From an uncultured Bacteroidales bacterium (GTDB lineage Bacteria > Bacteroidota > Bacteroidia > Bacteroidales > F082): a stretch of DNA of 64,000 nt. The stretch covers positions 1-64,000 of the forward strand of contig OMYA01000010.1 in NCBI GenBank assembly GCA_900315175.1, in the 5' to 3' direction. This document shows, piece after piece, positions 1 through 64,000 of the stretch. A program made the translations under genes and the position numbers. Each line of letters begins with the position of its first letter. Within the stretch, counting starts at the first letter, position 1. Under the pieces are notes generated by a model. The model was not told the origin of the DNA, searched no databases, and was given only the letters and a program-made list of their open reading frames with translations.

Positions 1-16
1 ACGGTTGGTAACTTTT

Positions 17-495
17 TCATAGTTTTATGATTTTTTTGATATACTGGTTTTGTGATGTCATAATACTAATCAAATATATTCCTGAGGGAAAATCAGTCAA
101 TGAATAATGCTCGATATATTCGCCAGATCTCTTTATTCCTGAAAACAAAGTTGTGGTTTTGCCTTGCAGATTTGATATTGAAACTACAATAGTTTCATCG
201 TTTTCAATACTATAACTCAAAATAATTTCATTTATTGTTGGATTAGGATAAAAACTAAAAACATCTTTTGGGTCTTTGTGTTCAGGTTCATAAACCATGT
301 TTGTTATATCCATATTCCCAACTTTATCATCAGATTCGTAATACCTGTTTCTATTACATGACTCTATTGTTGCCATAAAACGAGAACCAGCTTTCGCATG
401 AAAGCCGGATTCTAGTTTTATCACTCCTCCAGCTTTCCAATTAACATTGGAACCGGATTTTTCACCTTAACTCTTGCTCTCAATTCTAGGGTACA
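17..495 (-). pseudogene. Relic of a T9SS cargo protein (C-terminal part, frameshifted)
   Basis: The intact reading frame (17-424, first possible start a GTG at 424) encodes a C-terminal T9SS type A sorting domain with the usual YPNP motif, about 75 residues before the end, and a final KKIIKL. Ahead of it is the motif GFHAKAGSRFMATIE, which in Bacteroidetes cargo proteins directly precedes the sorting domain. The sequence upstream of the GTG continues the family pattern (SGSNVNWKAGG) but is closed by a TAA at about 466-468, while another frame reads LELRARVKVK. The two pieces join if one base is added to the T-run at 458-462. Beyond 495 nothing recognisable remains, so the large N-terminal part of the gene is gone. 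It could still be a sequencing error in a homopolymer plus a real deletion. No promoter is seen. Confidence 0.6.
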
Positions 496-507
496 TTATA
501 CACACCG

Positions 508-551
508 CAAAAATAAAAAAAAGTTAACAATTGGTCCCACCAATTGCTAAC
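508..551 (-). terminator. Rho-independent terminator after the dipeptidase gene
   Basis: The arms at 523-535 and 539-551 form a 13-bp hairpin with one non-pairing position and a 3-nt loop. Read on the minus strand it is followed by a run of eight T. It would end the asd-ribF-dipeptidase transcript. Confidence 0.7.
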
Positions 552-558
552 TTTTAAA

Positions 559-610
559 CTACTAAACTATTAAACTATTAAGCTATTAAGCTATTAAGCT
601 ACTAAGCTAC
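559..610 (-). repeat. 8-bp tandem array (CTTARTAG)6
   Basis: Six consecutive 8-bp units, consensus CTTARTAG on the minus strand, lie between the stop codon of the dipeptidase gene and its terminator hairpin. Every unit contains TAG and TAR. Because 8 is not a multiple of 3, the array places stop codons in all three frames. The same unit recurs after the gene ending at 60385. Confidence 0.8.
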
Positions 611-613
611 CGT

Positions 614-2353
614 CTAATACACCTTCAGCTTATCTCCCGTCTGGTCGATAATAGCCTTGTAGAACTCATCGCTGTATTTCGGCTGTTCCACCTTCGGAGC
701 GTAATATTTGTAACCCTCAGGGACCTCACGGGCTGTCTTCACGTTGCCGTCCATGTATTTCATAAAGAGATACTGATAGAACACTTTCCAGTCGGCGCAA
801 AGCTTCGTTGCCTCGGTATTTGAGTACTTGGTGAGGAACTTCACTGCCTCTTCAGGGTCTTTAGCATAAATCTCAGCAGCCTTGGTGTTGATGTTCTGAA
901 CCGATTTCACCCAGCCCTGCTCGTATTCTGCCTGTTTTGCCTCTATTTCAGGATGTATGTAGTCGTATTTGGTATAAGCCCAGTTAGAAACCTGGCTGAA
1001 GATCCAGAATCCTGCCGTCTCCGACCATTCCATCATCGAGCCGTTGCCCACACGATAGCAAAGCGGAATCTCTGTCATACATGTGTACATCGGGCAATAC
1101 ACGGTGCTTGCTGCGTCATCAACACCCCACCAGATGATACCGCCAATCTCAGGGATGCTGTTGGCATTGCTCTGTGATACGAACGAGAAGCCTGTCTGCT
1201 GTGTTGCAGTGGTTCTCTCGTGCTGGTATGCCACGCCGTCGACTTCAAAACCCATTGGACGCCAACGATATGGGCAATGGAACGGGCCAGCGCCGAGGTC
1301 GAGAGACATGTCGAGTTCGGTGCCCTCGAGATGGTCGCGCATGAAACTCATCATGTCGAGTACCGACACTTTCTTGTTAGGCTTCACCCAAAGAGGCATC
1401 TTGTTGCTTGGGAAGTTCTCCACTGTCTGTGCCTCACCTTTCACGTATGGCTTGGCACGCATGATGTTGCGGCCTGTAGCATAGTCGAAATAAGCGTCCA
1501 TGCCGTCGGTAACCTTGTTGAACATGGCCCACACACGCATCTCGCAGCCACGGGCGGCACCGAAATCAACAGGAGCGTAAACGTCTGAGAATGAGAAGTC
1601 TTCGTCTTTGCCTACATAAAGATTGTTCTTCTTTGCAAATGAAATCACATCTTCCGAATAGATGCAGTCGATGTTCATATCGGTCATGAACTTCTTGAAA
1701 TCCTTCGATGTGACAGATGTCTTGTTTTTCTTTGCAAGAGGGAAGGTGGTGATACGAGCCTGGTTGGCATGACCGCAGACATATCCGTCAGGGATGCGGC
1801 GTGCTACCCACACCATGCCTTTCTCGAACTTGCCCTTGCCGATCATTTCCATGATCCAGACCTCTTCGGTGTCGGCGATAGAGAATGACTCGCCTTCGCT
1901 GATATAGCCATATTTTGCTGTGAGTTCAGCTATGTTACGGATGGCCTCACGGGCTGTCTTGCAACGCTGCAATGAGATGTAAATCAAGGTGCCGTAGTCC
2001 ATCAGGCCTTCGCCTTCCCAGAGGCATTCCAGACCGCCATAAGTGGTCTCGCCGATGGCAAGCTGGTACTCGTTCATGTTGCCTACAACATTGTATGTGT
2101 GGCTCACTTCCGGAATCTGGCCGAGATAACGGCCGCTGTCCCAGTCATAAAGGTCACGCATGGCACCCTCCGGATAGTCGGCTGCCGGATAATGATACAA
2201 CTCACCGTAAAGCACATGAGAATCAGCGGCATACGAAATCATTGTAGAACCGTCGACCGATGCTCCCTTAGTAACGAGGAAGTTGGTGCATGCACTTGCC
2301 TTCGACATTCCGAGAAGGCTAATAATTGCTAATAATGTCAAGAATTTTTTCAT
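614..2353 (-). CDS. Secreted C69-family dipeptidase
   Basis: 579 residues. A signal peptide of about 21 residues ends in ASA, directly followed by Cys22 in ACTNFLVTKGASVDGS. This is the N-terminal cysteine nucleophile and start motif of peptidase family C69 (PepD-type Ntn hydrolases), exposed when the signal peptide is removed. Further family features are TYNVVGNMNEYQLAIGETT and the GESFSIADTEEVWIMEMIG segment. It probably cleaves dipeptides in the periplasm or outside the cell, feeding peptide and amino acid catabolism. It starts 2 bp after ribF ends and is the last gene of an asd-ribF-dipeptidase unit, closed by the hairpin at 508-551. The C69 assignment is strong; substrate preference cannot be read. 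Confidence 0.9.
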   Translation of the reverse strand: MKKFLTLLAIISLLGMSKASACTNFLVTKGASVDGSTMISYAADSHVLYGELYHYPAADYPEGAMRDLYDWDSGRYLGQIPEVSHTYNVVGNMNEYQLAIGETTYGGLECLWEGEGLMDYGTLIYISLQRCKTAREAIRNIAELTAKYGYISEGESFSIADTEEVWIMEMIGKGKFEKGMVWVARRIPDGYVCGHANQARITTFPLAKKNKTSVTSKDFKKFMTDMNIDCIYSEDVISFAKKNNLYVGKDEDFSFSDVYAPVDFGAARGCEMRVWAMFNKVTDGMDAYFDYATGRNIMRAKPYVKGEAQTVENFPSNKMPLWVKPNKKVSVLDMMSFMRDHLEGTELDMSLDLGAGPFHCPYRWRPMGFEVDGVAYQHERTTATQQTGFSFVSQSNANSIPEIGGIIWWGVDDAASTVYCPMYTCMTEIPLCYRVGNGSMMEWSETAGFWIFSQVSNWAYTKYDYIHPEIEAKQAEYEQGWVKSVQNINTKAAEIYAKDPEEAVKFLTKYSNTEATKLCADWKVFYQYLFMKYMDGNVKTAREVPEGYKYYAPKVEQPKYSDEFYKAIIDQTGDKLKVY

Positions 2354-2355
2354 GG

Positions 2356-3285
2356 TTATTTATTTAAAATGTTAATAATTTGCTGTTCGTCAATACCGAT
2401 CTGACGTTTTAAGGCTTCAAAATTATCAAATTTTTTGTCATCTCTGACAAAATCCACAAATCTTATTTTTATTTCTTTGTCATAAAGAGTCCCGTCGAAG
2501 CTAATGATATGTGTTTCAATGCTTTGCGGACGGTTGTCTTCCATTGTCGGGCGCTTCCCGATATATGTCATCGCTGGATATGACCTGCCGCCGATTTCTG
2601 CAAAAGTGGCATAAACACCTTGTTTATCAATGAGTTGAAACTCTTCCGCCACCTCGATGTTAGCAGTAGGATAACCCATTTTATGCCCAACTTGTTGACC
2701 GTGAACGACTTTGCCAATGTATGAATACTCATATCCGAGCAGCATGTTGGCGTGTTTTATATCGCCATTTTCCAAATAATGACGAATTTTTGTCGAGCTA
2801 ACAGCCACATTATCAACATCTTGCTCTTGAATTTTCTCCACTTTGAAATGATATTGGCTGCCTAGCTCATAAAGCATCTCGAAATCGCCTGTCCTGCCTT
2901 TCCCAAAATGATGGTCGTAGCCGATAATCAACACTGCCGGATGGATGTTTTTTACAAGATAATTTTTGATGAAATCCTCTGAAGGGATGGCCGCAAACTC
3001 TTTTGTAAATTTTATGATGATAAGATTATCAATGCCTAACGCTTCAAGATGAGTGATTTTTTCCTCTTGTGTTGAGATGAAACGTATGCCCGAATCATGA
3101 CTCAGCACCTGTCTCGGATGCGGGTAAAACGTCACCACCACGCTCTCGCCACCAATCTCCTTGGCCCGGTTCACCATGTTTCTCAGTATCTCCTGATGTC
3201 CACGATGCACCCCGTCGAACGTCCCGATGGTAACAACAGCGTTCGGTACCTTCTTAAAATCTTCTATGTTATAAAATGTATTCAT
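2356..3285 (-). CDS. ribF: Bifunctional riboflavin kinase / FAD synthetase
   Basis: 309 residues, the normal length for RibF. It phosphorylates riboflavin to FMN and adenylylates FMN to FAD in the cytoplasm. The N-terminal nucleotidyltransferase domain carries TIGTFDGVHRGHQEIL (about residues 20-35) and GYDHHFGKGRTGD (about 122-134). The C-terminal kinase domain carries GHKMGYPTANIE (about 200-211) and the TYIGKRPTM segment. It lies 44 bp after asd, with a dispersed palindromic repeat between them, and 2 bp before the dipeptidase gene. The flavoproteins further along the window (flavodiiron protein, DHOD-like protein) would use its products, but the genes are not linked. Confidence 0.96.
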   Translation of the reverse strand: MNTFYNIEDFKKVPNAVVTIGTFDGVHRGHQEILRNMVNRAKEIGGESVVVTFYPHPRQVLSHDSGIRFISTQEEKITHLEALGIDNLIIIKFTKEFAAIPSEDFIKNYLVKNIHPAVLIIGYDHHFGKGRTGDFEMLYELGSQYHFKVEKIQEQDVDNVAVSSTKIRHYLENGDIKHANMLLGYEYSYIGKVVHGQQVGHKMGYPTANIEVAEEFQLIDKQGVYATFAEIGGRSYPAMTYIGKRPTMEDNRPQSIETHIISFDGTLYDKEIKIRFVDFVRDDKKFDNFEALKRQIGIDEQQIINILNK

Positions 3286-3290
3286 TTTTT

Positions 3291-3331
3291 GTCATTTCGA
3301 GCGTAACGAAGTGGAGTCGAGAAATCCTATT
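3291..3331. repeat. Dispersed REP-like repeat, type A
   Basis: Intergenic copy of a repeat with the core GTCATTTCGAGCGTAACGAA followed by GTGGAGTCGAGAAATC, located between asd and ribF. Related copies lie at 7865-7952 and 53314-53424. Confidence 0.8.
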
Positions 3332-4319
3332 AGATAAGTATCTTTTGAATCAAATACTGAGCTATCTCTACTGCATTCGTTGCCGCTCCTTTTCTTATAT
3401 TATCCGTCACCACCCAGAAATTGAAACCGTTGGCGATGCTGTTGTCTCTTCTCATTCTGCCTACAAATACCTCGTCCTTATCGTAAGCCATCAAAGGTGT
3501 CGGATAAAGATTTTCACTTGGATTGTCGGCAACGATAACGCCAGGGGTATTCTCTAAAATATTTCTAATCTCTTGAATATCATAAGGTTGAGAAAACTCG
3601 ACATTCACCGATTCTGAATGGCCGCCGTATGCCGGAACGCGTGCCACTGTTGCCGAAACAGCGATATTTGAATGTAGAATCTTGTTCGTTTCAAAAATGA
3701 GTTTTTCCTCTTCGGTGGTGTTGCCGTCATCCAGGAAATTGCCTCCGTGAGGGATTATGTTCTCATGAATCTGATGCGGATAAGCCGGATTCTCAGCTTT
3801 TTCGCCTCTTTGCTCGCAATGGAGCTGGTTCAAGCCCTTCAAACCGCTGCCGCTCACCGACTGATATGTCGAAACCACAATACGTTTTATGCCATAACGA
3901 CGGTGCATGGGTGCCAAAGCCATAACTAAGCCTATTGTGGAGCAGTTAGGATTCGCAATGATATGAGTATCAGCGGTTATGTCGTTCGCATTGATTTCCG
4001 GAACCACCAAAGGGATGCCTGCTTTTTTACGCCAAGCGGAGCTGTTATCTACAACGTAAGTGCCTTTTTCGGCAAATAATGGAGCGTATTTCAGCGAAGC
4101 ATCAGCGCCTGCTGAGAAAATCGCTATGTCGGGACGTTTTTCAATCGCCTCTTCAACAGAAATCAAAGTGTATTCCTTACCTCTAAAAAGCGTCTTTTTT
4201 CCGATGGAACGCTCTGATGCCGCTACAATTAGCTCATCAACAGGCAGATTCCTCTCCGCCAAAACCTGAAGCATCTTCTGCCCGACGAGTCCCGTTGCTC
4301 CAATAACCGCTATTTTCAT
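3330..4319 (-). CDS. asd: Aspartate-semialdehyde dehydrogenase
   Basis: 329 residues, full length. It reduces aspartyl phosphate to aspartate semialdehyde with NADPH, the branch step to lysine, diaminopimelate, threonine and methionine. The Rossmann motif GATGLVGQ is at residues 7-14. The catalytic cysteine sits in NPNCSTIG (about residue 126), and the substrate-binding segment SGSGLKG plus RVPAYGGHSE (active-site histidine region) follow. It is the first gene of the minus-strand asd-ribF-dipeptidase unit and diverges from the lamin-tail-domain gene across a 178-bp AT-rich region. No clear -7 box was found for it. Confidence 0.96.
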   Translation of the reverse strand: MKIAVIGATGLVGQKMLQVLAERNLPVDELIVAASERSIGKKTLFRGKEYTLISVEEAIEKRPDIAIFSAGADASLKYAPLFAEKGTYVVDNSSAWRKKAGIPLVVPEINANDITADTHIIANPNCSTIGLVMALAPMHRRYGIKRIVVSTYQSVSGSGLKGLNQLHCEQRGEKAENPAYPHQIHENIIPHGGNFLDDGNTTEEEKLIFETNKILHSNIAVSATVARVPAYGGHSESVNVEFSQPYDIQEIRNILENTPGVIVADNPSENLYPTPLMAYDKDEVFVGRMRRDNSIANGFNFWVVTDNIRKGAATNAVEIAQYLIQKILI

Positions 4320-4336
4320 TTTTTACCTCCCGAAAT

Positions 4337-4352
4337 GTTAAAAATTTTTAAC
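4337..4352. repeat. 16-bp perfect palindrome upstream of asd
   Basis: GTTAAAAATTTTTAAC is a perfect palindrome 17 bp ahead of the asd start codon. It could be an operator, or only AT-rich chance. Confidence 0.4.
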
Positions 4353-4394
4353 AATTATACCGTTTTTTGTTAACTTTTATTAAGATTTGTCCCA

Positions 4395-4443
4395 TTTTTA
4401 CGAAAGTTAAGTTAAAAAGTGTTAAAAACTATTTTCGTAAAAA
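4395..4443. promoter_or_regulatory. 11-bp perfect inverted repeat in the asd / surface-protein divergent region
   Basis: TTTTTACGAAA (4395-4405) and its exact complement TTTCGTAAAAA (4433-4443) flank a 27-bp spacer. The right arm lies just upstream of the -7 box at 4454, so a dimeric regulator bound here could affect the plus-strand promoter. Confidence 0.45.
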
Positions 4444-4453
4444 CTTTTTGCTA

Positions 4454-4461
4454 TACTTTTG
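4454..4461 (+). promoter_or_regulatory. -7 box (TACTTTTG) for the lamin-tail-domain gene
   Basis: Match to the Bacteroidetes TAnnTTTG element. Transcription would begin near 4468, which excludes the upstream in-frame TTG at 4459 as start codon and supports ATG 4498. Confidence 0.6.
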
Positions 4462-4497
4462 CGCAAAAGTACAAAAAAAACGCTAACATTTGTAGTT

Positions 4498-7071
4498 ATG
4501 GATGCAAAAATGTTAAAGATTCTGGTACACCTTTTATTATTAGTGCCATTTTCATGTCTCGCGCAAGTCACCGATGACTTCTCGGATGGTGATTTTAACG
4601 CCAATCCTAAGTGGATTGGGACGGAATCGCTGTTTATTGTCAACAGTAACAAGCAGTTGCAGCTTAACGCTGAGGAATCTGGCGAGGCATGGCTGTTTTG
4701 CGAGGAAGAAGTGTCGAACGGCGTCGAAGATGGAGAATATGAATGGCGTTTCTGGTTACGGGAAGCATTTTCGCCCTCAAGCAACAATTTTAGCGATGTG
4801 TACCTTTGTGATAAATATTTTCTTAGGTTTGGAGAGGCGGGGAGTAACGATGTCGTTGATTTACAACGTGTTGACGGTGACGCTAACGTCAGTGTTTGCC
4901 GTGGCACCGACACATTCATCGCATCGTCGTTCTCCGCTTTCTTTAAAGTGACACGCGATTCCGAAGGTTATTGGAAAATCTATGTCGACAAAATTGGAAA
5001 TGGCGACTATATTATTGAAACTCAAGGTGTTGACAATACTTATCAGCCCGTTGGAAAGTTCGGAATAAAGACAAAATATAGCGCCAGCAACTCGAAAAAA
5101 GTCTATCTCGATGATGTTTATGCCGGTCCGCTGATTGTTGATAACGAAGCCCCATGTCTCGATGATGTTATAGTATTGAAATATAATAAATTAGAATTGA
5201 GTTTTAATGAACCGGTTGACGCTGTTTATGCCCTTGTCGCTGAAAATTATCACCTCGATAATCAGGTTGGAATGCCAATGTATGCCGAATACAACGGAAA
5301 CAACCACTCATCGTTGATTCTCTCATTCTCAAAAACGATACAGGAAGGCGTTCATTACACGTTGACAATCAATAAGATACAAGACATGTCCGGTAATTTG
5401 TCGGAAGACATCAGCTTTACTTTTGTTCATTATAATCTTCATGAATATGACGTTGTGATAAACGAAATCATGGCTGACCCGGAGCCGAGCGTAGGGCTGC
5501 CACCTTACGAATATGTGGAGTTGTATAACACTACTGACCATGCCATAAACATTAAAGATTGGACTTTTGTCATCGGGACAAGCGAAAAGATAATAAATCA
5601 AGATGTAACAATAGATGCAAAGGGTTTCATAATATTATGCAAGGAGGAAACGGTCCCTTTTTTATCGGAATATGGTGATTGTGTGGGTTTTACATCATTC
5701 TCGATACCCAATTCTGGTTCTTTGTTTTCTTTATATGGGTTTCATAAATTTTTGGTTTTTGATTTAGATTTTGACAAATCATGGTATCGAGACAGTGAAA
5801 AAGCCGATGGCGGATGGTCATTGGAGCAAATCGACCCACACTCACCATGTTTGGGAGCTGTCAACTGGCGCGCATGTTGCGACATTAGAGGCGGCACGCC
5901 AGGTGCTGAAAACTCTGTCGCTGATGAAAACGTCTTAGCCCCCGACATCGATTATGTCAATGTGCTGTCATCAAACAGCATAGAGGTTGTTTTTAACCAA
6001 AAAATGGATACGCTTTCATTAGCAAATACTGATAATTACACAATTGTTGAATTTAATGCACATCCATATCATGTTCAACCGTCCGAAGACAGAAAAAGCG
6101 TAACTTTGCTCTTTCAACAGGAATTCATTTTCCATAGGTTTCATAAAATATTGGTTTTTGGTTCTAATTGTTCCGGAGTGCCGGTCGCGGACGGTTGTAG
6201 TTGCGTTTTTGGCTTTCCGGTGGAGGCGGCAGGTGGAGATGTGGTCATAAATGAAATACTTTTTGACCCCATCAGCCCCGCCGCTGATTATGTGGAGATT
6301 TACAACAGGTCGGATAAAACATTTAATATCAATAGGTTACAACTTGGTGTGGTAAAGTCATCGTTTCCAAATCCTCCCGATACGACATTAAAAACGATAT
6401 GTTCTGAAGGCCGTCAACTAATGCCCGGCTCTTATCTGTTGCTCACCACTACGCCCGATGTCATCGGCCATCAATACGAGTGCCCGACCGATGATTTCAT
6501 CACGATGAAGAGTTTTCCCTCTTACCCCAACAGCGGTGCAACGGTGCTCCTGTGTTTTGACGACGAAATCATCGATTGCATGAGCTATTCCGAAGATTTG
6601 CATTATCCTTTGCTATCAGAAACAAAAGGTGTCGCCCTTGAAAGAGTCAGTCCCGACATAAGTTCTTGTGACTCAGAGAATTGGCACTCGGCAGCAGCTC
6701 CATTATATGGCACTCCCGGCTACCAAAACTCCGTTTTTATCGAAAACTCATCAGAAGATGCCGAAATAGAGATTTTTCCACCGGTGTTTTCACCCGATGG
6801 CGATGGTTTTGATGACATAACAACGATAAACCTCTCATGCTTTCAGAACGGTTTTACAGCTAAAATCATCATTTTTGACTCACAAGGAACGTTTGTGAAA
6901 GACCTTGTAAAATGTCAAAATATAGCTTCACAAAGCCGTTTTGTATGGAATGGCTTGGATGAAACCGGAAAGAAAGTCCCGTCGGGAATTTATGTCGTAT
7001 TTACGGAAGTGTTTGATACACAGGGAAATATAAGAAGATTCAAGAAGGCAGTCGTTGTCGCTGAAAAATAA
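4498..7071 (+). CDS. Secreted lamin-tail-domain protein with FlgD/CHU_C-like C-terminus
   Basis: 857 residues from ATG 4498; ATG 4510 is an alternative. A signal peptide (hydrophobic LKILVHLLLLVPFSCLAQ) is followed by a region of about 200 residues resembling a jelly-roll lectin fold (DDFSDGDF...). Two lamin-tail domains begin with VVINEIMADP (about residues 318-410) and VVINEILFDP (about 580-690), each with the conserved YVELYN / YVEIYN. The last 100 residues carry SPDGDGFDD, WNGLDETGKKVPSGIY and end in VVVAEK, the FlgD-like fold typical of gliding-motility-associated C-terminal (type B T9SS) domains. It is probably exported to the cell surface by the T9SS. The substrate or partner is unknown. 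It is monocistronic or reads into the LysE gene 68 bp downstream. Confidence 0.8.
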   Translation: MDAKMLKILVHLLLLVPFSCLAQVTDDFSDGDFNANPKWIGTESLFIVNSNKQLQLNAEESGEAWLFCEEEVSNGVEDGEYEWRFWLREAFSPSSNNFSDVYLCDKYFLRFGEAGSNDVVDLQRVDGDANVSVCRGTDTFIASSFSAFFKVTRDSEGYWKIYVDKIGNGDYIIETQGVDNTYQPVGKFGIKTKYSASNSKKVYLDDVYAGPLIVDNEAPCLDDVIVLKYNKLELSFNEPVDAVYALVAENYHLDNQVGMPMYAEYNGNNHSSLILSFSKTIQEGVHYTLTINKIQDMSGNLSEDISFTFVHYNLHEYDVVINEIMADPEPSVGLPPYEYVELYNTTDHAINIKDWTFVIGTSEKIINQDVTIDAKGFIILCKEETVPFLSEYGDCVGFTSFSIPNSGSLFSLYGFHKFLVFDLDFDKSWYRDSEKADGGWSLEQIDPHSPCLGAVNWRACCDIRGGTPGAENSVADENVLAPDIDYVNVLSSNSIEVVFNQKMDTLSLANTDNYTIVEFNAHPYHVQPSEDRKSVTLLFQQEFIFHRFHKILVFGSNCSGVPVADGCSCVFGFPVEAAGGDVVINEILFDPISPAADYVEIYNRSDKTFNINRLQLGVVKSSFPNPPDTTLKTICSEGRQLMPGSYLLLTTTPDVIGHQYECPTDDFITMKSFPSYPNSGATVLLCFDDEIIDCMSYSEDLHYPLLSETKGVALERVSPDISSCDSENWHSAAAPLYGTPGYQNSVFIENSSEDAEIEIFPPVFSPDGDGFDDITTINLSCFQNGFTAKIIIFDSQGTFVKDLVKCQNIASQSRFVWNGLDETGKKVPSGIYVVFTEVFDTQGNIRRFKKAVVVAEK

Positions 7072-7108
7072 AAAAGAAGAAAAAAGCAAAGAGAATAAAA
7101 AATATTTG

Positions 7109-7116
7109 TACTTTTG
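7109..7116 (+). promoter_or_regulatory. -7 box (TACTTTTG) for the LysE-type exporter
   Basis: TAnnTTTG element 23 bp ahead of the ATG at 7140, giving a leader of roughly 18 nt. Confidence 0.6.
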
Positions 7117-7139
7117 TCTTCTTAGAAAAGTACAGATTT

Positions 7140-7859
7140 ATGGTGTTTTTTCACGGCGCATTAATGGGCTTGACCCTCGCGACAATTTTCGGTTTCGGTC
7201 CTGCCTTCTTTTTGTTGATCCAAACGAGCATCAGCAAGGGTTTTAAAACAGCCTTGCTGTTTGATATGGGTGTGTTGTTGAGCGACATCATGGTTGTTGT
7301 GCTGATGATGCTTACCTCGATACAGCTCACCCTTGACGACAGCGCCAACATGGTGGTCGCGGGCATCACTGCAGGTGTGATAATCATTGGGTTCGGAATA
7401 TTCACGTATTTCAGCAAACCTGAGAAAATAGTGGCTCGCTCCGAGAAAAAAAGCGCCGAACTCGAGGAAATGGAGAAGAGATTCGAGAAAATCGACCAAC
7501 AACTTGACAAAATCGACGAAAAACTCGATATCAAACATGAAGGTCCCAGATGGTATGTTTTTCTGTGCAAAGGATTCATAATGAATATCTTCAACCCGTT
7601 TATCTGGGTCTTTTGGATGACGACGGTCGCCACAGTGTCGGGTACGGAGATTTATCACGGCAACGAGAGTCTTGTGGCACTGTTTTTCATCGGAACGTTC
7701 GCCACAGTGTTCAGCATAGACATCTTGAAAATCGTCGGAGCATATTCCTTAAAACGTTTCTTTACCGAAAAACGCATGAAAATACTCAATCAAGGTACGG
7801 GAATCGTCCTCGCTCTTTGTGGTTTAATGCTGATAATCAGAGTTATTTTCTTCAGATAG
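7140..7859 (+). CDS. LysE/RhtB-family amino acid exporter with cytoplasmic coiled coil
   Basis: 239 residues, somewhat longer than the usual 200-210 for the family. The N-terminus GALMGLTLATIFGFGPAFF corresponds to the LysE signature helix with the conserved G-P. Five or six hydrophobic helices are visible (about residues 4-24, 36-58, 64-88, 143-163, 177-196, 216-237). Between the third and fourth helices lies a highly charged heptad segment, LEEMEKRFEKIDQQLDKIDE (about 106-125), predicted as a coiled coil. The family exports amino acids such as lysine, homoserine or threonine across the inner membrane. The substrate here cannot be told. The gene has its own promoter and converges on recJ. 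Confidence 0.82.
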   Translation: MVFFHGALMGLTLATIFGFGPAFFLLIQTSISKGFKTALLFDMGVLLSDIMVVVLMMLTSIQLTLDDSANMVVAGITAGVIIIGFGIFTYFSKPEKIVARSEKKSAELEEMEKRFEKIDQQLDKIDEKLDIKHEGPRWYVFLCKGFIMNIFNPFIWVFWMTTVATVSGTEIYHGNESLVALFFIGTFATVFSIDILKIVGAYSLKRFFTEKRMKILNQGTGIVLALCGLMLIIRVIFFR

Positions 7860-7864
7860 TCCCC

Positions 7865-7952
7865 GTCATTTCGAGCGGAATGAAATGGAGTCGATAAATC
7901 TCTTGCCGTTGAATGAGATTTCTCCATTCCGCTACGCTTCTGTCGAAATGAC
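7865..7952. repeat. Inverted pair of type A REP-like repeats
   Basis: Two copies of the type A repeat face each other: GTCATTTCGA at 7865-7874 is mirrored by TCGAAATGAC at 7943-7952. They sit exactly between the convergent LysE and recJ stop codons and could fold into a long hairpin acting as a two-way terminator. Confidence 0.8.
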
Positions 7953-7954
7953 GA

Positions 7955-9718
7955 CTAGAACTTGATATCTTTGACGTTCAGTTGCAGCGTGGTCTTTCCC
8001 TGCCAGAAGTTTTCCTCAATGTAATAGCACATTGTGAACGGCTCTTTGTCGTGGATGCGTTCGTATAAATCGCCTTTTTGGAATGCTATGCCCGAGAACA
8101 CGAAGTCTGTATTTCCTTGTTGCATCACGCTGAGTTTCAGGTGTTTACGGTTGCCGACGGCACGTGAGAAACCTGCATCGACCACGTTCCTTGTGAGGAA
8201 CACAGGCGAGAGGTTGCCTGGTCCGAATGGTGCAAACTGTTTGAGGATGCGCACGAACTTCGGAGTGATATTTGTGAAGTCCATCTCGATGTCTACGTTG
8301 AGTTCGGGTGTCAAATCGTCTTCTTCGAGGTGTTCGGAGACATATTTCTCAAAACGTTCTGCAAACTCCTGTAAATGTTCGGGTTTCAGCGATAATCCCG
8401 CTGCATATTTGTGACCACCGAAGTGTTCGAGGATGTCTGAACATGAGTCGATGGCGTCGTAAATGTCAAAATTCTTTATCGAACGGGCCGAGCCGGTGAT
8501 GAGGTTTCCTGAGCGAGTCAGCACTATCGTCGGGCGGTAATACGAATCAGTAAGACGTGACGCGACAATACCAATGACGCCTTTATGCCAGTTTTCGTTG
8601 AATATCACTGTGCTCTTGGCGTTACGCATCTTCTCGTCGGCGTAGATCATCGTAAGGGCCTCCTCTGTGATGGCGTTGTCTAATTCACGACGTTGCACGT
8701 TGAGGTCGTTGATGCCTGCGGCGAGACGCTCGGCATGGTCATATTTCGTGGCGAGAAGCAGTCGCACCGAGTCGCTGGCTTTCTCCAGTCGGCCTGCTGC
8801 GTTGATACGAGGGCCGATAAGAAACACCAAGTCGCTTATTGTCAGTTCTCTCTCAAGGGCAATCTGCTGTTCCTCTTCCGTCTTAGGCGCTTCTTTGCGG
8901 CGTCCGATGTTGGCGAGCCTCAAGACCGCTTCTATGCCCGGGCGAGGGTTCTTGTTGAGCTGCTTCAGTCCGAAATAAGCCAAAACACGGTTCTCTCCCG
9001 TGATAGGGACAATATCGGCTGCAATGCTAACTGCAACATAGTCAAGCAGTTCGTAAACCTCTTCAATAGGTCTGCCAAGACGCATCGACAGTGCTGTGAT
9101 GAGCTTAAAGCCCACACCGCAACCCGAGAGCTCCTTATAAGGATACTCGCAGTCAGGGCGTTTGGAGTCGAGGACGGCAGCGGCATTAGGAAGTATATCA
9201 TCCGGACGGTGATGGTCGCAGATGATGAAGTCAACACCGCGTTGGTTGGCGTATTCTATCTTCTCAACAGCCTTGATGCCGCAGTCAAGCACGATGACAA
9301 GCCCAAAGCCGTTGTCAGCAGCGTAGTCAATTCCTTTATATGAAATCCCATAACCCTCTTCGTAACGGTCAGGAATGTAAAACTCTATTTTCTTTTTGTT
9401 GACAAAATTCTTCAAATACGTGTAAATCAAGGCGACAGCAGTGGTTCCGTCAACGTCATAGTCTCCGTAAATGAGGATTTTCTCACCGTCGTTCATGGCT
9501 TTCTGAAGTCGGTCGACAGCCTTGTCCATGTCCTTCATCAAAAACGGGTCATGAAGATGCTCGAGCGACGGTCTGAAGAAGTTTTTCGCCTCCTCGAAGT
9601 TGGTGATTCCACGCTGTATTAACAATGTGGCCAAATTCTTGTCGATGCCTAACGACTCCGACAAGGACTTAACTAGTTGTTTATCTACACTTTGTGCTAT
9701 AATCCAGCGCGTTTCCAC
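7955..9718 (-). CDS. recJ: Single-stranded-DNA-specific exonuclease RecJ
   Basis: About 587 residues with start GTG 9718. RecJ degrades single-stranded DNA 5' to 3' in recombination and mismatch or excision repair. DHH-family motifs are clear: YGDYDVDGTTAVALI (about residues 80-95), VLDCGIK, ICDHHRPDD, and the later GGHKYAAGLS of the DHHA1 domain. The C-terminal OB-like domain (FAPFGPGNLSP) is complete. A TTG at 9742 would extend the protein by 8 residues but lies inside the probable -7 box (9740-9747), so GTG 9718 (VETRWII) is preferred; no ATG lies near. It is divergent from purH and convergent with the LysE gene. Confidence 0.95.
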   Translation of the reverse strand: METRWIIAQSVDKQLVKSLSESLGIDKNLATLLIQRGITNFEEAKNFFRPSLEHLHDPFLMKDMDKAVDRLQKAMNDGEKILIYGDYDVDGTTAVALIYTYLKNFVNKKKIEFYIPDRYEEGYGISYKGIDYAADNGFGLVIVLDCGIKAVEKIEYANQRGVDFIICDHHRPDDILPNAAAVLDSKRPDCEYPYKELSGCGVGFKLITALSMRLGRPIEEVYELLDYVAVSIAADIVPITGENRVLAYFGLKQLNKNPRPGIEAVLRLANIGRRKEAPKTEEEQQIALERELTISDLVFLIGPRINAAGRLEKASDSVRLLLATKYDHAERLAAGINDLNVQRRELDNAITEEALTMIYADEKMRNAKSTVIFNENWHKGVIGIVASRLTDSYYRPTIVLTRSGNLITGSARSIKNFDIYDAIDSCSDILEHFGGHKYAAGLSLKPEHLQEFAERFEKYVSEHLEEDDLTPELNVDIEMDFTNITPKFVRILKQFAPFGPGNLSPVFLTRNVVDAGFSRAVGNRKHLKLSVMQQGNTDFVFSGIAFQKGDLYERIHDKEPFTMCYYIEENFWQGKTTLQLNVKDIKF

Positions 9719-9739
9719 CTTAAAATAAAAATTAACTCG

Positions 9740-9747
9740 CAAAATTA
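9740..9747 (-). promoter_or_regulatory. -7 box (TAATTTTG, minus strand) for recJ
   Basis: CAAAATTA on the plus strand reads TAATTTTG on the minus strand. It fixes the transcription start near 9733 and argues for the GTG start of recJ. Confidence 0.55.
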
Positions 9748-9794
9748 CGGAAAAAATTTCAGATTTACAAATATTTTTTATAAAAATTTTTTAT

Positions 9795-9802
9795 TATATT
9801 TG
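9795..9802 (+). promoter_or_regulatory. -7 box (TATATTTG) for purH
   Basis: TAnnTTTG element 22 bp ahead of ATG 9825. The in-frame TTG at 9807 lies at the predicted transcription start and is unlikely to be used. Confidence 0.6.
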
Positions 9803-9824
9803 CGGTTTGAAACATTACCTCGTT

Positions 9825-11315
9825 ATGACAAACAAAAAAATCAAAAGTGCTTTAATATCAGTGTTTTACAAAACTGATCTCGATAAAATTGTAGCTCTGT
9901 TGAAAAAGAATGGCGTTCAGATTTATGCAACAGGCGGAACTCTCGATTTTATAAAAAAACTCGACGACACAGTGCGCTCGGTGGAATCGCTTACAGGCTA
10001 TCCCTCAATCCTCGGCGGACGCGTGAAAACCCTGCATCCTAAAGTGTTCGGCGGCATCCTCGGTCGCCTTAATAACGACACCGACCTCGCCGAGATGAAA
10101 CAATACGAGATCCCTGCCCTCGACCTCGTCATCGTCGACCTCTATCCTTTCGAAGAAACAGTAAGAAATACCACCGACGAAGCGGAAATCATCGAAAAAA
10201 TTGACATCGGTGGCATCTCACTCATCCGCGCCGGTGCGAAAAACTTCAACGACTGCCTCATCGTGCCTTCATCAAATTATTATAAGGAATTTATGGAGAT
10301 GTACGAAAAACAAGACGGCTGCACTTCTTTGGACGACAGAAAACGCTTCGCAAAATACGCTTTCGCAACAAGCTCGCATTACGATACAGCCATCCATAAC
10401 TGGTTTGCCGGCGAGACCGTCACCCCGCTGAGATATGGCGAAAACCCTCACCAACAGGCAGTTTTCAACGGTAATCTTGATGAAGTTTTTGAAAAACTGC
10501 ACGGCAAAGACCTGTCATACAACAACTTGCTTGACCTCGACGCAGGTTTGAACCTCATCCGCGAATTCAATGAGCCAACATTCGCCATCTTGAAGCATAA
10601 CAACCCTTGCGGAATAGCTTCAAGACCTTCAATATCAGAGGCTTACGATGCAGCATTGGCTGGCGACCCGGTGTCCGCCTTCGGAGGCGTGTTCGTAAGC
10701 AACCGCCCAATCGATGTCAAGACAGCCGAAGAAATGAACAAGATGTTCTTCGAAGTGTGCGTCGCTCCAAGCTATGACGATGGCGTGCTCGACATCCTCT
10801 TCTCAAAGAAAAACCGCATCGTCCTCAAACTGAAGTCAAACGCCTTCCCGACAAAAGTTTACAAATCGGCACTTAACGGCATCCTGGAACAGGACCGCGA
10901 CCTTCACAATGAAACAAAAGACGATTTTAAGCCTGTTACAGATAAACTTATTGACAATCAAGATGTTGACGATTTGATTTTTGCCAATAAAATAGTGAAA
11001 CACAGCCGCTCAAACGCTATAGTCCTGGCAAAAAACAAACAACTCTATGCCTCAGGCATCGGCCAAACCTCACGTGTCGACTCACTGCGCCAGGCAATAG
11101 CAAAGGCAAAGAGCTTCAACTTCGACCTCAACGGCGCCGTACTGGCATCCGACGCCTTCTTCCCCTTCTCCGACTGCGTGGAAATAGCAAGCGAAGCCGG
11201 CATAAAATCAATAATTCAACCTGGTGGCTCAGTGCGTGACCAAGAGTCTATCGACGCTTGCAACAAACTCGGAATAGCTATGGTTTTCACAGGATACAGA
11301 CATTTTAAACATTAA
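9825..11315 (+). CDS. purH: Bifunctional AICAR formyltransferase / IMP cyclohydrolase
   Basis: 496 residues from ATG 9825. PurH carries out the last two steps of purine synthesis, formylation of AICAR and ring closure to IMP. The N-terminal IMP cyclohydrolase domain shows LISVFYKTDLDKIV, IYATGGT and GGRVKTLHPKVFGGIL. The C-terminal formyltransferase domain shows RYGENPHQQA, KHNNPCGIAS and GDPVSAFGGV, and the catalytic region ends with SDAFFPFSD and IIQPGGSVRD. The protein is a little shorter than the 510-530 of many homologues. mreB follows after 12 bp, so the purine and cell-shape genes are probably read together. Confidence 0.97.
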   Translation: MTNKKIKSALISVFYKTDLDKIVALLKKNGVQIYATGGTLDFIKKLDDTVRSVESLTGYPSILGGRVKTLHPKVFGGILGRLNNDTDLAEMKQYEIPALDLVIVDLYPFEETVRNTTDEAEIIEKIDIGGISLIRAGAKNFNDCLIVPSSNYYKEFMEMYEKQDGCTSLDDRKRFAKYAFATSSHYDTAIHNWFAGETVTPLRYGENPHQQAVFNGNLDEVFEKLHGKDLSYNNLLDLDAGLNLIREFNEPTFAILKHNNPCGIASRPSISEAYDAALAGDPVSAFGGVFVSNRPIDVKTAEEMNKMFFEVCVAPSYDDGVLDILFSKKNRIVLKLKSNAFPTKVYKSALNGILEQDRDLHNETKDDFKPVTDKLIDNQDVDDLIFANKIVKHSRSNAIVLAKNKQLYASGIGQTSRVDSLRQAIAKAKSFNFDLNGAVLASDAFFPFSDCVEIASEAGIKSIIQPGGSVRDQESIDACNKLGIAMVFTGYRHFKH

Positions 11316-11327
11316 AAAACGAATACT

Positions 11328-12350
11328 ATGGGATTGTTTTCATTATTTGATAAGGAACTGGCAATCGACCTCGGTACCGCTAACACCATCATCATGTACA
11401 ACGACAAAGTGGTGGTTGACGAGCCTTCAATTGTCGCAATAAAACGTGACACCCAACAAATCATGGCAGTGGGTAAACGCGCTATGATGATGCATGGAAA
11501 AACTCACGACAATATCAAAACTATCAGACCTTTGCGTGATGGTGTCATCGCCGACTTCCAGGCAGCCGAGTTCATGCTGAGGGAAATGATAAAGATGATA
11601 AATTTCCATAATTCGTTGTTCCCACCAGCGCTGAAAATGGTCATCTGCATCCCTTCAGGTATCACCGAAGTGGAGGAAAGAGCCGTTAAAGACAGCGCTG
11701 AACAGGCTGGAGCCAAAGAGGTCAGACTGATTCACGAGCCTATGGCAGCAGCTATAGGTATCGGCATCGACGTGCTCGAACCAATGGGCAACATGATAGT
11801 CGATATCGGTGGCGGTACCTCTGAAATCGCCGTCATCGCCCTCGGCGGTATCGTCACAAACAAATCAATCCGTATAGCAGGCGACGACTTCACCGATGAA
11901 ATCGTGGAATATATGCGCAAAGAACATAACCTCAACGTTGGCGAACGCACAGCTGAACTTATCAAAATCGAAGTCGGTTCAGCCATCCAGGACCTCGACA
12001 ACCCACCAGAGGATTACGCTGTCCACGGCCGCGACATGCTCACAGGTATCCCTAAAGAAATCAGCGTAAACTATAAGGAAATCGCACATTGCCTCGACAA
12101 AAGCGTGTCGAAAATCGAAGCTGCCGTGCTCAACACCCTCGAAACGACACCTCCTGAACTCTCTGCCGATATCTACCGCACAGGTATCTACCTCACCGGC
12201 GGCGGCGCATTACTGAGAGGCCTCGACAAACGTCTGCACGACAGAACACAACTGCCAATCCACGTGGCCGACGACCCGCTGCGCGCAGTGGCTCGCGGTA
12301 CCGGCATCGCACTCAAAAACTTCGACGGCTTCCCATTCCTGATAAAGTAA
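11328..12350 (+). CDS. mreB: Rod-shape-determining actin homologue MreB
   Basis: 340 residues, full length. MreB polymerises under the inner membrane and directs lateral peptidoglycan synthesis. The actin-fold phosphate-1 motif (AIDLGTANTIIMYNDKVVVD), phosphate-2 motif (IVDIGGGTSEIAVIALGGI) and adenosine motif (IYLTGGGALLRGLDKRL) are intact. It starts 12 bp after purH and precedes mreC by 7 bp, the standard mreBCD order. The first residues (MGLFSLFDKELAIDLG) look like a short amphipathic membrane-binding stretch. Confidence 0.98.
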   Translation: MGLFSLFDKELAIDLGTANTIIMYNDKVVVDEPSIVAIKRDTQQIMAVGKRAMMMHGKTHDNIKTIRPLRDGVIADFQAAEFMLREMIKMINFHNSLFPPALKMVICIPSGITEVEERAVKDSAEQAGAKEVRLIHEPMAAAIGIGIDVLEPMGNMIVDIGGGTSEIAVIALGGIVTNKSIRIAGDDFTDEIVEYMRKEHNLNVGERTAELIKIEVGSAIQDLDNPPEDYAVHGRDMLTGIPKEISVNYKEIAHCLDKSVSKIEAAVLNTLETTPPELSADIYRTGIYLTGGGALLRGLDKRLHDRTQLPIHVADDPLRAVARGTGIALKNFDGFPFLIK

Positions 12351-12357
12351 TCGGGAT

Positions 12358-13158
12358 ATGTATAACTTATTCATTTTCATAAAAAAATACCATGCAGTGA
12401 TAATTTTTATTCTGCTGGAAGTGCTGTGCATCATCATGATCGTGCAAAGCCTCCCTTATCAGAATAGAAAAATGGTCAACTGGTCAAATAATATCGCCGG
12501 AGGAATAAGCAAAACAACCTCCAACTGGTATGATTATCTGAATCTTAAATGTGAAAATGAAGCTCTTGTACAACAAAACGCATTGTTGCTGAGCAGGTTA
12601 GCATGCGACGACGTGGAAGCTGACACCGCCTGTTACGACGATGTTTTTACCTATATCCCAGCTCATGTCATCAACAACAGCATCTATGAGGCAAATAACT
12701 TTATCATAATCGACAAAGGAAAAGTCGATGGCATCGAACCTGAAATGGGCGTTATCGGCGATAACGGCGTGGTCGGCAAAGTGCTCAATGTGAGCAATCA
12801 CTACGCCTCCGTCATGAGCCTGCTGAACTCATATTCCGTGATAAGTTGCAGATTCGCTGATAATCAATATGTTGCCAATGTTGTCTGGGATAACGGAAGC
12901 TATCGTTACGGTCTCGTGAAAGACATCCCGTCACACCTTATTATTAATATAGGCGACACTCTGGTGACCAGCGGATTCTCCAACTCTTTCCCCGCTGATG
13001 TGTTGGTCGGCACTATCGAAGAAAATATGAGTACTTCTAACGATATGTTCGGCACGGCAAAACTGAAGTTCTCCACTAATTTCAGCACACTGCGCCATGT
13101 CTATGTCGTGAAAAACAATTATAGGGCAGAAATAGATTCGTTATGTATAACACACTGA
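12358..13158 (+). CDS. mreC: Rod-shape-determining protein MreC
   Basis: 266 residues. MreC is a bitopic periplasmic protein linking MreB filaments to the wall-synthesis machinery. One N-terminal membrane helix (about residues 12-32), a short coiled region (CENEALVQQNALLLSRL, about 63-79) and the two beta-barrel domains with VIDKGKVDGIEPEMGVIGD-like sequence (IIDKGKVDGIEPEMGVIGDN) and GDTLVTSGFSNSFPADVLVG are present. The 3' end overlaps mreD by 16 bp, implying translational coupling. Confidence 0.95.
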   Translation: MYNLFIFIKKYHAVIIFILLEVLCIIMIVQSLPYQNRKMVNWSNNIAGGISKTTSNWYDYLNLKCENEALVQQNALLLSRLACDDVEADTACYDDVFTYIPAHVINNSIYEANNFIIIDKGKVDGIEPEMGVIGDNGVVGKVLNVSNHYASVMSLLNSYSVISCRFADNQYVANVVWDNGSYRYGLVKDIPSHLIINIGDTLVTSGFSNSFPADVLVGTIEENMSTSNDMFGTAKLKFSTNFSTLRHVYVVKNNYRAEIDSLCITH

Positions 13159-13655
13159 TACGCAATATAATACGATTTGTTGCCCTGGTTATCATGCAGG
13201 TGCTGGTTTTCGATAACATCGGTTTCGGAAACTATATTCACCCTACCATTTACGTACTCTTCATGCTGATTCTGCCTTTCGACTTCTCAAAAGTGCGCCT
13301 GCTTATCAACGGCTTCCTCATCGGAATGGCAGTCGACATTTTCAGCGGAACACCCGGACTCAACGCTGCAGCAACAGTGTTTTTGGCTTTCCTCAGACCC
13401 TATGTCATCAAATTAACAACACGACAAAGCGACCTGGAAGGCAAAAACTGTCCTACTGTTAGCGAAATGGGTCTTCAATGGTTTTCAGTCTACGCAATAC
13501 TGCTGCTTCTGTTGCATAACCTCGTTTATTTCTGGCTGGAAGCATTCAGTATCAAACTGTTAGGACTTATTTTAATAGAAACATTGCTAAGCTCAATAGC
13601 CTCATTGCTAATTTTACTTTTGACAATCTATCTTTTTAAACCGATAAAAAAATAA
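13143..13655 (+). CDS. mreD: Rod-shape-determining protein MreD
   Basis: 170 residues, an integral membrane protein with about five hydrophobic helices and the MreD-type pattern PTIYVLFMLILPFDFSK followed by GMAVDIFSGTPGLNAAATV. It completes the MreBCD complex. It overlaps mreC. In many Bacteroidetes the next genes are PBP2 and rodA, but here a thioredoxin-like lipoprotein follows after 2 bp. Confidence 0.93.
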   Translation: MYNTLIRNIIRFVALVIMQVLVFDNIGFGNYIHPTIYVLFMLILPFDFSKVRLLINGFLIGMAVDIFSGTPGLNAAATVFLAFLRPYVIKLTTRQSDLEGKNCPTVSEMGLQWFSVYAILLLLLHNLVYFWLEAFSIKLLGLILIETLLSSIASLLILLLTIYLFKPIKK

Positions 13656-13657
13656 AT

Positions 13658-14659
13658 ATGATGAAAAAATTGTTTATCGCAATCATGGTCATGATGGCCG
13701 TTACATCATGCAACTCATTCAAAATCAATGTAAATCTCGAAAATTCCAATGGAAAAACCGTTTATCTTCAAAGATATGACGGCGAAAAAATGAATAATAT
13801 GGACTCGGTTGTCGCAAAAGATAACCAGGCTGTCTTTAAAGTTAAGAAAAGCGATAACAACGACGCCTTTTGCCTCATGGTTAACGGATGGAGACGCCCT
13901 CTGACATTCTTCGCTGATAATCAGAATGTTACGATAGAAGGCGACTATCAGAATTATAACGGAATCAATGTTTTGGCTTCAGAAAGTCAGGAAAAACTTA
14001 ACATTTTCATGAAAAAAGCTAATGATATTGAAGACGAGCAGAAAACATACTATTATGTTCTTGATTTTGTGAAGCAAAACATTGATAATCCGTTAGGCGC
14101 TTATGCCTTGTATCGTTACAAATGGGCTTTCGAATTGGGAGAGTTGGAAAAATTATACAGTCTCATGCCAGAAAATATGCAAAGCGGCTATAAAATTGAA
14201 CTTGCCAAATATGTTGAAAATGTCAAAAAGACCAGTCCTGGCAAGAAATACATCGATTTTACACAGAATGACGTTAACGGCAATGCTCTCTCATTGTCGG
14301 ATGTCGTAGGCAAATCTAAAATCATAATCCTCGACTTCTGGGCATCATGGTGCCCTGATTGCCGTAAAGCAAATCCGGAACTTGTGGCTCTTTATAACAA
14401 ATTCAAAGACAAAGGCTTAGATATCGTCAGCGTGTCACTCGACACAGATGCCGAAAAATGGAAAAAAGCTATCGCCGACGATAACCTTTCATGGAAAAAC
14501 CACGTCTCCGACCTCAAAGGATGGGGCAACGAAGCCGCCGGTTTGTACACAATCGCCTTTATACCTCAAACTCTTGTCATAGACGCAAATGGCATGATTC
14601 TCGATAAAAATCTGCCATTTGAGAAATTGGAAGACCTGATATCGAACATTGTTAAGTAA
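13658..14659 (+). CDS. DUF4369 thioredoxin-like lipoprotein (TlpA/ResA type)
   Basis: 333 residues. The signal ends in a lipobox (AVTSC, Cys near residue 18), so the mature protein is a periplasm- or membrane-anchored lipoprotein. The N-terminal half (about residues 23-120) fits DUF4369 (VYLQRYDGEKMNNMDS). The C-terminal half (about 185-333) is a thioredoxin fold with the redox motif WASWCPDCRKANPEL and the cis-proline region AFIPQTLVID. Such proteins reduce or exchange disulphides of exported proteins. The WCPDC active site is intact. It is placed directly after mreD (2 bp), so it belongs to the mre transcript. Its link to wall synthesis is not known. Confidence 0.88.
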   Translation: MMKKLFIAIMVMMAVTSCNSFKINVNLENSNGKTVYLQRYDGEKMNNMDSVVAKDNQAVFKVKKSDNNDAFCLMVNGWRRPLTFFADNQNVTIEGDYQNYNGINVLASESQEKLNIFMKKANDIEDEQKTYYYVLDFVKQNIDNPLGAYALYRYKWAFELGELEKLYSLMPENMQSGYKIELAKYVENVKKTSPGKKYIDFTQNDVNGNALSLSDVVGKSKIIILDFWASWCPDCRKANPELVALYNKFKDKGLDIVSVSLDTDAEKWKKAIADDNLSWKNHVSDLKGWGNEAAGLYTIAFIPQTLVIDANGMILDKNLPFEKLEDLISNIVK

Positions 14660-14669
14660 ATATCCGATT

Positions 14670-14712
14670 TGAAATTCCTCACTCCGAGCATTGAGTGCGT
14701 GGAATCTCAAGT
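14670..14712. repeat. Dispersed REP-like repeat, type B
   Basis: GAAATTCCTCACTCCGAGCA followed by GTGCGTGGAATCTCAAG is a copy of the type B palindromic repeat in the gap between the thioredoxin-like gene and the efflux operon. Confidence 0.7.
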
Positions 14713-14778
14713 AATTACTAACGATAACAAAAATTTAAAAAAATTTTTAAAAAATTGTATCATGTAAAAAAATTTTAC

Positions 14779-14786
14779 TATTTTTG
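14779..14786 (+). promoter_or_regulatory. -7 box (TATTTTTG) for the efflux operon
   Basis: TAnnTTTG element 25 bp ahead of the ATPase start at 14812. It is the only clear promoter ahead of the five efflux genes. Confidence 0.6.
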
Positions 14787-14811
14787 CAGTGTCTTAGATA
14801 CGTAGTACACT

Positions 14812-15519
14812 ATGATAAAGCTTGAAAATATAAACAAGACTTACTTCGGAGCACAGCCACTGCATGTTTTGAAAGGCATTAACCTTGAGGTGGCTGAAGG
14901 CGAACTGGTGTCGATAATGGGAGCTTCTGGTTCAGGCAAGTCCACCTTATTAAATATATTAGGTATACTCGACAATTATGACGAGGGTGACTATTATCTT
15001 GCGGGGAAATTGGTGAAGAATCTTTCGGAGAATCAAGCTGCCGAGTTCCGTAACAAACTTATCGGATTCATTTTCCAGTCGTTTAACCTGATTCCGTTCA
15101 AGACGGCGCTCGAAAATGTGGCGCTGCCTCTGTTCTATCAGGGTGTGAATCGTAAAAAGCGCATCATGATGGCGATGGAATACCTCGAGCGTTTCGGCTT
15201 GAAAGACTGGGCGGAGCATTACCCGAATGAACTGTCTGGAGGACAGAAACAACGTGTGTCAATAGCCCGCGCCCTTGTCACCTCACCCAAAATAATCCTC
15301 GCCGATGAGCCTACTGGCGCCTTGGATAGTAAGACTTCCGCCGAAGTAATGCAAATTTTGCGCGAGGTGAACGCCTCAGGAATCACCATGGTGATAGTGA
15401 CTCACGAACGCGGAATCGCCAACCTCACAAAGAAAATCGTACATCTGAAAGACGGTGTCATCGAGTCAATTGAAGAAAACGACCCGGATAAAATGGATTT
15501 CACTAAAGAGATAAAATAA
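14812..15519 (+). CDS. ABC transporter ATP-binding protein (MacB/LolD-type)
   Basis: 235 residues. Walker A GASGSGKST (about residues 38-46), Q-loop IFQSFNLIPFKTALENV, signature LSGGQKQRVSIARAL, Walker B IILADEPTGALD and H-loop VTHE are all present, matching the MacB/LolD/FtsE subfamily that powers mechanotransmission rather than transmembrane import. It is the first gene of a five-gene unit. It shares one base with the next gene and would work with the two permeases, the adaptor and the TolC-type channel. Confidence 0.95.
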   Translation: MIKLENINKTYFGAQPLHVLKGINLEVAEGELVSIMGASGSGKSTLLNILGILDNYDEGDYYLAGKLVKNLSENQAAEFRNKLIGFIFQSFNLIPFKTALENVALPLFYQGVNRKKRIMMAMEYLERFGLKDWAEHYPNELSGGQKQRVSIARALVTSPKIILADEPTGALDSKTSAEVMQILREVNASGITMVIVTHERGIANLTKKIVHLKDGVIESIEENDPDKMDFTKEIK

Positions 15520-16778
15520 TGTTCAACAAGGATTTCTGGTCGGAGATATTCATGGCTCTCAGACGTAACAAACTGAGAACCATACTCACAGGTTTCGCAA
15601 TCTCGTGGGGTATCTTCATGCTTATCATCCTCCTCTCAGCCGGCAACGGACTGAAAAACGGCGTCACTGGCAACTTTGCCGACCGAATCAAAAACACCTA
15701 CACCATCTGGTCAAGCTCAACCGAACTCCCTTATAAAGGACACAAAGCCGGACGCTTTATCATATTGAATAACAAAGATATACAGTTCCTTGAATCGTTA
15801 TACGAAGTCGAAGAGGTGTCGCCTGTGCTGTCAAAAGGCGGCACCCTCATCTTCGGCGAAAAATCAAGAAGCGTCAGCCTGGAAGGCGTGAAACCAATCT
15901 ACAAAAATATACAAGGAATAAAGATTATAGAAGGTCGTTTCATCAATGAAAACGACATGAAAAACAAACTTAAAGTCATAGTAATCGACAAAAACACTAA
16001 CGAAGAACTTTTGCGTACTACAGAAGAAACTTCAATGATTGGCAAGACAGTGTATATCAATGATTTAGGCTTTAAAGTGATAGGCGTTTCAAAAGGTATG
16101 GCTTTTGGCGAGATGGGTCAATGCTACGCCCCATATACGACTTTGCAGACAATTTACAACGTGAATGAGTATTATCAGCTCACATTTACCACCAAAGGCC
16201 TGAACACAAAGGAAGACAACGAAACTTTTAAAACCGAACTGAAGCGAAAAATCGCCGCCATTCACGACTTCTCACCTGAAGACCAGCGTGGCGTGTGGAT
16301 TGACAGTGAAATGATTAACTCATTGGAAACCATGAAGATATTCAATACAATCAACATCTTCATCTGGATCATCGGCATCGCAATGTTGATATCCGGAGTG
16401 GTTGGCGTGAGCAATATCATGAGAATCACTGTAAAAGAACGCACCAACGAAATTGGAATCCGAAAAGCTCTGGGCGCCAAACCGCGTTCAATACTCCTGT
16501 CAATAGTGATGGAATCACTCGTAATTACTACTATTTTCGGATATATTGGCATGATTAGTGGAGTAGGAGTGATGGAAATCGTGAATATAATAATGGGATC
16601 AAGCGGAGCTGGTGTCAACACTGAGATGGAAATGTCGGTGTTTGTCAACCCGACTGTGGATATCAATATTGTGGTTATGGCAACTCTGGTGCTGATAATC
16701 AGCGGTGTGGCGGCAGGATTCGCTCCGGCTTGGAATTCCGTAAAGGTTAAACCAATAGAAGCAATGAATTATAGATAA
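15519..16778 (+). CDS. MacB-type ABC transporter permease (first)
   Basis: 419 residues. It has an N-terminal membrane helix (about residues 21-42), a large periplasmic MacB_PCD domain (about 45-275) and three C-terminal helices of the FtsX fold, with GVVGVSNIMRITVKERTNEI and GIRKALGAKP, the coupling-helix signature of the family. With the next gene it probably forms a heterodimeric permease. Start and stop overlap its neighbours by one base each. Confidence 0.92.
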   Translation: MFNKDFWSEIFMALRRNKLRTILTGFAISWGIFMLIILLSAGNGLKNGVTGNFADRIKNTYTIWSSSTELPYKGHKAGRFIILNNKDIQFLESLYEVEEVSPVLSKGGTLIFGEKSRSVSLEGVKPIYKNIQGIKIIEGRFINENDMKNKLKVIVIDKNTNEELLRTTEETSMIGKTVYINDLGFKVIGVSKGMAFGEMGQCYAPYTTLQTIYNVNEYYQLTFTTKGLNTKEDNETFKTELKRKIAAIHDFSPEDQRGVWIDSEMINSLETMKIFNTINIFIWIIGIAMLISGVVGVSNIMRITVKERTNEIGIRKALGAKPRSILLSIVMESLVITTIFGYIGMISGVGVMEIVNIIMGSSGAGVNTEMEMSVFVNPTVDINIVVMATLVLIISGVAAGFAPAWNSVKVKPIEAMNYR

Positions 16779-18043
16779 TGTTCGACGTAGATAACATAAA
16801 CGAGATTTGGCAGACGATAGCCCGCAACAAAACAAGAAGTTTGTTGACAGCATTCGGTGTGTTCTGGGGCATCTTCATCCTGGTGATTCTGCTGGCATGC
16901 GGCAACGGCTTCGATAACGGTTTGCGCAGTCAAATCGAGGGTTTTGCCACCAACTCCACTTTCATAATCTCAAGCCCCACAACAGAAGCCTACAAAGGCT
17001 ATCAGAAAGGCCGCGATTGGAATGTGGATATGTCTGATATTGAAGCGATTAAGAAGAAAATCAAAGGAGTTGACATGCTGTCGCCGATATTCAGCAAATG
17101 GACATACAATGGCGAAAACAACGTTTTCTACGGCACAAAAGGCGGTAATTTCAGCTTGAAAGGCGTCCTGCCAAATTATATTGAAATAGACCGATGCAAG
17201 GTGATGTATGGACGTTTCATCAATGAGACGGATATAGCAGAGGCAAGAAAAGTGTGCGTCCTTGGAAAGAAAGCGTACGAAGATATTATCGGCACCGACA
17301 AAAATCCTTTGGGATTGATGATAAAGGCAAACGGCATTTATTATCAGGTGGTTGGCGTGGTTGAGGCTTATAACGGTAATGTGAGTGTCTCAGGTTCAAT
17401 GGACGAAACCATCATCCTGCCACTGACGACAATGCAAATTGCTTATAATACCGGCGATAAGTTCGATTTCTTCGTGTTTACCACCGCCAGAGGCTATGAT
17501 ACAAAGGATTTGCAGACAGAAATCAAGAATTTGCTGCGCGAACGCCACGACATCGCTCCAACTGATGAAGGAGCCTTCGTATGCTTCGGCTTTGAAGAGA
17601 TATTCACCATGTTCGAGTATTTGTTCCTTGGAATAAAGATATTGATTTGGATTGTCGGCATTGGCACCTTGCTTTCTGGTGTTGTCGGCGTGAGCAACAT
17701 CATGCTTGTGACCATCAAGGAAAGAACACGCGAAATCGGCGTGCGACGTGCTCTTGGCGCAAAACCGTCAATCATAATCCGTCAGGTGATGGCAGAAAGT
17801 CTGCTGCTGACAATTTTGGCTGGTATCGTCGGACTTGTGATAGGAGTGGCAATAATGGTGGTAGTGTCAGGTGTTGTCGCTAATACACCGTCAGACGACG
17901 TGATGTTCCTCGACCCGCAGATAGGTTTCGGAGCCGCAATAGCAGCAACGATAATCATAGTGTTGTCAGGCCTCCTCGCCGGAGTACTGCCAGCCACGCG
18001 AGCGATTCAAATAAAGGCAATCGACGCTATCCGAGAGGAATGA
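16778..18043 (+). CDS. MacB-type ABC transporter permease (second)
   Basis: 421 residues and clearly paralogous to the preceding gene: same N-terminal helix (ARNKTRSLLTAFGVFWGIF), periplasmic domain and C-terminal GVVGVSNIMLVTIKERTREI with GVRRALGAKPS. Two unlike permeases with one separate ATPase is the usual Bacteroidetes variant of MacB, in which the ATPase is not fused. A repeat-rich gap of 160 bp separates it from the adaptor gene. Confidence 0.92.
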   Translation: MFDVDNINEIWQTIARNKTRSLLTAFGVFWGIFILVILLACGNGFDNGLRSQIEGFATNSTFIISSPTTEAYKGYQKGRDWNVDMSDIEAIKKKIKGVDMLSPIFSKWTYNGENNVFYGTKGGNFSLKGVLPNYIEIDRCKVMYGRFINETDIAEARKVCVLGKKAYEDIIGTDKNPLGLMIKANGIYYQVVGVVEAYNGNVSVSGSMDETIILPLTTMQIAYNTGDKFDFFVFTTARGYDTKDLQTEIKNLLRERHDIAPTDEGAFVCFGFEEIFTMFEYLFLGIKILIWIVGIGTLLSGVVGVSNIMLVTIKERTREIGVRRALGAKPSIIIRQVMAESLLLTILAGIVGLVIGVAIMVVVSGVVANTPSDDVMFLDPQIGFGAAIAATIIIVLSGLLAGVLPATRAIQIKAIDAIREE

Positions 18044-18049
18044 TAATCT

Positions 18050-18170
18050 CTCACAGATTACACAGATTTACACGGAATTATTCCAACAATCAAATCTGTG
18101 AAATCTGATTGCTTCAGCAATCAAAATAAAAAAGACAGAAAAATCTGTGATTATCTGTGCAATCAGTGAG
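18050..18170. repeat. Long imperfect inverted repeat inside the efflux operon
   Basis: The arm 18050-18067 matches the complement of 18153-18170 at 16 of 18 positions (CTCACAGATTACACAGAT type). Inside lie further ATCTGTGA/TCACAGAT copies and a small hairpin GATTGC-ttca-GCAATC (18108-18123). It looks like a dispersed repeat of the cacagatt type and may attenuate or process the operon mRNA between the permease and adaptor genes. Confidence 0.65.
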
Positions 18171-18203
18171 AAAAAATAGAAAATAAATTAAAAATAAAAA
18201 AAT

Positions 18204-19277
18204 ATGAAAAAAGTATTTAAAACATTGTTTTTCATCGCGTTAATCGCAGCAGTTGTGTGGACCTTCGTGTATCTCTTCAAGAAATCACAACCACAGGAAA
18301 AAGTATATGAAACAGTGGAAGCCTCCATTGGCACTATCCAGAAAAAAACAGTCATCACCGGACAAATCAACCCGCGTGATGAAGTGTCAATCAAACCACA
18401 AGTTTCCGGAATCATCAGTAAAATCTATAAAGAAGCAGGTCAGATGGTGAAAAAGGACGAAGTGATTGCAATAGTTAAAATCATCCCTGACGTGGCAAAC
18501 CTCACCGCCGCTGAGTCACAAGTGAAACTTGCAAAACTCAATCTCGACAATGTGGAAAGAACGTTTAACCGTCAGAAAGCATTGAAAGACAAGGGCTTGA
18601 TAGCTACCGAGGAGTTCGAGAAATCACAACTCGAATATGAGCAGGCGAAGGAAAACTACAACAACGCCCTCGACCAGCTCAACATAGTGAAGGAAGGTAT
18701 CTCGAAAAACGCCTCCGAATACACCAACACCTCAATAAAATCAACCATCGACGGCATGATTCTTGATGTTCCGGTGAAAGTCGGAAACAGCGTCATCAAC
18801 TCAAACACCTTCAATGACGGAACAACCATAGCCACCGTAGCCGATATGCACGACATGATTTTCGTCGGCAAGATGGACGAGACCGAAGTAGGACGCATCA
18901 CTGAAGGCATGCCAATGGTAATCACCATAGGCGCAATGAACGACAAGACCTTCGATGCTGTGCTCGAATATATAGCACCTAAAGGCACTTCGGAAAACGG
19001 CGCCGTGTTTTTCCAGATGAAAGCCCGACTGATTATTCCGGATAATGTGTATCTGCGCGCAGGCTACAGCGCCAACGGCGAAATCATAATCGAACAGGCT
19101 GTAGACGCCGTCACAGTGCCAGAAAGCTGCATAATATATAGCAACGACAGCACTTTCGTCTATAAAGACAATGTGAAAACACCAGTTAAAACAGGCCTCT
19201 CCGACGGCGTCAACATCGTCATCACCGAAGGCCTTTCCGCTGGCGATAAAATCAGAGGCAACGAAATATATCAATAG
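18204..19277 (+). CDS. Efflux periplasmic adaptor subunit (MacA/HlyD family)
   Basis: 357 residues. N-terminal membrane anchor (about residues 7-25), then a biotinyl-lipoyl-like segment (KPQVSGIISKIYKEAGQMVKKDE, about 65-88), an alpha-helical hairpin (about 95-170, AESQVKLAKLNLDNVERTF ...), the second lipoyl half (SIKSTIDGMILDVPVKVGNSV) and beta-barrel and membrane-proximal domains. It bridges the MacB-like permeases and the TolC-like channel. It lies in the same orientation after the permeases. Confidence 0.92.
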   Translation: MKKVFKTLFFIALIAAVVWTFVYLFKKSQPQEKVYETVEASIGTIQKKTVITGQINPRDEVSIKPQVSGIISKIYKEAGQMVKKDEVIAIVKIIPDVANLTAAESQVKLAKLNLDNVERTFNRQKALKDKGLIATEEFEKSQLEYEQAKENYNNALDQLNIVKEGISKNASEYTNTSIKSTIDGMILDVPVKVGNSVINSNTFNDGTTIATVADMHDMIFVGKMDETEVGRITEGMPMVITIGAMNDKTFDAVLEYIAPKGTSENGAVFFQMKARLIIPDNVYLRAGYSANGEIIIEQAVDAVTVPESCIIYSNDSTFVYKDNVKTPVKTGLSDGVNIVITEGLSAGDKIRGNEIYQ

Positions 19278-19388
19278 GTATTCATTATCATCTCTGCGCA
19301 ATCTGCAGTTCGCTTCAGCAAGTCATCTGGAAGATAAGGTCTTGGAAGATAAAAAGTAGTAAAAATAATAAAGATAAAACATAATACT

Positions 19389-20699
19389 ATGAAAAAATTA
19401 TTTCTAATTATTGCAATAATAACAACCGCCTTCTCGACACAGGCACAGAAAGTCTGGACCTTCGACGAGTGCGTGGACTATGCCATGGAGCATAATGTTG
19501 AAATATTACAAAGCCTTGTATATCAGAACAACGCCGAATATCAATATAAAATGACTAAGAAGGCATGGCTCCCGACAGTCTCCGCCGACGCCTCACAAAG
19601 CTTCGGATTCGGACAATCACCGTCCGCCTATGGTGTTTACGTGTCGGACAACTCCTCATCGACATCGCTCGGAATATCAGCAGGAATGCCTCTTTTCAAC
19701 GGATTGAGTCTCTACAACCAGACAAAATCAAACGCTCTCGCCCTCGATGCCTCCAAAAAAGACGTCGAAGCAGTGAAATACGACCTGAAACTGCTCATCA
19801 TGTCGTATTATATGCAAGTCGTTTATAATAAGGAACTTAAGTCGATTGCAGAGAAACAACTCGCACTCACCGAAGAGCAACATGACAAAACCCTGCAGCT
19901 ATATGAATTAGGTAAGGTGGCAGAATCGAATGTTTATGAAAGCGCAGCACAGGTGGCAACAGCAAAGTCAACCTTGGTACAAGCTGATAATGCGCTGATG
20001 ATAAGCATATTAGATATAGTGCAAGCCCTTGAGCTGGAAACAGTGGACGGATTCGACGTGGAAACTCCCGACTCCTTGGTTTTTATCGATTCACACTCCT
20101 TGCCGTCACAAGAGTCGACATATAACTTCGCACTGCAGCACCAGCCGAAAATGGAAGCTGCCTACATGCGTCTCGAAAAGACTTATTACGACGTAAAAGC
20201 CACAAAATCAGCATGGTACCCGTCGCTCAGCCTCTTCGCCGGCTACTCAACAGGTTATTATAACTACTTCTCATCACAACGCGATAATTTGCCTTTCTGG
20301 GATCAGTTTAGCAACAACGGAAGAACCAGCTTCGGAATAAGGCTAAACGTCCCTATCTTCAATGCGATGCAGACAAAATATAGAGTCGAGATGTCGAAAC
20401 TCTCCATTGATGATCAAGAACTTGCGATAAGCAAAGCAAAGAAGGAACTGAGAAAGACCATCCAACAGGAATTTTATAATGCTGTGGCTGCTGAACAGAA
20501 ATACAAGGCTGCAGATGAGACTTATCAGGCAGCCCAACTGGCTTATCAGTACTCAAGTGAGAGCTATGACGCCGGAAAAGCCACTCTTTTGGAACTCAAT
20601 GAAAGCAAAAACCGCCTCTTCAAATCGGAAAGCGAGATGCTGCAAGCAAAATATGAATACATGTATAGATTGAAAGTATTGGAATTTTACAACCAATAA
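19389..20699 (+). CDS. TolC-family outer membrane efflux channel
   Basis: 436 residues with signal peptide ending in TQAQ, then KVWTFDECVDYAMEHNVEIL, the usual start of the OEP repeat. Two OEP repeats follow with long coiled helices (for example YNKELKSIAEKQLALTEEQ and ISKAKKELRKTIQQEFYNAV). It forms the outer membrane duct of the tripartite pump encoded just upstream. The substrate (macrolide, peptide, lipid or other) cannot be read. Last gene of the efflux unit. Confidence 0.93.
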   Translation: MKKLFLIIAIITTAFSTQAQKVWTFDECVDYAMEHNVEILQSLVYQNNAEYQYKMTKKAWLPTVSADASQSFGFGQSPSAYGVYVSDNSSSTSLGISAGMPLFNGLSLYNQTKSNALALDASKKDVEAVKYDLKLLIMSYYMQVVYNKELKSIAEKQLALTEEQHDKTLQLYELGKVAESNVYESAAQVATAKSTLVQADNALMISILDIVQALELETVDGFDVETPDSLVFIDSHSLPSQESTYNFALQHQPKMEAAYMRLEKTYYDVKATKSAWYPSLSLFAGYSTGYYNYFSSQRDNLPFWDQFSNNGRTSFGIRLNVPIFNAMQTKYRVEMSKLSIDDQELAISKAKKELRKTIQQEFYNAVAAEQKYKAADETYQAAQLAYQYSSESYDAGKATLLELNESKNRLFKSESEMLQAKYEYMYRLKVLEFYNQ

Positions 20700-20738
20700 T
20701 ATATGAATATTCATAAAAAAGATTAAATAGTAAATTTT

Positions 20739-20772
20739 TTTGCAAAAATATGCAGCAAATTACATATTTTTG
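20739..20772 (+). promoter_or_regulatory. Promoter (-33 TTTG, -7 TATTTTTG) for the small outer membrane protein
   Basis: TTTG at 20739-20742 and TATTTTTG at 20765-20772, spacing 22 bp. It precedes ATG 20798 and rules out the in-frame codon at 20750 as start. Confidence 0.65.
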
Positions 20773-20797
20773 CGTTCGAGAAGAAAATAGTTACAAA

Positions 20798-21574
20798 ATG
20801 AAAAGACATTTATTCATCGCAGTTTTTATGCTGTTTGCTACAGCAAGCGTTTTCGCACAAGAGAAAACCACAGTGATTATCAAGGAAAAAAATGACAACG
20901 ACGAGAAGGTTACTATCGTTCAAAAGATCTTCCATAACCCCAAAATGGTTGACCCGTTGCCGGGCATTTACTATTCTTATGAGAATATGTTTACAGGCAC
21001 GTTCGGCCCTGAGGCTAATATACCGCTCCGTTCATCATCATTTGAATGGGGGCTCTATGGGACGACACACGTTGTGACATCAAGAAACGGCGTCTTCGGC
21101 ATCTCTACAGGTCTCGGTATCAGCAATGCCTACAACTATTTGACACATGATATGGTTTTGAATCAGGACGAAAACCGTGTGGCTTATCTTGAACCTTTGA
21201 TTACATACTCATCGACAGATGGCCATGGCCCTGCCAACAACTTCGCACACAGAAGTTTTGTCCGTTATTGGAGTTTGCGTCTTCCAGTGATGCTGCAGCT
21301 CCAGTGGAGAGTTAACAACACTCCTATGGCAGTCGCGGCCGGTGCCGAGCTCGAGTGGCGTTTCGGCATGCGTTCTTTCGCAAGATACGGCGGCGCAAAA
21401 CACACCATCACCGACAACCTCAACAGCAACCCTGTAGGATTCAACGTGTTGTTCTCACTTATCTTCGACGACACCGTCATCTTCTTCCGCTCAGGCCTGA
21501 CAGACATGTTCAGCGTCAAGGACTGTGGCGATATCTATCAGATGTCACTCGGTTTCGGATTTAATTTTGACTAA
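20798..21574 (+). CDS. Outer membrane beta-barrel protein of unknown function
   Basis: 258 residues from ATG 20798. Signal peptide (MKRHLFIAVFMLFATASVFAQ), a short polar segment, then alternating amphipathic strands (GTFGPEANIPLRSSSFEWGL, GVFGISTGLGISNAYNY, FNVLFSLIFDDTVIFFRSGL) ending in MSLGFGFNFD, which fits an eight-stranded outer membrane barrel. I do not recognise a named family. It has its own promoter, follows the TolC gene and precedes meaB by 38 bp. Confidence 0.7.
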   Translation: MKRHLFIAVFMLFATASVFAQEKTTVIIKEKNDNDEKVTIVQKIFHNPKMVDPLPGIYYSYENMFTGTFGPEANIPLRSSSFEWGLYGTTHVVTSRNGVFGISTGLGISNAYNYLTHDMVLNQDENRVAYLEPLITYSSTDGHGPANNFAHRSFVRYWSLRLPVMLQLQWRVNNTPMAVAAGAELEWRFGMRSFARYGGAKHTITDNLNSNPVGFNVLFSLIFDDTVIFFRSGLTDMFSVKDCGDIYQMSLGFGFNFD

Positions 21575-21600
21575 ATATAATCTCGTGACAAAAAAATGTT

Positions 21601-21608
21601 TATTTTTG
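21601..21608 (+). promoter_or_regulatory. -7 box (TATTTTTG) abutting meaB
   Basis: The element ends only 4 bp before the ATG at 21613, so the transcript would start at or next to the start codon, suggesting a leaderless mRNA. Confidence 0.5.
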
Positions 21609-21612
21609 CCAC

Positions 21613-22719
21613 ATGGTAGAAAATGAACATTTTGAGAATCAGAAGCATGAATGGGAATCTGCATTGCAGGTGACAGGCAGTGATATGCCTGCAGTGCAGG
21701 TTAACCCTAAGGCTCTGGAGCGTCTGATGGCTGGCCGTCAGAAGCCTCTCCCGTTGAAGGACTACGTCGACGGCATCCTCGCCGGCGATATAACAATATT
21801 GAGCAAAGCCATCACCTTGGTGGAGAGTTCTTTGCCTGCTCACCAGAAACTCGCGCAAGAAATCATTGCCGAGTGCATACCGTATAGCGGTAAGGCCCTT
21901 CGTCTGGGCATTACTGGTGTCCCGGGTGCCGGAAAAAGCACGTTTATCGAAGCTCTCGGCATGGAACTTTGCCGTCAGAACAAACGCATCGCAGTGCTTG
22001 CCATCGACCCGAGCTCACAACGCTCAAAAGGCTCTATTTTGGGCGACAAGACACGTATGGAAGAGCTCTCACAGCAACGTAACGCATACATCAGACCGTC
22101 GGCATCTGCCGGCACTTTAGGCGGTGTGGCACGAAAAACACGCGAGGCCATCATCCTTTGCGAAGCCGCAGGATTCGACACTATCTTGGTGGAGACCGTG
22201 GGAGTGGGACAGAGCGAGACAGCTGTCTATTCCATGGTCGATTACTTCCTTTTGGTGCTTATCGGAGGCGCCGGCGATGAGCTGCAGGGCATCAAACGAG
22301 GCATCATGGAGATGGCTGACGGCATCGTCGTCAACAAAGCCGACGGCGACAACGTGGCACGCGCCGAGAGAGCCGCAGCCGAAATACGCAACGCAGTACA
22401 CCTGTTCCCGCCTTCAGAGTCAGGACAGCCGGTAAACGTGACAACATGCTCCGCCCTGACACACTACAACGTGCCTGAAGTCTGGAATATGGTGCTCACA
22501 CACGTCGAAAACATAAGACAATCCGGCTTCCTCGATGAAAAACGCGCCCGCCAGGATGTCCAAATGATGCTCGACACCATCGAAACCACACTGAAAACTA
22601 ACTTTTACGAGAACTCTCTGGTGAAAGACATGCTCAAACTCGTTGAAAACGACGTCGAAAACAAGAGAATGAGCGCTTACGAGGGAGCTAGGAGACTGCT
22701 GGAACTATATCAACACTAA
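21613..22719 (+). CDS. meaB: Methylmalonyl-CoA mutase-associated GTPase MeaB
   Basis: 368 residues. MeaB (ArgK family, G3E P-loop GTPases) protects and reloads the B12-dependent methylmalonyl-CoA mutase used in propionate and succinate metabolism. Walker A GVPGAGKSTFIEALG (about residues 99-113), the IDPSSQRSKGSILGDKTRM segment, ETVGVGQSE (switch region) and the NKADGDN base-specificity motif are present. The mutase genes are not in the window. The likely promoter lies almost on the start codon. A strong terminator follows the gene. Confidence 0.95.
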   Translation: MVENEHFENQKHEWESALQVTGSDMPAVQVNPKALERLMAGRQKPLPLKDYVDGILAGDITILSKAITLVESSLPAHQKLAQEIIAECIPYSGKALRLGITGVPGAGKSTFIEALGMELCRQNKRIAVLAIDPSSQRSKGSILGDKTRMEELSQQRNAYIRPSASAGTLGGVARKTREAIILCEAAGFDTILVETVGVGQSETAVYSMVDYFLLVLIGGAGDELQGIKRGIMEMADGIVVNKADGDNVARAERAAAEIRNAVHLFPPSESGQPVNVTTCSALTHYNVPEVWNMVLTHVENIRQSGFLDEKRARQDVQMMLDTIETTLKTNFYENSLVKDMLKLVENDVENKRMSAYEGARRLLELYQH

Positions 22720-22733
22720 GCCTTAACAACTTT

Positions 22734-22799
22734 AAGAGGCTGCATTAACGGCATTAATGGCATTAACGGCATTAACGCCATTAATGCAGCCTCTTTTTA
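22734..22799 (+). terminator. Long terminator hairpin containing 9-bp repeats
   Basis: AAGAGGCTGCATTAA (22734-22748) pairs perfectly with TTAATGCAGCCTCTT (22781-22795), followed by T-rich sequence. The loop holds tandem GGCATTAAY units (about 22750-22785), of which the last is inverted (GCCATTAAT), so inner stems can also form. Confidence 0.85.
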
Positions 22800-22864
22800 T
22801 ACCCTTAAAAGTCGAATTGTTGAAAAAATGTTGAAAAAATTGTTCTCCGTAACTCTTTTTACCT

Positions 22865-22872
22865 TATCTTTG
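22865..22872 (+). promoter_or_regulatory. -7 box (TATCTTTG) for the glutamine synthetase gene
   Basis: TAnnTTTG element 61 bp ahead of ATG 22934. A direct repeat TGTTGAAAAAA (twice, about 22817-22838) lies upstream. Confidence 0.6.
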
Positions 22873-22933
22873 CCAGTCCAAATCACATTGTAAAATTAAT
22901 TTAAAAAAAATACAACATTTTGCAATTTTAATC

Positions 22934-24445
22934 ATGGACGCAAGAATTCAAATGAATCCAAATTTGCTGGTTAGCTATCTGCAGAAACCGGCAGCAGAGT
23001 TTACAAAACTGGACATCATCCGCTATTGTGAGGAAAACAATGTGGAATTTATCAACTTCCATTACTGCGGATGGGACGGCAGACTCAAAACCCTCAACTT
23101 CGTCATTCACAGCCTCGAGCATCTCGACAGCATCCTCTCAGCAGGAGAACGCGTCGACGGCTCAAGCCTCTTCCCATTCATAGAGGCTGGAAAATCTGAC
23201 CTTTACGTCATGCCGAAGTTCAGGACAGCCTTCCGTAACCCGTTTACCGAAATCCCTACGGTTGACATCCTTTGCTCATTCTACAACCGCGACGGAGAAC
23301 CGTTCGAGAGCTCACCGGAGTATATCCTCCACAAAGCTCACACTGTCTTCCAGAAAACCACTGGTCTAAAAATGGAAACAATGGGCGAACTCGAATACTA
23401 CATCATCGCCGACGACGAGGAAGTGTACGAGGTGCCCGACCAGCGCGGCTATCACGAAAGCGCTCCGTTCAACAAATTCACCGACTACCGCGTCGAAGCC
23501 ATGCGCCTCATAGCTCAAGCTGGCGGACTCATCAAATACGGCCACTCGGAGGTGGGTAACTTCACCAAAGACGGCAAGATTTACGAACAAAACGAAATAG
23601 AATTTCTGCCTACAAATATCGAAGACGCAGCCGACCAACTCATTGTGGCCAAATGGATTATGCGTCAGTTGGCATACCAATACGGCGTCACCATCACCTT
23701 CGCTCCGAAAATCACCGTGGGCAAGGCAGGCAGCGGTCTGCACGTACACTGCAAATTCACCAAAAACGGCAAGTCTGTCATGGTGAAAAACGGCGAACTC
23801 ACCGACTATGCAAAGAAAGCCATAGCAGGTTATATGATGGCAGGCACCTCCTTGCCAGCCTTTGGCAATCCTAACCCATTGTCATTCTTGAGATTAGTGC
23901 CACATCAGGAGGCTCCTACCTCGCTCTGCTGGTCGTTCTCAAACCGCAGCGCCTTGGTGCGCGTCCCTCTCGGCTGGATTAACAATGGCAAAGACATGCT
24001 CGCCGACGCCAACCCATGCGAGAAACCTTCAAACCGCGACTTCAGCGACAAGCAGACCTTCGAATGGCGCGCTTCAGACGGTTGCGCCGACCTCTATCTG
24101 CTTATGGCAGCATTGTGCGCAGCAGCACGCTACGGCATGGAACACCCCGACGCTCTTAAGATTGCTGAGAAAACCTACGTGGGCCTCGGCGTCAACATCC
24201 ATGACGACAAAAACAAAGCTGTCGCTGAAGCACTCGAGCAACTCCCTGACTCATGCGTCAAAGCAGCCGAAGAACTCGAAAAAGACCGCACTATTTACAC
24301 CGCAAAAGGCGTATTTTCTGACAATATCATTGATTATCTTATCAAATACCTCAGAAATTTCAACGATGCAAATCTGCGCGCTGAACTCGGAAATGATGAA
24401 GAAAAAATCATGAAACTCGTGAAAGCCAACATCCATGTCGGATAA
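22934..24445 (+). CDS. glnA: Glutamine synthetase (GSI-like)
   Basis: 503 residues. It makes glutamine from glutamate, ammonia and ATP. Beta-grasp region with RVDGSSLFPFIEAGKSDLYV, catalytic-domain motifs METMGELEYYI, GSGLHVHCKFTKNGKS (the metal- and ATP-binding histidine region), FGNPNPLSFLRLVPHQEAP and SNRSALVRVP. The NPNPLSFLRLVP stretch varies from the classical NSYKRLVP but keeps the spacing, as in the roughly 500-residue GSI-like group of Bacteroidetes. Own promoter, monocistronic. No nitrogen-regulatory gene is adjacent. Confidence 0.88.
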   Translation: MDARIQMNPNLLVSYLQKPAAEFTKLDIIRYCEENNVEFINFHYCGWDGRLKTLNFVIHSLEHLDSILSAGERVDGSSLFPFIEAGKSDLYVMPKFRTAFRNPFTEIPTVDILCSFYNRDGEPFESSPEYILHKAHTVFQKTTGLKMETMGELEYYIIADDEEVYEVPDQRGYHESAPFNKFTDYRVEAMRLIAQAGGLIKYGHSEVGNFTKDGKIYEQNEIEFLPTNIEDAADQLIVAKWIMRQLAYQYGVTITFAPKITVGKAGSGLHVHCKFTKNGKSVMVKNGELTDYAKKAIAGYMMAGTSLPAFGNPNPLSFLRLVPHQEAPTSLCWSFSNRSALVRVPLGWINNGKDMLADANPCEKPSNRDFSDKQTFEWRASDGCADLYLLMAALCAAARYGMEHPDALKIAEKTYVGLGVNIHDDKNKAVAEALEQLPDSCVKAAEELEKDRTIYTAKGVFSDNIIDYLIKYLRNFNDANLRAELGNDEEKIMKLVKANIHVG

Positions 24446-24508
24446 ATAAAATTGCAGGTCTGTTGATAAAAAAATGAAAAAAAATCGCACGCGTAAAAAA
24501 AAAGTACG

Positions 24509-24516
24509 TATATTTG
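24509..24516 (+). promoter_or_regulatory. -7 box (TATATTTG) for the first giant adhesin
   Basis: TAnnTTTG element 83 bp ahead of ATG 24600, giving an AT-rich leader of about 78 nt, as often seen for strongly expressed Bacteroidetes genes. Confidence 0.6.
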
Positions 24517-24599
24517 CGAGTTAAATAGTGAAAAATTAGGTTTGAAATCAAAACTTAAAAATAGGCAATTAACAAATTTATTAACAAAATCATTAAATT

Positions 24600-27500
24600 A
24601 TGAGTAAAAAACTTATTCTCTTTTTGATGGTGCTCTTATTCGGAAGCACAAGCTTCTTGAGAGCAGATGAAGTAACGATTGGTGACCCAACATCAACGGT
24701 GACCAGTAATTACTTACCAGGGTATTCGTTGTACAATTACGCATTGTCACAACAAATCTACACTGCCGACGAAATCGGCATGAGTGGTACCATCAACGAT
24801 GTCACTTTGTGGCTGAAAAACAGCTCAAGCTACGCTCGTAACTACAACATCTACATGAAGGAAGTGAGCGAAGCGACATTCGCAAGCGGTGAGGCTTGGG
24901 TTAGCATGACAGATGCTGATCTGGTCGCTACTGGTACTTTGGCAAATGGTATCTCAGACCCTGTCGCAACAACATTCACACTCAGTGCACCATTCAACTA
25001 CACTGGCACTGGCAACCTGGTTATTTGCTTCCAGGATGTTACCGGTCAGTGGAGCAGCGGCGCAGTAAGCGTTGTTATGGAAGGCAACGGCAATCAAGCT
25101 AACTATGCTTATCGCGACGCTTCTTTGTATGACCCAACCACTCCAGGTGTGGCAGGTACACTTACTGACCGCAAAAGCGTTGTGAGACTGACTATCGAAG
25201 GTTCATTACCTCCAGTCCCTCCAACAGGTGACCTCACAATCACTCCTGACGCATTCGAACTTGGCGACAGACCAGTCAACGGCTGGATGGAACCATTCGC
25301 AGCGAAAATCAACAACAGCGGAGCTCCTGTGACTGTCACAGCATCTATGAGCAACACAGCCGGTGTTAACGCTTTCTCAATGAGCGAGGAAATCAATGAC
25401 TACGTCCTCGAAACAGGCGACGAACTCGGTTTCACTGTCAACATCAACAACGCTGCTCCTGCAGGTGAATACGCTGAAGAATTCACATTGTTCTCAGTCA
25501 ATAACAGAGACATCACAACAGTCCCTGTAACTGCAACATTCTACACAGCAGGTGAAGCTGATATCGTTGAAACAGCTAAGAACTTGACATTATCTTACAC
25601 AAGCGGTGTCGCTAACTTCTCAGAAACACCAGCCAACCTCCACGCTAACTATTTTGGTTACAACCAGAATACAGCATTGGACGCTGTTTATGAATTCTCA
25701 CTCGTAAAAGACGCTAAGGTTTCTGTGACAGGTGGTGTTTTCATCGGTATCTACAACAAGGTCCTCGATTTCCACCCAACAGCATCTATCATGCCTGTTG
25801 CTATGACTTATGATGGCACTTTGACAGACGAAATCCTCCTCGCAGGTGACTACTACATGATCGTTGCAGGTCACAGCATCTCAACAATCGAAGGTACAGT
25901 CGAACAGCTTCCTGCTCCAACAGAGGTCATCGCTTTGTCACCAGCTGACGGCGCAACAGAAGTTGAAGCTCCTGTGACACTCACATGGGAAGGCGGCGAT
26001 AACGCAGCAGAATATCAGGTTCTCTTCGGAACATCTCCAGTCAACATGGACGTTGTTTTGGATTGGACTGTCGTTGATGAAAACTATGGTTCATACACAA
26101 TCGCAAGTCTTGATGCCAACACACAGTACTTCTGGCAGATTGTTGCTAGAAACTCAAACGGCACAGTCGAGTCATCGCGTAGCGGTTTCACAACAACTCT
26201 TACATCTCCTTACAATGTTACAGCTTCAGAAGAGGAAATCTTCACAGACGGCACAACATTAATTAAATGGAAACACAGCTCAGGCGGTATCAGTGACCTC
26301 CCAGAGACACAGATTGGTTCAGGTACAGCAACAAGCAACTACTTCCCAACATACAACCTCTATAACTACTCAATGACAGAGCAGATTTACACAGGTGAAG
26401 AAATTGGTGAAGCTGGTATCATCAACAGCATTTCATTCTATTCTGCTGGTGCAATCACACGTAACCTCAAGATTTACTTGGCCAACACAGACAAGACCAG
26501 CTTCACAAGCGGTTCTGACTGGGTTGCAATGACAGACGACAACCTCGTTTATGAAGGCAACGTTGATATGGTTACTAACACATGGGTGACAATCCAACTC
26601 AATGAACCATTCGAGTTTGACGGTTCTAACCTCCTCCTCGCTGTGACAGACCACACTGGCACATGGACATCTTCAATTTATTATAATGTATTTGATGCAA
26701 CAGCTCAGGCTATCAACATCTATCAGGATTCAGATCCTTACAACGCATTGGCACCAGCCGGCAATGGTACAGTGAGAAACGTCAAGAACCAGATCATCCT
26801 TAATAAAGAAGGTAGAGGTGGTGAACCTACACGCTCATTCATCGGCTACAATGTGTACTACGGTGATGTGAAAGCTAACACAGAACTTATCACTGAGAAA
26901 CAGTACTTACTCGGTAACCTCCCATACAATGTTGAACCAGGTCATAACGTAAGCGTTACAGCTGTTTATGATGAAGGCGAATCAACATTGTCATCACCAG
27001 TCGTTGTTAAGGTTTCTGGCTACGGCACATTCACAGGTCAAGTTACAGAACTCATCAGCGGCGACCCAGTTGCTGGCGTAACAGTTACATTCGACGGTAA
27101 AGACGAATTCAACAACACAGTGTCATTCGAAGGCACAACCAACTTGAACGGTGTCTATACTATTAATAATGTAAAAGCTGGTAACTATAGAGGTACTGCT
27201 ACACTCGAAGGTATGGAACCACGCGTTTCAGATCCAGTCGAGCTCGCATACAATACTACAGAAACAGTTAACTTCGTTATCCACGAAGAATACAAACCAG
27301 TTTTGAGCGTTTACGCAACAGAAATTGACACAACCTTATCAAAGGTTCAGTGGTCACTCAACACAGAAATCAGCGGTGGTGGTGGTGGTTCAGGAGCAAC
27401 TGCATTCACAGAAGGTTTCGAAGGCGGTTTGAACGGCTGGAACGTACTTACAGTTAACGCAGATGGTGGCGAGTGGATTCACAGCAGCCAGAATCTCGGT

Positions 27501-30500
27501 GGTTATGACTACTCAACACACGCTCATGGTGGTACAGGCTTCGCAATGTGCTACTCATTCGTTGACTATGTCGGTGCATTCAATACAGATAGCTATATCT
27601 ATACTCCTGAGAAATATAGTATTGTTAACGGTTCAACATTGACATTCTTTGCAGATAACGCTAACGACAGCTATCCAGAGAACTTCTCAGTGGTCATTGC
27701 AACAGCTGACAACCCAACAGCATCCGACTTCACACAGGTTTGGAGCGGTAGCGCAAAGGGTACAAGCGATGGTGCTGCAATGCGTCATATTAACAACCGT
27801 TATGACAACTGGCGTTCACACAGCATCGACTTGAGCGCATACGCAGGTCAGACAGTGTACATCGGATTCCACGATGTTAACTATGACATGTATGAAGTTT
27901 GGATTGACGATGTCGAACTTTCAACAGGCAGCAAAGGCCGCGCAGTCCAGGAATATGCAATCTATAGAAAAGCTATCTTGAAAGAAACTGAAGTTACACC
28001 AGCTGACTCAGTGTTCTTCGGCACAACAACCGATACACTCTATGCTGACTTCGACTGGAACAACCGTGAACCAGGTCTCTATCAGTATGGCGTTTCAGCT
28101 CACTATCCAATGCCTAGCACAAAGGGTAACCGCGATGGTGAACTCACAGTTTATGATGGCACAACAACAAGTTACTATGTTCCAATGTATGTTGCTTACT
28201 TCGATGACTGGGCAAAATCACAGTATGTGATCCCTGCAACTTCACTCGCCGATATGGCTGGTAGCACAATCAACGCTATCAAGTACTACACAACAGACAA
28301 TAACATGCCTTACACAACAGTGGCATCAGTTGATATTTACATGGCAGAAGTTGGTTACACAACTATTTCTGAATACATGCCAAAAGCTGACGCTCAGGTT
28401 GTTTTCTCAGGCAATGTTGAATTTGTTGCTGAAGGTGATGGTGGTGTGACAACAATTACATTAGACACACCTTACAATTATAATGGTGGTAACCTCCTCG
28501 TCGGTTGCGAAAACAACTCAGATGCAGGTTATAAGTTTATCTACTTCTATGGCCAGGAAGTTTCAGGCGCCTCTATTGCAGGTTCAAACGGCAGCAACCC
28601 AGCAAGCGCTCCTGCAACACAGCGCAACTTCATCCCTAAGACCACATTCTTATATGAAGCTGGTCAGGGCGGCGGCGGCAACGACGATCCTGTGACACCT
28701 ATCACATGGTCAAATATCCTTCCAAAGAATATGGAAACAGCCGTTACAGTTAACGCTGTCGTGGCAGGCGGTACACCAGAAGGCGCTACAGTCATCATGA
28801 CCAACACATTCGAGGACCTCGCTTACACAGCAACATTCGATGCAGAAGGTACAGTCGTATTCCCTGAATTCCGTAAAGGTAACTACGTTGTGACAGTTGA
28901 CCTCCCAGGTTACACATCAAGCATGATTGACGAAGAAGTCAGCATCTGGGAAGCAACAGAACTCACAGCTTATTTGCAAGAAATCTTCAAGCCAGTTGAA
29001 GTTATCAATGTGTCATGCACAGGTTATGCAATGTGGACTCCAATCGTTCCTGTTGACAGATATGCAGAGAAATACTTCGTCACATTGGACGGTGTTTACT
29101 ACGCTGAAACAACAAACAGCTACATGCAGCTTGATGAAGCATCACTCGTAATCGATGAAACTTACACACTCGGTGTGGCAGTTGTTTACTCAACAGGTAT
29201 GAGTGAATACGTAACAAAAGAATTCACATACCTCGGCTGCGAAGGCGTTGCTCAGCAGGTTACAGAACTTGAAGCTACAAATGAAGACATGAACGTCACA
29301 CTTTCATGGAATGGCGGACAGCCAACACCTCCAACACCTCCAACAGGTGATGTCACCATTAAGTTGACAGCTGGTGACGTTTGGGGTGACGGTACAGGCT
29401 ACCAGATGTTGCTCGACGACACACACTCACTCTATGGCACAACAATCCCTACAACAGGCGCATTGAGCATGAACTGCTCAGGCAATGAGGGTATCTACAG
29501 CCAGTTCAGCCACAAGATCCCAACCAATGCTGACGGTAACTGCACAACAAACAATATTGTTATCAACAACACAATTGAGATTACAATCCCTGCAGGTACA
29601 TACGATTGGTGCATCACCAACCCAACTCCAGGCGATCGTATTTGGATTGCAGCAGGCAACGGTAACGTCGGCGGTCGTTTCGATGACTACGTATTCGAAG
29701 GTGGTCACACATACGAATTCACAGTGTCATATTACGGCGGCAACGACGGTGTTGACGTAACAATCACTGGTGGCAAGGCCATGTATCAGCCTAACATGAG
29801 CGTTATGAGCCTCGATGTCAGAACAACAGGCGAGACACTCTCAGGCGATATCGCAAATGCAGGCAAAGGCTTCGGCCCATCAGCAACTAACATGACACGT
29901 GACTGGAACTACTATGACACTGGTAACAACGATGACGCTATCGGTTTGACATCAGGTGGTGGCTTCTACTGGGGTATCATGTTCCCAGCTAACACATATG
30001 AAGGCACAGTGGTTTCAAAGATCGCTTACTTCGACTATACAGCTCACTCAGGTAGCTTCATGATCTACAATGGTGGTGATGCAGCTCCTGGTACATTGCT
30101 CTACACTCAGGCTTACAGCGTGAGCGGTACATCACAGTACATCGAGATCGAACTTGATGAGGCTGTCACAATTGACAACGCTCAGAACCTCTGGTTAGTG
30201 ATGCATAACAACAATGGTCAGTATGTCGCAGCTATCGATGAATCGGCAGGTGGCGCAGCTAACGCATCATGCATCTCAACAGATGGTTCAACATGGTACA
30301 ACACTATCTCAGCAGCATCAAGCGGTCAGATCGTTGGTAACTGGAACCTCCGTATCTACACAGAAGAAGGTGGCCCAGCACCAGTACCAGGAGGCATCGT
30401 TCCTAACAAGTACAACATCGAACTCGATGGCGAACTCGTTGGCGCAACAGCAAACCTGACATTCACACTCGAAGCTCCTGACACAGACGTCCACACATAC

Positions 30501-30815
30501 ACTGTGTACTATGTCGATGCTAACTACGGTATCTCATGCCCAATGTCAATCGATTATCAGGTTGAACTCGGTGTGATCGAGAACGAAGTTGTGAATTCAA
30601 TCTATCCTAACCCAACAAGCGGCGACCTCTACATCAACGCTATGAACATGACACGCATCAGCATTGTCAACACAATGGGTCAGGTTGTCTACGAACAGAA
30701 TGTTAGCGGCAACGAAGCTGTGGTCGACATGGCTAAGTTCGAAGCTGGCGTTTACATGGTCAATATCTTTACTGAAAACGGTTCAAGCGTCAAACGCGTG
30801 ACAGTTGTCAAGTAA
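24600..30815 (+). CDS. Giant T9SS-secreted adhesin with gingipain/HagA-type domains (first)
   Basis: 2071 residues. Signal peptide (about 1-22). A module with the pattern NYxPxYxxYNYxxxxQIYTxxEIG occurs at about 24-200 and 570-735, and in a diverged form at about 1180-1353. Fibronectin III-like region at 440-545 and a carboxypeptidase-regulatory-like fold at 805-900 (GTFTGQVTELISGDPVAGVT). A cleaved-adhesin (choice-of-anchor J) domain at 935-1110 (FEGGLNGWNVLTV ... WIDDVELSTG). A DUF2436 domain at 1583-1725 (DVWGDGTGYQMLLDDTHSLY). A further beta-sandwich at 1768-1923. T9SS type A sorting signal at 2000-2071 (SIYPNPTSGDLYIN ... VKRVTVVK). Cleaved-adhesin plus DUF2436 is the adhesin make-up of Porphyromonas gingipains and HagA, but no protease domain is present. 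Codon use is strongly biased (threonine almost always ACA outside the N-terminal module), suggesting high expression. A hairpin follows the gene. Confidence 0.88.
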   Translation: MSKKLILFLMVLLFGSTSFLRADEVTIGDPTSTVTSNYLPGYSLYNYALSQQIYTADEIGMSGTINDVTLWLKNSSSYARNYNIYMKEVSEATFASGEAWVSMTDADLVATGTLANGISDPVATTFTLSAPFNYTGTGNLVICFQDVTGQWSSGAVSVVMEGNGNQANYAYRDASLYDPTTPGVAGTLTDRKSVVRLTIEGSLPPVPPTGDLTITPDAFELGDRPVNGWMEPFAAKINNSGAPVTVTASMSNTAGVNAFSMSEEINDYVLETGDELGFTVNINNAAPAGEYAEEFTLFSVNNRDITTVPVTATFYTAGEADIVETAKNLTLSYTSGVANFSETPANLHANYFGYNQNTALDAVYEFSLVKDAKVSVTGGVFIGIYNKVLDFHPTASIMPVAMTYDGTLTDEILLAGDYYMIVAGHSISTIEGTVEQLPAPTEVIALSPADGATEVEAPVTLTWEGGDNAAEYQVLFGTSPVNMDVVLDWTVVDENYGSYTIASLDANTQYFWQIVARNSNGTVESSRSGFTTTLTSPYNVTASEEEIFTDGTTLIKWKHSSGGISDLPETQIGSGTATSNYFPTYNLYNYSMTEQIYTGEEIGEAGIINSISFYSAGAITRNLKIYLANTDKTSFTSGSDWVAMTDDNLVYEGNVDMVTNTWVTIQLNEPFEFDGSNLLLAVTDHTGTWTSSIYYNVFDATAQAINIYQDSDPYNALAPAGNGTVRNVKNQIILNKEGRGGEPTRSFIGYNVYYGDVKANTELITEKQYLLGNLPYNVEPGHNVSVTAVYDEGESTLSSPVVVKVSGYGTFTGQVTELISGDPVAGVTVTFDGKDEFNNTVSFEGTTNLNGVYTINNVKAGNYRGTATLEGMEPRVSDPVELAYNTTETVNFVIHEEYKPVLSVYATEIDTTLSKVQWSLNTEISGGGGGSGATAFTEGFEGGLNGWNVLTVNADGGEWIHSSQNLGGYDYSTHAHGGTGFAMCYSFVDYVGAFNTDSYIYTPEKYSIVNGSTLTFFADNANDSYPENFSVVIATADNPTASDFTQVWSGSAKGTSDGAAMRHINNRYDNWRSHSIDLSAYAGQTVYIGFHDVNYDMYEVWIDDVELSTGSKGRAVQEYAIYRKAILKETEVTPADSVFFGTTTDTLYADFDWNNREPGLYQYGVSAHYPMPSTKGNRDGELTVYDGTTTSYYVPMYVAYFDDWAKSQYVIPATSLADMAGSTINAIKYYTTDNNMPYTTVASVDIYMAEVGYTTISEYMPKADAQVVFSGNVEFVAEGDGGVTTITLDTPYNYNGGNLLVGCENNSDAGYKFIYFYGQEVSGASIAGSNGSNPASAPATQRNFIPKTTFLYEAGQGGGGNDDPVTPITWSNILPKNMETAVTVNAVVAGGTPEGATVIMTNTFEDLAYTATFDAEGTVVFPEFRKGNYVVTVDLPGYTSSMIDEEVSIWEATELTAYLQEIFKPVEVINVSCTGYAMWTPIVPVDRYAEKYFVTLDGVYYAETTNSYMQLDEASLVIDETYTLGVAVVYSTGMSEYVTKEFTYLGCEGVAQQVTELEATNEDMNVTLSWNGGQPTPPTPPTGDVTIKLTAGDVWGDGTGYQMLLDDTHSLYGTTIPTTGALSMNCSGNEGIYSQFSHKIPTNADGNCTTNNIVINNTIEITIPAGTYDWCITNPTPGDRIWIAAGNGNVGGRFDDYVFEGGHTYEFTVSYYGGNDGVDVTITGGKAMYQPNMSVMSLDVRTTGETLSGDIANAGKGFGPSATNMTRDWNYYDTGNNDDAIGLTSGGGFYWGIMFPANTYEGTVVSKIAYFDYTAHSGSFMIYNGGDAAPGTLLYTQAYSVSGTSQYIEIELDEAVTIDNAQNLWLVMHNNNGQYVAAIDESAGGAANASCISTDGSTWYNTISAASSGQIVGNWNLRIYTEEGGPAPVPGGIVPNKYNIELDGELVGATANLTFTLEAPDTDVHTYTVYYVDANYGISCPMSIDYQVELGVIENEVVNSIYPNPTSGDLYINAMNMTRISIVNTMGQVVYEQNVSGNEAVVDMAKFEAGVYMVNIFTENGSSVKRVTVVK

Positions 30816-30830
30816 TAGACACCTATTAAT

Positions 30831-30868
30831 AATAAGGAACGTCACCCTAAAAAGTGACGCTCCTTATT
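30831..30868 (+). terminator. Hairpin between the two giant adhesin genes
   Basis: Arms 30831-30845 and 30854-30868 pair over 15 positions with one mismatch and an 8-nt loop. Only a weak T-run follows, so it may be a partial terminator or an mRNA-stabilising stem. Confidence 0.6.
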
Positions 30869-30924
30869 GGAGTTAAAATGAAAAATTGAGAAATTAACAT
30901 AATTATTAACTAAATTTTTCTATT

Positions 30925-33900
30925 ATGAAAAAAGTTTTTCTATTATTAACGATGTTCTTGTTTGCCTTTGTAGGCACAATGAGAGCTGATGTAGTTGAGA
31001 TTGGCGATGGTACAGGTACAACCTACTATTTCCCAATCGATAATTACTTCAACTACTCCTGCACAGAGCAGGTTTATTTAGCTGAAGAGATTGGAGTTGC
31101 TGGAACAATCAATTCTATCAGTTTTTATTACAACTACGGTACGGCCTACACAGCCCCCAACGTGACGATGTACATGAAGCATGTGTCTCGTACTGGTTTT
31201 ACATCAACCACAGATTGCGAGCCACTCGAAGCAGGTGACGTCGTATGGACAGGTGCTATTGCTCCTACAGAAGCTGGATGGTACACATTCACCCTTGATA
31301 CTCCATTTGAGTACAATGGTACAGACAACCTGTTAGTTGCTTTCTTTGATGGTACTTCAGGCTATCCTGGAACAAGCTATACATGGCGTCAAACAGCCAC
31401 TTCTACCACCATGGGCTTGCGTTACTACAGCGACAGCTATGCCCCGGATCCATATAACCTTGCTTCTTACACTGGTAGCAAGCAAGTGTACAGTTACCGT
31501 TCAAATGTTCAATTAAACATCACGACTGGTGGTGGCGGAACATCAACATTCGCAACAGTTCCTGATGTTCTCGACCTCGGATATCGTCCGAACGGCGCTT
31601 GGATGGCTCCATACGTGTTCAACATGAAGAGCAACGTTGGCGCTGTCACAGTGAACGCATTGGATTTCAGCGGTAATTACTTCACATACAACGCTGAATT
31701 GCCAGCTACTGTTAGCGGAAACAAACCTCTCAAAGTTGCAGTGTCAACAGGCACAGCAGATGAAGGTGAGGTGAACAGCACAATCACTGTCCTCTATAGT
31801 GGCAACAACAGAGACGCTGAACAGCTTAATATCAAAGCTACAGCTTACAACCCGGTTGACGGCGACGTTTATGAGAATGCAGTTAATGTAACTTCATTCC
31901 CATACGCTGGCAATGCTCCTGCAGGTATCTACAAGAACTACGAGCTTCCTGAAGCTACAGAAGGTGCTGACGCTGTTTACAAATTGACCTTTGCTAACGA
32001 CGTGATGCTCACAGCCGGTACAACAGGTGCTGACGGTGTTGCAGCTCTCTACACAGAAGACTTCGCAGGTGAAGGCGGTCCTATGGCCGACAACAACTAC
32101 GTTTATAATGGCCCAGAGGTAGCTCCGGCTCCAGTTGCAAAATGGTTCTACTATGACAATGGCGAGTATTCTGGCAGCATGGGTGCAGGTGGCACACTTT
32201 ATTGGGGTATCAAAGTCCTGGCAAGTGAGCTTCCAGCCGCTGAAAACTGCGCTATTACAAAAGTTCAAATCTATGATGCTTCCTATACCGGTGGTACTTC
32301 TTACGTGCTTATTTATGAAGGTGGTGAATTGGTTTACTCACAACCATTCTCATTTATGGGTTCTGAAGATTGGCTGGTAATCGACTTAGATACTCCTGTC
32401 CTCATTGACAACACCAAAGATTTGATAATCGGTGCATATAACAGCGGTATTACTTATCCTGCTGCTGGATGTTCATATCAAGGTACCAATACTGATCTGA
32501 TTTCATTTGATGGAACCTCATGGACACCATTATCAAACTATGGTTATTACTACACATGGATGATTCGTGCTTGGGCTGAAACTCCTGATAGAGCTGGTGC
32601 CATGGAAATCACACATTTCGATGGTGAAACCTCAACAGGTAGTTTAGATCAGGTTGTTGCATCAACCCCAGTTGTTACCCGTCCAGTGGGTGGCAACAGC
32701 AACAGTCTCGCAAACAAGACAAATCATAACAACCGCTACGATCCAATATATCAGATTGCTGATATGTATGTTCCAGCAGGTACATACTACTTGGCTGTTG
32801 CTTCAACAGACGCTGAATTCCCTGTTTCTATCGCGACAGCAGAGGTCCCAGCTCCAGAACAAGCATTCGTTTTAGCACCAATGGATGGTGAGACCAATGT
32901 TGAGTATCCATATATCGCTGAGTGGATTCTTGGTGACTACACCGAAGAGATGCAGGTTTTGTTTGGTACACAGTATCCTCCACAAACAGCATTGATCGAC
33001 TGGACAACTGAACTCGTCGCTGGTGTTGTATTGCCAGAACTCGAGCCTAACCAGAGCTACTTCATGCAGGTCAATGAGCGTAACGCTGCAGGTACAACAA
33101 TGGGTGAAATCATTGCTTTCACAACACCTATCAATGCTGTTGATGAAGTGGTTGTCACTAACCCAGAACTTTACCCAGGCGATGCAGCAATGCTCACATG
33201 GACAGCCCCAGAACGTTCATTCAAGGGTTACAACATCTATCAGGATGGTGTGAAGATCAACGAATCACTCGTTACAACTACAGAATATGCAGTTGAAGAT
33301 CTTCCATACAACATGGATGGTTATTTATTCCAGGTTTCAGCAGTGTATGACGCTGGTGAATCACTTTTGTCAGCACCTGATACAGCTTATATGACAGGCT
33401 TTGGTTCAGTCAATGGCTATGTCTATGACACAGACACATTACATCCAATTGCAAATGCTACAATGGTTGTAGTAGGTATTGATGAATACGGTGCAATTCA
33501 GCAGTATGAGTTCTTAACAGACGAGACTGGTTTCTATGAAGGCGAAGTCCTCGCTGGTCTCTATGCTGTCGGTATTCTCACAGAAGGTTATGAGACTGCA
33601 GCAACTGTGATCTATGTTGCATACGATCAGTTGACAGAAGTTGAAGACATCATCACACACGAATTCTACTATCCTCTCGGTCAGATCACAGCAACAGAAG
33701 AAGAATCTGATGTTTTGGTTGAGTGGTCATGGGATCCTGCAGCGATGATTGTTGACTTTGAGACAGGCGACTTCTCACAGGCAGAATTCACATTGCCAGC
33801 ACAGTATCCATGGGCTATCACAACAACAAACCCATACGAAGGCACATACTGCATGAAGTCAACTTGCGAAGGTGTTGCAAGCGGTGTTTCTTCAATTGAG

Positions 33901-36900
33901 GCAACAGTTGACGTTCCGTTTGAAGAGGCAAAGATGGGCTTCTATGTAAGAGTTTCTTCAGAAACTAGCTACGACAAGTTCCACTTCTACATTGACGGTG
34001 TAGAAAAAGGTTCAGCTCTTAGCGGTGAATTGCCGTATGCTTACAAAGAGTTCTCAGTAACAGGTGGTACACACACTTACAAGTGGGAATATGCTAAGGA
34101 CGGTTCATTGAATGCTAACGATGACTGCATCTATGTTGATAACATCACAATGTTCAGAAAGGTTGAACCAACTCCTCCTCCAGCGCCAGGCGATGTGACA
34201 GTTATCCTCACAGCTCCAGATGTATGGGGTGACGGTTCAGGTTACCAGATGTTGCTCGATGAGACACACTCACTCTATGGCACAATAATTCCTGAGACAG
34301 GTGCATTGAGCATGAACTGCTCAGGCAATGAAGGCATCTACGATCAGTTCAGCCACAAGATCCCTACAAATGCCGATGGCAACTGCGCAACACAGAACAT
34401 GGTTAACAACGCAAGCGTTACAATTACAATCCCATCTGGTATCTATGATTGGTGCATCACCAACCCAACACCAGGCGATCGTATCTGGATTGCAGCATCT
34501 AACGGTAATGTTGGTGGTCGTCAGGACGATTACGTGTTCGAAGCAGGTAACACATATGAATTTGTATTGTCAACATATGGCAACAACGATGGCGTTGACG
34601 TAACAATCACTGGTGGTGCTAAGAACACAGCTAATGCATCAGAAAGTGACAATGCTTATGCAAACATTGATTGCAAAGTTGCAGATCCAGCCATGTTAGC
34701 TAATAGAGTTGAAGCTCCTATTAAGAAGATTGACATGAGATCAGAATTGAACAGCCGTTCAATTGACCTGAATGGTGGCAATCGTGAATTCGTAAGCTAC
34801 AATCTCTATCGTCGTAACAACATCGACGAAGAATCAGTTGAGAATCCAACACTCCTCGCTCAAGGTATCGCAGGTGATGTTTATGAATATCTTGATACAG
34901 AATGGCCAGCATTACCATATGGTGAATGGCAGTGGGGTATCGCAGCCACATACGATGGCTACGCTCCAGTTCCAAACCGTGAAACAGCTACATTCGGCTT
35001 CGAAGGTGGCAGCTTAGATGGTTGGACATGTATTAAAGTCAACGCAGACGGTGGCGAGTGGCTGAATAGCGACGACAACCCTGGTGGTTATGACTACACA
35101 GATGCGGCACATACTGGTACAGGCTTTGCAGTGTGCTACTCATTTATTGACTATGACGGCGCATACGATACAGATGCATATCTCGTATCACCTCAGAAGT
35201 ACAGCATTGATGCAAACTCATCAATTGCATTCTGGGCAGACAATGGTAACGACCAATATCCAGAGAATTTCTCAGTTTGCGTTTCTACAGCAGCTAACCC
35301 AACAGCAGCAGACTTCACACAGATTTGGAGTGGTGGTGCTAAGGGTACTGGCAGCAATGGCGCAACGGTACGTCGTGCAGAAAACCGTTATCAGAACTGG
35401 CGTTCACACGAGATCAGCTTGGCAGATTATGCAGGTCAGGAGATCTGGATTGCATTCCACGATGTCAACTATGATGCATACGAAATCTGGATTGACGATG
35501 TTACAATTACTCATGCAGGTTCAGCACCAGTTCCTCCAACACCAGGTCCAACAGGCGACGGTATCTCAGAAATCCTTTGGTCAAATGTTATTGACAAGGA
35601 TATGATTGCAACATTGACAGTTAATGTTGCTTTGAACAACGGTCAGTCACCAGCTGGTGCTGTTATTGAGCTCGAAGCAGCTGACAGAGAGTATGTGTTC
35701 ACAATTGATGAGACTGGTACAATTACAGAGGAAATCCGCAAGGGTGAATACCTTGTTGAGATTGAGCTTGATGGTTACACAGATATCATCGATCTTTTGG
35801 TTGCTGACGAAGACGAAATTTCATTAACATACGTCCTCCAAGAGGTTATTACTCCAGTTGATGGTTTGTATGTATCACCTACAGGTTGGGCAATGTGGGA
35901 AGGCGGATCAGTTGGTCCAACTCCAGGTCCTACAGGTGATGATTCATTCGAAGAAAGCTTCGAAGGTGGTTTGAATGGTTGGAATGTTCTCACAGTCAAC
36001 ACAGACGGTGGTGAATGGTTACACAGCAGCCAGAACCTCGGTGGTCATGACTACACAGGACTTGCACACACAGGTACAGGCTTCGCAATGTGCTACTCAT
36101 TCGTTGACTATGTTGGTGCATTCAACACAGACAGCTACATGTATACTCCTCAGAAGTATGACATCGTTAACGGTTCAACATTGACATTCTTTGCAGATAA
36201 CGCTAACGACACTTATCCAGAGAACTTCTCAGTGGTCATTGCAACAGTTGATAACCCAACAGCAGCCGACTTCACACAGATTTGGAACGGTGGTGCTAAG
36301 GGTACAGGCAGCGACGGTGCAATCGTACGTCACAACGACACACGTTATGAAAACTGGCGTCAGCACACAATCGACTTGAGTGCATACGCAGGTCAGTCAG
36401 TTTACATCGGATTCCACGATGTCAACTACGACATGTATGAAATCTGGATTGACGACGTTACATTGTCAACAGGTGCAAAAGGTGATCGTGCTCCATTGAG
36501 CTACAAGCTTATGCTTGACGGTGAATACGTTGGTGAGACATATTACCCATTTGCACAGTTGCCAGTTGAAGGCATGACAGAAGGTTCACAGCACGTTGCT
36601 GCAGTTGCTCCTCTCTATGCATCAGGTATGGGTGAGTGGTCAGAATACACATTCACATACAATCCATGCGACAACTTTGATGGTACGACATCATTCAACA
36701 CATCAGTCAATAATGCTGACGTAACACTTACATGGACATTGCCTGATGGTCCAACACCTCCAACACCAGGTGAAGGTCAGTGGTACTACTATGACAACGG
36801 TACTAACGAAGACGCTATCGGTACAGGTGGTGGTAACTTCTACTGGGGAGTTATGTTCCCAGCCGGTTCATACGAAGGCAACGCTGTTACAAAGGTGTCA

Positions 36901-38523
36901 ACATACGACTACATGGCTATGACAGGTAATGTTACTATCTACAACGATGGTACAACAGCTCCTGCAACAGCAGTTGGTACAGCTGACGTCACATTGACAG
37001 GTTCAGAAGAATTTGTTGAGGTTGAGTTTGCGACACCAGTGACAATTGATCCTTCAAAGAATCTCTGGATTATTTACTACAATGGCAGCGGTGCTTCATA
37101 TCCAGCTGCAGTCTGCGCCGACACAGGTGATCCTAACGGTCGTTGGGTGTCAATGGATGGTATAGATTGGATGGACCTTGCAACAGCAGGTTTGTACAAC
37201 ACATTCATGGTTCGCGCTTACGTTGCAACAGCCAATAAGGGTGAAGTTGTTGAGATTTCAGCTCCTCAGGGTAATGGTAGCAACGGTACATTAGCTAAGG
37301 CAGGTGTTGCTAAGGCTAACAGAGGCAACCGCGCTGCATGGGATCTCGTAACATCATTTACAGGTTCAAGTGCAGGTCAGCAGGCTGTTGCAACAGATGG
37401 CAACTACATCTACACAGCAAGCTGGCAGTCAGCACCATCTGGTGGTTACACATTCTACCAGTACAATTTGGATGGTACATTTGTTGAAGGCTTCGACATT
37501 GCAGGTGCAACAGGTATCCGTGACCTCACAACAGACGGTCAGTACTTCTATGGTTCATCAGGCGGAGCACAGATCTTCTGCATGGACTTCACAACACGTA
37601 CATTGGTCAGCACAATCAACTGTTCAGGTTTGACATCACGTCACTTGACATACGATCCAGTACGCGATGGTTTCTGGGCAGGTAACTGGACAACATTGGC
37701 TCTGTACAGCCGTACAGGTGCTTTGATCCAGAACGGTCCAGCTCCAACAAGTGCATACGGTTCATCATACTATGTGGATGCTGACGGTGTTGAACACCTC
37801 TATCTGTTCTGCCAGATTTCTCCAGACGGATCAGGTGAGACAACAAATAGAGTTGAGGTGATTGACTACAACATCACAACCAACACATTGGTTTCAGATC
37901 CAGTACATGTCTGCAATGACATGCCTGGTTATGACGCAGAGGATGGTATTGCTGGAGGTTGCTTCATCGGTACATACAACAACAAGACTTGCTTCTTCGC
38001 TAATGTTCAGCTGTCACCTAATATTGTAGCTATCTATGATCTCGAAGCAGGTCCAGTTCCTCCAACACCTCCAACAGAGGGTATCCTTGGTGTCATTCTC
38101 TATCGTAACGATGAGTTTGTCGGCATATTCGATGCTAACACAACAACATTCGTAGATGAAGGATTAGAGTCAGGTCACTATAACTACACCATCAGAGTTA
38201 TCTACGGCGGTGAATATGACGTTACATACTATGCAATGTCATGCGGTGACGAGGCTGAAGCTATTATTAACATTGGTGTTACAGAGAACGATGAGGTTAT
38301 CAACTCAATCTATCCTAACCCAACAAGCGGTGATCTCTACATCAATGCTACAGCAATGAAGCACGTGACAGTGTTCAACGCTATGGGTCAGATGGTTCTT
38401 GATCAAGAAGTCAGCGGCGACAGCATGGTCCTCAACATGGGTCAGCTCGAGTCAGGTGTCTACATGGTCAAGGTTACAACCGAGACAGGCAGCAACGTTA
38501 AGAGAATCAACGTTGTCAAATAA
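30925..38523 (+). CDS. Giant T9SS-secreted adhesin with gingipain/HagA-type domains (second)
   Basis: 2532 residues, paralogue of the preceding protein. Signal peptide (about 1-21). N-terminal QVYLAEEIG module at 21-200. A beta-sandwich (YYDNGEYSGSMGAGGTLYWG ... RAWAE) at about 405-552. Fibronectin III-like region at 648-735 and carboxypeptidase-regulatory-like fold at 830-915. A choice-of-anchor domain at 935-1080. DUF2436 at 1088-1232. Two cleaved-adhesin domains at 1352-1532 and 1672-1852. A second sandwich at 1952-2102. A propeller-like stretch at 2138-2377. T9SS type A signal at 2460-2532 (SIYPNPTSGDLYIN ... VKRINVVK). No protease domain is visible. Threonine codons are nearly all ACA except in the N-terminal module and the 405-552 insert. 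It probably mediates attachment, or haem or host-protein binding, by analogy with HagA. Confidence 0.88.
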   Translation: MKKVFLLLTMFLFAFVGTMRADVVEIGDGTGTTYYFPIDNYFNYSCTEQVYLAEEIGVAGTINSISFYYNYGTAYTAPNVTMYMKHVSRTGFTSTTDCEPLEAGDVVWTGAIAPTEAGWYTFTLDTPFEYNGTDNLLVAFFDGTSGYPGTSYTWRQTATSTTMGLRYYSDSYAPDPYNLASYTGSKQVYSYRSNVQLNITTGGGGTSTFATVPDVLDLGYRPNGAWMAPYVFNMKSNVGAVTVNALDFSGNYFTYNAELPATVSGNKPLKVAVSTGTADEGEVNSTITVLYSGNNRDAEQLNIKATAYNPVDGDVYENAVNVTSFPYAGNAPAGIYKNYELPEATEGADAVYKLTFANDVMLTAGTTGADGVAALYTEDFAGEGGPMADNNYVYNGPEVAPAPVAKWFYYDNGEYSGSMGAGGTLYWGIKVLASELPAAENCAITKVQIYDASYTGGTSYVLIYEGGELVYSQPFSFMGSEDWLVIDLDTPVLIDNTKDLIIGAYNSGITYPAAGCSYQGTNTDLISFDGTSWTPLSNYGYYYTWMIRAWAETPDRAGAMEITHFDGETSTGSLDQVVASTPVVTRPVGGNSNSLANKTNHNNRYDPIYQIADMYVPAGTYYLAVASTDAEFPVSIATAEVPAPEQAFVLAPMDGETNVEYPYIAEWILGDYTEEMQVLFGTQYPPQTALIDWTTELVAGVVLPELEPNQSYFMQVNERNAAGTTMGEIIAFTTPINAVDEVVVTNPELYPGDAAMLTWTAPERSFKGYNIYQDGVKINESLVTTTEYAVEDLPYNMDGYLFQVSAVYDAGESLLSAPDTAYMTGFGSVNGYVYDTDTLHPIANATMVVVGIDEYGAIQQYEFLTDETGFYEGEVLAGLYAVGILTEGYETAATVIYVAYDQLTEVEDIITHEFYYPLGQITATEEESDVLVEWSWDPAAMIVDFETGDFSQAEFTLPAQYPWAITTTNPYEGTYCMKSTCEGVASGVSSIEATVDVPFEEAKMGFYVRVSSETSYDKFHFYIDGVEKGSALSGELPYAYKEFSVTGGTHTYKWEYAKDGSLNANDDCIYVDNITMFRKVEPTPPPAPGDVTVILTAPDVWGDGSGYQMLLDETHSLYGTIIPETGALSMNCSGNEGIYDQFSHKIPTNADGNCATQNMVNNASVTITIPSGIYDWCITNPTPGDRIWIAASNGNVGGRQDDYVFEAGNTYEFVLSTYGNNDGVDVTITGGAKNTANASESDNAYANIDCKVADPAMLANRVEAPIKKIDMRSELNSRSIDLNGGNREFVSYNLYRRNNIDEESVENPTLLAQGIAGDVYEYLDTEWPALPYGEWQWGIAATYDGYAPVPNRETATFGFEGGSLDGWTCIKVNADGGEWLNSDDNPGGYDYTDAAHTGTGFAVCYSFIDYDGAYDTDAYLVSPQKYSIDANSSIAFWADNGNDQYPENFSVCVSTAANPTAADFTQIWSGGAKGTGSNGATVRRAENRYQNWRSHEISLADYAGQEIWIAFHDVNYDAYEIWIDDVTITHAGSAPVPPTPGPTGDGISEILWSNVIDKDMIATLTVNVALNNGQSPAGAVIELEAADREYVFTIDETGTITEEIRKGEYLVEIELDGYTDIIDLLVADEDEISLTYVLQEVITPVDGLYVSPTGWAMWEGGSVGPTPGPTGDDSFEESFEGGLNGWNVLTVNTDGGEWLHSSQNLGGHDYTGLAHTGTGFAMCYSFVDYVGAFNTDSYMYTPQKYDIVNGSTLTFFADNANDTYPENFSVVIATVDNPTAADFTQIWNGGAKGTGSDGAIVRHNDTRYENWRQHTIDLSAYAGQSVYIGFHDVNYDMYEIWIDDVTLSTGAKGDRAPLSYKLMLDGEYVGETYYPFAQLPVEGMTEGSQHVAAVAPLYASGMGEWSEYTFTYNPCDNFDGTTSFNTSVNNADVTLTWTLPDGPTPPTPGEGQWYYYDNGTNEDAIGTGGGNFYWGVMFPAGSYEGNAVTKVSTYDYMAMTGNVTIYNDGTTAPATAVGTADVTLTGSEEFVEVEFATPVTIDPSKNLWIIYYNGSGASYPAAVCADTGDPNGRWVSMDGIDWMDLATAGLYNTFMVRAYVATANKGEVVEISAPQGNGSNGTLAKAGVAKANRGNRAAWDLVTSFTGSSAGQQAVATDGNYIYTASWQSAPSGGYTFYQYNLDGTFVEGFDIAGATGIRDLTTDGQYFYGSSGGAQIFCMDFTTRTLVSTINCSGLTSRHLTYDPVRDGFWAGNWTTLALYSRTGALIQNGPAPTSAYGSSYYVDADGVEHLYLFCQISPDGSGETTNRVEVIDYNITTNTLVSDPVHVCNDMPGYDAEDGIAGGCFIGTYNNKTCFFANVQLSPNIVAIYDLEAGPVPPTPPTEGILGVILYRNDEFVGIFDANTTTFVDEGLESGHYNYTIRVIYGGEYDVTYYAMSCGDEAEAIINIGVTENDEVINSIYPNPTSGDLYINATAMKHVTVFNAMGQMVLDQEVSGDSMVLNMGQLESGVYMVKVTTETGSNVKRINVVK

Positions 38524-38550
38524 GACTTTAGTCGTTAGACTTTAGACATT

Positions 38551-38583
38551 AGTAGAGACGTCGTATGGCGTCTCTACTTTTTT
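38551..38583 (+). terminator. Terminator of the second giant adhesin gene
   Basis: AGTAGAGACG (38551-38560) pairs exactly with CGTCTCTACT (38569-38578), followed by six T. Confidence 0.85.
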
Positions 38584-38753
38584 ATTGATAATCAATAATA
38601 TACGAATATTTGGGTTTTCTACAATATAAATAGTTGAGAATCAATGGATTGAGATGAATTGTTAAAATTTTTTAACATTTCAGGAGGGGTGAAATTCTGA
38701 TAAAATCTTGTGTAATATATTGATAATTAATATTTTAGGTGGTATATTGAAAG

Positions 38754-38783
38754 ATTAGTCGTTTTTCGTACGACTAATTTTTT
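38754..38783 (+). terminator. Terminator-like hairpin just upstream of the ssb promoter
   Basis: ATTAGTCGT (38754-38762) pairs with ACGACTAAT (38770-38778), followed by a T-run. It either ends transcripts entering from upstream or overlaps the -33 region of ssb. Confidence 0.7.
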
Positions 38784-38792
38784 TGTTGGTTG

Positions 38793-38800
38793 TAAATTTG
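38793..38800 (+). promoter_or_regulatory. -7 box (TAAATTTG) for ssb
   Basis: TAnnTTTG element 40 bp ahead of the ssb ATG. Confidence 0.6.
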
Positions 38801-38840
38801 CGATACAAATTAATCATTAATAACTAAACAAGGTTTTATT

Positions 38841-39206
38841 ATGGGAACATTAAGAAATTCGGTTCATTTGATTGGACGTCCGGGTGCGGATCCGGAGATT
38901 AAGAAATTTGGTGAGAGGAAGTCGGCAAGATTTACGTTAGCGACTAACGAGAAGCATTACAATGACAAGAACGAGCTTGTTACGGAGACTGAGTGGCACA
39001 ACATTGTGGCGTGGGGCAGGACGGCTGAGACGGTGGAGAAAATTGTCAAGAAGGGCCGTTTAATGGCATTAGAGGGCAAATTGCAGACGAGGCAGTATGA
39101 GGACAGGGACAAGAACAAACGTTATTTCACGGAGGTTTTAATGGACGAATTCATGCTTATCGACAGGATGAGCAATGAAGAGGAGCAGAAGAACGAAGCG
39201 GAATAG
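38841..39206 (+). CDS. ssb: Single-stranded DNA-binding protein (SSB)
   Basis: 121 residues. OB-fold with RNSVHLIGRPGADPEIKKFG, ARFTLATNEK, TEWHNIVAWGRTAE and GRLMALEGKLQTRQYED, typical of bacterial SSB. The acidic tail is short (EEEQKNEAE) and lacks the usual DDDIPF end that recruits partner proteins. It may therefore be a short housekeeping variant or an accessory SSB; some Bacteroidetes have several. It stands alone with its own promoter. Confidence 0.93.
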   Translation: MGTLRNSVHLIGRPGADPEIKKFGERKSARFTLATNEKHYNDKNELVTETEWHNIVAWGRTAETVEKIVKKGRLMALEGKLQTRQYEDRDKNKRYFTEVLMDEFMLIDRMSNEEEQKNEAE

Positions 39207-39375
39207 TATTCATGGGAGGGGCCTGCCGCTATGGGACGCCCGTTCCATTTAATTTGGATATATTTTGTTTTACGATGCTCATAAATTTTGATTCATCCAC
39301 GGTTATGGTTATAATCTCGTACAGGTCGGAGGGGTCCCTTCATGAATAAATATTCGGCGGTGTTTAAAAAAAGAC

Positions 39376-39383
39376 TATCTTTG
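39376..39383 (+). promoter_or_regulatory. -7 box (TATCTTTG) for the hydroxyacid dehydrogenase gene
   Basis: TAnnTTTG element 25 bp ahead of ATG 39409. It excludes the in-frame TTG at 39388. Confidence 0.6.
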
Positions 39384-39408
39384 TTGTTTGAAACAAACAC
39401 TGAAAACG

Positions 39409-40320
39409 ATGAAGATAGTCTTTTTGGAGCCGTTAGGACTGACGGTTGAAGCCATTGATAAGGCTTGTGAGAATTTGAAGAAACAGGGGCATGAGGTTGT
39501 GATATATCCAGACCGCAGGCCAGAAATGAACATTGAGCGTGCTGCGGGGGCGGATGTTGTGGTGGAGAGCAACATGCCGTTGCGCAAGGACTTTTTGGAT
39601 GCGTGTCCGAACCTTAAGATGCTCTCGATAGCGTTTACCGGTCTCGACCATATCGATATGGACGAGTGCAAGCGTAGAGGCATCACTGTGATGAATGCTG
39701 CAGGCTATTCTACCGAGGCTGTGGCGGAAGAGACGATTTGCATGATGATAGGACTGTATCGTCATGTTATTGAAAATGACAGGATCACACGCAGTTGCAA
39801 GGGGCCATCGATGGCGCCTGGAAGAGAGATTGCGGGGAAGACCGTAGGCATTATTGGAATGGGTGCCATCGGACAGAGGACTGCTGCACTGGCACAAGCA
39901 TTCGGGTGCAAGGTGATAGCATGGAACCGCACACCGAAACAAGTACAGGGTGTGACGTTTGTTGACAAGGAGACCCTGCTGAAAGAATCAGACATCGTTG
40001 CATTGCATATCGCATTGAACAACGAGACTCGTAACTTCTTGACTGCTCAAGATTTCAAGATGATGAAGTCTTCGGCTATTATTGTCAATGCTGCAAGGGG
40101 TCCGGTGGTGAACACCAACGACCTTGCCGAGGCGTTGAAAAACGGCATTATCGCCGGCGCCGCATTGGATGTTTATGACGGTGAGCCGCCACTGAGCAAC
40201 GATAACCCGATTTTGACGGCACCGAACACCTTATTATTACCTCATATTGGATTTTCAACCGAGGAAGCGTTTAAAGAACGATTAAAAATAGTGGTTAAAA
40301 ACGTAGAAAGATTTATATGA
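39409..40320 (+). CDS. D-isomer-specific 2-hydroxyacid dehydrogenase family protein
   Basis: 303 residues from ATG 39409. NAD-binding Rossmann motif GKTVGIIGMGAIGQRTAALA (about residues 142-161). The catalytic arginine lies in VNAARGPVVNTNDLA, the glutamate in ALDVYDGEPPL and the histidine in LLPHIGFSTEEA. It oxidises or reduces a 2-hydroxy/2-oxo acid pair with NAD(H) in the cytoplasm (lactate-, glycerate- or phosphoglycerate-like). Substrate cannot be told. It is monocistronic; the stable hairpin at 40357-40385 follows. Confidence 0.9.
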   Translation: MKIVFLEPLGLTVEAIDKACENLKKQGHEVVIYPDRRPEMNIERAAGADVVVESNMPLRKDFLDACPNLKMLSIAFTGLDHIDMDECKRRGITVMNAAGYSTEAVAEETICMMIGLYRHVIENDRITRSCKGPSMAPGREIAGKTVGIIGMGAIGQRTAALAQAFGCKVIAWNRTPKQVQGVTFVDKETLLKESDIVALHIALNNETRNFLTAQDFKMMKSSAIIVNAARGPVVNTNDLAEALKNGIIAGAALDVYDGEPPLSNDNPILTAPNTLLLPHIGFSTEEAFKERLKIVVKNVERFI

Positions 40321-40356
40321 GACAGGGGTTAAAAATAAAAATATAAATGTTGGGAG

Positions 40357-40385
40357 GTTGAGGCGGCGCTACGCGCCGCCTCAAC
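40357..40385. terminator. GC-rich 13-bp perfect hairpin between convergent genes
   Basis: GTTGAGGCGGCGC (40357-40369) and GCGCCGCCTCAAC (40373-40385) with a 3-nt loop. It lies between the hydroxyacid dehydrogenase and dnaG ends. No T-run, so it may act on both strands or only protect mRNA ends. Confidence 0.65.
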
Positions 40386-40410
40386 TAATCCAGTCTTTCT
40401 CATTAAAACC

Positions 40411-40445
40411 TTGTCATTCCGAGCACGAAGTGCGAGGAATCTCGT
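40411..40445. repeat. Dispersed REP-like repeat, type B
   Basis: Copy TTGTCATTCCGAGCACGAAG followed by TGCGAGGAATCTCG, immediately before the dnaG stop codon. Confidence 0.8.
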
Positions 40446-40448
40446 AAA

Positions 40449-42413
40449 CTATTTTGTGATGACAATTCCGAGATCGCGGTTAATCTTTAGGCGGATGTCG
40501 TCGAGTTTTTTCTTCTTTTGAAGGAGGATTAGCTGGTCGTCGGGGTCGGTGCAGGATTGGAGTTCCTTGACGACGGCTGTACGGCGGTCTTCGATGACCA
40601 TATCTTTGAAGCGTAGGATGGAAGAGAGGACGGTCTTTTTTAGGACGTCGTCTTCGGTTTTGACAACTATACGATGACGTTGCCAGTCATCGAGTTTATA
40701 TTGTGTGCTCAGGAGGTCTGCAGCGAGCACTGCCACATCTTGATCTTCGCTTGAAGTGAAGTCGTGCGCTGTCGGGAGAATGCCGGTGTCGAGACCGCGG
40801 TCGAAGGCGTCGAAAATCTTTTTGTGAGTCTCGTCTCTGAACAATAAACCGTCATTTTTAAGGTCATCGACGATAGCCGAGGCTATGGTGGTGATATATG
40901 TGTTGATGACTTTACCGTCTTCGTCTTTTTCTTCAAGTTCAATGTTTTCGCTGCCATGAGAGAGAAGCAGTTTCACAAGCTCCTGCTCCTGGAAGAAGCC
41001 TATAGGAGTGGACGGTTCCGGCTCAACCTGTTGCTGAGGCTGGTAGGTCTGGTATTCCTGATAGGTCAGCTGGGAGTCTTGTTTTGGGTCGAGACCCAGT
41101 TGCTTGCGTAATTTGGCACGAAGAATCTTGTTGACCTCGTTGGTGAGCGTCTGCTCAGGCATCTCAAGGGTGCGGCTGCATTCCTTAATATATGTGGCAC
41201 GATAAATCGGGTCAGGGATGACGGCTATGGTCTCGACGATGTCTTTAATGACAGAAGCGCGTTTGATAGGGTCGTTCTGGGCGTCCTTTAAAAGGAGATT
41301 TGTCTTGAACCCGATGAAGTCTTTTGCATTATCGGCCAAGTATTTAGTGACAACCTCGATTGGGTTGTTTTGCACGAAGCTGTCGGGGTCGTCTTCAGGA
41401 GGCAGCACCACGATGCGGACGTTCATGCCTTCTTCGAGAATCATATTGGTGCCTCGGAGTGCGGCGTGGATGCCGGCAGCGTCGCCGTCGTAGAGCATGG
41501 TGATGTTCTTAGTGTAACGGCTTATCATGCGGATCTGCTCGGTCGTCAGGGAGGTGCCGGAGCTCGCAACCACGTTTTCGATGCCAGCCTGATGCATTGA
41601 AAGCACGTCGGCATAGCCTTCGACGAGGATGCAGTTGTCTAATCTTGAGATCTCATTTCTGGCAAAGAAGATGCCGTAGAGCGTCTGACTTTTATTGTAA
41701 ATCTCCGATTCAGGTGAGTTGACGTATTTTGCCTTTGTTTTCTCTTTCGTTAAGATACGTCCGCCGAAGCCGATGACTTTTCCAGTGAGGTTGTGTATCG
41801 GGAAGATGACACGGCCTTGATAGCGGTCGTAGGTGCGGTTTTCGTAGCTTCCAGTGAGACCGACTTTTATCAGAAGGTCTTTGTCATAGCCATGCTGCAT
41901 CGCGTATTCCGTGAATGCTGAGCCGCTGTTGGGGCAATATCCAAGCTGGAAACGGTTGATGATGGCATCGCGGAATCCGCGTTCGTGGAAATAGGCGAGT
42001 CCGACCGACTGTCCTTCGTCGGACGTCATCATGATGTTGGAGAAGTATTCTTGCGCGAAGCTGTTGATGTTGAACATACGCTCGCGTTCGTTCTGAGCCG
42101 CCAGTTCTTCAGGAGACTGTTCGCGTTCTTCGATCTTGATGCCGTATTTCTTGGCGAGAAAACGAAGGGCTTCAGGATAGGAATAATGCTCATGTTCCAT
42201 GATGAAGCGCACTGCGTCGCCTGCCTTGCCGCAGCCGAAGCATTTGAAGATATTTCGGGCAGGGTTGACGCTAAATGAAGGAGTTTTTTCTTTGTGAAAA
42301 GGACACACTCCCCATAGATTCGAGCCGCGTTTGCGGAGCGTCACGAACTCACCCACCACGTCTTCGATACGTGCTGTCTCGATGATCTGATTTATGGTTT
42401 CACGTGGTATCAT
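40449..42413 (-). CDS. dnaG: DNA primase DnaG
   Basis: 654 residues from ATG 42413. It makes RNA primers for replication. N-terminal CHC2 zinc finger CPFHKEKTPSF ... FKCFGCG (about residues 38-62), catalytic TOPRIM domain with ILVEGYADVLSMHQAGI and MLYDGDAAGIHAAL, and a C-terminal helicase-interaction region. The ATG overlaps the stop codon of the upstream transporter gene (ATGA), so translation is coupled. It is the last gene of the rluB unit, an unusual place for dnaG, which is often found with rpoD. A TTG nine bases upstream is less likely. Confidence 0.96.
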   Translation of the reverse strand: MIPRETINQIIETARIEDVVGEFVTLRKRGSNLWGVCPFHKEKTPSFSVNPARNIFKCFGCGKAGDAVRFIMEHEHYSYPEALRFLAKKYGIKIEEREQSPEELAAQNERERMFNINSFAQEYFSNIMMTSDEGQSVGLAYFHERGFRDAIINRFQLGYCPNSGSAFTEYAMQHGYDKDLLIKVGLTGSYENRTYDRYQGRVIFPIHNLTGKVIGFGGRILTKEKTKAKYVNSPESEIYNKSQTLYGIFFARNEISRLDNCILVEGYADVLSMHQAGIENVVASSGTSLTTEQIRMISRYTKNITMLYDGDAAGIHAALRGTNMILEEGMNVRIVVLPPEDDPDSFVQNNPIEVVTKYLADNAKDFIGFKTNLLLKDAQNDPIKRASVIKDIVETIAVIPDPIYRATYIKECSRTLEMPEQTLTNEVNKILRAKLRKQLGLDPKQDSQLTYQEYQTYQPQQQVEPEPSTPIGFFQEQELVKLLLSHGSENIELEEKDEDGKVINTYITTIASAIVDDLKNDGLLFRDETHKKIFDAFDRGLDTGILPTAHDFTSSEDQDVAVLAADLLSTQYKLDDWQRHRIVVKTEDDVLKKTVLSSILRFKDMVIEDRRTAVVKELQSCTDPDDQLILLQKKKKLDDIRLKINRDLGIVITK

Positions 42414-43771
42414 ATTGCCCAAATTAGGAGTCCGCTGATGATGATTATTCCGGAAACGACAAGGTCGATGAGGCAGAAGCCCATGATATCCTTAGCGTTA
42501 AGCTTCGCTATCGCGAGAGCTGGCAGTGCCCAGAAGGGCTGGATGAGGTTAGTCCAAGCATCGCCCCAGGCTATCGCCATTCCTGTGAGGCCATGGTCGA
42601 CGTTCAGTGCCTCGCCGGCAGCGAACATGATAGGAGCTTGGATAGCCCAGTGACCGCCGCCTGATGGCACGAACATATTCAGAATAGCCGCACAAAGGAA
42701 GGTGTATATCGGATAAGTCGTTGACGTTGAGATATTTACAAATGCTTCGCTAACCACAGTGCCGAGGCATATCCCTGACTCACCCACGCCTGTGATGATG
42801 CCCATGATACCTGCGTAAAATGGGAACTGAAGCAATATTCCTGCTGCGCCGCCGACAGATTTCGCGAAAGCGCGGACGTAGGCGATAGGCGTTTTATGAA
42901 GCACTATGCCGAGGAAGAGGAACAGCAGAATCACCGAGCCGAGGTCGAAGGCTTTGTGCTTGAAAAACAGGCTGATTATCAGGAAAGACAGGCCTAATAA
43001 AGCTAATAAGGCGGATAAAAGGCGGCTGTTTTCCAGTTTCATGGCTGGTGTTTTTTGAGATGCATTTTCATGCGTCTCTACAGTGTCTTCTTGCAACAAG
43101 GCAGGGTCGATGGCGACGATGCCAGTCTTCGGGTGCATCAATGAATTGATGACGACGAGGGCGAGGGTGACGATGACCACCATGATGATGTTGTGCCAGT
43201 CGAGGATGGTGTTTCCGATAGGAATCACTGAGGTTATAACGCCATTAGTATCTTTTACGAGTTCGTTGACATCGGATGCCATCTTGAGCGGGATGGAGCC
43301 CGAGATGCCGGCGTGCCACACCACAAAGCCGCTGTAGGCCGAGGCGATGAGCAGTCGGTAGTCGACGTTTTTGAGTTTCTTGGCGATCTCTTTGGCGAAG
43401 ATGGCGCCTACGATGAGTCCGAAACCCCAGTTGAGCCAGCATGCCATAGCAGAGATGCCTGTGACGAGAGCTATGGCGCCTGCCGGTGTTTTCGGCATTG
43501 ACGCGAGCTTGCTGATGCCTTTCTTGATGAGAGGAGCCGCTGCAAGAGTGGCACCGGTGACGAGCACAAGAGCCATCTGCATTGAGAATCCGAGGAGGTT
43601 CCACACTCCGCCGCCCCAGTTTGTCACCACTTCAACAATGCTTTGGTGGCATACCGGCATGGCGACTAAAACCGCCACAAACGTAAGGATAATTGCAAAA
43701 ATGAACGGCTCAGGCAGGTATTTCTGCATGAAACCGACACATCCATCAATTATTTTACGAAATATTTTCAT
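42410..43771 (-). CDS. Short-chain fatty acid transporter (AtoE family)
   Basis: 453 residues with 11-12 hydrophobic helices. Family features include the N-terminal MQKYLPEPFIFAIILTF, GFSMQMALVLVTG and the conserved NWGFGLIVGAIFAKEIA, plus PSGGGHWAIQAPIMFAAGE and IQPFWALPALAI near the C-terminus. AtoE-type proteins take up short-chain fatty acids such as acetoacetate and butyrate. In a fermenting Bacteroidales cell it may instead export or balance such acids. It overlaps both neighbours by 4 bp (ATGA), so it is translationally coupled within the rluB-dnaG unit. Confidence 0.9.
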   Translation of the reverse strand: MKIFRKIIDGCVGFMQKYLPEPFIFAIILTFVAVLVAMPVCHQSIVEVVTNWGGGVWNLLGFSMQMALVLVTGATLAAAPLIKKGISKLASMPKTPAGAIALVTGISAMACWLNWGFGLIVGAIFAKEIAKKLKNVDYRLLIASAYSGFVVWHAGISGSIPLKMASDVNELVKDTNGVITSVIPIGNTILDWHNIIMVVIVTLALVVINSLMHPKTGIVAIDPALLQEDTVETHENASQKTPAMKLENSRLLSALLALLGLSFLIISLFFKHKAFDLGSVILLFLFLGIVLHKTPIAYVRAFAKSVGGAAGILLQFPFYAGIMGIITGVGESGICLGTVVSEAFVNISTSTTYPIYTFLCAAILNMFVPSGGGHWAIQAPIMFAAGEALNVDHGLTGMAIAWGDAWTNLIQPFWALPALAIAKLNAKDIMGFCLIDLVVSGIIIISGLLIWAI

Positions 43772-45060
43772 TCTACTGCAATTTTAATAGTGTCAGTCAG
43801 GCCATCGGCGTTTGTTATCTTCAGGAAATAAAAGCCTTTTGGAAGATTTTCGACATTGATGACATGCTCGCTGAGACAGTCGTTCACGAAGATATTCTCT
43901 GAAAAGACAGCTTGTCCTAAAGTATTGAATAACAATATATTAGCTCTACCTGAATTATTTTGGTAAAACCTTAAATTAATTTCTGATGAAGCAGGGTTTG
44001 GGAAGACATCGTAGCTCAACTCGTTGGCATTCAGCTCGTTGACGTCTTCATTAAGGCTCACGACGAGGTCCATGGTGACAGGGATATGGTCGGAGTTGTG
44101 GAAGAGAGCGTTGGCCACTTCTTGTGAAACCGCTTGGTTTGTCGGGTTGTTGATGCTTTTGTTGAAACGGTTGCCGTCGTTGCCGAGGGCGTTGTAGCTG
44201 CCACCTACGTAGCGGATGTTTTCTCTGCCTCCGTAGATGTTTTCCGACATCAGGATGAAGTCGAAGCGGTCGTCCATGCCACCTGACGAGTGGCAGTTGC
44301 TGTCGCTGTCTTTATGTGTGGATTGGGTGTGATATTCTTTGAAGTTGTAGTTTGAATTCCAGTTTCCGACGCCGTAAGGGTAGAGCGGGTCGATGAAATA
44401 GGAGTTCGGGTAGGCTGTCTCGTTTGTAAGTGCTTGATAGGCAGGTTCTGACGAGGTATATAGGTTGAAGTCGCCCATGATGAGGACATTACGTTCGCGG
44501 TAATTATTCTCAAGATATCTCATGGTGTTTTCGACCATCATTTTGCGTTTGCTTTCGTTGTCGGAGCCAGTGCCGGCTTTAAGATGTGCTATGACGCATG
44601 TCAAGGTGACGCGGTCGGATTCGTCGTTTTTGAATTTGAAATCATAGACATCGACGTCGCGGGTGTAAGTTTGCGCGACATGATGTCCGACGAGTGTAAG
44701 TTTTGTGGAGTTGTAGAAGATGCAGTTGATGAGTGACGATGTGTTGCCGGTGTTTGAGCCGGGGCTTGTCATCCAGTAATTTAAGCCGTTGATATTGAGC
44801 ACGTTATTGACAAAGTCGTTTGGCAGGGAGCTGCTTCTGCCGATTTCGCAGACGGTGAATATGTCGGGGTAATAAGCTGTCAGGATGGTGCGGATGTAGT
44901 TGTTTTTATCGCTGACGTTGTTGTTAGTTGTGTTGCAGTAGCCGGTGTTATTGCCGTAGTTTAAAAGGTTGTATTGCATCACTTTCAGCGTCTCGGGTTG
45001 ACCGAGCAACGCTGAAAATGACGCGATTATCAATAATATGGTAATTGATAGTTTTTTCAT
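43768..45060 (-). CDS. Secreted endonuclease/exonuclease/phosphatase-family protein with T9SS signal
   Basis: 430 residues. Signal peptide (about 1-20). The EEP catalytic fold shows VMQYNLLNYG, FTVCEIG, VTCVIAHLKAGTGSDNESKR, VLIMGDFNLYTSSEPAY, RFDFILMSE and NSDHIPVTMDL, i.e. the metal- and phosphate-binding Asn, Glu, His, Asp and final DH residues. The last 75 residues are a T9SS type A signal (YDVFPNPASSEINLRF ... TIKIAVE). Outside the cell it could cleave DNA, RNA or phosphorylated or lipid substrates. It starts 2 bp after rluB and overlaps the transporter gene. Confidence 0.9.
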   Translation of the reverse strand: MKKLSITILLIIASFSALLGQPETLKVMQYNLLNYGNNTGYCNTTNNNVSDKNNYIRTILTAYYPDIFTVCEIGRSSSLPNDFVNNVLNINGLNYWMTSPGSNTGNTSSLINCIFYNSTKLTLVGHHVAQTYTRDVDVYDFKFKNDESDRVTLTCVIAHLKAGTGSDNESKRKMMVENTMRYLENNYRERNVLIMGDFNLYTSSEPAYQALTNETAYPNSYFIDPLYPYGVGNWNSNYNFKEYHTQSTHKDSDSNCHSSGGMDDRFDFILMSENIYGGRENIRYVGGSYNALGNDGNRFNKSINNPTNQAVSQEVANALFHNSDHIPVTMDLVVSLNEDVNELNANELSYDVFPNPASSEINLRFYQNNSGRANILLFNTLGQAVFSENIFVNDCLSEHVINVENLPKGFYFLKITNADGLTDTIKIAVE

Positions 45061-45062
45061 GA

Positions 45063-46301
45063 CTATTCAATACGTTTGAGCATTGAGATTTCGGCGCTGG
45101 TGAGGAAGCGCCAGTGGCCGCGAGGCAGGTTTTGTTTTGTGAGTCCTGCGAGCATCACGCGGTCGAGTTTAATCACTTCATAGCCGAGGCTTTCGAAGAT
45201 GCGGCGTACGATGTGGTTACGTCCGGAGTGTATTTCCACGCCGATTTCGCGCATGGTAGGGTCGTCGGAGACGTAGTCGATTTTGTCGACTTCTATAGGG
45301 CCGTCTTCGAGGGTGAGGCCTTTTTCTATTTTCTCGAAGTCGCTTTCAGTCAGAGGCTTGTTAAGTGTGACGTGGTACAGTTTCTTCACGTTATGGCTTG
45401 GGTGTGTGAGTGTCTTGGCGAGTTCGCCGTCGTTGGTGAGGAGCAGCAGGCCTATGGTGTTACGGTCGAGTCTGCCCACCGGGTAGATACGTTCTTGGCA
45501 AGCGCCTTCGACGAGGTCCATGACGGTATGGCGTTCGTATGGGTCGTCGCTGGTGGTGATGACGCCTTTAGGCTTGTTTAACAAGACATAACGAAGTTTC
45601 TCACGGTTGAGAGTTTGTCCGCCGTACACCACTTTGTCGGAGGTTTTCACTTTGGTGCCGAGTTCGGTGACCACTTCGCCGTTCACTGTGACAGCGCCAG
45701 CGAGGATGAGGTCGTCGGCTTCGCGGCGTGAGCAGATGCCTGAGTCGGCGAGGTATTTGTTGAGGCGGATTTCGCCTGTTGCCTGTGGGCGGTCGAATTC
45801 CGGGTCTTTCTCGCGGCGGTATCCGCGGCGGCCACCATGTGTCGGACGTTCCTCGTCACGGTCAAAGCGTTTGCCGAAAGGCTTTTTATCACCGAAAGGC
45901 TTTTTATCGCCAAAAGGTTTTTTGTCGCCAAAAGGTTTTTTGTCGCCGAAAGGTTTTTTGTCGCCGAAAGGCTTTCTTGATCCGCGTTCTTCACGTTCTT
46001 CCTTGTTGAAAGATCTTCTGCCAAAAGGCTTCTTATCGTTTCGTTCTTCATCGTTAAATCTCTTACCGTAAGGTTTACGGTCGTCACGACCGAAGGATTT
46101 TCTCTCGCCTCTTTCGTCATCACGACGGCCGAAGCTGCGTTTTTCGCCGAAAGGTTTTCTTTCATGGCGTTCTTCGTCGCCCTCACGGCGAGCTTTTTCT
46201 TTTTCAAACTGCGCTAATCTCTCGTCACTGAATCTTCTGACTTCAGCAGTTTTTCTTCTGGCAACGTGCTGACGTTTGCCGTTTCTTTCTTCGTTATTCA
46301 T
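45063..46301 (-). CDS. rluB: 23S rRNA pseudouridine synthase (RluB type) with long repetitive N-terminus
   Basis: 412 residues from ATG 46301. The C-terminal 240 residues are the catalytic part: S4 RNA-binding domain (RLNKYLADSGICSRREADDL), then LLNKPKGVITTSDDP and the catalytic aspartate in YPVGRLDRNTIGLLLLTNDG. The first 165 residues are a highly charged, low-complexity extension rich in K, R, E, D, G and F. It contains six GDKKPF hexapeptides in a row (DNA 45873-45980) and looser RKPFG/KSFG repeats. It modifies a uridine in large-subunit rRNA. The extension is probably disordered and may bind RNA. A -7 box at 46335-46342 excludes the TTG at 46337. First gene of the unit leading to dnaG. 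Confidence 0.92.
   Translation of the reverse strand: MNNEERNGKRQHVARRKTAEVRRFSDERLAQFEKEKARREGDEERHERKPFGEKRSFGRRDDERGERKSFGRDDRKPYGKRFNDEERNDKKPFGRRSFNKEEREERGSRKPFGDKKPFGDKKPFGDKKPFGDKKPFGDKKPFGKRFDRDEERPTHGGRRGYRREKDPEFDRPQATGEIRLNKYLADSGICSRREADDLILAGAVTVNGEVVTELGTKVKTSDKVVYGGQTLNREKLRYVLLNKPKGVITTSDDPYERHTVMDLVEGACQERIYPVGRLDRNTIGLLLLTNDGELAKTLTHPSHNVKKLYHVTLNKPLTESDFEKIEKGLTLEDGPIEVDKIDYVSDDPTMREIGVEIHSGRNHIVRRIFESLGYEVIKLDRVMLAGLTKQNLPRGHWRFLTSAEISMLKRIE
45873..45980 (-). repeat. 18-bp tandem repeat (six units) in the rluB coding region
   Basis: Six near-identical 18-bp units encode consecutive GDKKPF hexapeptides. They differ mainly at synonymous positions. Copy number is likely to vary between strains. 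Confidence 0.85.
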
Positions 46302-46334
46302 TGTTAAAAAATTATTATAATAAAATTTGGGCTG

Positions 46335-46342
46335 CAAAATTA
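46335..46342 (-). promoter_or_regulatory. -7 box (TAATTTTG, minus strand) for rluB
   Basis: CAAAATTA on the plus strand. It would give a leader of about 28 nt before ATG 46301. Confidence 0.55.
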
Positions 46343-46476
46343 CAAAATTTTAAGGCACATAGTATTAAAAAATTAACAAGTTATCAACAATTGAGATTCA
46401 TCGCCTTTCAGGCTTTGAATGACACATCAATAAACTGGATAATCAAGCGCGGCTTGAAAGTTCATACAAAAAATGT

Positions 46477-46510
46477 TGTCATTCCGAGTGAGTGGCAAGA
46501 GGAATCTCAA
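46477..46510. repeat. Dispersed REP-like repeat, type B (diverged)
   Basis: TTGTCATTCCGAGTGAGTGG followed by CAAGAGGAATCTCAAA, in the divergent region between rluB and the subtilase gene. Confidence 0.7.
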
Positions 46511-46538
46511 AAAAAATAAGTATCTCAAAATTTTTTTA

Positions 46539-46546
46539 TATCTTTG
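46539..46546 (+). promoter_or_regulatory. -7 box (TATCTTTG) for the subtilase gene
   Basis: TAnnTTTG element 30 bp ahead of ATG 46577. Confidence 0.6.
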
Positions 46547-46576
46547 CACAATTAATTTTAATAAAGTTTTAAAACA

Positions 46577-48214
46577 ATGAAAAAGTTATCGTTTTTAATG
46601 ATTTTACTGGTGGCAGCAGTTGTAATGCAGGCACAGATTGCCACGAACATTTATTGGGTAAAGTTTGCAGACAAGGCAAACTCGCCTTATTCCATTGACA
46701 ATCCTGAAGAATTCTTGAGCCAGAGGGCTTTAGAGCGTCGTGCGAGACTCAATATTGCCATCGACGAGTATGACATCCCTGTGAACCCTCAGTATTTGCA
46801 GGCTGTCGCTGATTGCGGGGCACAGCTTCTGAACCCTTCAAAATGGTTGAACGGAGTATCAATCTACACTACAAGCCAGAGTGTTGTTGACGCTATCAAC
46901 GCCTTGGAGTTTGTGGATGCTGTAAGAAACTGCCCTGATTTTCCTGAGGCTCAGCGCGACAAGGAGATTTGGCTTGCCAACGAGATGAAGGAATCGGGCA
47001 AACCTGTTGTTTACAGAGATTTCTATGGTGGAGCTCATGACCAGGTTTATCAGTTGAGAGCCAATGAGTTGCACGACATGGGATATAACGGCGAGGGTGT
47101 TGTTATAGCTGTGTTGGACGGTGGTTTCAGTGGCACAGAGGAGGCAACATGTTTCGACAATATGCGTGCAGAAGGCCGTTTGCTTGGTGTGCGTGACTTT
47201 GTTTACGGTTCGACATCGGTGTATTCACAGAGCACACACGGAACTTCATGTTTGAGCACGATGGCGGCTTACGACCCGAACAACATGGTTGGAACAGCTT
47301 ACAAGGCATCATATTATCTGTTCCATACTGAAGACGGTAACGGGGAGAACATTGTCGAGGAGTTCAACTGGGTGTCAGGTGCGGAACTCGCTGACAGTCT
47401 TGGTGTTGACGTGTGCTCGACATCATTGGGTTACATTGATTTCGACATGTCGCAGTGGGATCATGCCTTCAGTGATTTCGATGGTAAAACAGCTCCAATG
47501 ACCATTGGTGCTGAGATTGCTGCAAGCCGTGGCATGATTTGCATGAACTCGGCTGGCAATGAAGGTGGTGGCAACTGCACATTGGGAATCCCTGCAGACG
47601 CTGAGCATATCATCACTGTGGGCGCTGTCAACGCATCAGGTCAGCGTGCATCATTCAGCTCTGTCGGCCCAACCTATGACGGCCGTATCAAGCCGGATGT
47701 GATGGCAATGGGCGAAGGCACTTACGTTGCTTCAGGATACGGAAGCTGGTGGCCTTATTACAATGGTGACGGCACCTCATTCTCATGCCCTGTGTTGGCA
47801 GGTGCTGTGGCATGTCTGCGTCAGGCAAGACCAAATGCATCGGTGCAGGAGATTTGCGACGCTTTGAGAGCAGCTGGCAATAACGTCAACAACCCTGACA
47901 GCTATAACGGCTACGGTATCCCGGATTTCGTGGCAGCCCTTGGAATGGTTGATGTTAATGAGATTTCAATTGATAACAACGAGATTTTGAGCGTGTTCCC
48001 TAACCCAAGCAAGGGCAATGTGACCGTTACATTGCAAGAAGGCGCTGAAATCAATGGCATCACATTATACGACATAACAGGTAAGGTGTTATATAACACA
48101 GCAAACGTCAACGAGATAGAATCTGCAATCAACAACTTGAAATCAGGAGTTTACACCGTTCAGGTTAATTCAGAAAAAGGAAATCAGGTGTTGAAGGTCG
48201 TTTTGACAAAGTAA
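46577..48214 (+). CDS. Secreted subtilisin-like serine protease (S8) with T9SS signal
   Basis: 545 residues. Signal peptide of about 20 residues, then a propeptide-like region (to about 150). The catalytic triad is present: Asp in VVIAVLDGGF (about residue 180), His in STHGTSCLSTMA (about 218) and Ser in GTSFSCPVLAGA (about 404), with the oxyanion Asn in NSAGNEGGG. The last 75 residues form a T9SS type A signal (LSVFPNPSKGNVTVTL ... VLKVVLTK). It is expected to work as a protease outside the cell or on its surface. Own promoter and own terminator, monocistronic. Confidence 0.93.
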   Translation: MKKLSFLMILLVAAVVMQAQIATNIYWVKFADKANSPYSIDNPEEFLSQRALERRARLNIAIDEYDIPVNPQYLQAVADCGAQLLNPSKWLNGVSIYTTSQSVVDAINALEFVDAVRNCPDFPEAQRDKEIWLANEMKESGKPVVYRDFYGGAHDQVYQLRANELHDMGYNGEGVVIAVLDGGFSGTEEATCFDNMRAEGRLLGVRDFVYGSTSVYSQSTHGTSCLSTMAAYDPNNMVGTAYKASYYLFHTEDGNGENIVEEFNWVSGAELADSLGVDVCSTSLGYIDFDMSQWDHAFSDFDGKTAPMTIGAEIAASRGMICMNSAGNEGGGNCTLGIPADAEHIITVGAVNASGQRASFSSVGPTYDGRIKPDVMAMGEGTYVASGYGSWWPYYNGDGTSFSCPVLAGAVACLRQARPNASVQEICDALRAAGNNVNNPDSYNGYGIPDFVAALGMVDVNEISIDNNEILSVFPNPSKGNVTVTLQEGAEINGITLYDITGKVLYNTANVNEIESAINNLKSGVYTVQVNSEKGNQVLKVVLTK

Positions 48215-48236
48215 AAGTTTTACCTGGTATTTAAAG

Positions 48237-48267
48237 AGACGTCATAGTTTTATGGCGTCTTTTTTTT
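48237..48267 (+). terminator. Terminator of the subtilase gene
   Basis: AGACGTCATA (48237-48246) pairs with TATGGCGTCT (48251-48260, one G-T pair) with a 4-nt loop and a run of seven T. Confidence 0.85.
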
Positions 48268-48316
48268 GTTTAAAAATAATTTTTTCACTTTTTTCTTGCT
48301 TTTGCCAAATTATTTA

Positions 48317-48324
48317 TATCTTTG
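48317..48324 (+). promoter_or_regulatory. -7 box (TATCTTTG) for the oxygen-defence cluster
   Basis: TAnnTTTG element 20 bp ahead of ATG 48345. It shows that the longer in-frame extension from 48252, which runs through the terminator, is not translated. Confidence 0.6.
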
Positions 48325-48344
48325 TAGACAAAAATATTTTAAAA

Positions 48345-49325
48345 ATGGATTTAACTACATCATATTTGGGATTAAAGCTTAAAAATCCTATTGTTGTCGG
48401 AAGTTCCACTTTTACGGGAACCGTTGACGGTATTGTGAATTGCGCAAAGGCAGGTGCTGGCGCTGTGGTGCTGAAATCGCTCTTCGAAGAGCAGATTCTT
48501 TCAGATATTAAAAAGGAAGAAGGCTATACAGATATCTATAACTCAAGTCCGGAGGCAGACCTTTACATGAAGACATTCCTTCGCGGGAATGAGATTGCTA
48601 TTTATGAAAACCTTATCCGCGAGGCTAAGAAAACCGTGGATATCCCGATTATCGCGAGCATCAACTGTGCTGACAAAGGCGAATGGGTGAGTTTTGCGAA
48701 GGAGCTTCAGGATGCTGGAGCCGACGCTTTGGAACTGAACATCGCAGTGTCGCCATTCGACAAAGATATCCCATCGAAAAACATTGAGGATGAAGTGGTT
48801 AACATCTTCAACGAGGTGAAGAAGACCGTGACAATACCTGTTTCTGTGAAACTCGGCAACCATTTCACAAATATCGGCAACCTCGCTTTCCGTCTTAGCA
48901 TGGCAGGCGCGGCAGGTCTGGTGCTTTTCAACCGTTTCTACAACCCGACAATCGACATCGAGCAAATGAAAGTCGTTCCGGGTTCAGCATTGTCAGTTGA
49001 GGAAGAGAACAGCGACACCTTGAGATGGATATCGTTGCTCACAGCTCAGGAGATCCCTTGTGACCTCTCTGCTTCGACAGGCGTTCATTCAGCGGAAGAC
49101 GTTGTGCGTCAGATACTTGCAGGTGCTGAGTCAGTGCAGGTGTGCAGCGTTTTGTATCGCAAAGGCGTGAAATACATCTCAGAAATGGTGGAAGGCGTCG
49201 AGAAATGGATGGCAAAGCATAACTTCAAGAGCATCTGCGACTTCAAAGGCAAATGCAGCGCCTCAGCCGACGTGAAAGTCTTCGAAAGACTGCAATATTT
49301 GAGAAGAAACAACGATTTAAATTAA
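48345..49325 (+). CDS. Dihydroorotate dehydrogenase-like flavoprotein
   Basis: 326 residues from ATG 48345. TIM-barrel FMN protein related to class 1 dihydroorotate dehydrogenases: LGLKLKNPIVVGSSTFTG, IIASINCADKGEW, ALELNIAVSP, VSVKLGNHFTNI and the phosphate-binding end (STGVHSAEDVVRQILAGAESVQVCS). The usual catalytic-loop pattern NxSCPN is replaced by NIAVSPFD and the active-site cysteine is absent, so pyrimidine synthesis is doubtful. It belongs to the DHOD-like group common in Bacteroidetes. Rubredoxin follows 18 bp later, which suggests an electron-transfer role. Confidence 0.8.
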   Translation: MDLTTSYLGLKLKNPIVVGSSTFTGTVDGIVNCAKAGAGAVVLKSLFEEQILSDIKKEEGYTDIYNSSPEADLYMKTFLRGNEIAIYENLIREAKKTVDIPIIASINCADKGEWVSFAKELQDAGADALELNIAVSPFDKDIPSKNIEDEVVNIFNEVKKTVTIPVSVKLGNHFTNIGNLAFRLSMAGAAGLVLFNRFYNPTIDIEQMKVVPGSALSVEEENSDTLRWISLLTAQEIPCDLSASTGVHSAEDVVRQILAGAESVQVCSVLYRKGVKYISEMVEGVEKWMAKHNFKSICDFKGKCSASADVKVFERLQYLRRNNDLN

Positions 49326-49343
49326 TATAAAACATTCAAGACT

Positions 49344-49502
49344 ATGGCAAAATACGTATGTGATGTCTGTGGTTATGAATATGACCCGGCAGTTGGCGAT
49401 CCGGACAACGGCATCGCTCCAGGAACTCCATTCGACAAATTACCAGACAGCTGGTCATGCCCACTTTGCGGCGTCGGAAAAGAACACTTTGAAATGAAGT
49501 AG
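49344..49502 (+). CDS. Rubredoxin
   Basis: 52 residues. Small one-iron electron carrier. Both cysteine pairs are in place: [12 protein letters not shown] and [12 protein letters not shown], with the usual [17 protein letters not shown] middle. It sits between the DHOD-like gene (18-bp gap) and the flavin reductase-rubredoxin fusion (18-bp gap). It probably passes electrons to the flavodiiron protein. Confidence 0.95.
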
Positions 49503-49520
49503 TTGATCAGTTAGAAGTTA

Positions 49521-50129
49521 ATGGATACCAAGTCCCTATCAAAGATTGGATACGGTCTTTATGTCCTGACGACGAACTACGACAACATCGACAACGGCTG
49601 CATCATCAACACGGTGCAGCAGGTGACAAGCAATCCGCTGCGTTTGTCGATAGTGGTGAACAAAGACAATTACACGCACGACCTCATTCTTGACTCGTGC
49701 GTGTTCAATATCAATGTGTTGACGACAGAGACACCGTTTAAGGTGTTCGAACACTTTGGTTTTCAGTCGGGAAAGAACGTAAACAAATTCGCGGATTGCG
49801 AGCAGGAGCTGCGCGCCGTGAACCATGTGCTGTATCTGCCAAAGCATATCAACGCTTATTTCGCCTGCAGGGTGGTGAAGACGATAGACCTCGGCACGCA
49901 TACCATGTTTATCGCAGATGTGCTCGATGCAGTGCAGGTAAACGACAAAGACTCAGTGACTTACGATTATTATCAGAAAAATATCAAACCTAAAGAAAAG
50001 GTGACGAAGGGCTGCTGGGTTTGCAAGGTGTGCGGCTGGGTGTATGAAGGCAATCCGTTGCCGGATGACATCATTTGTCCGATTTGCAAACACGGGAAAG
50101 AAGATTTTGAGTATCAGGAGCCGACATGA
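49521..50129 (+). CDS. Flavin reductase-rubredoxin fusion (high-molecular-weight rubredoxin type)
   Basis: 202 residues. The N-terminal 150 residues match the FMN-binding flavin reductase-like fold (YGLYVLTTNYDNIDNGCIIN, NPLRLSIVVNKDNYTHDLI, VFNINVLTTETPF). The C-terminal part is a rubredoxin domain with CKVCGWVYEGNPLPDD and CPICKHGKEDFEY. In acetogens and other anaerobes such Hrb proteins move electrons from NAD(P)H to flavodiiron proteins, and the flavodiiron gene follows directly here. Confidence 0.92.
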   Translation: MDTKSLSKIGYGLYVLTTNYDNIDNGCIINTVQQVTSNPLRLSIVVNKDNYTHDLILDSCVFNINVLTTETPFKVFEHFGFQSGKNVNKFADCEQELRAVNHVLYLPKHINAYFACRVVKTIDLGTHTMFIADVLDAVQVNDKDSVTYDYYQKNIKPKEKVTKGCWVCKVCGWVYEGNPLPDDIICPICKHGKEDFEYQEPT

Positions 50130-50149
50130 GGAGAAACTAGTGATGTGAA

Positions 50150-50179
50150 TGAGATTCCTCACTGCGTTCGGAATGACAA
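50150..50179. repeat. Dispersed REP-like repeat, type B
   Basis: GAGATTCCTCACTGCGTTCG followed by GAATGACAA, between the flavin reductase-rubredoxin gene and the flavodiiron gene. It creates a false N-terminal extension (MNEIPHCVRND) of the next gene. Confidence 0.8.
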
Positions 50180-50201
50180 ACAAGGATTAAATTTATTTAA
50201 T

Positions 50202-51383
50202 ATGAATATAAAATTAGCAGAAAATATTTATTACGTCGGGGTTAATGATCGCAAGACGGAGATGTTTGAGAACCATATAGAGCTGCCGACTGGCGTGTCA
50301 TATAACTCATATCTTATTGTAGATGATAAGGTTGCGTTGATTGACCCGGTGGAGCCGGAGTTCATGGCGCAGTATATTTCCCAGATCAGGCGCATCTTGG
50401 GTGACCGTAAAGTCGATTACCTCATCGTGAACCATGACGAGCCTGACCACAGTGGCTCGGTGGGTGCTGTGTTGAGAGAATGGCGTGATGTGACAGTGGT
50501 CGGAAACGCCAAGACATTCGCGCCTTTGGAGAACTTCTACGGTGAGATTGCAAACAAGAAAGTCGTGGCGGAAGGCGAGACCTTAAGCCTTGGCAGTCAT
50601 ACGCTTCAGTTCTTCATGGCTCCTATGTGCCACTGGCCTGAGTCGATGGTGACATACGAGCAGACCTCGAGAATAGCCTTCACCAACGATGCTTTCGGAG
50701 GTTTCGGCGCCTTGAACGGTGGTATCTTCGACGACGAGGTGAACCTTGATTTTTATGAGGACGACATGCGCCGTTACTATGCCAACATCGTCGGAAAGGT
50801 GGCGATGATGGCTCTGAAGACCATTCAGAAGGCGCAGACTTTGGATATCAAGATGATAGCGCCGTCGCATGGCTTGATATGGAGAAGCAACCTGCAGTGG
50901 GTCATCGACAGATACACCGCATGGAGCCAGCATCAGAGCAAAGAAGGCGTGGTCATCGTCTACGGCTCGATGTACGGAAACACGGGCAGGATGGCTGATA
51001 TCGTGGCTCGCGGCGTGGCCGATGCAGGAGTGAAGGAGATTAAGGTTTACGACGTGTCGAAGACCGAGACCTCGTTCATTTTCAGCGACATCTGGAAGTA
51101 CAAAGGCGTGGTTTTGGGCGCCTGTTCGCATTACGGAAGCATCTTCCCAAACATGGTGGGTTTGCTGCATGAAATCAGCGAATACAAGCCTCAAAACAAG
51201 GTGTTCGGTCTTTTTGGCGGTGCTTCGTGGAGCGGCGGTGGTCTCAAAACGTTAAAAGAAAACGCTGAAGCTTGCAAATGGAACATTGTGAGCGAGCCGG
51301 TGGAGGTGAAGGGAGCTCCGATTCGTGAAGAGGACATCGAGAAGCTGTATAATTTAGGCCTTGAAATAGGAAAATCAATGTAG
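50202..51383 (+). CDS. Flavodiiron protein (O2/NO reductase, FprA type)
   Basis: 393 residues from ATG 50202; an in-frame ATG at 50145 lies upstream of a REP-like repeat and is rejected. The N-terminal metallo-beta-lactamase domain holds the diiron ligands in VNHDEPDHSGSVGAV, MCHWPESMVTY, FTNDAFGGFG and APSHGLIW. The C-terminal flavodoxin domain (from about residue 260) begins VIVYGSMYGNTGRMADIVA. It reduces O2 to water or NO to N2O in the cytoplasm with electrons from rubredoxin, both supplied by the genes just upstream. Confidence 0.95.
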   Translation: MNIKLAENIYYVGVNDRKTEMFENHIELPTGVSYNSYLIVDDKVALIDPVEPEFMAQYISQIRRILGDRKVDYLIVNHDEPDHSGSVGAVLREWRDVTVVGNAKTFAPLENFYGEIANKKVVAEGETLSLGSHTLQFFMAPMCHWPESMVTYEQTSRIAFTNDAFGGFGALNGGIFDDEVNLDFYEDDMRRYYANIVGKVAMMALKTIQKAQTLDIKMIAPSHGLIWRSNLQWVIDRYTAWSQHQSKEGVVIVYGSMYGNTGRMADIVARGVADAGVKEIKVYDVSKTETSFIFSDIWKYKGVVLGACSHYGSIFPNMVGLLHEISEYKPQNKVFGLFGGASWSGGGLKTLKENAEACKWNIVSEPVEVKGAPIREEDIEKLYNLGLEIGKSM

Positions 51384-51442
51384 GGACAAGGCATGCCTTG
51401 TCCGTACTGGAATAAGAATGTTAATATTAAAATTGAAAGATT

Positions 51443-52018
51443 ATGATTGAATTACCGAAATTACCGTATGAGATGGGGGCGTTGGAGCCGCATATCTCGC
51501 AGAAGACATTGGAGTTTCACTATGGCAAGCATCATAACGGCTATGTGAACAATTTGAACAAGCTCATCGCGGGCACTCCGTTTGAGGGAAAGAGCCTTGA
51601 GGAGATTGTGAAGACCTCGCAGGGTGGCATGTTTAACAATGCAGCTCAGGTGTGGAACCATACGTTTTACTGGAACTGCATGACACCAAACCCGAAGAGG
51701 ACTGCTCCGGAAGGCAAGCTCATGGACGCCATAGCGCGTGACTTTGGCAGCTTCGAGGCGTTTAAAGAGAAGTTTATCAACGCTTGCGTGACATTGTTCG
51801 GCTCAGGCTGGGCATGGCTCGTCGCTGACAAAGACGGAAAATTGTCTGTTATGCAGACTTCAAACGCACAGACACCTCTGACAGAAGGCCTGAAGCCACT
51901 GTTGGTGTGCGACGTCTGGGAACACGCATATTACTTGGATTACCAAAATCTCAGAGCTAACTATGTTAACGAGTTCTGGGCAATAATTAATTGGGAGTTC
52001 GTAGAAAGTAATTATTAA
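51443..52018 (+). CDS. sodB: Superoxide dismutase (Fe/Mn family)
   Basis: 191 residues, complete. Metal ligands are in EFHYGKHHNGYV (His26/27 region), NNAAQVWNHTFYWN (His about 74) and VCDVWEHAYYLDY (Asp and His). GGMFNNAAQVWNH and FGSGWAWLV are typical of iron-type or cambialistic enzymes in Bacteroides. It removes superoxide, complementing the flavodiiron protein encoded 59 bp upstream. Last gene of the cluster. Confidence 0.95.
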   Translation: MIELPKLPYEMGALEPHISQKTLEFHYGKHHNGYVNNLNKLIAGTPFEGKSLEEIVKTSQGGMFNNAAQVWNHTFYWNCMTPNPKRTAPEGKLMDAIARDFGSFEAFKEKFINACVTLFGSGWAWLVADKDGKLSVMQTSNAQTPLTEGLKPLLVCDVWEHAYYLDYQNLRANYVNEFWAIINWEFVESNY

Positions 52019-52052
52019 TGAGGTTCCTCGCACTTTGTGCTTGGAATGACAA
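52018..52052. repeat. Dispersed REP-like repeat, type B
   Basis: ATGAGGTTCCTCGCACTTTG followed by TGCTTGGAATGAC, directly after the superoxide dismutase stop codon. Confidence 0.8.
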
Positions 52053-52063
52053 TTATTTTTTAA

Positions 52064-52126
52064 ATTATGTGGCGCGGCTTGACGGTTCTTGCTGATTAGT
52101 AGAAACACGTATGCCGCGCCATAATA
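52064..52126. repeat. GC-rich inverted repeat between convergent genes
   Basis: TGGCGCGGC (52070-52078) is mirrored by GCCGCGCCA (52113-52121), extendable by ATTAT/ATAAT with a bulge. With the flanking REP-like copies it separates the sod gene from the convergent DUF4340 gene. Confidence 0.6.
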
Positions 52127-52138
52127 ATATCATTGTAT

Positions 52139-52170
52139 TGTTATTCCGAGCGGAACGAAGTGAAGCGAGG
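52139..52170. repeat. Dispersed REP-like repeat, type B (opposite orientation)
   Basis: TTATTCCGAGCGGAACGAAG followed by TGAAGCGAGGAAAC, just before the DUF4340 stop codon. Confidence 0.7.
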
Positions 52171-52173
52171 AAA

Positions 52174-53298
52174 CTATTTAGATTCTACCGTTTCAAGTTC
52201 TTCATAATAAACCTGTGGGATTTCATCTTTATAGTCTTTGCTATAGAAATCAGCAGGTTTTAATAATTTCCCGAAGACGAAATCCTGGATAAGCACAAAC
52301 TCGTTGCCTTCGCTGAGGAGCGCATATTTGTGGTCAGGGTCGTTGATCATATCGTGGAAATTGTCGATATCTTCAGTGCTATAATCATAGATGTCGGCAT
52401 TGGTGCGCATGCGGAATGTGGTGACGCTGCGGCTGATGCCGTCTTTCGTTGTGAGTGTCAGTCTTTGCTGGAAAGGCGAGTTGATGATGGAGTCGCGGCG
52501 TGCAGGCTCAATGTCATAGAGGAATGCCTCGAAGCGCACGTCGCTGAATGATGTGAGCAGGTTAAGCACTTTATTGTCGCTGAAATCGACAGGCTCGCCA
52601 TTGAGACGGTTCATGGAGTATTGATAACGTTCGATTTCCTTGATAATGAATCCGTTATTGGGGTCGTCGTTGATTTCGAGTTTCACAGATTCGATGTCGT
52701 TGAGTCTTGAATTGAAGATGATATGGCTGCGCCAGTCGGTAGGGTTTGCCGAAAACCTTGAGCTGATGGAGCCATTGAGCATTGGCAGATGTGCGACGTA
52801 GACTTTGTCGCCGCCTTCTTTGAGGACGTATGTGCCAATGTTGTCTTGTGTGACGCCGCCCACGTAAAACACCTTGCTACGTTTCTCGTGATAGAACAGT
52901 TTCACCTTGTTGAACAAGTTGATGCGCGGGAGCATCTGATAGACCTCGACCTTGGTGTTTGTCGTCGCCATCTGTGAGATGGTGTTGTCGGTTTTCCTCA
53001 TCGACACTGGCATTTTGATTCTCATACGAGTGAGGGTGTAGAGCATCTCATTGACGAGGCTTTGGTTGGCGCGATACTCGTTGTTGACAGTCCATGCCAT
53101 TCCGTCGCGTTGCAAAACGACCTGGTTGCCGCTTTTGTCAGCGAAAAAGAGTTTTGTGACAGAGGCGGTGTCGTAGACGGTGAAATCGGCTGCCTCGCCA
53201 CGCAATGAGCTCAAATAGCGGTTGTTGCCGATGAGAATGCCGGCGATGACTACTAAAATAGCGACAATGACTATCAAGATGACGTTTTTTCTTTTCAT
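52174..53298 (-). CDS. DUF4340 domain protein, gld-cluster associated
   Basis: 374 residues. One N-terminal membrane helix (about residues 5-25, VILIVIVAILVVIAGILIG), then a beta-rich periplasmic region with the DUF4340 pattern (SVTKLFFADKSGNQVVLQRD ... AWTVNNEYRANQSLVNEMLYTLTRMRIKMPV). DUF4340 proteins are commonly encoded next to ABC-type gliding-auxiliary genes, as here with gldF and gldG. It probably works with that membrane complex. Biochemical role unknown. Confidence 0.85.
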   Translation of the reverse strand: MKRKNVILIVIVAILVVIAGILIGNNRYLSSLRGEAADFTVYDTASVTKLFFADKSGNQVVLQRDGMAWTVNNEYRANQSLVNEMLYTLTRMRIKMPVSMRKTDNTISQMATTNTKVEVYQMLPRINLFNKVKLFYHEKRSKVFYVGGVTQDNIGTYVLKEGGDKVYVAHLPMLNGSISSRFSANPTDWRSHIIFNSRLNDIESVKLEINDDPNNGFIIKEIERYQYSMNRLNGEPVDFSDNKVLNLLTSFSDVRFEAFLYDIEPARRDSIINSPFQQRLTLTTKDGISRSVTTFRMRTNADIYDYSTEDIDNFHDMINDPDHKYALLSEGNEFVLIQDFVFGKLLKPADFYSKDYKDEIPQVYYEELETVESK

Positions 53299-53313
53299 AT
53301 TTGCTAATTTCTA

Positions 53314-53424
53314 TTGTCATTTCGACCGACCGAAGGGAGTGGAGAAATCTCTGCCAATCAGATATTTCGAATCATTTATTGCAGGAGATTTCTCCGCTTC
53401 GTTTCACTTCGGCTGAAATGACGG
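53314..53424. repeat. Inverted pair of type A REP-like repeats inside the gld unit
   Basis: TGTCATTTCGACCGACCGAA at the left is mirrored by TTCGGCTGAAATGACGG at the right end, giving a long possible hairpin between gldG and the DUF4340 gene. It may lower expression of the latter. Confidence 0.8.
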
Positions 53425-53429
53425 TTTGT

Positions 53430-55193
53430 TTATTTATTATATTTCTTTTTTCGTAAAACTGCTAAAACGATTCCCATTACTATCATGATGACGCTTGGCA
53501 GGACCACGTTGATGATTTGCCACAGCATCGGGTTGCCGTTGACCTTGTTCATGTCGAGGAGTCGGATTTTCAGTTCACGTGAGCGGATATTGATAATTCC
53601 TTCTCCTTCAAGTAGATATGTTATGGCATTCTCGATAAACTGTTTGTTGCCGTATGTGATATTTGTGTATTGGTCATAGCCTAATGGCAGTGGTGAACCC
53701 ACACGTTTGTTGTTTTTCTTTGCATAGTCGAGCTGAGCGAGTTGGTTGCGGATGATATCGCCGTCGGCGATGACGATCATCGAGGTAGGGACGCTTTCCT
53801 CTTTAAACCCGATTTCTTTGGCTTCCGTGATTGACGCTGGCATGCGGTTTTCGAACAGCGAGGTGAATCTTCCGTTAAGGAGATAAGCCGCTGTCATGCC
53901 TTTTTGCGGGAACATGCTTGCATTCGGGCGTTCGTTCAGGATTTCCAGAGAGATATAGACTGGTGCGCTTGAAGCTTTGGTGTAGTCTGATGTCTTCAGA
54001 AGAGGTATTTTTTGAATCTCGGGAGCGGATGTTGTCGTTTCCAAAGAGCTTACAAAATCAGCTTTCACTGCCTCGAGGTTTCTCACGATAGGATGTTCAG
54101 ATGCTTGTCCGAGCAATGGGAAATAATACCAAGGCAGAAGCGTGCTCTGCAGGTTGTTGCCTTGTCCGGTGACCAGTCCGATTTGTGCGCAAGGGTATGC
54201 GAGGAGCAGGTTTTTGTTGAGTTTGATGCCGTATTTGAACAGCTGGTCGTCGAGGTTGAGATTCATGGCGAGCCCCATCGTCGACTCGGCGTTTTGCAGG
54301 CTGTCCATAGAAGCATTGACTGCATCGATGAGCCACATCACCTTGCCGCCATACATGATATACTGGTCGAGGATGAACTTGTCTTTTTCAGAGAACGGCT
54401 CGGTAGGTCTTGCCAAAATGATGGCGTCGTAAGCCGGCTTGATGACGATGTTACTGTCAGAATCCAAGTCTCTCTTCATCAATGAGTTAAGCTGTTCGTT
54501 GAGCGTGGCTCTTTTGATGATGTATTTCTTTGAAAGAGTGTTTGCGATGTCATATACTTCGAGGTCGGTCAGCTCGCCGTGACCGTCAACGAAGGCGATG
54601 GTGGGTTTCATCGTTGTTGAGATCTCTTTTATTGCGCTAATGAGCTTATATTCAAGGTCTTGCGCTGAGTTGTTGAGCACTGTCTCCTGGCTTTGTCCCG
54701 ATTGTCCGGAGAGGAGGTCGATGGCTTTCTCGTTTTCGCGGTAACTCATAATAATTCCGGGCCAAATCAAGATTTGTTGGATGCCAGTGTTGGTCTGCAC
54801 CGTTTCGGTGTAATAATTCAGGCCGTTTTGCCAAAGGATTTTATATGTCTCTTGACGTTCGGCTGCGTCGCTGCTTTCCGAAGGGTTAATAAATTCATAG
54901 TCAATGAATTTGGAATAGGCGCGGAACTCGTCGAGCATTTCTTTTGTCTCTTTGCGGAGTTTCTTGAAGCCTGCAGGGAACTCGCCTTCGAGGTAGACGC
55001 GGAAATAGACGTAGTCGTCGAGGTTTCTCAAGATGTCTTTTGAGGTGTCGGACAGGGTGTAGCGTTTTTCGGATGTGAGGTCGAGGCGGGTATAGACGAA
55101 AGAGCCTATGATATTTACTAACACTATGATTATCAATGTGATAATCAGTGATAGGATTTCGTTTCTCTTGATATTTTTTCTTTTGTTTTCCAT
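53430..55193 (-). CDS. gldG: Gliding-associated ABC-type transport protein GldG
   Basis: 587 residues from ATG 55193, which has AGGAGG a few bases upstream; an ATG at 55208 overlapping gldF is possible. N-terminal helix (about residues 12-36), a large extracytoplasmic domain of the ABC_transp_aux type (YTLSDTSKDILRNLDDYVYF, PTIAFVDGHGELTDLEVYDIANTLSK, KVMWLIDAVNASMDSLQ) and a C-terminal helix (about 563-583) followed by RKKK. GldG pairs with GldF. In flavobacteria, gldA/F/G mutants are defective in gliding. Confidence 0.9.
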   Translation of the reverse strand: MENKRKNIKRNEILSLIITLIIIVLVNIIGSFVYTRLDLTSEKRYTLSDTSKDILRNLDDYVYFRVYLEGEFPAGFKKLRKETKEMLDEFRAYSKFIDYEFINPSESSDAAERQETYKILWQNGLNYYTETVQTNTGIQQILIWPGIIMSYRENEKAIDLLSGQSGQSQETVLNNSAQDLEYKLISAIKEISTTMKPTIAFVDGHGELTDLEVYDIANTLSKKYIIKRATLNEQLNSLMKRDLDSDSNIVIKPAYDAIILARPTEPFSEKDKFILDQYIMYGGKVMWLIDAVNASMDSLQNAESTMGLAMNLNLDDQLFKYGIKLNKNLLLAYPCAQIGLVTGQGNNLQSTLLPWYYFPLLGQASEHPIVRNLEAVKADFVSSLETTTSAPEIQKIPLLKTSDYTKASSAPVYISLEILNERPNASMFPQKGMTAAYLLNGRFTSLFENRMPASITEAKEIGFKEESVPTSMIVIADGDIIRNQLAQLDYAKKNNKRVGSPLPLGYDQYTNITYGNKQFIENAITYLLEGEGIINIRSRELKIRLLDMNKVNGNPMLWQIINVVLPSVIMIVMGIVLAVLRKKKYNK

Positions 55194-55201
55194 ACGTCCT
55201 C

Positions 55202-55933
55202 CTACCATTTTCTGCTTGACAAAGTGAGTTTTGTCAGGCTTAAGAACAACACTATAACGCTAAGAAAATATATCAGGTCACGGGTGTCGATGACGCCGCG
55301 GCTCATTGAGCTGTAGTGCGTCGCCATGCCTAATTGTTGTATAAACAAGTCGATTTTCCCGAAGAGGGAGAGTGAGTAGATGAATTCAAATCCTATGTAC
55401 AGGAATCCGCAGAGGAACACTGAGAGGATGAACGCAAGTATCTGATTATTAGTCACAGAGCTGCAGAACACGCCTATTGAGACGAATGCGGCGCTGAGGA
55501 AAAACAGTCCGATGTAAGAGCCCCAGATGCCGCCATGGTCGACGTTGCCGACGGGCATTGCGAGGCGTGAGACGGAGATGTAATAGATGAGTGTGGGGAT
55601 AAGTGCGAGTAATACTAGGGCTACTCCGGCGAGGTATTTGGCGCCCACTATCTGCCAGTCGGAGAGAGGCTTGGTAAGCAGCATCTCGATGGTGCCGGTG
55701 CGGCGTTCTTCGGCGAAGAAACGCATGGTGACGGCGGGCACGAGGAAGAGGAACACCCATGGGGCGATGATGAAGAGGCTGTCGAGGCTTGCGTAGCCAT
55801 ACGACATGATGTTAAAATCGCTGTGGAACACCCACAGGAAGAGTCCGGTGATGAGGAGGAACACCACCACCACCATTATCCCGATGAGGGAGCTTAGGAA
55901 GTTGTTTATCTCTTTCTTAAAAAGCGCGTACAT
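55202..55933 (-). CDS. gldF: Gliding-associated ABC transporter permease GldF
   Basis: 243 residues. ABC-2-type permease with six helices. Typical start MYALFKKEINNFLSSLIGIMV, then LVPAVTMRFFAEERRTGTIEMLLTKPLSDWQIVGAKYLA, the coupling-loop signature of the family, and GVIDTRDLIYFLSVIVLFL. It acts with GldG, whose gene follows at once. The ATPase partner GldA is not in the window and must be elsewhere if the complex is functional. apt lies 15 bp upstream in the same direction. Confidence 0.92.
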   Translation of the reverse strand: MYALFKKEINNFLSSLIGIMVVVVFLLITGLFLWVFHSDFNIMSYGYASLDSLFIIAPWVFLFLVPAVTMRFFAEERRTGTIEMLLTKPLSDWQIVGAKYLAGVALVLLALIPTLIYYISVSRLAMPVGNVDHGGIWGSYIGLFFLSAAFVSIGVFCSSVTNNQILAFILSVFLCGFLYIGFEFIYSLSLFGKIDLFIQQLGMATHYSSMSRGVIDTRDLIYFLSVIVLFLSLTKLTLSSRKW

Positions 55934-55948
55934 AGTCAGAAATTATGA

Positions 55949-56473
55949 TTATTCACCTTCGTAAGTCACGGCGCTGTCGAGGCGGTAACCTTTGATACGC
56001 TGGCGTCCTTTGAGGTCGACGAGTTCCACGAGGACACATACGCCTGCCACCACGCCGCCGAGTTTTTCCACCAGCTTGATGATGCATTCGACGGAGCCGC
56101 CTGATGCCAGGAGGTCGTCGACGATGAGGACACGTGTGCCCGGTTTTATGCTGTTGGCAAGGATCTCCATCTCGGCGTCGCCATATTCAAGATGATATTT
56201 TTGCGATATGGTCTGGCCTGGCAGCTTGCCTTTCTTACGAACGAGCACCAAAGGCTTATGCATGTTGTAAGCCATCGGCGCCGCGAAGATGAAGCCACGC
56301 GACTCGGCACCGGCGATGATGTCAAAGTCGAGGTCTTTCTCCATGTCGCACATAGTGCTGATGGCGAGTCTCAAGCCTTCGGCGTCGCCTACTAGCGTGG
56401 TGATATCGCGAAACTGTATCCCTTTTATAGGGAAATCTGGCACAGTGCGAATATAATCTTTGATGGTTTTCAT
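55949..56473 (-). CDS. apt: Adenine phosphoribosyltransferase
   Basis: 174 residues from ATG 56473. It salvages adenine to AMP with PRPP. IRTVPDFPIKGIQFRDITTLV at the N-terminus, AGAESRGFIFAAPMAY, LVRKKGKLPG, and the PRPP-binding loop VLIVDDLLASGGSVE (about residues 120-134). The longer frame from 56491 is rejected because the -7 box lies at 56493-56500 and transcription would start inside it. First gene of the apt-gldF-gldG-DUF4340 unit. Confidence 0.96.
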   Translation of the reverse strand: MKTIKDYIRTVPDFPIKGIQFRDITTLVGDAEGLRLAISTMCDMEKDLDFDIIAGAESRGFIFAAPMAYNMHKPLVLVRKKGKLPGQTISQKYHLEYGDAEMEILANSIKPGTRVLIVDDLLASGGSVECIIKLVEKLGGVVAGVCVLVELVDLKGRQRIKGYRLDSAVTYEGE

Positions 56474-56492
56474 ACACAAAAATTTTAGCAAG

Positions 56493-56500
56493 CAAAAATA
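56493..56500 (-). promoter_or_regulatory. -7 box (TATTTTTG, minus strand) for apt and the gld genes
   Basis: CAAAAATA on the plus strand. Divergent from the promoter at 56538. Confidence 0.6.
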
Positions 56501-56537
56501 CTAAAAAATTTAATGTGAAATCAGATAGATTTTTTTA

Positions 56538-56545
56538 TAAATTTG
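56538..56545 (+). promoter_or_regulatory. -7 box (TAAATTTG) for the outer membrane / phosphoesterase / EF-hand unit
   Basis: TAnnTTTG element 26 bp ahead of ATG 56572. The two divergent -7 boxes are only about 37 bp apart. Confidence 0.6.
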
Positions 56546-56571
56546 CGAAGAAATAAAATGATAGATGAAAA

Positions 56572-57291
56572 ATGGGTAAAAAACAGCTGTTTTTTTTGCT
56601 GATATGTTTGTTTCCGATGATGGCTCTGAATGCTCAGAAAGCTGGAAGACACGAGATTTCCGCTGATGTGACTGCGCAGGGGCTCGTTGGGTATAACAAC
56701 ACCTACAGATGGTATGAAGGCGTTGATTTGAAAGGTGTTCTGCATGTCGACAACAACGATTTTTACCTTAATTTGGAGGCACTTACGCCGAATGTGTATT
56801 CGGTGGGTTTGAGTGTGAGGCCCAATATCGAGTTGTGTCGCAACGGCTTCGGGTATATCGACGTGTCGTTGCATTCGAGGTTTTTCGTAAGTTATAAAGT
56901 TTACGAATATGTTTATTCGGCGAGCATGGGCTTCAAGATGCGTCATTTCGACGTGCAGCTGGGTTTGTTCACGAAGGTTATCGACGGTTTCAACCGTGAC
57001 TGGGATGCGTTGGAGTTCACGCTCACGGAGGCGTTTAACTTTTTGTATAAGTTGAGAATCAGCGTTATGGGTTTCGACAACCCGTGGGATATCTATCTGA
57101 CAGGTGCCAATTTCAATGAGTTTGAATACGAGAGGATGTTGTCGCCGTTGTTCAGCCTCGGCGGGAGATGGGATTTTAAAGAACGGTGGAGTGCGGTGGC
57201 GGAAGGCACGCTGAAGCCGGCAGGGATGTTTCATGGGGCGGTGAAGTTCTATGAGGCGGTGCTGAGAATAGGGATAACTTATAGATTATGA
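56572..57291 (+). CDS. Predicted outer membrane beta-barrel protein
   Basis: 239 residues. Signal peptide ending in ALNAQ (about residue 21), then repeated amphipathic strands (HEISADVTAQGLVGYNNTY, FYLNLEALTPNVYSVGLSV, FGYIDVSLHSRFFVSYKVYE, MRHFDVQLGLFTKVID) and a C-terminal strand AVLRIGITYRL. I do not recognise a named family. It overlaps the next gene by 4 bp (ATGA), so its partner is probably the phosphoesterase lipoprotein. Confidence 0.7.
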   Translation: MGKKQLFFLLICLFPMMALNAQKAGRHEISADVTAQGLVGYNNTYRWYEGVDLKGVLHVDNNDFYLNLEALTPNVYSVGLSVRPNIELCRNGFGYIDVSLHSRFFVSYKVYEYVYSASMGFKMRHFDVQLGLFTKVIDGFNRDWDALEFTLTEAFNFLYKLRISVMGFDNPWDIYLTGANFNEFEYERMLSPLFSLGGRWDFKERWSAVAEGTLKPAGMFHGAVKFYEAVLRIGITYRL

Positions 57292-58187
57292 GAAAACGTA
57301 AAAATACAATGAGATTCCTCGCTGCGCTCGGAATGACAGCAGTATTCGGATTAGTAGTGGCGTTGACATCATGTTCAAAACGTGATTTGCTTGGTATTTT
57401 CGCGACATTTGACGAGTCGCCAAACGAGCGGTTTGCACAGTCGATGACGTATAACAACCAGCATGGCTACGACGTGATTACAGGGATGCCTAACACCTAT
57501 CTTGTGTATGCGATGAGCGACGTGCATGTGGACGGCTCGACACATAATCTTGACGAGTATGTGGCTGATTATCTGGCAGATACGACAGCGGCACCATTCA
57601 CGTTGTGTCTCGGCGATTTGATTAACGGAAAGAACGGTTTCGGCAAGTTTTGCGAGCATGTGAAGCCTGTTACCGACGCCGGGCGTAAGATTTATTACAC
57701 CGCGGGCAACCATGACCTGTATTTCGGACAATGGGACGAGTTTTATACGCGATTCGGCGCATCGACATATTGGTTTGAGGTTCAGACAGTTGGGGGCTTT
57801 AAAGATCTGTTTATCGCCCTTGAGTCGGGGAGCGGCACCTTGGGAGTGGATCAGAGAGATTGGCTTGAAAATCTGCTGGAAAGCAAACATAATCAAGGAT
57901 ATAGGAATATCATAGTGTTTACACACACACATTTCTTCAGGACGAACAACGTGAACGGGACAACCAGCAGTTTCAGCATGGAGGAGACCTACGATCTGGC
58001 GGATTTGTTTGACAGATATAATGTAAATGTTGTGTTGCAAGGGCATTCTCATCATAAAGACTGCAGGATATTTAAAGATGTGGGATATTTGAGATTAGGC
58101 GCGTTGAAAGAGGGTTCAGACGAAGCATGTTATGTGAAATTAAAAATAGGCAACTATATTGATTATCAATTTATTCCAATTTTTTAA
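57288..58187 (+). CDS. Metallophosphoesterase lipoprotein
   Basis: 299 residues. The signal sequence ends in the lipobox VALTSC (Cys29), so the mature protein is lipid-anchored. Calcineurin-type metal-binding motifs are intact: MSDVHVDG (D-x-H), CLGDLINGKN (GD), TAGNHDLYFG (GNHD), VFTHTHFF and LQGHSHH. The substrate (phosphoprotein, nucleotide or lipid) is unknown. Residues 8-18 (MRFLAALGMTA) are encoded by a type B REP-like repeat, here used as part of the signal peptide. It overlaps the outer membrane gene by 4 bp and precedes the EF-hand gene by 2 bp. Confidence 0.88.
   Translation: MRKRKNTMRFLAALGMTAVFGLVVALTSCSKRDLLGIFATFDESPNERFAQSMTYNNQHGYDVITGMPNTYLVYAMSDVHVDGSTHNLDEYVADYLADTTAAPFTLCLGDLINGKNGFGKFCEHVKPVTDAGRKIYYTAGNHDLYFGQWDEFYTRFGASTYWFEVQTVGGFKDLFIALESGSGTLGVDQRDWLENLLESKHNQGYRNIIVFTHTHFFRTNNVNGTTSSFSMEETYDLADLFDRYNVNVVLQGHSHHKDCRIFKDVGYLRLGALKEGSDEACYVKLKIGNYIDYQFIPIF
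57309..57341 (+). repeat. REP-like repeat, type B, inside a coding region
   Basis: ATGAGATTCCTCGCTGCGCT followed by CGGAATGACAG matches the intergenic copies at 50150 and 52018 but lies in frame in the lipoprotein signal peptide. Confidence 0.85.
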
Positions 58188-58189
58188 TT

Positions 58190-60385
58190 ATGAGATCAAA
58201 CGGCAATTACGATTGGAAATTCTCGACTGTAGGCGGTGTCACGAGGGTGAACATCGAGTCGGGACAGGACATCCTGCATTTGGATGAGCTTGACAGAAAA
58301 CTCTGGACGGCGTTGAGCTGCCCATTGAAAAACCTTGAGATTGACGAGAAGACCATGACGATGCTCGACACCAACGGTGACGGCAAGATCCACATCGAGG
58401 AGGTCGTGGCTGCTTCGAAATGGCTCACAAAGGTCATCAACGACCCGGAATTACTGTTGAAACGCGAAGCGTTTATCCCATTCACTGCATTTAACACTTC
58501 TAATGAAGAAGGCGCGCATCTGCTTGAGACTTCGAAGCAAATCCTTGAGAATCTTGGACTTGAGAAAAACGAGATTTCGGTAGCCGACGTCTCCGACAGC
58601 ATCGCAATTTTTGCCAAGACACGTTTCAACGGCGACGGCATCATCACCGAGAACTCGGCTGACGACGAGGCTGTGAAGGCGCTCATCAAGACCGTTATCG
58701 ACTGCATGGGCGGTGTCACCGACAGAAGCGGCGACCCGGGCATCGACACCGACAAGATAGAGGCGTTCTACACCGCTTTGGCAGACTTCAAGACATGGAA
58801 AGAAGCCGGCGACGCTGATAAAGCCAACGTGTTCCCATACGGCGATGACACAGCGGCGGCATTGGCAGCTTGCATGGCAGTGAAAGACAAGGTCGACGAC
58901 TTCTTTATGCGCTGCAAACTCGCTTCGTTTAACACCGACAGCGTGGCAGTGCTGGACGTCTCATCAGCGAAGATAGGAGAAATAAGCGGCAACAACCTGG
59001 CTGCAAGCACCGATGAGATTGCCACATATCCGTTGGCAAGAGTCAACGCGGAGCATAAGCTGCCATTGGGCAACGAGGTGAATCCGGCATGGGCAGGCGC
59101 CATGGCAACGTTGAAGGCTCTCGTCGTCGACAAAGAGTTTAAAAAGGCAGAATACCTCACCGAGGAACAGTGGGCTGGCATTATGGCCAAATTCAACGCC
59201 TACAACGCCTGGATGGGTGCCAAGGCAGGTGCCGCCGTCGAAGGCTTGGGCTACGACGCAGTGGTGAAGGCTCTTGAAGAAAACAAAAAAGAAGCGTTGC
59301 TCAACCTCGTGGCACAGGATAAGGCTCTGGAAGCCAAGTCGAACGCCATCGACCAGGTCGACAAACTGTTGCATCTCTATAGAGACTTCTACACATTGCT
59401 GACCAATTTCGTGACATTCAGCGACTTCTATTCACCTGAGAAGAGAGCCATCTTCCAGGCTGGAACGCTGTATATCGACGAACGTGCCTGCGACCTCTGC
59501 TTGAAAGTTAGTGACATGGGAGCACACAACACCATGGCGGCCTACAGCAACATGTACATCTTGTACTGCGACTGCACCTGCAAGAGCAAGCCGGGCACCA
59601 TGACCATCGCCGCTGTGGTGACTGACGGTGACGTCGGCGACATCATGGTTGGAAAACACGCCGTGTTCTACGACAGAGACGGTCTCGGCTGGAATGCCAC
59701 GGTGACCAAGATCATTGACAATCCTATCAGCATCCGTCAGGCATTCTGGTCGCCTTACCGCAAGATGGCTAAGTCGGTGGAAGACATGATCAACAAACGT
59801 GCCGCCGAGAAAGACGCCAAGGTGATGGCTGACGCCAACGCCAAGATTGACAACGCCAACCTTCCGGCTGACGGTTCGAAAGCTGCGGAAGCGCCGAAGC
59901 CGCCGTTCGACATTGCCAAATTCGCCGGTATCTTTGCCGCGATAGGCTTGGCAATAGGCTTGGTAGCTTCTGCTGTCGCCGGGTTGTTTGAATGGCTTGG
60001 AGCACATTGGTACAATATCGTGATATTCTTCTTGATAATCATTGCAATCATCTCAGGTCCGAGCATGATCATGGCATGGCTCAAGTTGAGAAAACGCAAT
60101 CTTGCGCCTGTGTTGAACGCCAACGGTTGGGCATTGAACCAGAGGATTTTGGTCAACACCAAGTTCGGTGCCACATTGACAGGCGTTGCCAAGTATCCGA
60201 TTGTTAAGACTAAAGACCCGTATACAATGAAGGCTCCATGGTGGAAGAAGATGTTGAGATGGCTGTTCTTGCTCATCTGCCTCTGTGTGGCGGTGTATTT
60301 CATCTTGCCGAAGGACATGAGGCCATTCAAGAGCTGCTGCCAGAAAGCTGAGGTGGAAGAGGTGGTTGAAGAGACAGCGGAGTAG
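58190..60385 (+). CDS. Unrecognised EF-hand protein with C-terminal membrane helices
   Basis: 731 residues, no signal peptide. Residues 60-71 form a canonical EF-hand loop, DTNGDGKIHIEE (Asp60, Asn62, Asp64, Glu71). Two weaker Ca-loop-like sites follow (FNGDGIITENSADDE about 146-160, DRSGDPGIDTDK about 180-191). The middle part is largely helical and rich in Ala, Lys and Asp. Three hydrophobic helices lie near the end (about 577-600, 605-628, 688-706), with basic loops and a Cys-Cys/acidic tail (SCCQKAEVEEVVEE). Topology is probably a large cytoplasmic domain anchored in the inner membrane. It starts 2 bp after the phosphoesterase gene. I know no named function; a calcium-responsive membrane protein is an inference. 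Confidence 0.75.
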   Translation: MRSNGNYDWKFSTVGGVTRVNIESGQDILHLDELDRKLWTALSCPLKNLEIDEKTMTMLDTNGDGKIHIEEVVAASKWLTKVINDPELLLKREAFIPFTAFNTSNEEGAHLLETSKQILENLGLEKNEISVADVSDSIAIFAKTRFNGDGIITENSADDEAVKALIKTVIDCMGGVTDRSGDPGIDTDKIEAFYTALADFKTWKEAGDADKANVFPYGDDTAAALAACMAVKDKVDDFFMRCKLASFNTDSVAVLDVSSAKIGEISGNNLAASTDEIATYPLARVNAEHKLPLGNEVNPAWAGAMATLKALVVDKEFKKAEYLTEEQWAGIMAKFNAYNAWMGAKAGAAVEGLGYDAVVKALEENKKEALLNLVAQDKALEAKSNAIDQVDKLLHLYRDFYTLLTNFVTFSDFYSPEKRAIFQAGTLYIDERACDLCLKVSDMGAHNTMAAYSNMYILYCDCTCKSKPGTMTIAAVVTDGDVGDIMVGKHAVFYDRDGLGWNATVTKIIDNPISIRQAFWSPYRKMAKSVEDMINKRAAEKDAKVMADANAKIDNANLPADGSKAAEAPKPPFDIAKFAGIFAAIGLAIGLVASAVAGLFEWLGAHWYNIVIFFLIIIAIISGPSMIMAWLKLRKRNLAPVLNANGWALNQRILVNTKFGATLTGVAKYPIVKTKDPYTMKAPWWKKMLRWLFLLICLCVAVYFILPKDMRPFKSCCQKAEVEEVVEETAE

Positions 60386-60417
60386 TTTAGTAGCTTAGTA
60401 GCTTAATAGCTTAATAG
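60386..60417 (+). repeat. 8-bp tandem array (CTTARTAG)4
   Basis: Four 8-bp units directly follow the stop codon of the EF-hand gene and precede its terminator. Same unit and same relative position as the array at 559-610. Confidence 0.8.
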
Positions 60418-60433
60418 ATTTAAAGATTAAAAG

Positions 60434-60468
60434 AAAAATGCCGTGGGGGATGCTTGCGGCATTTTTTT
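60434..60468 (+). terminator. Terminator after the EF-hand gene
   Basis: AAAAATGCCG (60434-60443) pairs with CGGCATTTTT (60457-60466), with a 13-nt loop and continuing T-run. Confidence 0.85.
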
Positions 60469-60482
60469 ATTAAATATTTTCT

Positions 60483-60527
60483 GTGGCAAAATAGTCATAT
60501 TTTAAAAATTATTTGTAATTTTGCCAC
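60483..60527 (+). promoter_or_regulatory. Probable operator of the XRE-ImmA-PIN genes
   Basis: Perfect 10-bp inverted repeat GTGGCAAAAT (60483-60492) and ATTTTGCCAC (60518-60527), 25-bp spacer. The right arm overlaps the -7 box TAATTTTG (60516-60523), so a repressor bound here would block the promoter. The XRE protein encoded downstream is the obvious candidate. Confidence 0.65.
60516..60523 (+). promoter_or_regulatory. -7 box (TAATTTTG) for the XRE-ImmA-PIN genes
   Basis: TAnnTTTG element 51 bp ahead of ATG 60574, embedded in the inverted repeat. Confidence 0.55.
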
Positions 60528-60573
60528 GGATATGAAATGATTAAGTATTTGATAAACAACTAAATTAAATTAT

Positions 60574-60909
60574 ATGAAATCTGTTATTGGTAAAAATTTG
60601 AAATCTTTGCGTGTGGCTAACGGCTATAATCAGGAAAATGTGGCGGATTTTATTGGCATTAATCGCTCTACTTATTCGAATTATGAAAGTGGTGAACGTG
60701 AAGCTCCCTTGGATGTATTGGAAAAGGCTGCAACTTTGTTTGGTTGTGAATTAAGTTTATTGTTTGAAGAAGACGTAAATGCGGTAAAAAGCATGCTTGC
60801 ATGTGCATTTCGAGCCGATAATCTTGACGATGAAGACATGAAAGAGGTGGCTGATTTTAAAAATATTGTGATGAATTATTTGAAAATGGAAAAACTTCTT
60901 GCCAAATGA
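60574..60909 (+). CDS. XRE-family helix-turn-helix regulator
   Basis: 111 residues. Residues 1-60 are a Cro/C1-type helix-turn-helix: GKNLKSLRVANGYNQENVAD, FIGINRSTYSNYESGEREAP, LDVLEKAATLFGCELSLLFE. The remaining 45 residues are polar and partly acidic. It probably represses its own operon through the inverted repeat at 60483-60527. The stop codon overlaps the ATG of the ImmA gene, so the two proteins are made together. In comparable pairs (ImmR/ImmA) the protease cleaves the regulator to release repression. Confidence 0.92.
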   Translation: MKSVIGKNLKSLRVANGYNQENVADFIGINRSTYSNYESGEREAPLDVLEKAATLFGCELSLLFEEDVNAVKSMLACAFRADNLDDEDMKEVADFKNIVMNYLKMEKLLAK

Positions 60910-61643
60910 GAAAGATTGATTTTGAAACAGCTGAAAACCTTGCAACAAAGATGCGTAGTGAGTATTTGCGAATCTCAAATAGCGAGCCGATAAATATGAA
61001 GACAGCTCTTCGTCAGTTGAATATCCTGACGGTTTTCAAACCATTATCGGATAATGTTTGGGGATTGTCGTTGATGACACCTGACAGAGAGCACAGATTC
61101 ATGCTTGTCAACAGCAACATTACTCGTGGTGGACAACATTTTACAATAGCGCATGAGCTTTATCATCTTTATTTTGATGATAATCCAAAACCTCATTTTT
61201 ATGGTCAACTTGAACTTACTGATCCTGTAGAGCGCTCAGCAAATATGTTCGCTTCGGCTTTGATGATGCCAAAAGAAGGGTTGTTGATGAATATTTCTTT
61301 AGAGGAATTGAAGAAAAAAGAGATTGGAATAGATGCGGTAATCCGTTTGGAGCAGCTTTATGGAGTTTCGCACAAAACTATGGTTGTGCGATTAAAAGAA
61401 CTGCATTTTATAAACCATGAAATTGCCGATATTTTAATGAATCTCAGCATTACCAAAGAGGCTGCTTTGCGCGGTTTTGATGACAAATTATATAAGAAAG
61501 GTGATGGGGAGAGGTTGATTATCGGTGATTTCGGATCAAAAGCCAGAAAACTGTTTGAGGAGGAAAAAATCTCCGAAGGCCATTATATGGAACTTTTAAG
61601 TGTTATTGGGTATGGAAAAGGTGAAAATAGTTCTGGATGCTGA
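60906..61643 (+). CDS. ImmA/IrrE-family metallopeptidase
   Basis: 245 residues. The zinc site is HELYH (His83, Glu84, His87) in HFTIAHELYHLYFDD, with the third ligand Glu109 in DPVERSANMFASALMMP, the full signature of the family (formerly DUF955). The C-terminal 100 residues (from about 140) contain a helical segment. Proteins of this family cleave or inactivate XRE-type repressors in mobile elements and stress systems. It overlaps the regulator by 4 bp and the PIN-like gene by about 30 bp. Confidence 0.93.
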   Translation: MRKIDFETAENLATKMRSEYLRISNSEPINMKTALRQLNILTVFKPLSDNVWGLSLMTPDREHRFMLVNSNITRGGQHFTIAHELYHLYFDDNPKPHFYGQLELTDPVERSANMFASALMMPKEGLLMNISLEELKKKEIGIDAVIRLEQLYGVSHKTMVVRLKELHFINHEIADILMNLSITKEAALRGFDDKLYKKGDGERLIIGDFGSKARKLFEEEKISEGHYMELLSVIGYGKGENSSGC

Positions 61644-62121
61644 TGTTTTGATTCATTTTTCTAAAGCAGGTTGTTTGAACATACTACCTGCTATATTGCC
61701 TGAATACGAACATGTTGTACTTGATGTGGTTTATAAAGAAATTGTTTCTATTCAAAATCAATTGGATAATCAAATACATTTTTTTAAAAACATTTCGTTG
61801 GAAGAGTTTAATCCTTCAGGAGAAATGTTGCGTGAATATGCGGTTTTGTCAGCAACAAGAGGTAGGGGTGAAAGTGCTTGCATGTCATATTGCCGTTTCA
61901 CCAATAATGTGATTGGGAGTAGCAATATCAAAGATATTAAAGAGTATTGTAAGCTAAACAAAATCACATATTTGACCACGCTTGATTTCTTGTATTATGC
62001 TTTCAAACGTGGTAGAATGACAGAAGACAAATGTAAACAGTTTATTGAGGATGTTCAGATAAAAGGCAGTAAGCTACCGATGGTGGATATTACTAAATAT
62101 GTGCCTGAAAGTTTGATATAA
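61612..62121 (+). CDS. PIN-like domain protein (putative toxin or nuclease)
   Basis: 169 residues from ATG 61612, which lies inside the end of the protease gene; a GTG at 61600 is possible. VKIVLDADVLIHFSKAG at the N-terminus (Asp9, Asp11), a GRGESACMSYC segment like the GEAxA motif of PIN/DUF3368-type proteins, and TYLTTLDFLYYAFKRG with a further Asp supply the acidic residues of a PIN nuclease fold. PIN proteins are often RNase toxins. Here it is the third, translationally coupled gene after a regulator and a protease. Fold assignment is by eye. Confidence 0.7.
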   Translation: MEKVKIVLDADVLIHFSKAGCLNILPAILPEYEHVVLDVVYKEIVSIQNQLDNQIHFFKNISLEEFNPSGEMLREYAVLSATRGRGESACMSYCRFTNNVIGSSNIKDIKEYCKLNKITYLTTLDFLYYAFKRGRMTEDKCKQFIEDVQIKGSKLPMVDITKYVPESLI

Positions 62122-62138
62122 ACTCTCTTGATAATTAT

Positions 62139-63305
62139 TTATGACCTATTCCCCTTAGCCCTGTTATGTGTTTTGCAAAGCATCTGGCAATTCTCTTCAG
62201 ATGTGGTACCGCCTTTGCTCCATGCTTGAACATGGTCGGCATCCATATCTTTTTCATTCCATATCTTTGTGCGATGAGCTTCATGACCCATGGCGCAAAG
62301 TGGGCAGTTGCTGATACCTGCTGCACGAGCCTCGGCAGTCTGACGTTTGTAAACACGTCGTTTTGTCGCTTCATCGAATACTCTTACTTCCAACAATTTC
62401 GTGTCCTGCTCACCACCTAAAAGATACTCGAAAACTCCTTTTCGGTTCTTAATGAAAGGATCATCCATTAGTTTCTCGGCATTGGCGGTCATTTTCTGTT
62501 GATCATAAGTTTGCTCATGATATTCGTCATACAATTTGCCCCATTTCAAACCGCACATCTCATTGTATCGGTCGGCAAAGATGCTTTCTATCCATGAAAT
62601 TACATCGTTGAAGTGGCTTTGCAATTCATCGATTTGCGTCTCTTGACGGTGCGCTTGCATATATTCCTCAACTTCGCCATGACTTACCCAGTCAAGGGCT
62701 GTGTTTAGGAAATCTTGACGTTTCACAGAACCATGTACGTAAGCTCCCCATTTCTGAACGTTGGCGTTTCGGCTGTTGCTGAAGACAGAGCGAGCCTTGG
62801 TTACGAATGGACCGCTATAAACGGCGTTTAGTTCTTCCTGCAAGTTTAGCGGTATTCCAACAATATTGATGGTTTGAAACCATTGTTTTATCTCGCTTTC
62901 GGTGCCCTCACACTCATAGACAAGCAGTGTTGTTTTCTCTATAAGATTTTGTTTGTCTTTTGGCAAAGCATGAAATCGATAAGGCAGGTCACAGCTCATT
63001 ACAGAGAACTTGTCTTGCAGGAAACGTCCCAAGGATGTGATACGTTGTTGACCATCCAACACTTCCAATCTTCCGTCTGGAAGGCGGTTGAAATATAGAA
63101 GCCCCAGAGGATACTGCTTCAAAACGGAGTCGATGACGGCAACCTCTTTTTTGCCATTATCTTCGGCATAAAGATAGTTGCGCTGATACTCCGGCTGAAT
63201 TGTCAGTCTACCTGAGAGACCATACAGACCTTTTTCTTCCAGCTCATTATACTCAAAACCGTCACATAGCTCGGCGACGGTGTACTGTTTTAATTCAGTC
63301 TTCAT
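62139..63305 (-). CDS. DUF262 and HNH endonuclease domain protein
   Basis: 388 residues. The N-terminal DUF262 (GmrS-like) domain has [11 protein letters not shown] and [17 protein letters not shown], the nucleotide-binding and DGQQR motifs. Helical middle. C-terminal HNH nuclease with CPLC ... [20 protein letters not shown] and CKTHNRAKG (residues about 330-388). Related proteins cut modified or foreign DNA as type IV or phage-defence enzymes. It converges with the PIN gene, 17 bp between ends, and lies downstream of a methyltransferase and a small protein on the same strand. Confidence 0.9.
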
Positions 63306-63436
63306 ATAGTGCCTTTATTTTAATAAACCTCCTTTACCATTGCCAAATAGATAGCTGCCGCCATCAAAAAGGAGTGCCAGGAGAATACATAATGCAGTCA
63401 TTTCTTTCTTGTTTGGAGTTAATTATGAAGTTGTTT

Positions 63437-63661
63437 TTATATATCATTAAGTCGATCGATTGCCTCTTCAAGACTGCAGCATGCTTCATCAAGAGCGTCT
63501 ATAGCTTCCTGCATTTGGTCACCTCGTTCGCTTTCTTGTAAGCCTTCAGGCATGTTGTCGTACTTTTCTTCCTCGTCATCTTTCATTGATTCGAGTTTGT
63601 TTTTGATTTCTTCAAGGGAAGCTACGTACTTCCCGATTTCTTTTCTTCCTTGTGCGTTCAT
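63437..63661 (-). CDS. Small acidic coiled-coil protein
   Basis: 74 residues, acidic, helical. KYVASLEEIKNKLESMKDDE and MQEAIDALDEACCSLEEAID form heptad-like segments around YDNMPEGLQESERGDQ. Proteins with this middle motif are common as hypothetical genes in Bacteroides accessory regions and phages. No function can be given. It lies 27 bp after the methyltransferase gene and 131 bp ahead of the DUF262-HNH gene. Confidence 0.75.
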   Translation of the reverse strand: MNAQGRKEIGKYVASLEEIKNKLESMKDDEEEKYDNMPEGLQESERGDQMQEAIDALDEACCSLEEAIDRLNDI

Positions 63662-63688
63662 AGGTAATTTGTTTTTAAGTTTGATTTG

Positions 63689-64000
63689 TTATTTTTTGCG
63701 GATTAAAATTCTTGCATAGGTCTCTTTTCCTCTAAGATGGAATCTGTGACCATAATGAGGATTGTCATCAACGTATCTGTCCAATCCGACAATATCATAT
63801 TGTTCTACACAATGTTTGTCAAGAAATGAGATTGGAACACCCATAACCTTATCATAATCTGCCGGTATGGCGTCAGAGTATGGTACTTCTATGGCATTGT
63901 ATTCGTCATACATTTCATATGCATGTTTCTCTTTAAGATCTTTATGTTTGCTATATTTGAGATTATCATCCAATGTCATCAATTCCAAAGCCTGATGTCG
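63689..64000 (-). CDS. EcoRI-type adenine DNA methyltransferase (C-terminal end, partial)
   Basis: The reading frame is open to the window edge. At least 103 residues of the C-terminus are visible. YDEYNAIEVPYSDAIPADYD, VMGVPISFLDKHCVEQYDIVG and YARILIRKK are the conserved end of the EcoRI_methylase-type family, which methylates adenine in a short DNA site. The catalytic N-terminal part lies beyond 64000, so activity and any partner endonuclease cannot be judged. An apparent TTG start at 63988 is not the real start. Confidence 0.82.
   Translation of the reverse strand, partial: RHQALELMTLDDNLKYSKHKDLKEKHAYEMYDEYNAIEVPYSDAIPADYDKVMGVPISFLDKHCVEQYDIVGLDRYVDDNPHYGHRFHLRGKETYARILIRKK

Follow-up and report, generated by a model that had tools for sequence, protein, structure and literature searches.

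An undescribed family of membrane-anchored proteins with one conserved EF-hand loop, predicted to face the cytoplasm, in Bacteroidales

An intact gene of a family without a name

Toward the end of a 64,000-nucleotide stretch of DNA from an uncultured Bacteroidales bacterium (contig OMYA01000010.1; hereafter the window) lies a gene for a 731-aa membrane protein with an EF-hand loop, which raises the question of what family this protein belongs to and whether it could sense cations inside the cell. The ORF is intact on the (+) strand from its ATG at 58190 to its stop at 60385, where a preliminary description had placed it, and it has full-length in-frame homologues. Pairwise dN/dS was ~0.1 against relatives at 83–93% identity, which indicates that the ORF is real and under purifying selection. 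In most comparisons the slowest-changing parts include residues 1–90, and the membrane part usually changes faster. An intrinsic terminator hairpin with a T-run (60427..60473 (+), −20.6 kcal/mol, z −5.67 versus shuffles) follows the gene. Its codon adaptation, 0.65 versus ~0.76 for ribosomal proteins, ruled out very high expression. Elsewhere in the window, two adjacent giant genes (24600–38523; 2071 and 2532 aa, with DUF2436, cleaved-adhesin/choice-of-anchor J domains and T9SS sorting tails) reach 0.82 and 0.78, at or above ribosomal proteins, suggesting that these two are very highly expressed.

We found no significant match to the EF-hand protein in NCBIfam, PHROG or PADLOC. As family assignment Pfam offered solely sub-threshold EF-hand matches, along with weak MFS_1 and holin matches, seen in some family members, that lie well below significance for such an assignment. 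No enzyme, transporter or defence family in Pfam, NCBIfam, PHROG or PADLOC was matched above its curated cut-off. Searching PDB sequences with the single sequence or a profile gave nothing below E 0.25, and Foldseek against the PDB gave no match below E 0.1 for either the whole AlphaFold model or its beta-domain. The top whole-model Foldseek matches (E 0.42 in the PDB, E 0.014 among viral structures) had TM below 0.1 and were judged noise. For the beta-domain, the top fold matches were hybrid or double Tudor domains (ARID4B, RBBP1, KDM4), with which it has in common that it is a small multi-stranded beta-domain; we rejected a Tudor identity (best E 0.12, TM ~0.2–0.3) and claim no homology. A literature search found no description of an EF-hand protein of such layout. 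The protein had been set apart from all recognised families, and this stood up to remote-homology and structure searches, which gave no confident match to an enzyme or transporter family; the large family to which it belongs carries no Pfam or NCBIfam name.

EF-hand loops, domains and membrane part

The ligand positions of loop 1 (DTNGDGKIHIEE, residues 60–71; 58367..58402 (+)) are retained throughout an alignment of 45 diverse homologues at ~53–93% identity: position 1 is D, position 3 is D or N, position 5 is D, position 6 is G, position 8 is I or V and position 12 is E or D, each in 45/45. The most distant homologue, from another class (L129), also retains the ligand positions in its loop 1 (DTDKNGRIRPGE). 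Loop 1 tops the EF-hand_1 matches of the 2.4-Mb genome (E 5.6e-4; runner-up 0.22), and the AlphaFold model folds it as helix-strand-helix (H53–59, E66–68, H69–82; pLDDT ~86–93). Its ligands at positions 1, 3, 5 and 12, its Gly 6 and Ile 8 and this predicted fold liken it to the EF-hand superfamily (PF00036, PF13499, PF13405), from which it differs in having a basic position 9, scores below cut-off and no second intact loop after it. Position 9 is H, R or K in 45/45 homologues, and because of this residue the PROSITE PS00018 pattern matches 0/45. PF00036 scored 18.4 bits against a gathering cut-off of 25.4, and when the 45 homologues were each scanned singly, PF13405 was matched in 38/45 and PF00036 in 30/45 at E ≤0.1, all weakly. 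The loop had been called a canonical calcium loop, which holds for the ligand positions but not for position 9, the PROSITE pattern or the sub-threshold Pfam score. Judged from this alignment, its conservation exceeds chance expectation, though it is below the formal Pfam cut-off. Metal binding by a single intact loop with so odd a position 9 may be weak, and bacteria usually have little free Ca2+ in their cytoplasm.

Two degenerate loops, also noted in the preliminary description, are present further along the protein. Loop 2 (RFNGDGIITENS, residues ~145–156; 58622..58657 (+)) has a non-ligand residue at position 1, with N147, G148, D149 and G150 invariant in the 45 sequences, and in loop 3 (DRSGDPGIDTDKIE, residues ~178–191; 58721..58762 (+)) D178, R179, G181 and G184 are invariant. 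Both are strongly conserved in most family members of the 45-sequence alignment. Residues ~145/150–203, which hold the two loops, are deleted in L038, L039 and L042, and L041 has lost several middle stretches, loops 2 and 3 among them, so the two loops are dispensable in some lineages. Despite these losses all four retain loop 1 together with the beta-domain and the membrane part, which look like the working core of the protein.

The AlphaFold model is of moderate confidence overall (mean pLDDT 76, pTM 0.58), being good to ~residue 250 and across the helical and beta parts, poor at 556–576, 659–680 and the tail, and dropping under pLDDT 50 in places within the linker and close to the membrane. 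It predicts that EF-like helix-loop-helix units lie in an N-terminal bundle reaching to ~residue 210, followed by a helical domain (residues ~211–410; 58820..59419 (+); pLDDT mostly 80–90, with a dip to 57–66 at 251–280) and a six-stranded beta-domain (residues ~421–510, modelled at 423–509; 59450..59719 (+)), which gave a poorer model when refolded alone (pLDDT 64.6). From there a long helix (residues 515–554; 59732..59851 (+), at low to moderate confidence) runs toward the membrane part. The earlier estimate of ~500 helical residues exceeds what the model shows, which is ~380 in all and ~300 ahead of the membrane part, and the beta-domain with its mostly conserved four-cysteine motif had been overlooked. 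This motif, CxxC (434, 437) ... CxC (460, 462), is a possible metal site (59489..59575 (+)); in 45 Bacteroidales members, C437 and C462 are each found in 45/45, C460 in 44/45 and C434 in 39/45. It is wholly or partly absent in four members of other classes (L125, L127, L128 and L129), and a metal site in the beta-domain is therefore likely in just part of the family.

Hydropathy and the model bear out three C-terminal membrane helices, at residues ~578–603 (59921..59998), ~607–634 (60008..60091) and ~684–705 (60239..60304), all on the (+) strand; hydropathy also shows no N-terminal hydrophobic segment or signal peptide, as had been reported. In the model a membrane hairpin spans residues 575–634, and the second helix (TM2) ends in a conserved SGP in which S622 and P624 are invariant. 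The loop between TM2 and TM3 (residues 635–683; 60092..60238 (+)) contains an NANGWA motif, ranks among the most conserved segments of the family and carries 9 K/R versus 1 D/E, so that by the positive-inside rule it would lie in the cytoplasm together with the N-terminal 570 residues. The description of a large cytoplasmic protein is thus consistent with its N-terminal part, but the protein as a whole appears membrane-anchored and not soluble. We consider this anatomy well supported: the family is undescribed and anchored in the membrane, and its one conserved EF-hand loop would face the cytoplasm, the fold and topology being predicted.

Spread, history and neighbourhood of the gene

Judged by its homologues, the protein is a member of a large, patchily spread family and not a one-off. 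Relatives are encoded by at least 544 loci of GTDB genomes, and the 80 closest of those listed come mostly from ruminant, deer and horse gut assemblies; this partly reflects the genomes in the collection and the restriction to the closest loci, and we claim no habitat signal. The EF-hand gene was found in 38/99 genomes of the window's genus and in 29/294 genomes of the order (22/177 sampled genera), and is rare in the rest of the phylum (6/395 in a phylum sample). It was present in 4/4 genomes of one family of another group and in 1/245 of the class of the most distant homologue. A broken family fragment, 40% identical and covering residues 338–481, lies on an Aeromonas salmonicida plasmid, and the family is therefore not confined to Bacteroidota. 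The reading frame of that fragment (L131, 1664–2710) continues into an unrelated hydrophobic stretch that bears its own annotation as a hypothetical protein, and the fragment adjoins tet(Y)/tetR(Y). As this broken piece is the sole plasmid relative, plasmids are not supported as the vehicle of the gene, and a viral origin was ruled out, with no relatives in IMG/VR or phage records.

In the tree, the window's genus falls in three separate places among other families. None of the bootstrap trees of a 28-row tree (0) held the genus together, and an AU test rejected a single genus clade (log-likelihood 254 lower, p 2.87e-43), indicating two or more separate origins for the gene within the genus. 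These multiple origins point to horizontal transfer as the simplest reading of the gene's history, the family having apparently passed among gut and related bacteria; ancient duplication followed by many losses is a possible alternative.

Two genes on the (+) strand lie directly upstream. One encodes a 239-aa secreted protein, probably an outer-membrane barrel (56572..57291 (+)), an ORF with an N-terminal signal-like sequence and no Pfam match, and the other a calcineurin-like phosphoesterase that is a probable lipoprotein (57288..58187 (+); PF00149 E 6.7e-13). The barrel gene overlaps the phosphoesterase gene by 4 bp, and a gap of 2 bp separates the latter from the EF-hand gene. The phosphoesterase is found beside the EF-hand gene in 25/27 clade-A genomes of the genus, and every genome with this closer phosphoesterase has the EF-hand gene too (25/25); a diverged phosphoesterase occurs in 50 genomes, with the EF-hand gene in 0/50. 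The barrel-phosphoesterase pair stands without the EF-hand gene at five other loci inspected, and the EF-hand gene without the pair in 11 genomes of the genus and in all other families inspected. Codon adaptation is 0.65 for the EF-hand gene versus 0.50 and 0.46 for the pair. We treat the pair (56572–58187), which recurs at other loci of the genus at only ~21–26% and 31% identity, as separable from the EF-hand gene and possibly a module of its own.

Across the families inspected, the EF-hand gene has no conserved partner gene. A conserved operon across families was rejected: neighbours such as VTC/DUF4956-like or NDH-2-like genes, named by eye, occur in one lineage each. In two species of another Bacteroidota family (L137, L139), the gene comes after VTC-domain- and DUF4956-like genes, again judged by eye. 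Directly past the terminator in the window, an AT-richer stretch (60574–63305) encodes an XRE-type regulator, an M78 peptidase resembling ImmA/IrrE, a 173-aa protein that matched nothing in Pfam or NCBIfam and, on the opposite strand, a GmrSD_N/HNH protein (PADLOC 'REase_II', E 9e-80); it resembles a small defence island or mobile island. Upstream, at 52174–55933 (−), DUF4340, DUF7088/ABC_transp_aux and ABC2-membrane proteins are encoded consecutively and resemble a gliding-type GldG/GldF ABC transporter set.

A putative cation sensor and its rivals

Our best explanation is that the protein belongs to a family, so far undescribed, whose members are anchored in the inner membrane, face the cytoplasm and act as sensors or adaptors for divalent cations, a proposal that seems to us about evenly poised between right and wrong. 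Loop 1, the single EF-hand loop with its basic position 9, would bind Ca2+ or possibly Mg2+, and binding would rearrange the N-terminal EF-hand bundle. The change would be relayed via the helical domain and then the beta-domain, in which the cysteines probably bind a structural metal, and would run along helix 515–554 to reach the membrane hairpin and the NANGWA loop, which is conserved; a membrane partner would presumably be regulated there. We infer metal binding, conformational relay and partner regulation from several features: the loop 1 ligands are universal, the loop is the best EF-hand_1 match in its genome and the Pfam EF-hand matches, though weak, agree; the protein has no signal peptide, a positive TM2–TM3 loop, a history of purifying selection and no match to a known catalytic family; and, where loops 2 and 3 are lost, loop 1 persists along with the beta-domain and membrane part.

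Ca2+ sensing that regulates a membrane partner would be the best-supported mechanism, and its main rival is a structural metal. The bound cation would then serve purely to stabilise the N-terminal bundle, making the protein a non-sensing membrane scaffold. Ligand conservation by itself cannot tell structural from sensing sites, only one loop is intact and loops 2 and 3 can be lost; the conserved loop and the long helix toward the membrane, however, fit a relay, without proving one, and we hold the scaffold to be possible if rather doubtful. Another reading starts from MgtE-type channels, in which an internal divalent-cation sensor domain is joined by a linking helix to a membrane part. The protein could likewise assemble into an oligomer that serves as a channel or transporter, with Ca2+ or Mg2+ gating it from inside and the SGP near the pore. 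Its soluble sensor part, its connecting helix and a conserved membrane segment in which S622 and P624 are invariant would suit such a role. The likeness lies only in the idea of such a layout, with a cation sensor in the cytoplasm and a helix linking it to the membrane part: there is no sequence or fold match to MgtE-type channels, the sensor domains differ and the membrane helices here are fewer. These three helices have few polar residues, no transporter family in Pfam or NCBIfam was matched at cut-off, no fold match was found and the MFS_1 and holin matches fall well short of significance, which makes a channel or transporter unlikely.

The tight co-directional spacing upstream (a 4-bp overlap, then a 2-bp gap), the 25/25 co-occurrence with the closer phosphoesterase and the terminator after the EF-hand gene would suit a protein that forms a three-part envelope system together with the barrel protein and the phosphoesterase. 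We consider this improbable, as the pair and the EF-hand gene each occur without the other, the 50 genomes with the diverged phosphoesterase all lack the EF-hand gene, and the codon adaptation of the three genes is unlike. It is highly improbable that loop 1 is a chance match that binds nothing: a Pfam score below gathering and an unmet PROSITE pattern would permit this, but the ligand positions are constant across the 45 homologues and in distant classes.

Among bacterial EF-hand proteins proposed to transduce Ca2+ are EfhP (PA4107, PMC9132961), Caulobacter CaBP (PMC13171946) and CasA/calsymin. These are small proteins that carry a signal peptide and are predicted to be periplasmic or secreted, whereas the protein here is 731 aa long, lacks a signal peptide, ends in a part with three membrane helices and has a sensor part that would be cytoplasmic. 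That the family is a large, horizontally mobile one of membrane-tethered intracellular Ca2+ sensors in Bacteroidota is a tentative idea, to which we give limited credence; if true, Bacteroidota would have a component for calcium signalling in the cytoplasm whose architecture differs from that of the small periplasmic EF-hand proteins known so far. The family has hundreds of members and looks to have been acquired repeatedly by different lineages; it is a good candidate for an internal calcium (or magnesium) sensor of bacteria, and would offer a concrete protein for testing whether cytoplasmic Ca2+ serves bacteria as a signal.
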